Virus record (IMG/VR): IMGVR_UViG_3300025127_000356
Span: 1-20,857 of that record
Source: a virus
Strand: one strand, 5' to 3'
Length of the DNA stretch: 20,857 bases
The first letter of the stretch is position 1; every line of letters starts with the position of its first letter. This document shows, in pieces, positions 1-20,857 of the stretch. The notes under the pieces were generated by a model. That model made no database searches and had not been told where the DNA came from. It was given only the letters and a program-made list of their open reading frames with translations. The position numbers and the translations under genes were made by a program.

Positions 1-1287
1 CATTTATATTTATACGATGATGGTGCAGGTAGTTATGTTGACATTACACCTGGATCAAGTTACACGGCTGGCGCACAACACACAACGATCAGCTCAGGAG
101 TGTTTACTTTTGCAGGTATTTGGACAATGGACACGTTTGGCGAAGACTTGTTATGCGTAAACAAGATAGGCGGCAAACTATACAAGCTTGACTTGAGTGC
201 GTATCAAGGTGATGCGACTACGAACGCAGCTGCGGTAACGGCTGCAACGGGCAGCAGTATACCGTCAACGGCCAACGGTATGATTGTAAATCAACAATCA
301 AGACAAGTTATTTTATTCGGTGCTCACGACGGCACTAGCGACGCACCTATGAGAGTGGCTTTTTCTGATTTAGGGACTGACAATGATTTTACAGCAACCC
401 TTGATAACTTTGCTGGGGCTATAGAACTGCAAGGAGGCAACTTATTGTTGGGAGCCATTAGAACTAAAGGACAAATTTTATTGTTTTCTGACACAACAGC
501 TTTTTCTATGACGTTTGTGGGACAGCCTGATGTATTTCAATTCCAAACACTAGCAGACAATGCAGGCATTGTTGGGCCTCACGCAGCGGCAGAACACAAC
601 GGAATTGTTTATTGGATGGGCAATGATGGATTTTATGCTTACAGTGGTCAAGTACAGAGTATACCATGTACAGTTGAACGCCATGTATTTGACAACCTTA
701 CTAAACAACAAAAATTAAAATGCTTTGCGGGTCTTAATACTAAATTTAATGAAGTGTGGTGGTTCTATCCAACTGGAAGTAATGATGCATCTGACGATAT
801 TACCAACTATGTTATATTTAATTATTTAGAAAATGTTTGGTCTGTAGGCACTTTAGTTAGAGGTGCGTGGGCAGCTGAGGGCATCTACGATAATCCTTTA
901 GCCAGCTCTGTTGCCGCCTCTTCTTCTTATTTATACAAACACGAATCGGGCACAGATGACGAGAGTTCTGCTATGGAGTGTTCTATAACTTCTGGAGATA
1001 TGGACTTGCCTCAAGACGGAGACGACATAATGCACGTGACGGATTTTGTCCCAGATTTTGACGATCAAGTAGGCGACGTTACAGTAACACTAAAATTTAG
1101 AGATCATCCAAACGGTACACAACGAACAGAAGAAACAATTACAGCAGCTACAAGCACCACACATCAAAGTATTCGCGCTAGGGGCAGGCAGATGTCAGTT
1201 GTAGTTTCAAGCAACGCAACAAGTTCGCATTGGCGCATGGGCGACCATAGATATAACGTACAACCAGATGGGAAAAGAAACACATGA
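1..1287 (+). CDS. Head-completion / tail-hub structural protein (P22 gp10-like), 5' truncated
   Basis: The frame is open from the first base, so the gene begins upstream of the window and 428 residues are visible; a GTG at 100 could be read as a start but has no reason to be one. The protein is rich in beta-strand-like Gly, Asp, Thr and aromatic residues. It carries a run typical of podovirus packaged-DNA stabilisation proteins: an RVAFSDLG segment, then IRTKGQILLFSDTTAFSM, then YWMGNDGFYAYSGQVQSIPC, then EVWWFYP, then ENVWSVGTLVRGAW. In that family the protein closes the portal vertex and forms part of the short tail. It opens the virion module and overlaps the next start by 4 bases (ATGA). 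Assignment to a precise subunit (gp10-like versus a tail tubular protein) is inference from these motifs. Confidence 0.72.
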   Translation, partial: HLYLYDDGAGSYVDITPGSSYTAGAQHTTISSGVFTFAGIWTMDTFGEDLLCVNKIGGKLYKLDLSAYQGDATTNAAAVTAATGSSIPSTANGMIVNQQSRQVILFGAHDGTSDAPMRVAFSDLGTDNDFTATLDNFAGAIELQGGNLLLGAIRTKGQILLFSDTTAFSMTFVGQPDVFQFQTLADNAGIVGPHAAAEHNGIVYWMGNDGFYAYSGQVQSIPCTVERHVFDNLTKQQKLKCFAGLNTKFNEVWWFYPTGSNDASDDITNYVIFNYLENVWSVGTLVRGAWAAEGIYDNPLASSVAASSSYLYKHESGTDDESSAMECSITSGDMDLPQDGDDIMHVTDFVPDFDDQVGDVTVTLKFRDHPNGTQRTEETITAATSTTHQSIRARGRQMSVVVSSNATSSHWRMGDHRYNVQPDGKRNT

Positions 1288-1400
1288 TAAAATACAAATG
1301 CGAAAAGTGTGATAGTTATACGTGTTCTCATCAAGCTGATATAGAAACAAAATCACAAGAAGCTGTGAAAAATGCAGAACCTTACAAAGGAGAAGAATAA
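1284..1400 (+). CDS. 38-residue Cys-rich mini-protein
   Basis: A small gene reading MIKYKCEKCDSYTCSHQAD and ending in KGEE. Its ATG overlaps the upstream stop as ATGA and its TAA overlaps the next ATG as TAATG, so it fits exactly between two genes with no spare base. This tiling is strong evidence that it is translated. Cys6, Cys9, Cys14 and His16 form a CxxC-x4-CxH cluster that could bind one zinc ion, although it is too short for a classical zinc ribbon. The function is unknown. Its position among virion genes suggests a minor structural or assembly role, which is inference only. Confidence 0.6.
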   Translation: MIKYKCEKCDSYTCSHQADIETKSQEAVKNAEPYKGEE

Positions 1401-1618
1401 TGGCAGGCAATAGATTTAATAGGCTTCCAATGTCGAACGATTTTTTTACATCGGGAGGCTCAGTAACTAACGCTTTAGAAATAATAAGGTTGACGAACGA
1501 TATCAATAGACTAGGCGCCGCTGTCGAACAAGAACTAATAAGAATGTCACATAAAATATCGGAAGACGACACGCTAAGTATTACTGATCAGTTGGCTTGG
1601 TTTATGAATGGAGACTAA
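1400..1618 (+). CDS. Small virion-module protein of unknown function
   Basis: A 72-residue protein starting MAGNRFNRLPMSNDFF. The ATG shares its A with the preceding TAA and is preceded by a strong ribosome-binding site, AAAGGAG at 1386-1392, seven bases before the start. It has no membrane segment or recognised motif. The middle (residues about 24-55) looks helical, with regularly spaced Leu/Ile, and could be an assembly helix. It lies between the head-completion gene and a beta-rich duplicated protein, so a structural or assembly role is likely but not shown by the sequence. I do not recognise the family. Confidence 0.65.
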   Translation: MAGNRFNRLPMSNDFFTSGGSVTNALEIIRLTNDINRLGAAVEQELIRMSHKISEDDTLSITDQLAWFMNGD

Positions 1619-1620
1619 TA

Positions 1621-2298
1621 GTGGCAGCACAATTTAAAAATGTTATTACAGAGGTAGACACGACAGGAAGTGGTCAAACTTTACTAACTTGTCCCGATGG
1701 TAAAACAATTTTAATAAGAACATTTTACGTTAGAAACAACAACAGTGCTGATTCTACTCACTTTCTTGCTATTACAGATAAATCTGTAGCCTCTTCCACT
1801 TCTGTTCCTATAACTGCATTTGCTATAGACGTTTCATCTAGCGTTATTGCTGTAAATAGAATTCCTATAGTTTTGGAGTCTGGTGATTCTTTTCAATTTC
1901 AAACCAGTCAAGCTAATCAACAAGTAATTATGGCTTATGCAGAATTAGACACAGGGGTCACACAACGATACAGAGCACAAGCTCAAGTTTTAAGTTCAGG
2001 TGTAACGTCTAATATTTTAACGTGCCCTGCGGGATCTACGATACTCATAAATTATTTTAGTTTTTTTAATAATTCAGGGGGCAGTGTTGATAATAACAAC
2101 ATATCAATGACAGATACAAGTGGTTCAACAACAAACACAGTATCGTTTGGCACACTAGCTAATGGATCGGCTTTTTCTTTGCACCAGTCGTTTGTTTTAG
2201 AATCGGGGGATAGTCTAACTTGTCTGGCTAGGGACTCTAATATGACATTTTACGTGTCCTACCTTGAAATAAGAAACCCACCAATCAGAGGACAATAA
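1621..2298 (+). CDS. Two-repeat beta-rich virion protein
   Basis: A protein of 225 residues from GTG 1621, chosen because GGAG at 1611-1614 sits seven bases upstream and the start falls just after the previous stop; a longer TTG start at 1597 has no such site. It consists of two similar halves of about 95 residues. Each has the order TLLTCP/NILTCP, DGKTILI/AGSTILI, a short aromatic strand followed by NN(N)S, a Ser/Thr-rich middle, a VLESGDS segment and an 'AYAEL/SYLEI' ending. This is an internal tandem duplication of a beta-sandwich-like domain. Similar repeats occur in phage tail or capsid decoration proteins, but the exact role here is not known. It overlaps the following mini-ORF by one base. 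Confidence 0.72.
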   Translation: MAAQFKNVITEVDTTGSGQTLLTCPDGKTILIRTFYVRNNNSADSTHFLAITDKSVASSTSVPITAFAIDVSSSVIAVNRIPIVLESGDSFQFQTSQANQQVIMAYAELDTGVTQRYRAQAQVLSSGVTSNILTCPAGSTILINYFSFFNNSGGSVDNNNISMTDTSGSTTNTVSFGTLANGSAFSLHQSFVLESGDSLTCLARDSNMTFYVSYLEIRNPPIRGQ

Positions 2299-2348
2299 TG
2301 ATTGAAAAACTTGTAGAATACAGTAAATTAGGTGAAATATGGGCATAG
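2298..2348 (+). CDS. Possible 16-residue mini-ORF or coupling leader
   Basis: ATG 2298 shares its A with the preceding TAA stop and encodes MIEKLVEYSKLGEIWA before TAG at 2346-2348. It overlaps the ATG of the next gene (2339) by ten bases. The stop/start overlap resembles the junctions between the real genes here, and GGTGA at 2331-2335, inside the mini-ORF, could act as ribosome-binding site for gene 2339. It may only carry ribosomes across the gap rather than make a useful peptide. The length is too small to judge coding potential. Confidence 0.25.
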   Translation: MIEKLVEYSKLGEIWA

Positions 2349-3316
2349 GAAGCAAACTCAAAAAATTAGCTAAAAAGATTATACCAAAAGAAGTGTCAAA
2401 AGCGGCACCTATTGTAAGTATTTTTAATCCTGGTATTGGCGCTGCGTTAGGTGCTATGGGTGGTCTTAGAGAAGGCAACATTGGTAAAGCTGCTTTGGCT
2501 GGGCTAGCAAACTATGGCGCTGGTCGTTTTGCTCAAGGATTGGGTGCGCCATCAATTGGTGGAAATCTTTCTTCTGGTTTAGGTTCTATACTAGGCAACA
2601 TACCCGGAGTGTCCCAACTTGCAGCTTCCCCTGCTGGACAAGGTGTTGGATCATTCTTTGATAAAGTACAAGCTGTTGGCGGACAATTAGGAAGTGGTCT
2701 TGGAACTCGAGCTACTCCACAAAGCGTTGGTGCTCCTTCAGCTGACATTTTTGGGTCAGCTACACAACAAGGAACAACTGGACAGATACAAGATATTTTA
2801 AGCAGCTCTCTTTCAGAAGGAACTAAAAAAGATTTAATAAATAATATTCTAGAAGGAGATGTCATAGGCACAGGAGGAGGCGGTTTGTTTCCACAAATGA
2901 GCCGCGGACAAATGTTAAAGAGCCTTCTTGGCTTTGGCCTTGGCTATTTTGGCGATAAACAAGCGGAAGACGAGTATGAAGACATGATGAACAGAACAGG
3001 ATTCAGAGATACTTTAGCACAGATACAAGCTCAAGAAGCAAGTCAACTTCCGGAAGTAAAAGGATTGAAAGCCATGGCGAACGGTGGTAGTGTAGGGTTC
3101 GCAAACGGCGGTGAGCCAGCGATGGAAATGGACTATCGTGGTGGTGGCTTTATCCCTGTAGGTGCTAAAGAACGGGCAGATGATGTGCCTGCACGACTAT
3201 CTAAAAACGAATTTGTAATGACCGCTGATGCTGTAAGAGCAGCTGGAGGTGGCAGCGTTAATAAAGGTGCGAAGAAAATGTACTCATTAATGAATCAATT
3301 AGAGGCACGAGCATAA
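2339..3316 (+). CDS. Gly-rich virion protein with C-terminal DDVPA...NEFVM motif
   Basis: A 325-residue protein. The N-terminus is basic (MGIGSKLKKLAKKIIPKE), followed by a long Gly/Ala-rich, weakly hydrophobic stretch (about 25-165) that could be membrane-active or tape-measure-like. A GG motif (NGGSVGFANGGE) is at about 247-259. The C-terminus reads GGGFIPVGAKERADD and VPARLSKNEFVMTADAV. This resembles the conserved 'D(T/S)VPAMLTPGEFV' segment found in many phage tail, tape-measure and internal virion proteins. It is probably a minor tail or ejected virion protein; the specific role is inferred. The TAATGG junction at 3314-3319 couples it to the next gene. Confidence 0.65.
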   Translation: MGIGSKLKKLAKKIIPKEVSKAAPIVSIFNPGIGAALGAMGGLREGNIGKAALAGLANYGAGRFAQGLGAPSIGGNLSSGLGSILGNIPGVSQLAASPAGQGVGSFFDKVQAVGGQLGSGLGTRATPQSVGAPSADIFGSATQQGTTGQIQDILSSSLSEGTKKDLINNILEGDVIGTGGGGLFPQMSRGQMLKSLLGFGLGYFGDKQAEDEYEDMMNRTGFRDTLAQIQAQEASQLPEVKGLKAMANGGSVGFANGGEPAMEMDYRGGGFIPVGAKERADDVPARLSKNEFVMTADAVRAAGGGSVNKGAKKMYSLMNQLEARA

Positions 3317-4056
3317 TGGCAATACCACAGGCAGACTTTGCAAAATTACCCACGTTTGCACAAGACGCATACAAGAAAATTATTGGACAAGCGGCAAACA
3401 TAGCAGACAGGCCAATCAACGCCGCTGCTTTGGCACCAGATCTTGATCCGTTTCAACAACAAGCGGGAGCATTACTTACACAAGGCCTAGGGTCTTACGT
3501 ACCTTATTTAGAACAAGCTGCTCAATATGCAGGGCCACAAGGCGCTGACGCTTTCATGAACCCTTATACTCAAAACGTTGTGGATACTACAACGCAACAA
3601 CTACAAAAACAATTTGGTCTTCAACAAGCACAAGCTGATCAACGTGCTGTGCAGTCAGGATCTTTTGCCGGAAGTGGCACAAGAGGTGCCGTGTTTGATG
3701 CGGCATTAGCAGGAGAACAATTTGACGTGCTTGGCAAGACCGTAGCTGATTTATACAATCAAGGATTTAATCAAGCACAAACAGCATCGCAAGGAGCTGC
3801 AGGTATTATAGGAGGACTAGGGCAACAACTTCAGGGACAACGGCTAGCGGACGTTAACGCACTGTTTAACCTTGGTGGAGCAAGAAGAGACGTAGACGCT
3901 CAACGAGCTATGTATGGTTTCCAATTGCCTACAAGTCAAGCCAGCTTCCTACAACAAGCCTTTATGGGTATGCCTATGTTCCAAGCCCCAGCTGCACCTA
4001 ACCCATTACAATCTGGTATCTCACTAGGTGGCATTATGGGTGGCTTCGGTGGTTAA
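3316..4056 (+). CDS. Gln/Ala-rich virion protein (ejection-type candidate)
   Basis: A 246-residue protein beginning MAIPQADFAKLPTFAQ. The central helical region is rich in Gln and Ala and contains MNPYTQNVVDTTTQQLQKQF, then QSGSFAGSGTRGAV. This 'NPY...V(V/I)D...GSFGGSR' pattern recurs in hypothetical structural proteins of podoviruses and other phages, near the ejection proteins. The C-terminus is Gly/Met-rich (LGGIMGGFGG) and low in complexity. The ATG overlaps the previous stop by one base, and the 3' end overlaps the next open frame by 29 bases. An internal virion or DNA-ejection role is inference from composition, motif and its place directly upstream of the giant virion protein. Confidence 0.62.
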   Translation: MAIPQADFAKLPTFAQDAYKKIIGQAANIADRPINAAALAPDLDPFQQQAGALLTQGLGSYVPYLEQAAQYAGPQGADAFMNPYTQNVVDTTTQQLQKQFGLQQAQADQRAVQSGSFAGSGTRGAVFDAALAGEQFDVLGKTVADLYNQGFNQAQTASQGAAGIIGGLGQQLQGQRLADVNALFNLGGARRDVDAQRAMYGFQLPTSQASFLQQAFMGMPMFQAPAAPNPLQSGISLGGIMGGFGG

Positions 4057-5677
4057 GGTATTACAAAGATCCCTATTTAATAAACAAGTGCATGAACACT
4101 ATGGCACAGGAATAGCTTCTGGGTTGGCCGACGAAAGGCCGGGGTTCGCAATGGGCGGACGGGTTAACTTACAACAGGGTGGGGATCCTGTAGATGAATT
4201 GACAAGTCAGTCTGAAGCAAGAGAACAACTACAAAGTTTTGTAGATGATTCCTTTGACGCTCTTTCAAACGGATTACAGAACGCCATGGTCACAGAGTAT
4301 TTAAGTAATTTAGATGCTATAAAAGGTTTAGATAAGTCTGCACAGAAAGAATATTTTAATAATTTTGTTAATCAATGGTATGGAACTCTTCCCGACGACG
4401 TTGTAAATTTTATTAAAGAAGGCGCACAAAAAAACGGCCTGCCTCAAGCAAAACAATTATATCAAGAGATACAAAAAACACTGAAAGAAACATTTAATGA
4501 AATAGGAACTTATGAAACCAAAGTCTATATGGACAGTGTTGCAGACAGTGGACAAGCTATGCCTAACTTTGAAAGTGAGTTACAAGGTTTTAACAACACA
4601 TACGGGGGTCAAATAGGCGGTTTATCAGAAATAGCCGGCAAAGATTTAACTCCTGGAAAAACAAAAGAAGAAACACAAGTAGCTGAAGGAGACCCTGAGT
4701 TTAGCATAGTCCCTCCTCCAAGACCAGAAATGCAGCAAACAGGCCTTATGGGTTTGGATCAAACGGGAGAAGATTTTAGAAAGAAGTATGTTGACTACTT
4801 ACAGCAACTGCAAGAGGAAACAGGGGTAGCAGATAAGAGAAGAAGAGAAGCAGTAGAAGCAGGCTTCTTTAATTTGGGTGCTGCAGAACCTGTTCAAGAA
4901 GGTCAATCTTTAGTTCAAGCAGGGATAAGAGCGTTTAGAGATCCTATGGCAGCCTTAAGAGCTCAAGAAGCTGTGCAAGCAGAAGATATTTACAAACGTG
5001 GTGCGGACGTCTTTGATCAAGCTTTATCTCCATCAGAGTCTGCAAATGTATTATTAATTGAAAGATTAGTTGCTGGGGGAATTCCAGAAGCTCAAGCGCT
5101 CGACATTGTAACGGGCTTGGCTCAAGCAAAAGCTGATCAACTTGAAAGAGTACTTGGCGACCAGCAAATTATGAATCAAATAAATCAATTAATGCAAGGT
5201 GTAGAGGACGGGGAAGGAAACATATCTGATCCAATGTCGTTCCCTGACGCTGTAAGATCAATAACTGGCATGGACTTATTACAAGGAGCTACAGATATCG
5301 TAACACAGCCAACACTTACAGCTGGCACCATAGGCCAGGTTCAAGGAATGACTGGCGGAAAAGACGGAGGCAGGGTTGGCCTACAAGACGGAGGCGAAGC
5401 ATTAACAGAAGCTATGACTCAAGAGCAAATGGGGCCTACAGCTATAAACGCCGGGTCTCCTTCAGTATCTCCTATGTCTTTTGATGAATTAAGAGAAAAA
5501 CTTCCTAGTTACATTAGTGACGACGTTGTAAAACTTTTATCTGAAAATCCTATGGCTTTAATGGAATTAGCACAGGCACAAACAGATAGAGATCTTAAAG
5601 ATTTTGAAAAGAAATATCAGGTAGATGTGACCATGCCATTAGCAGAATCAGAGGTCGATTATACCGAGGCGGTATAA
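4028..5677 (+). CDS. Virion-module protein with two GGRV motifs, start uncertain
   Basis: An open frame of 549 codons in the +1 frame relative to the upstream gene. The frame's last upstream stop is TAG 4025-4027. No ATG occurs until 4151, so the start must be one of the GTGs (4028, 4040, 4049, 4088) or that late ATG. GTG 4049 has GGGTGG just upstream; none of the choices is compelling. The N-terminal part carries FAMGGRVNLQQGGDP at about 40-54 and the distal part GGKDGGRVGLQDGGEA at about 443-458. Between them is acidic, mostly helical sequence. The protein ends at TAA 5675-5677, sharing its last base with the next ATG. It is probably a virion or assembly protein; no enzymatic motif was found. 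Confidence 0.65.
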   Translation: MALWVASVVKVLQRSLFNKQVHEHYGTGIASGLADERPGFAMGGRVNLQQGGDPVDELTSQSEAREQLQSFVDDSFDALSNGLQNAMVTEYLSNLDAIKGLDKSAQKEYFNNFVNQWYGTLPDDVVNFIKEGAQKNGLPQAKQLYQEIQKTLKETFNEIGTYETKVYMDSVADSGQAMPNFESELQGFNNTYGGQIGGLSEIAGKDLTPGKTKEETQVAEGDPEFSIVPPPRPEMQQTGLMGLDQTGEDFRKKYVDYLQQLQEETGVADKRRREAVEAGFFNLGAAEPVQEGQSLVQAGIRAFRDPMAALRAQEAVQAEDIYKRGADVFDQALSPSESANVLLIERLVAGGIPEAQALDIVTGLAQAKADQLERVLGDQQIMNQINQLMQGVEDGEGNISDPMSFPDAVRSITGMDLLQGATDIVTQPTLTAGTIGQVQGMTGGKDGGRVGLQDGGEALTEAMTQEQMGPTAINAGSPSVSPMSFDELREKLPSYISDDVVKLLSENPMALMELAQAQTDRDLKDFEKKYQVDVTMPLAESEVDYTEAV

Positions 5678-8600
5678 TGGTCAGAGAAAAAGAAAAAAAT
5701 TATATTCTTGGAACTGAGTTAGGGACAAAGGGTCCTGAGTTTAATGTTTTTGAAAAGATAGGTTTGGGTATAGCCTCTGGCGCTTTAAAAATACCAGAAG
5801 CCATCGCTGAATTGGGGGCTGGTTTTATTGACTACGCTCTTGACACAAATCTTGTTTCAGCTTTAGAAAAGAATTTTCCTAAAATAAATGTTACCGATGG
5901 TGTTGGAAAGTTTGTAGAGATAGTTCTTCAATACGGTGTTCCATATAGTGCCGCCTTAAAGATAGGAGGCAAACTGCATGGAATGAAAAAATTAAAAGAT
6001 CTAGGTCAGAGTTCTAGTAAAATTTCTAAAATAGCTGGCAAGATGGGGTACTATGGTCTTCCAGCTGTTGCAACAGACACTTTAGTGGGAGCTGCGAGAG
6101 ATGTTACGTTAGGAGAAACATTTGGGCTATACAAAGGATACGAAGAGGGAAGAAAAGGAAAAGTTGGACAAGAACTTGCGGGAGAAGTTCTAAAACAAAG
6201 AGCCTTGCTCGGATTAGAAGGGGGCGCTTTAGCTGGACTAATTACAACAGCCTTACCGCCAGCTTTAAGTGCTACAGCGACTGGAGTAGCTAAAGGGGCA
6301 GGTTATGTAAGCAGGGGGGTGTCACCAATAATCAATCCTGTAACGAAACTTGTGGGCAATTCTGTTGTAGGCACTGGAGCACGAAAAACATTAGATGCAA
6401 TAAAATTTGCAAAAGAAAAAATAGATCCTCTTTCTTTAAATCAATTAAGGTTTCAAAATTCAAGTCAAATGAATTTGTTTCAAAGATTTAAAAAAAGAGT
6501 TGGAGATTTAATTACTCCGCAAGGTCCTATGACGAGACAACAGTTTGAAAGTTTTCAAAATTTAGAAAACACTGTTAAATCAGTAAGGGGAGATTTAAAT
6601 TTTTTTATACCAAAGGTAGAAAAAGAAATAACAAAAGCTATAAAAACTTTGTCACTATCTAGGGGAGAATCTTTAACTAAACAAAAAGCAATACTAGAAG
6701 ACGTAGCAAGTGCGTTAGATCCTCAAACTGGCAAAGGTTTAAAAAGTTTTAAAAGTAGAATGCAAAACATTTTTGGAGTAGAGGAATCAAAAAATCTTAT
6801 TGACGCGGTTATAAATACAAAAGTATTTGCTGACGATTTAACCACTAAAGTAATTAACAATTTTGCAACCCCGGTTTTAGGAAAAGGGGGTAAAGTTATA
6901 AGAGAAGAAATTGGAGAAGAAATTTCTGGTCTGCTCAATAGGCAAATAACGACCGCATATAAAGCTTTCGACAGAAGTTCTGGATTTAAATTTTCTGGTA
7001 AAACATTTGAACAAAACAAAAAGGCAGCAATTGACGACGCAGTTGACGAACTAAGTAAAGGGGTCATGAAAGGCAAAGGGAAAGATAACGTAAGAGCTCA
7101 AGCTAAAAAAGAAGTGGAACAGTTGATTAGACTAGCAGAGAACAGTGGAACCGAGGGAAGTTTCTTTTTTAGAATAAAAGATCTAAAGGAAACTAGGCCG
7201 AAAGAATACTATCTTAGTATTTCAAAAGAAATGGCGGAAAGAAGAAGTTTTAACATACCTAATTCCAAGTATGCTTTAAGTTTAAAAAACTTATTGGGAG
7301 GCGAACTAGATCCAACAAAAGCCTTCACTAATAAATACATGGCTATTGCGTCTCAGTTAGGGCAGAAAAAACACATAAACCAAATGGTCAGATTTAACGA
7401 TAACCTTGGCCCCGCTGTTGCAGGAAGAGCAGAAAAATTTATGTTCACCCCAACAAAAACAAAAGAAAAATTGTTGAAAGAAGGGGTTGATCCAGCAACT
7501 GCTCAAAATATAGTAAATGATGATTTGGTTCAACAGATAGCAAAAGAATTTAATATCGCTCCAGAAACTGTAAATTTGTCAAGATTAGACCCATCAGCAC
7601 TTACCAAAAACATGAAAAACTCAGAGGATATATTTGGAATATATGATTCTATAAACCCTTTGAAAAGCGCTGCGAAAAGTGTGGGAGGTTATCACACAAG
7701 TTCAGGTGTAGCGCAAGCTTTAGCAGGAGTTGAAAACTACACAGACTTTTTAGTCAACTTACCTCTGTACAAAACGTTTTTAATGGGCAAGGCTGGCACA
7801 CAAGTCGGTAAAACTATTCTCAGCCCTGTAACACAAATTAGAAACTTTACTTCTGCTGGATTTTTTGCCCTTCACAACGGACACATAGGAAACCCCTTCG
7901 GTTTTAAAAAAGGAACTTTTTCATTTGCTGACGTATTAAAACAACACGTGGAGGAAATATTTCCGGACGGAGTTACAAATCAAAGGTTAAAAGAATTGGC
8001 TTTAGAAGCGTCAAGAAAAAATGAGTTAGGGGTAACAAGTGGTAGTATTGTTCAAAGAGAGATAGACGACTTATTAAAAGATGTTGCAAAAGATGGAGCA
8101 GCTTACAAAACAACAGAGGACATATTTAATAAAATATTTAGATCTCCAACTTTTAAAGAAACTTACAATAAAGCTCAACAGTTCTACACTAAAGGCGATG
8201 ATATGTGGAAAGACTACGGATACAGATTTACTTTGTCACAGTTAGGAAAAGCGTTTGACGGAAAAACAGATAACCCTGCTACAATAAAACTTATTGAAAA
8301 AGCACACTTGCAAGTTTTTGGTAGACGGCCAAATGTAACAAATGAACTTGGAAAATTAAAAAGTAAAGATGAGTTGTTGGAAGAGTTTTCAGCAGAATAT
8401 ATCAAGAACACATACCCTAATTATCAATATGTTCCAACTGCGGTTAAAGAATTAAGAAGACTTCCAATAGGTAACTTCATTTCATTTCCCGCAGAAATAT
8501 TAAGAACTTCTGGAAACCTAGTGCAACTGACAGGAAGAGAGTTAGCAATAAATACTGGAGATGCGGCAGTGGATGCTTACTTTAGGCAGATGGGATCTAG

Positions 8601-9879
8601 AAGATTAATAGGACAAATGGCTGGTTATGCAACTGGTCCAGCACTAGCAGCGTATTCGTTAAAAGCTTTGGGCATGACAGAAGAACAGTCGGACGCTTTG
8701 AAGGAAGACAATGTTGCAGAATGGAACAAGTTTAGTGATTTAATTATTATAGATAAGAAAAAAGAGAAAGACGACAACGTTAAATATAGATATTTAAATT
8801 TTGCATATCAAAACCCTTACGACTATATAAGAGCTCCTTTCTACACTTTCTTTGGTAGAATGGCTTCAGGAAAGAAAATGGAAGAGGAGGACATGAATAG
8901 ATTTGTTAATAGTAGCTTTGAAGCATTTAGATCTTTGTTTGAACCTTTTATAGACGAGGCGATTCTAACAGAACGTATAAGTGATTTAATTTTTAGAGGC
9001 GGCAGAACAAGAAGAGGTTCTTTAGTGTTTGATGAAAATGACGAAATAGGTGACAGGCTTGCTAAAGGTTTTGGTCACATTGTTAAAGGTGTTTCACCTG
9101 GAGTGCTTACACAAGTGAGCAATGTTGCGTCCGCTGTTGCGCAAGACGAAACAAGATACGGCAAACAATATAAATTAGGGGATGAACTGTTAGCGCTGTT
9201 GTCTGGTGTCAGAGTGTATGAAGCTGATATAAAAAATAATTTAAATTACTCTGTTAATGATTTTAGAAGAGCAAACTTTGTAAACAAACGAAACGCAGGC
9301 GCTTTAATTTTTGCAGCAAACGTTACTCCAAACACCATATCATCTGCGTATCAAGAATATGTTGAAGAATCCTATAAGACATACAAAAAAACCAGGAAGA
9401 TAATTGACGATGCAATAAAACTTGGCGTGCCTGAACTTTCTGTTTTTAGAATATTAGAACAAAGGAAAGTGCAAAAAGATATTGTCAACACGTTAAGAAG
9501 TAAAAAATTTATTCCACCTAATTATATGACGTTTTATAACGATCAACGGTTTCAAAATATTATAAGAGAACGAGGAAGAGCTGGATTAACACTTTTTCCT
9601 TTTAGAGAACTAGAGGGTATTCGATCACGTTACTTTAACATAGATTTATTTAAATCTTTAAATGATGTAAAGAGAACAATAGACAGACAAGCAGCTCCAA
9701 CAGTCTCTCAACAAGGGACAACAGCGCAAGCACCAGGGCTGACGGCCAACGTTCCTCCTGTCGGTTCAGCACCTCCTGGCGGCAATCAACTGGCGGGCTT
9801 GACACAAGGAGCGCCACAAACTAAAACTGTAAGAGAACGTATATTAGAAGATGATCCTTTATTTAGAGGCATAGCATGA
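5677..9879 (+). CDS. Giant internal virion protein (about 1400 residues)
   Basis: The ATG overlaps the preceding TAA and has GAGGCGG nine to ten bases upstream. The protein is 1400 residues, basic and largely helical, comparable in size to the T7 gp16-type protein that is ejected into the host with the DNA. Hydrophobic Gly/Ala-rich segments at about 169-205 (around LAGLITTALPPALSATATG) and 978-1000 (GQMAGYATGPALAAYSLKA) could insert into membrane. I see no convincing lytic transglycosylase motif at the N-terminus, unlike T7 gp16. The tail (about 1336-1385) is rich in Pro, Gln and Gly, followed by a conserved-looking end, RILEDDPLFRGIA. Such a tail may dock to a partner. The ejection role is inference from size, order and composition. 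Confidence 0.7.
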   Translation: MVREKEKNYILGTELGTKGPEFNVFEKIGLGIASGALKIPEAIAELGAGFIDYALDTNLVSALEKNFPKINVTDGVGKFVEIVLQYGVPYSAALKIGGKLHGMKKLKDLGQSSSKISKIAGKMGYYGLPAVATDTLVGAARDVTLGETFGLYKGYEEGRKGKVGQELAGEVLKQRALLGLEGGALAGLITTALPPALSATATGVAKGAGYVSRGVSPIINPVTKLVGNSVVGTGARKTLDAIKFAKEKIDPLSLNQLRFQNSSQMNLFQRFKKRVGDLITPQGPMTRQQFESFQNLENTVKSVRGDLNFFIPKVEKEITKAIKTLSLSRGESLTKQKAILEDVASALDPQTGKGLKSFKSRMQNIFGVEESKNLIDAVINTKVFADDLTTKVINNFATPVLGKGGKVIREEIGEEISGLLNRQITTAYKAFDRSSGFKFSGKTFEQNKKAAIDDAVDELSKGVMKGKGKDNVRAQAKKEVEQLIRLAENSGTEGSFFFRIKDLKETRPKEYYLSISKEMAERRSFNIPNSKYALSLKNLLGGELDPTKAFTNKYMAIASQLGQKKHINQMVRFNDNLGPAVAGRAEKFMFTPTKTKEKLLKEGVDPATAQNIVNDDLVQQIAKEFNIAPETVNLSRLDPSALTKNMKNSEDIFGIYDSINPLKSAAKSVGGYHTSSGVAQALAGVENYTDFLVNLPLYKTFLMGKAGTQVGKTILSPVTQIRNFTSAGFFALHNGHIGNPFGFKKGTFSFADVLKQHVEEIFPDGVTNQRLKELALEASRKNELGVTSGSIVQREIDDLLKDVAKDGAAYKTTEDIFNKIFRSPTFKETYNKAQQFYTKGDDMWKDYGYRFTLSQLGKAFDGKTDNPATIKLIEKAHLQVFGRRPNVTNELGKLKSKDELLEEFSAEYIKNTYPNYQYVPTAVKELRRLPIGNFISFPAEILRTSGNLVQLTGRELAINTGDAAVDAYFRQMGSRRLIGQMAGYATGPALAAYSLKALGMTEEQSDALKEDNVAEWNKFSDLIIIDKKKEKDDNVKYRYLNFAYQNPYDYIRAPFYTFFGRMASGKKMEEEDMNRFVNSSFEAFRSLFEPFIDEAILTERISDLIFRGGRTRRGSLVFDENDEIGDRLAKGFGHIVKGVSPGVLTQVSNVASAVAQDETRYGKQYKLGDELLALLSGVRVYEADIKNNLNYSVNDFRRANFVNKRNAGALIFAANVTPNTISSAYQEYVEESYKTYKKTRKIIDDAIKLGVPELSVFRILEQRKVQKDIVNTLRSKKFIPPNYMTFYNDQRFQNIIRERGRAGLTLFPFRELEGIRSRYFNIDLFKSLNDVKRTIDRQAAPTVSQQGTTAQAPGLTANVPPVGSAPPGGNQLAGLTQGAPQTKTVRERILEDDPLFRGIA

Positions 9880-10106
9880 CGGATGATGACACAAAATATA
9901 CATTAGAGGCTCACTTAAAAGAATGTGAGCTGCGTTATCAAATATTTGAAGAGAAGTTGGATAACTTAAACGAACACCAACAACGCATTAACAAGCACAC
10001 ATTTGAACTGCGTCAGATGATGACATGGTTCATGGGAGCTGCTGCATCTTTCGCAGCTATCTCCCTTCTCCTTGGAATAATTTATTTAGTTAAAGAAATA
10101 GTATGA
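9876..10106 (+). CDS. Small coiled-coil membrane protein, holin-like candidate
   Basis: A 76-residue protein. Residues about 1-48 are charged and helical with coiled-coil spacing (HLKECELRYQIFEEKLDNL). Residues about 49-72 form one membrane segment (WFMGAAASFAAISLLLGIIYL), followed by a short KEIV tail. A coiled coil followed by a C-terminal anchor is the architecture of XhlA/hemolysin-type holin partners. It follows the last virion gene with an ATGA overlap and itself overlaps the next gene by 4 bases, the position where lysis genes often lie. No endolysin is recognisable beside it, so the lysis role is only suggested. Confidence 0.6.
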   Translation: MTDDDTKYTLEAHLKECELRYQIFEEKLDNLNEHQQRINKHTFELRQMMTWFMGAAASFAAISLLLGIIYLVKEIV

Positions 10107-10477
10107 AGCTATCAGACAACACGTCCATCTCTCTTCCAGCACGTAACTTACTTGCTATACTTGCAGCCGTTGCAATTGGCACCATGAGTTATTTTTCTGT
10201 GATTGAGCGCTTAAATAAAATTGAAACTACGTTGCAGTTGATGGAGAAAGATCTAGAAGCAGCCAATACTTTTATTGATTCTGTCCCCAAGGGAGGCATG
10301 GTCAGTCCACAAGTCCAAGAGCTCTACATGTTGGTCGAGTACCTTGGTGAGAACGTAGACAAGCTCAAAGAACAAATGGAAGCAGAGATACCTATGATAC
10401 TAAAGAACGATATGGTTATACAGTTTCACGAAGAGAGATTGATAGACCTGGAGGAGAGAAAGAATGGAAACCATTAA
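10103..10477 (+). CDS. Membrane-anchored coiled-coil protein, lysis-region candidate
   Basis: A 124-residue protein with a polar N-terminus (MKLSDNTSISLPARN), one membrane segment at about 15-33 (LLAILAAVAIGTMSYFSVI), and then a long charged helical domain with heptad-like spacing up to the C-terminus. It has no lipobox and no signal-peptidase site that I would trust, so it looks like a signal-anchor protein with a soluble coiled-coil domain. This could be a spanin-like, holin-partner or virion-envelope protein. It is the mirror image of its upstream neighbour (anchor first, coil second), and the two genes overlap by 4 bases. The product is therefore predicted to act at the host membrane; the function itself is inference. 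Confidence 0.6.
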   Translation: MKLSDNTSISLPARNLLAILAAVAIGTMSYFSVIERLNKIETTLQLMEKDLEAANTFIDSVPKGGMVSPQVQELYMLVEYLGENVDKLKEQMEAEIPMILKNDMVIQFHEERLIDLEERKNGNH

Positions 10478-10685
10478 AGTTGTATTTGCAATACTCATGA
10501 TACAAAATGGTTCAACCATAGAAATGGTGCCTACTGAAGGACTCACAGATTGCTTGAAACAGAAACGTGTTATCTCTCGCAATATTGGAGAAGATCAAGA
10601 AGGTATTTATATGCAGTGCAAAGAAGTCACTGCCTCTTTGTATGAAGACATGGGCCGACTCAAAATTAAAAAAATTATTGACTAA
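10464..10685 (+). CDS. Small two-cysteine protein of unknown function
   Basis: A 73-residue protein starting METIKVVFAILMIQNG. The ATG lies inside the end of the previous gene (14-base overlap) and is preceded by a strong ribosome-binding site, GGAGGAGAG at about 10450-10458. Residues 4-13 are hydrophobic but too short for a certain signal peptide. Cys30 and Cys52 could pair if the protein were exported. The C-terminus is basic (GRLKIKKIID). It is the last plus-strand gene before the strand switch, and its TAA at 10683-10685 abuts the stop of the convergent minus-strand nuclease gene. I do not recognise a function. Confidence 0.58.
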   Translation: METIKVVFAILMIQNGSTIEMVPTEGLTDCLKQKRVISRNIGEDQEGIYMQCKEVTASLYEDMGRLKIKKIID

Positions 10686-11051
10686 TTACATTCCTAATTT
10701 TTTCATTGACTCTTCTAATCTTTTTTCTCTTGGTGTTGATTGACTAATATAACCTTGAACCCACATGCAACCATCAGCGTCCACAATGAGAAACACAATG
10801 CCATCATCAGGATAATCTCTTTGATTGGCTCTTAAAGTTGCACCAGATATCCTAGTTTTTTTAGTGTCAATGTAATTTAAGGATTTGACATCAGCTCTTA
10901 AAAGTTTTTTAGTCTTTCTACTTTCTATAACTATATCAAACTGACCATGATACTCTGAATTTGGATAGACGTTGTAGCCCGCTTCTAATAGTTTAGAGAC
11001 GGCAAAATGTAAAGCAATGTTTCCCTTGGTGTGACCAGAGTTATCCGACAA
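10686..11051 (-). CDS. PD-(D/E)XK endonuclease-like protein, non-ATG start
   Basis: A protein of about 121 residues with the pattern of small PD-(D/E)XK nucleases such as PDDEXK_5-type proteins: HTKGNIALHFAVSKLLEAGY, then the catalytic Asp39 in FDIVIE, then the (D/E)xK motif as Asp54-Val-Lys56 in LLRADVKSL. These residues would bind a metal and cut DNA. The first possible start is a TTG at 11051 with no usable ribosome-binding site, and no ATG lies in frame upstream. The frame continues directly from the SNF2 ATPase gene: the ATPase stop TGA is at 11060-11058 and only two codons separate it from the TTG. The pair may be translationally coupled, or the nuclease may be made as a readthrough extension of the helicase. 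Confidence 0.68.
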   Translation of the reverse strand: MSDNSGHTKGNIALHFAVSKLLEAGYNVYPNSEYHGQFDIVIESRKTKKLLRADVKSLNYIDTKKTRISGATLRANQRDYPDDGIVFLIVDADGCMWVQGYISQSTPREKRLEESMKKLGM

Positions 11052-11057
11052 ACCTAA

Positions 11058-12512
11058 TCATAGCCATTCTTTCAGCTCCTCGCCTAATATTTCATTAGCT
11101 ATGTCTATTTTTTGTCTTAAAGCGGCAACAATTTTTTCGTCAACAGATTCTTCACAGATGATGTCAACATAATTTACTTTGTCTGTTTGTCCTATTCTAT
11201 GCGCTCTGTCCTCCGACTGCAGTCTTTTCTCTAGATCATAACTATTAGAATAGTATACGACAGTTTTAGCTGCAGTCAAAGTAATCCCGTACCCTCCCGT
11301 TTGAGGGTTACCAATAAAAAAACGGACTGGAGAATCTGGATCTTGAAAATTATCTATGCTGGTCTGCCTATGTTTTTGTTTTGTTCCACCATAATACGTG
11401 CAAAAAGACCCTTCACCAAACCTTTTGCCAATTTCTTTTGCTATATTTTCTATGTCTTGCACATAATTAGACCAGATAATTACCTTACCCTCACACTCTT
11501 CTAGAACATCTAATAGTTCTGACATCCTATTATTTTTAACTGCCGTAATTGTGCCATCATCTGCCTTAAAATGGCCACAAGTTATTTGATGTAGTCTTAG
11601 CATTTGAGTCAAGACATTCATTGTCGAACAAACTTTTTTATTCAATTCTGCAAGAGCGATAGACTTCATAGAATTGTACAGTCGTTTTTGTTCTGCTGTC
11701 ATTTGAACAACGCGCTTCTGATACACCTTATCTGGCAAATCAAGACAATCTTCTTTTAAAATCCTGTAAGAAAAATCAGACACAACAGATGAAAGCTCGT
11801 CAAGATTTCTATAACTGTCATTCGGTCGAACTATCTCTACCCTGTAACCGTTTACATGAATAGTAGTCATGTTAGCGTATCGCATTCTAAACGAATTAAA
11901 AGTGTCGTGTCCTAACAACTCGGAGTCTAAAAATCCACATTGAGAATACAAATCCAAAGGACTTTTAGTAACAGGGCTTCCTGTCATAATTCTTTTATAG
12001 TTTGCATGACGGCCAACGGACGATATGTTTTGAGTTCTCGCAGCTGAAGGAGTTTTTATTGACGTGCTTTCATCAACAGCCATCAAAGTTTTATACGCCC
12101 ACAAAAACTTAGTAGCCTCTTCTTTGCCTGGGGCAGTAGAAAAAGATTCGACATTCATTACAAAAAACGTCAGACAAGGGTCTCTTGTTTTATCATAAAG
12201 TTGAGACAACATTTGTTTGTCTTCTTTTGTTCTTGAACTTGGAGCAACCCAATAAAACGTTCTGCAGTTAATGTGATCGGGGACATGTTTAGGTATCTCT
12301 TGTTCTACCCAGTTTTTATATACACCTTTAGGGGCTACAATTAAGGCCGCATCTATGGCTCCTTTATCGTAAAGCATAGCAATATTGTCCAACAATATCT
12401 TAGACTTACCTGTTCCCATTTCACAGAACAGAGCGTAATTTTTCTTGTCCCAACTGCTTTCCAAAGCCTTCATTTGATGCTCGTAAGGCTTCGTCTTAAA
12501 TTTATATTTCAT
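11058..12512 (-). CDS. SNF2-family DEAD/DEAH-like ATPase (helicase-type motor)
   Basis: A 484-residue protein from ATG 12512. A longer TTG start at 12539 adds nine residues and would overlap the predicted promoter, so the ATG is preferred. Superfamily 2 motifs are in order: Q-like KPYEHQ at 9-13, Walker A CEMGTGKS at 30-37, Ia LIVAPKGVYKNW, Walker B VDES at 146-149 (DES in place of DEAH), III MTGSPVTKSP at about 176-185, IV KVIIWSNYV, V GGYGITLTAAKTVVYYS and VI RAHRIGQTDKV at about 436. The RAHRIGQ box is diagnostic for SNF2/Rad54-type translocases. Phage members are compact and are thought to remodel or translocate on DNA during replication or recombination. It heads a leftward two-gene unit with the nuclease downstream in the same frame. 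Confidence 0.9.
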   Translation of the reverse strand: MKYKFKTKPYEHQMKALESSWDKKNYALFCEMGTGKSKILLDNIAMLYDKGAIDAALIVAPKGVYKNWVEQEIPKHVPDHINCRTFYWVAPSSRTKEDKQMLSQLYDKTRDPCLTFFVMNVESFSTAPGKEEATKFLWAYKTLMAVDESTSIKTPSAARTQNISSVGRHANYKRIMTGSPVTKSPLDLYSQCGFLDSELLGHDTFNSFRMRYANMTTIHVNGYRVEIVRPNDSYRNLDELSSVVSDFSYRILKEDCLDLPDKVYQKRVVQMTAEQKRLYNSMKSIALAELNKKVCSTMNVLTQMLRLHQITCGHFKADDGTITAVKNNRMSELLDVLEECEGKVIIWSNYVQDIENIAKEIGKRFGEGSFCTYYGGTKQKHRQTSIDNFQDPDSPVRFFIGNPQTGGYGITLTAAKTVVYYSNSYDLEKRLQSEDRAHRIGQTDKVNYVDIICEESVDEKIVAALRQKIDIANEILGEELKEWL

Positions 12513-12517
12513 AATTA

Positions 12518-12545
12518 TTGTCTTGCTTTCTAAAAACAATATAAT
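12518..12545 (+). promoter_or_regulatory. Predicted sigma70-type promoter, rightward
   Basis: On the plus strand, TTGTCT at 12518-12523 is followed after 16 bases by a perfect TATAAT at 12540-12545. Transcription would start near 12552, about 30 bases before ATG 12581, and would serve the 12581-14272 operon. The -10 box shares positions 12540-12545 with the leftward promoter, so the two probably exclude each other. Confidence 0.5.
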
Positions 12546-12568
12546 AAGTATGGAACATAATTAGTCAA
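12541..12568 (-). promoter_or_regulatory. Predicted sigma70-type promoter, leftward
   Basis: On the minus strand, TTGACT at 12568-12563 is followed after 16 bases by TATTAT at 12546-12541. Five of six bases match the consensus in each box. Transcription would begin near 12534, about 22 bases before the ATG of the SNF2 gene. Its -10 box overlaps that of the rightward promoter. Confidence 0.5.
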
Positions 12569-12580
12569 GAAAGAAAAGAT

Positions 12581-12940
12581 ATGACGGTCTATTGCGTGCA
12601 AGAGCCTCCGGGAACAGCTAAAGGTATGCCAAAAGTAAATGTAACTAAAGCGTTGCATTTTGGCAACATAGAGTTTTTGTTTTCAGAGCGTGCGCAATTA
12701 GTGTACAGTAGCGGAGCTTTAGTAAGAGAATTAAGGAAAAAACTTGAGAAATTTAATGACGAAGATTATTTACTTCTTTTGGGTGATCCTGCTATCCTTG
12801 CTACTACTGGTGCTGTAGTTGCAGATGTCAACCAAGGTAAATTTAAAATGTTGAAATGGGATCGTGAATCTGCTAAGTACTATCCTTTAGAAGTTAATTT
12901 ATATCAGAAAGAAAATAATTATGAGCAAGATAGATTTTGA
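12581..12940 (+). CDS. Conserved phage replication-module protein, unknown function
   Basis: A 119-residue protein beginning MTVYCVQEPPGTAKGMPKVN. The centre reads NIEFLFSERAQLVYSSGALV then RELRKKLEKF, then DYLLLLGDPAIL. I recall this pattern from uncharacterised proteins of marine phages that sit at the head of the replication cluster, but no function is known to me. No membrane segment, Cys cluster or catalytic motif stands out. It is the first gene after the divergent promoter region, with AAGAAAG about ten bases before the ATG. It overlaps the next gene by 20 bases, which points to coupled expression. An early regulatory or DNA-metabolism role is inferred from position alone. Confidence 0.75.
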   Translation: MTVYCVQEPPGTAKGMPKVNVTKALHFGNIEFLFSERAQLVYSSGALVRELRKKLEKFNDEDYLLLLGDPAILATTGAVVADVNQGKFKMLKWDRESAKYYPLEVNLYQKENNYEQDRF

Positions 12941-13481
12941 ACAGGACCAAATAGAAGCGGTCTCAAATAACGATGCAACTTCAATTGGAGATTTGTGTCA
13001 AGAATTAGTCGACATGGAAGCTGAAGTCACAGCTCTTAAAGACTTACTCAAACAAAAACAAGAAGACGTCTTAGAACTTAAACAAGTTAAAATTCCTGCA
13101 TGGATGCAAGAGAAAAACTTGTCGCAATTAAAATTAAATGATGGCAGTTCTATAGAGGTCAGTAATTTTTACGGAATTTCGATACCAAAAGATCCTGATG
13201 CCAGGGCTAATGCGTATCAATGGCTTCGTGACAATAACCTTGGAGATATTATCAAAAATGAAATAGCTGCAAGGTTCGGTCGTAACGAGGACGGGAAGGC
13301 GTTGGATTTTGCCAAGTTAGCCACCGCAAATGGTTATGAGGTTGAACAAACTTTAAAAGTTGAACCTCAGACCTTAAAAGCAACTCTGAAGGAACTACAC
13401 CAAAAAGGTGTGGCTCTGCCACCTGAAGAGACATTTAAAACGTTTGTGGGCAGACAAGCAAAAGTAACAAGGAAAAAATAA
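12921..13481 (+). CDS. Conserved phage coiled-coil protein of the replication module
   Basis: A 186-residue protein. The first 60 residues are acidic and helical with coiled-coil periodicity (LCQELVDMEAEVTALKDLLK). The next part is globular, with LKLNDGSSIEVSNFYGISI, then YQWLRDNNLGDIIKNEI and ARFGRNEDGKALDF. The C-terminus contains VEPQTLKATLKELHQKG and ETFKTFVGRQAKV, and ends basic (TRKK). The same order of segments occurs in unnamed proteins of many podoviruses beside ssDNA-binding-like proteins, so a role with single-stranded DNA or recombination is plausible but not demonstrated. It is flanked by overlapping genes on both sides (20 bases and 1 base). Confidence 0.75.
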   Translation: MSKIDFEQDQIEAVSNNDATSIGDLCQELVDMEAEVTALKDLLKQKQEDVLELKQVKIPAWMQEKNLSQLKLNDGSSIEVSNFYGISIPKDPDARANAYQWLRDNNLGDIIKNEIAARFGRNEDGKALDFAKLATANGYEVEQTLKVEPQTLKATLKELHQKGVALPPEETFKTFVGRQAKVTRKK

Positions 13482-14272
13482 TGACAAATAAAGTAACAAA
13501 GACAAAGGCCAACGGACAAGTGATGCCGGCGGTTAGTTTAGACTTAGTGCAAGCTGATGCTGAGTCAATTAGTGGGCTAGAAAATGCTAATAGCCCAGAT
13601 GATCTGGCGCTACCTTTTTTAAAGGTACTGAGTCAGTTATCCCCGCAATGCAATAAGACTAGCAACTCGTTTGTAGAAGGGGCAGAACCCGGAATGATCT
13701 ACAACACTGTTAGCGGTAAACTTTATGATGGAGAAGAGGGCATAGATATTGTGCCATCTTTTTACAAAAGAGAGTATATCGAATGGGGAGAAAGAGGCAA
13801 AGGCAGTGGAGCGCCTATTGCCATACACGATGCAAACTATGACATCTCACAGGCTCCAAGGGATGCAGGTTTTCAAAACAGATTACCAAATGGTAATATT
13901 GTTGAGGAGACAGCAAACCATTTCGTTCTGGTATTGGACGGAAAAAGTTCTGAGCAGGCTTTAATTACAATGAAGTCAACTCAGAGAAAGGTGTCGCGAA
14001 AGTGGAACTCAATGATGAAAAGTCTTACCATGCAAGGTAAGAATGGTTCATTCACACCGCCATCGTACAGTCATGTTTACAGATTGAAAACTGTACCACA
14101 GTCCAATGCAAAAGGGACTTGGTTTGGTTGGGACGTATTTAAAGTAGGTCCTGTTCAAGATGCAAATGTGTACGAAACCGCAAAACTTTTTGCACTTGGC
14201 GTGAGTAAAAACTCCGTGAAAGTCGAGCATCAAGAAGAGGTGAACGTCACAAAAAAAGCGGAAGCTTTTTAA
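13481..14272 (+). CDS. Conserved phage protein, possible ssDNA-binding protein
   Basis: A 263-residue protein. Its hallmarks are LPFLKVLSQLSPQ, then EGAEPGMIYNTVSGKLYDG with GIDIVPSFYKREYIEW, then NHFVLVLDGKSSEQALITMK and STQRKVSRKWNSMM. This family is common in marine phage replication modules. It is sometimes treated as a single-strand-binding candidate because of its beta-rich core and its place just before the primase. The C-terminus (VNVTKKAEAF) ends in an aromatic residue but lacks the acidic tail typical of SSB and T7 gp2.5, which weakens that idea. ATG 13481 overlaps the previous TAA and has AAGG upstream. The gene ends at a strong intrinsic terminator, so transcripts over this gene should outnumber those of the genes after it. 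Confidence 0.7.
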   Translation: MTNKVTKTKANGQVMPAVSLDLVQADAESISGLENANSPDDLALPFLKVLSQLSPQCNKTSNSFVEGAEPGMIYNTVSGKLYDGEEGIDIVPSFYKREYIEWGERGKGSGAPIAIHDANYDISQAPRDAGFQNRLPNGNIVEETANHFVLVLDGKSSEQALITMKSTQRKVSRKWNSMMKSLTMQGKNGSFTPPSYSHVYRLKTVPQSNAKGTWFGWDVFKVGPVQDANVYETAKLFALGVSKNSVKVEHQEEVNVTKKAEAF

Positions 14273-14275
14273 ACT

Positions 14276-14305
14276 AAAGGGCGGCATTTTTGCCGCCCTT
14301 TTTTT
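14276..14305 (+). terminator. Rho-independent terminator
   Basis: A perfect inverted repeat, GGGCGGCA at 14279-14286 and TGCCGCCC at 14291-14298, encloses a TTTT loop. A run of seven T follows at 14299-14305. Flanking AAA/TTT at 14276-14278 and 14299-14301 can lengthen the stem. It begins 3 bases after the preceding stop and ends ten bases before the primase start, with both genes on the same strand. Confidence 0.93.
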
Positions 14306-14315
14306 GTGGTGATTC

Positions 14316-15965
14316 ATGCAAGACAGATTTCTCATAGGTAAAATATTTAAAGGTAACGAAGTAGCCTACGGCGTCTTTAGACCCGCGAACGAAAAAGATG
14401 AACGCGGAAAAGAACAAGGCGGTCAAGGTTGGGGCCACACTGAACAACTGTCCACTGACACAGAAGTTTGGAAAGGGCATCTAGAGGGCACACAAAGCAT
14501 AGGCACAGTGCCCGTGGATCATGAAGGAGAGTGCCATTGGGGTTGCATAGACATAGACACCTACAAAAATTTTAATCATGTGCATTTAATTAAAAGTATA
14601 ACAAGGGCAAAACTTCCCTTTGTGGTTTGTAGGTCAAAGAGCGGCGGAGCTCACGTCTATTGTTTCTTTAAGAATGCAGTCAAAGCAAAAGACTTGCAGA
14701 AAAAATTAAAACAAGCGAGTGCTCTTCTTGGATATAAAGATGCAGAAATTTTTCCAAAACAAAATAAACTATTGAGAGGTCAGACAGGAAACTATGTCAA
14801 CGCTCCGTATTTTAATGAAAAGAATTGTCAGAGGTACGCACTAAAACTAGAGGACAGCGGCTTAAAAATACTGTCTTTAGAAGAATTTTACGCTGAATAT
14901 GAAGAGAAGGCTCTCACAAACATAGACGATTTAAATGTACAGACAGACATAATATTTCCAAAAGGCCCTCCTTGTAATAATTGTATAGCCCTTAATGGAT
15001 GTAGTGAGGGGGGCAGAAATAATTTTTTGTTTAATTGTGCAGTCATGTTGAAAAGAATGCATGAGGAGAGCAAAGAGGACTGGTTGATGGAACTTAGAAA
15101 CATTAACCAAAAATATATCGATACACCACTCAACGAAGTAGAGTTATCTAGAATATATGCGTCAGTGACAGGACACATGGAGCACGAAAATAGACAGGTG
15201 TTGGGAGACAACGTAGAGCTAGAAGAGGCAGACAATTCTAACTACCACTATTTATGTAAGCAAGAACCTATGAGTAGTTTTTGCGACAGGGTCACTTGTA
15301 TGTCAAGGAAGTTTGGCGTTCAACGGACAACGGAAGAGGGCGATGGTTACCCAGTGATTGCGTCCATAGACAAAGTCTATGATGAGCCAATATTTTATTA
15401 CATAACTTTTGAGAACGGTGTTGTGGCTCGGATGGAGGCGGACGATATATTTGAAGAAAAGAATTGGAGAAAAAAAGTTGGACTTATTTTAGATGCAAAG
15501 CCCCCAGGACTTGGTGCGGCTAATTTTGACGATTGGATGCGCACTCAAATGAGAGATCGCATGACACACGTTCAATTGCCAGAAGGTGTCGGTCGATACG
15601 ATAGAATTAAACAATCTATAAACGATTGGTTTACCGGTACAGGAGCAGGGGACGACAATACAAGTTTATTAAAAGGGTCTTCATGGTATGATGAAAAAAA
15701 GAAAGTAATTTATTTTAAGTATTCGGATTTATATAGCGCTTTAGTTTCTGTCAAAGCTATACGAGAAACTCCGAAAGAATCTTCAACGCTCATGGACTTT
15801 TTAAAAAGACCGGCAGAGGGAGACAACCCAGGCCTTGGTGCAACACAAGCCAGATTAAATATTGGGGGCAAAACAAAGTTTGCTTGGGCCATCAAAGAAG
15901 AAAATTTAAATTTAGAACAGGCAGAACTTGAGCCAAAAGAAATTATTAAGGAGGAACCACTATGA
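14316..15965 (+). CDS. Archaeo-eukaryotic-type (TOTE-like) DNA primase
   Basis: A 549-residue protein with the archaeo-eukaryotic primase (AEP) motifs in order: CIDID with metal-binding Asp79 and Asp81; KSGGAHVYCFF with His113; and EIFPKQNKLLRGQTGNYVNA at about 145-164, the signature of TOTE-type AEP domains. A Cys-rich PriCT-like element (CNNCIALNGCSEGGRNNF, about 219-236) and a second one (CKQEPMSSFCDRVTCMSRKF, about 314-333) may bind zinc or an iron-sulfur cluster. The rest (about 340-549) is unassigned and replaces the helicase domain that is fused in TOTE proteins. It should make primers for the phage polymerase. The ribosome-binding site is weak (GGTGA, five bases before ATG 14316). The gene overlaps the next one by 4 bases, where GGAGG precedes that start. 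Confidence 0.85.
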   Translation: MQDRFLIGKIFKGNEVAYGVFRPANEKDERGKEQGGQGWGHTEQLSTDTEVWKGHLEGTQSIGTVPVDHEGECHWGCIDIDTYKNFNHVHLIKSITRAKLPFVVCRSKSGGAHVYCFFKNAVKAKDLQKKLKQASALLGYKDAEIFPKQNKLLRGQTGNYVNAPYFNEKNCQRYALKLEDSGLKILSLEEFYAEYEEKALTNIDDLNVQTDIIFPKGPPCNNCIALNGCSEGGRNNFLFNCAVMLKRMHEESKEDWLMELRNINQKYIDTPLNEVELSRIYASVTGHMEHENRQVLGDNVELEEADNSNYHYLCKQEPMSSFCDRVTCMSRKFGVQRTTEEGDGYPVIASIDKVYDEPIFYYITFENGVVARMEADDIFEEKNWRKKVGLILDAKPPGLGAANFDDWMRTQMRDRMTHVQLPEGVGRYDRIKQSINDWFTGTGAGDDNTSLLKGSSWYDEKKKVIYFKYSDLYSALVSVKAIRETPKESSTLMDFLKRPAEGDNPGLGATQARLNIGGKTKFAWAIKEENLNLEQAELEPKEIIKEEPL

Positions 15966-17554
15966 GTGTTAAATTAAAAGAGGCAGAAAAAATATTTGGC
16001 CCGCCAGGAACAGGGAAAACAAGACGACTAATCACTAAAGTTAGTTGGCTAATCAATGAAAAGAAAATAGATCCAGGAGACATTTGTTACATAACATTTA
16101 CAAACAAAGGCATTGATGAAGTTCGAGAAAGATTAAAAGTCACAAAACAGACAGATGGTTATGATTCATTTGCAACGATCCACGGACTATGCAACGGATT
16201 TTTAAAAGGTAAAGAATCTCGTTTAGTCAAAGAAGCTGATTTTGAATATTGGGCTAAGAAAGAGGACGGCGATCTTAAAAAAGAATTTGGTGGCGACCTA
16301 GATAATAATTTTGTTATACAAGTTTATAACCTTTATCGTGTAGCCAACATTTCTTTGCGAGAAGCATTTACAAAATTAAACGAAAGAAATTATAAGTGGA
16401 ACAGGCTTGAGGGGTATGTAAAGAGTTGGGAATTTTACAAACAAAACAATAAGTTACACGATTTTACTGATCAGATACTCAACGCTTTGGACGTGGATAG
16501 GTTCAAAGAATATAAAGCTGTGTTCTTAGATGAGGCCCAGGACTCCTCCTGGTGTCAATGGCAAGTAATTAAAAAACTTATGGACAAAGGCTCTGTTGAA
16601 TATTTGTATATTGCAGGGGACGATGACCAAGCAATCTTTGATTGGAACGGCGGCGAAGTTAAATATTTTTTAAATGCGTACACTTCTGTTTGTAAATCAA
16701 AAGTTTTAGAGAAGTCATACAGACTAACGAACCAGCACATACATTTTGCAGAACAAATAAGTTCTGACATAAAATACAGACAAGAGAAGGAATATCATTC
16801 TGATCATGAACACTCTGGTGAAATTCATTACACAGATAGATTTTCACAAATTCCTATCAAAGACGGACAGAGCTGGACAATCATGGTGACCGGTTCTTCT
16901 GTCATGTCAGAGTTAAAAGATCTTTTGATACGGCAAAGGGCTTGGTTTGTACAGACAACGGCCAAGGGTTACGTTCATTATCCTGTTGGCGCAAAGATTA
17001 TAGCTGCGTTAAAATGTTTTTTTACTTTGCAAGGAGATAAGTATGTTACGCGATCAGACCTTTTAAATTATAGAACATTGGTCAAACCAAAAAACTTTAA
17101 GCCTAAACAATGGGAGGAGCTCGATCCAGATCAGTTATACAAAGCGCAGGACTTAAAAGATATGTTTGGTCTAGACTTTTCTGTTGATTGGAAAGAGGCG
17201 TTTGCGAATGTAAACAACCCAGAATGGAACAGAAAGAAAAAATATATAATGGATTGCATTGATCAAGGTGTTGATATTTTTGATAAAAAGCCTAAGATAA
17301 AACTTTGTACAATACACAGCATGAAGGGCGGAGAGGACGAAAATACAGTTGTTGTAGGCAACATGGAAATGCCTTTCCATAAAAAGTATAAAAGTTTTGA
17401 TCATGTTGAGAAAGACACAATTAAAAGAATGTTTTATGTTGCATGCACAAGAGCCAAACAAAGGATGTATATTTACATGTGTCCTAGTTTAAAATTTCGT
17501 TTTGATTTTGACAAAATGTACAGAACATACAAAGACAGAAAGGAAGTAGCATAA
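15962..17554 (+). CDS. UvrD/Rep-like superfamily 1A DNA helicase
   Basis: A 530-residue protein with the SF1A motifs: Walker A GPPGTGKT at 13-20, Ia YITFTNKG at about 43-50, II FLDEAQD at about 188-194, III YIAGDDDQAIFDWNGG at about 216-231, V TIHSMKGGEDENTVVV at about 450-465, and VI FYVACTRAKQRMYIY at about 490-504. This set marks an ATP-driven 3'-5' translocase on single-stranded DNA. It is shorter than cellular UvrD (about 720 residues) and lacks a fused nuclease. Since the neighbours are a primase and a polymerase and no ring helicase is seen here, it may be the replicative unwinding motor of this phage, which is inference. GGAGG at about 15951-15955 precedes ATG 15962; the start overlaps the primase stop. 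Confidence 0.92.
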   Translation: MSVKLKEAEKIFGPPGTGKTRRLITKVSWLINEKKIDPGDICYITFTNKGIDEVRERLKVTKQTDGYDSFATIHGLCNGFLKGKESRLVKEADFEYWAKKEDGDLKKEFGGDLDNNFVIQVYNLYRVANISLREAFTKLNERNYKWNRLEGYVKSWEFYKQNNKLHDFTDQILNALDVDRFKEYKAVFLDEAQDSSWCQWQVIKKLMDKGSVEYLYIAGDDDQAIFDWNGGEVKYFLNAYTSVCKSKVLEKSYRLTNQHIHFAEQISSDIKYRQEKEYHSDHEHSGEIHYTDRFSQIPIKDGQSWTIMVTGSSVMSELKDLLIRQRAWFVQTTAKGYVHYPVGAKIIAALKCFFTLQGDKYVTRSDLLNYRTLVKPKNFKPKQWEELDPDQLYKAQDLKDMFGLDFSVDWKEAFANVNNPEWNRKKKYIMDCIDQGVDIFDKKPKIKLCTIHSMKGGEDENTVVVGNMEMPFHKKYKSFDHVEKDTIKRMFYVACTRAKQRMYIYMCPSLKFRFDFDKMYRTYKDRKEVA

Positions 17555-17787
17555 TGGGATGGAGAGATGTGCAAGTCGATGGTGCTCACTACAAAGCTTT
17601 GAGCATACAACCCACAGATTATATTGTAAAAAATAAGTTGGGTTGGAGAGAGGGCAACATTGTTAAATACATAACTCGTCACTCTGAAAAAGGAAAAGCA
17701 AAAGACGTTAGAAAGATAATACATTTCGCTTTAATGATTTTGGAGGATGAGTATGGAGAAGAATACCAAATTAAATCTGTGGACTGA
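17554..17787 (+). CDS. DUF3310 family protein
   Basis: A 77-residue protein showing the DUF3310 pattern: a 'HYKALSIQPTDYIVKNKLGW' start, then GNIVKYITRH, a Lys-rich stretch (SEKGKAKDVRKI) and a helical IIHFALMILEDE end. The family is small, helical and very common beside phage replication genes. Some members are labelled nucleotide kinase without good support, and no Walker motif is present here. ATG 17554 overlaps the helicase stop and follows AAAGGAAG. The 3' part overlaps the polymerase gene by 35 bases and contains that gene's ribosome-binding site. Confidence 0.83.
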   Translation: MGWRDVQVDGAHYKALSIQPTDYIVKNKLGWREGNIVKYITRHSEKGKAKDVRKIIHFALMILEDEYGEEYQIKSVD

Positions 17788-19654
17788 GTGGATGTTTGAA
17801 GAAAATTTTCCAGATTTGTCACAAGAAAAATATCTCGCGGTTGACTTAGAGACCTGTGATACAAAACTATTAACTCACGGGTCTGGTTGGGCGACAGGTA
17901 ACGGGTATGTAACAGGATTTGCGTTAGCTACAAAAGACTGGCAGGCGTACTATCCAATAGCTCATGAGAAGGGCCGAAACATGGATCCGGACAAAGTCAT
18001 TCCTTGGATTAAAAAGACACTGTCCTACAACATGCCTAAAATATTTCACAATGCCTCCTATGATATAGGTTGGCTAAGACACATGGGCATAACCGTCAAT
18101 GGTACTATACACGACACCATGATTTCAAGTGCTTTAATAGATGAAAATAGATTTTCGTTTACTTTGAATAGTTTAGCTAAAGATAAATTAGGTACCACAA
18201 AGAACGAGGACGAGCTTATAGCGTATGCTCAAAGCGCAGGTATCGATCCAAAGAAAGAAATGTATAAAGTGCCTGCTCTATATGTAGGACATTACGCGGA
18301 ACAAGATGCACGGCTCACGTACGATTTGTTTTTTTATAATCAAAAACAAATAGACGAACAAGGTCTCGAGCAGATATATGATCTTGAGACCAGACTACAG
18401 CCTTGCTTGATTGACATGAGGGCAAAAGGCGTAAGAGTTGACTTGGAAGCAGCACAAAGAGCAAAAAAAGATTTAATTATTGATGAAGAGGCCGCGTTGT
18501 TTCAGATAAAAAAGTTATCTGGTGTTGATGTAAATGTTTGGGCGGCGGCTTCTGTTGCTAAAGCGTTTGACAAAATGAACATTACATACGACAGGACAGC
18601 TACAGGCAAGCCAAGCTTTACTAAAAACTTTTTGGTAAAGCATAAATCAGATCTTGCACAATTGGTCATAAAAGCCAGGGAATCAAACAAAGCACACACA
18701 ACATTTATTGACAGCATCATGCGTCACCAGCACAATGGACGGATACATTCTGAGATACATCAAATGAGAAGCGATGACAAAGGCACAGTGACCGGTCGAT
18801 TTAGTTACAGCAACCCAAACTTACAGCAGATTCCTGCCAGGAATAAAGAAATTAAGAATAAGATCCGTTCTTTGTTTATACCAGAAGAGGGCAAGAAGTG
18901 GGGGAGCTTTGACTATTCACAGCAGGAGCCACGAATGGTGGTGCATTTTGCAGAGAGAGTTAACGAAGCGGACGGTTTTACGTATGAATCAAAACGACCG
19001 AGCATGGATACAAAGCATTTTATTCAAGGGTACAAGTCAGGCGACGCAGACTTTCACGATATGGTTGCAGAGATGGCGAACATAGAAAGGTCGGCGGCTA
19101 AAACAATCAACCTTGGTTTGTTTTATGGCATGGGTCGAGGTAAACTAAAAGAAACTTTAGGCATTAATGATGAGACAGCCGAAATATTAATTAATGATTA
19201 CAATGATAAAGTTCCGTTCGTTAAACAGTTATCACAGCGCGCGATGGAGTCGATGGAGAGTAAGGGTTATGTGACCACGGTCTACGGCCGACGGTGCCGT
19301 TCTTTTGGTTTCGTTCCTATTAGATGGGGCGTCTCTGGTTTTTATAAGACAGAGAAAGAGGCCGAGGACGCGTTAGGCAAGTATGGCTATAAAAAAGCAT
19401 ACACATACAAAGCATTAAACAAATTAATTCAAGGATCGTCCGCCGATCAGACAAAGAAAGCAATGGTAGACTTGTACGAACAAGATGGTATCATACCTCA
19501 CATACAAGTTCATGATGAACTTAACATATCTATTGAAGGTAAAGAACAAGCTGAAAGGATCATTAAGGTTATGGAGCATTGCATTAAACTCAACGTACCA
19601 AGTAAAGTTGATTGTGAGATCGCAGACAACTGGGGTGATGCAAAAGGTTCGTGA
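17753..19654 (+). CDS. Family A DNA polymerase with 3'-5' exonuclease (Leu762 type)
   Basis: A 633-residue protein from ATG 17753, chosen because GGAGG at 17742-17746 lies six bases upstream; the in-frame ATG 17747 touches that site directly. The proofreading domain is intact: ExoI VDLET (Asp31, Glu33), ExoII NASYD (Asn100 to Asp104) and ExoIII YAEQD (Tyr181, Asp185). The polymerase domain has motif A FDYSQQEPR (Asp387), motif B with Arg446, Lys450 and Tyr458, and motif C VHDEL (Asp588, Glu589). The residue aligned with Phe762 of E. coli Pol I is Leu454 (codon 19112-19114). This residue affects nucleotide selection and speed versus accuracy. There is no 5'-3' exonuclease domain. It replicates the phage genome, probably with the primase and helicase encoded just upstream. 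Confidence 0.95.
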   Translation: MEKNTKLNLWTEWMFEENFPDLSQEKYLAVDLETCDTKLLTHGSGWATGNGYVTGFALATKDWQAYYPIAHEKGRNMDPDKVIPWIKKTLSYNMPKIFHNASYDIGWLRHMGITVNGTIHDTMISSALIDENRFSFTLNSLAKDKLGTTKNEDELIAYAQSAGIDPKKEMYKVPALYVGHYAEQDARLTYDLFFYNQKQIDEQGLEQIYDLETRLQPCLIDMRAKGVRVDLEAAQRAKKDLIIDEEAALFQIKKLSGVDVNVWAAASVAKAFDKMNITYDRTATGKPSFTKNFLVKHKSDLAQLVIKARESNKAHTTFIDSIMRHQHNGRIHSEIHQMRSDDKGTVTGRFSYSNPNLQQIPARNKEIKNKIRSLFIPEEGKKWGSFDYSQQEPRMVVHFAERVNEADGFTYESKRPSMDTKHFIQGYKSGDADFHDMVAEMANIERSAAKTINLGLFYGMGRGKLKETLGINDETAEILINDYNDKVPFVKQLSQRAMESMESKGYVTTVYGRRCRSFGFVPIRWGVSGFYKTEKEAEDALGKYGYKKAYTYKALNKLIQGSSADQTKKAMVDLYEQDGIIPHIQVHDELNISIEGKEQAERIIKVMEHCIKLNVPSKVDCEIADNWGDAKGS

Positions 19655-19944
19655 CCGACGACAACATTATATATTTTTCACTGTGTCCAGGGTGCAATAA
19701 GATGACGACGATGAAACCTTATGGCAAAAAGAAAAATATTTTTTACTGTCAGCATTGTAAGACACAATACAAACAGCACATCAACGGCAAGATTGTGTAC
19801 ATACCTTTGCATGTTGCTGATTTATTAGAGCAAACAATCAAAGATCATTATAAGAACAACCCAGATGCAGAGCCAGAAGCAGAGTTAAATTTTTCAATAG
19901 ATTTTGAGCCTGATATAGATTTTGACCCGGACGAGACTACTTAA
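19651..19944 (+). CDS. Zinc-ribbon protein with acidic tail
   Basis: A 97-residue protein from GTG 19651, whose first base is followed by the polymerase stop TGA (4-base overlap); AAAGG lies about five bases upstream. Cys12 and Cys15 (CPGC) with Cys33 and Cys36 (CQHC) form a four-cysteine zinc ribbon separated by 17 residues. The middle (about 45-70) is probably helical, and the tail (about 72-97) is strongly acidic (SIDFEPDIDFDPDETT). A ribbon plus acidic tail suits a protein-protein or nucleic-acid adaptor, for example acting on polymerase or transcription. No specific family is recognised. Its stop overlaps the convergent TSCPD gene by 8 bases. Confidence 0.7.
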   Translation: MTDDNIIYFSLCPGCNKMTTMKPYGKKKNIFYCQHCKTQYKQHINGKIVYIPLHVADLLEQTIKDHYKNNPDAEPEAELNFSIDFEPDIDFDPDETT

Positions 19945-20242
19945 TATCTTTTATGTGATCAAGCATCAGACCTACAACAGTTGAGGGTCTTCCATCTGAA
20001 TGATACGTTGCGCAAGAAACCAACTCTTCAAGAGGTGTTCCGTGTTGCAAAGCAACAGATACAAGGCGGCCTATTTCTGTAAGAATATCAAAGCGTTCCG
20101 TGCCAGACTTGCCTCCACCATTGATCCAAACTTCTTTTATCTTGTTGTCTGAGAAGGACATAGTAATTACATACGGCATGCCGTTTGCGTCTCTTATGGT
20201 TTCTTTATAACAAGGTCTGTGGTCTTCTAGTTCCTGTCGCAT
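19937..20242 (-). CDS. Stand-alone TSCPD-domain protein
   Basis: A 101-residue protein on the minus strand. ATG 20242 is preceded by a good ribosome-binding site, AAAGG, six bases upstream. The sequence matches the TSCPD domain pattern: a beta start (YVITMSFSDNKIKEVWINGG), then a Gly turn, then the helix FDILTEIGRLVSVALQHGTP, LEELVSCATY and a final helix VVGLMLDHI. This domain normally forms the C-terminal part of class II (B12-dependent) ribonucleotide reductases. Here it stands alone, with no reductase gene in the window. It could regulate or complement a reductase encoded elsewhere, or work on its own; both are inference. Its stop (TAG 19939-19937) overlaps the convergent zinc-ribbon gene. 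Confidence 0.75.
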   Translation of the reverse strand: MRQELEDHRPCYKETIRDANGMPYVITMSFSDNKIKEVWINGGGKSGTERFDILTEIGRLVSVALQHGTPLEELVSCATYHSDGRPSTVVGLMLDHIKDIK

Positions 20243-20244
20243 AT

Positions 20245-20295
20245 TGTACCTTTCTTGTTGACAATTTATTAGAATCTACTATATCTTGGGGTACA
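20245..20295. repeat. Inverted TGTACC/GGTACA pair flanking the promoter
   Basis: TGTACC at 20245-20250 and its inverse GGTACA at 20290-20295 flank the predicted promoter with 39 bases between them. The wider arms (20241-20250 and 20290-20299) agree at eight of ten positions. The right arm covers the expected transcription start and the left one sits at the start codon of the TSCPD gene. It could be a pair of operator half-sites, but chance is not excluded. Confidence 0.25.
20258..20285 (+). promoter_or_regulatory. Predicted sigma70-type promoter
   Basis: A perfect -35 box TTGACA at 20258-20263 is followed after 16 bases by TATATC at 20280-20285 (four of six bases of TATAAT). Transcription would begin near 20292. 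It lies in the short gap between the leftward TSCPD gene and the rightward coiled-coil mini-gene, and would drive the latter, the ribbon-helix-helix gene and the exonuclease gene. Confidence 0.5.
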
Positions 20296-20320
20296 TTACA
20301 ACAAAATATGGAGGGTTTCC

Positions 20321-20500
20321 ATGATTTTAGAGGATGATTTTCCAGTGCATAGTTTCGTACTGGCCGGTGAAGCCGCAAGTTTGAAAAGTAAAGTTGATCT
20401 TTTAGAGCAACAGAACAAACAGCTTCGAGATCAAGTAAAAGAACTTGAAGTTTGTTTAGAACAAGCTGTCGGTCCCGTCCGCTATCAGAATGCTCTGTAA
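20321..20500 (+). CDS. 59-residue coiled-coil mini-protein
   Basis: A small gene with a near-perfect ribosome-binding site, GGAGGG at 20310-20315, five bases before the ATG, and a promoter about 30 bases upstream of it. The protein starts MILEDDFPVHSFVLAGEAAS. Residues about 18-50 form a heptad-like coiled coil (LKSKVDLLEQQNKQLRDQV, then KELEVCLEQA). It ends GPVRYQNAL. It would probably form a dimer or bind a partner by that helix. The function is unknown. It heads the operon with the ribbon-helix-helix protein and the exonuclease, from which it is separated by 26 bases. Confidence 0.68.
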   Translation: MILEDDFPVHSFVLAGEAASLKSKVDLLEQQNKQLRDQVKELEVCLEQAVGPVRYQNAL

Positions 20501-20526
20501 AATATAAAAAATAGAAAGGTAAAAGA

Positions 20527-20709
20527 ATGCCCGACATTCGGAAGTACAGTTCTGTCTCTGTGAATAAAAAGACATACAAGGAGCTCGTGGCTGTGGCTGA
20601 AGCTTTAACGGACAAACTTGGTATAGACATGTCTATTTCTAAAACAATAGAACATCTCGCTACACAAAAAGCAAAGCAGTTAAAGTTGAATGGCCATTCA
20701 GAATCTTAA
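20527..20709 (+). CDS. Ribbon-helix-helix-like small DNA-binding protein
   Basis: A 60-residue protein with the layout of a CopG/Arc-type repressor: an N-terminal strand (KYSSVSV, about 6-12), a first helix (KKTYKELVAVAEALTDKL, about 14-31), then a turn and a second helix beginning at SISKTIEHLATQKAKQL (about 36-52). Such proteins dimerise and place the paired strands in the DNA major groove. ATG 20527 follows AAAGG by seven bases. The likely role is transcription control of phage genes, possibly its own operon through the TGTACC sites near 20245-20295; both are inference. The next gene starts inside its 3' end. Confidence 0.6.
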   Translation: MPDIRKYSSVSVNKKTYKELVAVAEALTDKLGIDMSISKTIEHLATQKAKQLKLNGHSES

Positions 20710-20857
20710 ATCTTTAATTACAGAAAGGTATCCCTATGCTGAAGTTCGTCGTAAAAAAGTTAATGGAAAGCGTTACTATGAAGGACAGAATAAGCTTCTT
20801 CCCTCAGTTACGACTATACTCTCAGCTAGTAAGTCAGAAGAAGACGAGAAAGGTCTC
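20690..20857 (+). CDS. PD-(D/E)XK exonuclease (Cas4/RecB-like), 3' truncated
   Basis: An open frame starting at ATG 20690 and running off the window; 56 residues are visible. The N-terminus MAIQNLKSLITERYPYAEVR is followed by RYYEGQNKLLPSVTTIL. The LPSVTTIL segment is characteristic of the start of phage exonucleases of the PD-(D/E)XK/Cas4-like group, which process DNA ends for replication or recombination. The catalytic Asp, Glu and Lys lie further on and are not in the window. The start overlaps the ribbon-helix-helix gene by 20 bases and lacks a strong ribosome-binding site, which suggests translational coupling. Confidence 0.6.
   Translation, partial: MAIQNLKSLITERYPYAEVRRKKVNGKRYYEGQNKLLPSVTTILSASKSEEDEKGL

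Follow-up and report, generated by a model that had tools for sequence, protein, structure and literature searches.

We propose that the replication genes described here form a self-contained block of a marine tailed phage, and we consider it probable, though well short of assured, that its replisome works without a ring helicase, with a 3'-5' motor on the leading-strand template. Textbook replisomes rest on ring helicases. Complete phages that have their own primase, polymerase and probable single-strand DNA-binding protein (SSB), and in which profiles detect no ring helicase, offer a test case for a non-ring 3'-5' motor; the question at stake is whether a genome of 42-78 kb can depend on such a motor as its main replicative helicase. 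The window, by which we mean the whole stretch of DNA analysed, is a 20,857-base fragment of a marine phage genome. At positions 14316-19654 it encodes an AEP primase, a UvrD/PcrA-type SF1A helicase, a small DUF3310 protein and a family A DNA polymerase, PolA (Table 1). Since the record is a fragment, the phage's own genome leaves the ring-helicase question unsettled, and the relatives are informative instead. Complete relatives carry the same gene set and no ring helicase was found in them; thus, a non-ring motor probably opens the forks.

Table 1. Features of the replication block and its surroundings (window coordinates).
Feature	Position	Strand	Basis or remark
Small, weakly PD-(D/E)XK-like protein	10686..11051	-	PDDEXK_5 0.0036 (under cut-off); phrog_5018 7e-11
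SNF2-type translocase	11058..12512	-	Pfam SNF2-rel_dom 2.6e-21, Helicase_C 2.2e-14; divergent to the replication block
Pam3 gp32-like protein	12581..12940	+	Pfam Pam3_gp32 3.5e-30; same block
Pam3 gp33-like protein	12921..13481	+	DUF7307 1e-25; same block
Probable SSB	13481..14272	+	Pam3 gp34 family, PF23977 5e-66; directly before primase gene
Intrinsic terminator	14276..14301	+	between SSB candidate and primase genes
AEP primase, 549 aa	14316..15965	+	AEP catalytic domain, PriCT-1, Cys cluster, C-terminal winged helix
AEP catalytic domain, residues 1-207	14316..14936	+	motifs D79xD81, S109GGAH113, E144IFPKQ; VIA alignment range
PriCT-1 domain, residues 226-284	14991..15167	+	Pfam PriCT_1 8e-5
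Conserved Cys cluster, residues 312-330	15249..15305	+	C314, C323, C328 invariant in both primase alignments
Winged-helix-like domain, residues 425-533	15588..15914	+	VIA structure comparison of model
UvrD/PcrA/Rep-type SF1A helicase, 530 aa	15962..17554	+	Pfam UvrD-helicase 1.3e-33, UvrD_C 3.4e-9
DUF3310 protein	17554..17787	+	Pfam DUF3310 5e-7; between helicase and polymerase genes
PolA with 3'-5' exonuclease, 635 aa	17747..19654	+	DNA_pol_A 7.5e-60, exo1 8e-14
Small CxxC...CxxC protein	19651..19944	+	sequence; overlaps polA end

The first-pass annotation had called the replisome unusual on condition that no ring helicase exists elsewhere in the genome, and the search of complete relatives found no DnaB or gp4 gene. 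Thirty-two records holding both AEP and UvrD genes were covered, namely 10 complete named genomes and 22 contigs, of which some are short (15-68 kb) and some very similar to one another, and none of the 32 had a credible DnaB/gp4 gene. DnaB_C gave no match in the 20,857-base record, in 16 of 16 AEP-UvrD records of one set and in 15 of 16 of another, while the T7 gp4 control was detected at 65.6 bits. The remaining record of the second set, G012, has a sub-threshold DnaB_C match (11.3 bits) in an ORF that reads as a kinase-like P-loop protein. D5_N had no match in 19 AEP-UvrD records. Eight places matched AAA_25, all under the cut-off, and proved to be UvrD P-loops (5), genes annotated exodeoxyribonuclease V (2) and PhoH (1); four weak IstB matches fell on PhoH (2) or the UvrD P-loop (2). 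The T7-like frame in which the annotation had set the block found no support: Toprim_2 was absent from 20 related records (19 AEP-UvrD records among them) and present in the T7 control, gp4 was not found in the nearest long relative, and within the window there is no DnaG-type primase fused to a ring helicase, as the T7-like (Autographiviridae) replisome has.

Host DnaB is always available, which is a counterpoint to the model without a ring. It could drive the fork via an unrecognised phage loader, leaving the UvrD-like protein as an accessory for repair, recombination and clearing of road-blocks; lambda-type phages do use host DnaB, and the conserved gp32 and gp33 of the block, both of no known function, would be in keeping with such a loader. 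We regard this as unlikely, given that no DnaC/IstB-type match above cut-off occurs in the 19 AEP-UvrD records, that DnaB normally pairs with DnaG while these phages supply an AEP and a PolA of their own, and that, the divergent locus L024 excepted, an AEP of this type came with a UvrD gene on every sufficiently long contig.

This constancy comes from a census of linkage. At least 598 IMG/VR stretches encode a relative, and the 104 AEP-holding loci analysed are the nearest of these and not independent (L008 and L033, for instance, come from a single contig). In 102 of the 104, the primase gene is followed by UvrD on the same strand; in the two exceptions, the contig ends 278 bases past the AEP (L063), or the AEP is divergent and the phage has a DnaB-like gene (L024). 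The gap between primase and helicase is 4-5 kb in three loci. PolA is present in 36 of the 39 loci with at least 6.5 kb after the AEP, and among 20 records searched as a whole PolA and UvrD each occur in 19. Marine phages commonly carry the gene set, and "unusual", if taken to mean rare, is not supported. Indeed, a link of Leu762 PolA with UvrD and SNF2 genes, and without ring helicases, is already described in the available portions of two published studies (PMC6302109, PMC9069017). The virioplankton Leu762 Group II PolA contigs in those portions resemble the window in having a Leu762 PolA, UvrD-like and SNF2-like genes and no gp4; for this group, the same text mentions neither an AEP nor an SSB nor complete genomes, and it gives DnaG primases for other PolA clades (PMC6302109, PMC9069017). 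What the present analysis adds is the AEP as constant partner of the Leu762-PolA/UvrD/SNF2 set, together with the SSB candidate, the aromatic primase tails and the shortened 2B-bearing interval of the helicase.

Among long relatives, the nearest is G001, an IMG/VR contig of 62 kb, whose primase, helicase and PolA are 54%, 65% and 75% identical to those of the window, and which carries portal, terminase and GroES genes. Of its 39 ORFs of at least 150 aa, 20 were scanned with PHROGs and 11 match window genes; the other 8 are of 152-227 aa. The first 77 bases of G001 recur near its end; the match breaks down beyond them, and we therefore do not call the contig complete.

The primase belongs to the AEP superfamily, as it carries the D-x-D, small-x-H and third acidic motifs within an AEP fold (predicted structure, pLDDT 84.6). 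It is of the TOTE/CAPP type that the first-pass annotation had recognised: Pfam AEP-TOTE matches at E 2e-15 and 57.5 bits (cut-off 27), the EIFPKQ-type motif is present, and the best structural match of the model is CAPP 7nqe (VIA, Z 19.5, 183 aligned residues, 2.5 A, residues 1-207), with PrimPolC, LigD-Pol and human and yeast primases at Z about 7-10.6. The protein also matches phrog_21866 (primase) at 7e-71, and its family profile finds the CAPP chain at 5e-15 with the EIFPKQ motifs aligned. The D79-I80-D81 and S109-G110-G111-A112-H113 motifs lie where they had been placed; EIFPKQ is real as well and occupies E144-Q149, one residue before the "about 145-150" first given. D79, D81, K108, S109, G111, H113, E144, F146 and P147 are invariant in alignments of 14 and of 59 sequences, and E144 would be the third acidic AEP residue. 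L001 and L002 have the same primase sequence as the window.

Outside the catalytic domain, the primase departs from its closest structural relative. CAPP (7nqd/7nqe) has the AEP catalytic fold, the motifs and EIFPKQ in common with it, whereas in the window's protein PriCT-1, the Cys cluster and the winged helix follow the AEP domain. The Cys cluster is possibly a metal site. The winged-helix domain is closest to 5vfx_D, the pCW3 relaxosome accessory protein (VIA Z 8.2 over 92 aligned residues at an rmsd of 3.0 A), and reaches Z about 5 with forkhead domains. In TOTE systems, the AEP is fused to the system's own helicase part; here a Pfam scan found no helicase domain fused to the primase, in agreement with the annotation, and the neighbours are replication genes, so that a TOTE conflict system in this sense is not what the window encodes. 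The part of the CAPP description available to us gives type 1 a TPR domain (PMC8211822), and the Pfam scan found none in the window's primase. The same text reports that CAPP primes and extends with dNTPs (PMC8211822).

The helicase, which had been read as a separate UvrD/Rep-like motor followed by PolA, is confirmed as SF1A by UvrD N and C domains that both exceed the Pfam cut-off and by motifs I-VI, and Pfam likewise matches PolA. The helicase gene overlaps that of the primase by ATGA. Residues K19, E191, R254 and H452 are present in 89 of 89 family members, and R497 in 87 of 89. From the motif IV Arg to the motif V His there are 197 residues here, 187 at the family median and 275 in E. coli UvrD (3lfu); judged from the sequences, the 2B-bearing interval is shortened, which may free the helicase from Rep/UvrD-type self-inhibition. 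Two points speak against a fork role of the helicase: other SF1A motors have low processivity and act mostly in repair or plasmid replication, and in R5C and Pan1 there is a second UvrD match plus a gene annotated exodeoxyribonuclease V. It is conceivable, and very improbable, that the AEP/UvrD pair serves defence or counter-defence and lies beside replication genes as a separate unit, like TOTE, CAPP or GajB of Gabija: PADLOC matched the primase weakly to CRISPR-associated PrimPol (2.6e-7) and the helicase to GajB (5e-34 at best). The family profile of the helicase favours PcrA (1.9e-49), Rep (2.4e-47) and UvrD far over GajB; in complete phage genomes, the pair keeps a fixed place by the SSB candidate and, mostly, PolA, and no Toprim_2 primase was found in those genomes.

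PolA has its exonuclease and polymerase motifs, and Leu occupies the position of E. coli Pol I residue 762 in all 62 family ORFs of at least 560 aa, the window's included. The position was taken from the alignment column; a regular expression missed 34 of the 80 matches, some of them truncated. Against NCBIfam phage_DpoZ_1 the protein scores 334.6 bits (1e-99), under the 500-bit cut-off, and is not counted as a DpoZ. A further possibility is that the fork is opened through strand displacement by PolA, aided by the SSB; UvrD and SNF2 would then be mere helpers, and the AEP would prime the strand set free. Some viral Leu762 and Phe762 PolAs displace strands in vitro, and the displacing ones neighbour SNF2, as far as the available text of that study goes; the same text describes an activity that is moderate to strong and was observed at high enzyme concentration (PMC9069017), which argues against this route, as does the retention of UvrD in 102 of 104 loci, more faithful than expected of an optional helper. 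We consider PolA-driven opening distinctly unlikely.

The gp34-like protein is probably an OB-fold SSB with an SSB-like tail, as suggested by its model (pLDDT 81.8), which has an OB-like strand order. VIA comparisons gave a BRCA2 OB chain at Z 6.0, RB69 gp32 at Z 5.7 and many SSB/RPA rows at Z 3-4, none decisive. The top row, at Z 8.4, was a chain of a phiC31 integrase-directionality-factor fusion; profile comparison was negative for phiC31 gp3 as a sequence relative. Foldseek returned no match at E 0.001 with the model, and the family profile reached at best E 0.29 against sequences of solved structures. The protein ends in AEAF, and a terminal aromatic residue is found in 88 of 93 members and 15 of 19 clusters. 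Counted by cluster, which reduces duplicate sequences among the loci, F/Y/W ends occur in 12 of 22 primase clusters, compared with 3 of the 87 clusters formed by six neighbour families. The window's primase lacks the terminal aromatic (it ends in PL), as do those of R5C, Pan1, HTVC023P, HTVC027P and MW202510. The likeness of the tails on the primase and the SSB candidate allows a specific hypothesis of docking. The gp34 family, which matches 503 phage records and, among 40 rows listed, is called "hypothetical protein" in 36, would gain a function if the SSB reading is true. Titles and abstract openings found in a literature search described neither an SSB-like tail on phage AEPs nor gp34-type SSBs.

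Taken together, we propose a replisome without a ring as follows. The fork would be opened by the UvrD-like motor, moving 3'-5' on the leading-strand template with PolA behind it on that strand; the proofreading Leu762 PolA would make the leading strand; the gp34-like protein, with its predicted OB fold, would coat the displaced strand; and the AEP would prime that strand. Because no 5'-3' ring on the lagging strand carries the primase, it needs a tether of its own, for which the winged helix and, in many relatives, the aromatic tail are candidates, maybe docking on a partner of the SSB tail. The literature consulted contains no biochemistry on these replication proteins. The T7 replisome (gp4, gp5, gp2.5) likewise has a family A polymerase, and its primase-helicase and SSB have in common a tail with a terminal Phe (DF in gp2.5 as in gp4), as many relatives of the window have aromatic tails on SSB and primase. 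In contrast to T7, an AEP replaces the DnaG-type primase, a separate SF1A motor replaces the fused ring helicase, and the predicted helicase polarity is opposite. More tentatively, and with more doubt than belief, this may be a widespread replisome that makes no use of a ring helicase at any time, in which a trimmed UvrD-like 3'-5' motor leads, sharing its strand with PolA, and an unlinked AEP is held at the fork in many phages by an SSB-type tail like that of their SSB, a solution found independently of T7.

Among known phages, HTVC023P/HTVC027P, 023Pt_psg01 and DSL-LC04 have the window's order of SSB candidate, primase, UvrD and PolA, with primases just 25-32% identical to the window's; DSL-LC04 also has SNF2, gp32 and gp33 upstream. 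HTVC023P-type phages infect Pelagibacter (PMC9599517). The same AEP and UvrD genes occur in the DpoZ group, in the aminoadenine phage SH-Ab 15497 and in PMBT28, which is probably related to it and which we take to have aminoadenine DNA too, but their helicase lies about 4-5 kb past the primase, unlike in the window; no purZ-type gene was found among the window's scanned genes. Herpesvirus UL5-UL52 resembles the window's pair in that an SF1 helicase works with an AEP primase, but UL5 is a 5'-3' motor, unlike the direction predicted here.

Around the block, the probable task of the SNF2 translocase is to clear DNA-protein complexes or remodel them, and the gp33-like gene is annotated "DNA-ends protecting" in DSL-LC04. 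The DUF3310 gene had gone unnamed in the first-pass annotation. The terminator before the primase gene has a stem of 11 pairs, 7 of them G-C, followed by a T run, and terminator-like hairpins occur in 11 of 79 distinct intergenic stretches, compared with 0.5% of shuffles. An ORF 38% identical to the CxxC...CxxC protein occupies the same place in G001.

The replication genes of the window form one block on both strands, and its AEP primase, UvrD-like helicase and PolA, together with the motifs given in the first-pass annotation, are present as described there. The start of the helicase gene overlaps the end of the primase gene by ATGA. Of seven ORFs scanned at 100-9879, three matched structural PHROGs (one weakly), one matched a family without known role and three had no match. 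The gene at 10103-10477, weakly matched by a PHROG holin family, adjoins the block; its relative (68%) in G001, the 62-kb contig that is the nearest long relative of the window, is near base 7128, distant from that contig's replication block.

Features of the replication block
Feature	Position	Strand	Content
Replication block	10686-19944	both	
Minus-strand part		-	small weakly PD-(D/E)XK-like gene; SNF2 translocase
Plus-strand part, in order		+	Pam3 gp32-, gp33- and gp34-like genes, terminator, AEP primase, UvrD-like helicase, DUF3310 gene, PolA, small CxxC protein
Intrinsic terminator, strong	14276-14301		between SSB candidate and primase

The gene set is ordinary in marine phages and of a known kind, given the following reports. 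Nasko et al. 2018 found a UvrD-like neighbour for 68% of 247 Leu762 Group II PolAs, SNF2 always being present too, and set non-ring against ring helicases (PMC6302109); Keown et al. 2022 repeated the Leu762 PolA-UvrD-SNF2 association (PMC9069017). HTVC023P-type genomes have a core that includes helicases, PolA and GroES, the primase serving as a marker (PMC9599517), and a figure of Kazlauskas et al. 2018 places SF1 helicases near mobile-element AEPs, the same paper stating that the replicative helicase is missing in only ~2% of primase-bearing dsDNA viruses (PMC5862659). Within the literature searched, mostly open-access and available in part, no description was found of the AEP-UvrD pair as a phage unit, of the gp34 protein as an SSB, or of similar primase and gp34 tails. 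The earlier observation stands, and its interpretation stands in part: for the AEP fold, the lack of a fused helicase, the separate UvrD-like motor and PolA, and in that no ring helicase was found in the relatives searched. The interest of the block is that it offers a testable candidate for a non-ring replisome.

The window, a virus record taken in full (20,857 bases), is probably a genome fragment; therefore, the ring helicase was sought in relatives, 32 AEP-UvrD records being searched for DnaB_C: 10 named genomes described as complete and 22 IMG/VR contigs (15-68 kb), some of which closely resemble one another. There was no match in any of the 16 AEP-UvrD records of the first, 17-record search, nor in 15 of the 16 further contigs searched with W11 and T7, and the control, T7 gp4, was recovered at 65.6 bits. 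An 11.3-bit match in contig G012 was rejected, as it sits in a kinase-like ORF. Toprim_2 had no match in 20 records, the T7 control being matched, and D5_N had none in 21 records including T7, a search run without phage control. Four DnaC/IstB matches were rejected as helicase loaders; they were below the cut-off and correspond to PhoH or UvrD P-loops. In G001, 20 of the 39 ORFs of at least 150 aa were scanned against PHROGs, giving portal, terminase, capsid, tail, GroES and exonuclease and no ring helicase, and six-frame profile searches (DnaB_C, Toprim_2) of the whole contig had no match. By profile, no credible DnaB-type gene is found in the 32 records, which favours the earlier interpretation; relatives may carry a ring helicase diverged below profile detection. 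The sole AEP-bearing record with a DnaB-like gene, among those searched, is W11 (MW202803), where DnaB_C scored 24.2 bits (cut-off 27) in a gene annotated DnaB-like and matched again in the second search. Its AEP match is only partial, and the UvrD and PolA profiles have no match. This single contrast, a DnaB-like gene where UvrD and PolA are not matched, is suggestive, and W11, whose AEP is divergent, may represent a natural swap.

The AEP loci counted (the window, 92 IMG/VR loci and 11 named phages) are nearest matches and not independent. UvrD is downstream of AEP on the same strand in 102 of these 104, with a median stop-to-stop gap of 116 bases (4-5 kb in three loci); the other two are W11 and L063, where only 278 bases of contig remain past AEP. 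PolA is found in 36 of the 39 loci whose DNA extends 6.5 kb or more beyond AEP; two of the remaining three are R5C and Pan1, which have PolA elsewhere. In these two complete genomes, UvrD is matched a second time outside the AEP-UvrD pair, and one gene is annotated as exodeoxyribonuclease V. Among 46 bacterial or archaeal assembly loci, 26 have a gp34-like gene: 24 of them also have UvrD, and the contigs of the remaining two stop at the AEP gene. A single further locus combines UvrD with a lack of gp34, and both are absent from 19, many of which encode a longer or more distant AEP. UvrD is therefore tied to the AEP of this block and not to the AEP domain as such. Seven alphaproteobacterial assembly loci (L143-L147, L149, L151), SAR116 being represented, encode longer AEP relatives (~723-731 aa in six), and neither UvrD nor gp34 was matched within the locus DNA examined. 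A contig assigned by binning to a Thermoplasmatales archaeon (L153) holds a complete block and is probably a mis-binned phage contig. Phages of the aminoadenine (Z-DNA) group carry AEP and UvrD genes as well: SH-Ab 15497, which PMC8599892 names as a member, and PMBT28, which we take to belong to this group.

The primase matches AEP-TOTE and PriCT_1 in Pfam, which finds no fused helicase domain, in line with the first-pass annotation. A 14-sequence profile matched the CRISPR-associated primase-polymerase CAPP among solved structures at 5e-15. The predicted model (59-sequence alignment of the window and IMG/VR relatives; mean pLDDT 84.6, pTM 0.61) bears out the AEP fold: all six Foldseek matches at E <=0.001 are CAPP, and VIA aligns CAPP over residues 1-207 (Z 19.5, 183 residues, 2.5 A), other AEPs being weaker. 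Residues 425-533 resemble a winged helix (VIA, 5vfx, Z 8.2), and Cys 314, 323 and 328, invariant in the alignment, form a putative metal site. CAPP synthesises and extends primers, with a ribonucleotide start and a preference for dNTPs (PMC8211822); by analogy, the window primase may do the same.

A 10-sequence helicase profile matched PcrA (1.9e-49), Rep (2.4e-47), UvrD (~1.5e-43) and GajB (3e-18). Motif residues K19, E191, R254 and H452 are kept in 89/89 members and R497 in 87/89. The interval from motif IV Arg to motif V His, which we take to contain the 2B subdomain, is 197 residues in the window (family median 187), whereas the alignment gives 275 for E. coli UvrD, between R284 and H560; thus, 2B is probably shortened by ~80 to 90 residues. 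Since Rep is activated when 2B is removed, a freer motor is plausible. PolA contains exo and pol domains and has Leu at the position equivalent to 762 of E. coli Pol I, like every other family ORF of 560 residues or more (62 of 62, counting the window's). Its best solved-structure match is 7pbk, presumably the DpoZ structure, and its score on the DpoZ model, 334.6 bits, is below the cut-off of 500. Some Leu762/Phe762 PolAs displace strands, according to Keown et al. 2022 (PMC9069017).

The gene upstream of the primase belongs to PF23977, a family without assigned function. Its model (pLDDT 81.8) has an OB-like strand order; Foldseek gave no match at E 0.001. The top VIA row is a phiC31 integrase-directionality-factor synapse chain (Z 8.4), which would be gp3, as the aligned range fits that 244-residue protein; gp3 was rejected as a sequence relative by negative profile comparison. 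BRCA2 OB folds (6.0) and RB69 gp32 (5.7) follow, and at Z 3-4, which can be chance, there are many RPA/SSB chains and some unrelated ones. The C-terminus is F, Y or W in 88/93 members (15/19 clusters at 60%), as in DDDIPF, DEEIPF and KDSTPY. Such tails resemble the E. coli SSB tip and so independently support the SSB call, and with the model they make this protein a probable SSB. Members in Pseudomonas phage misfit (EAEEF), Xanthomonas phage XcP1 (TADNF) and Alteromonas phage ZP6 (DEEFA, one residue past Phe) lie in replication regions that encode other polymerases or primases. Relatives occur in 503 phage records (361 Pseudomonas phages) and are named hypothetical protein in 36 of 40 among the matches listed; this may be an unrecognised SSB family. 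Of 79 distinct intergenic stretches, 11 contain a terminator-like hairpin, versus 0.5% of shuffles, and in near relatives the stem bases changed while pairing was kept.

We propose that an SF1A motor moving 3'-5' along the leading template would precede PolA. This would be the opposite of T7, where the primase travels with a 5'-3' ring on the lagging strand. Because the helicase would not carry the primase, a separate tether would be needed, for which the winged helix and the C-terminal tail are candidates, and the terminator past the SSB gene would yield more SSB than primase.

The primase C-terminus is aromatic in 86/102 sequences and 12/22 clusters, some ending DEDIPF or DEEIPF, compared with 3/87 clusters in six pooled neighbour families: UvrD 2/21, gp32 1/14 (14/56 members), PolA 0/12, gp33 0/16, SNF2 0/11 and DUF3310 0/13. 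Against these families, Fisher p, assuming independent clusters, is 7e-8 (primase) and 4e-12 (gp34). Both tails may dock on a common partner. The window primase itself ends EEPL, and its 54% relative ends ERAF.
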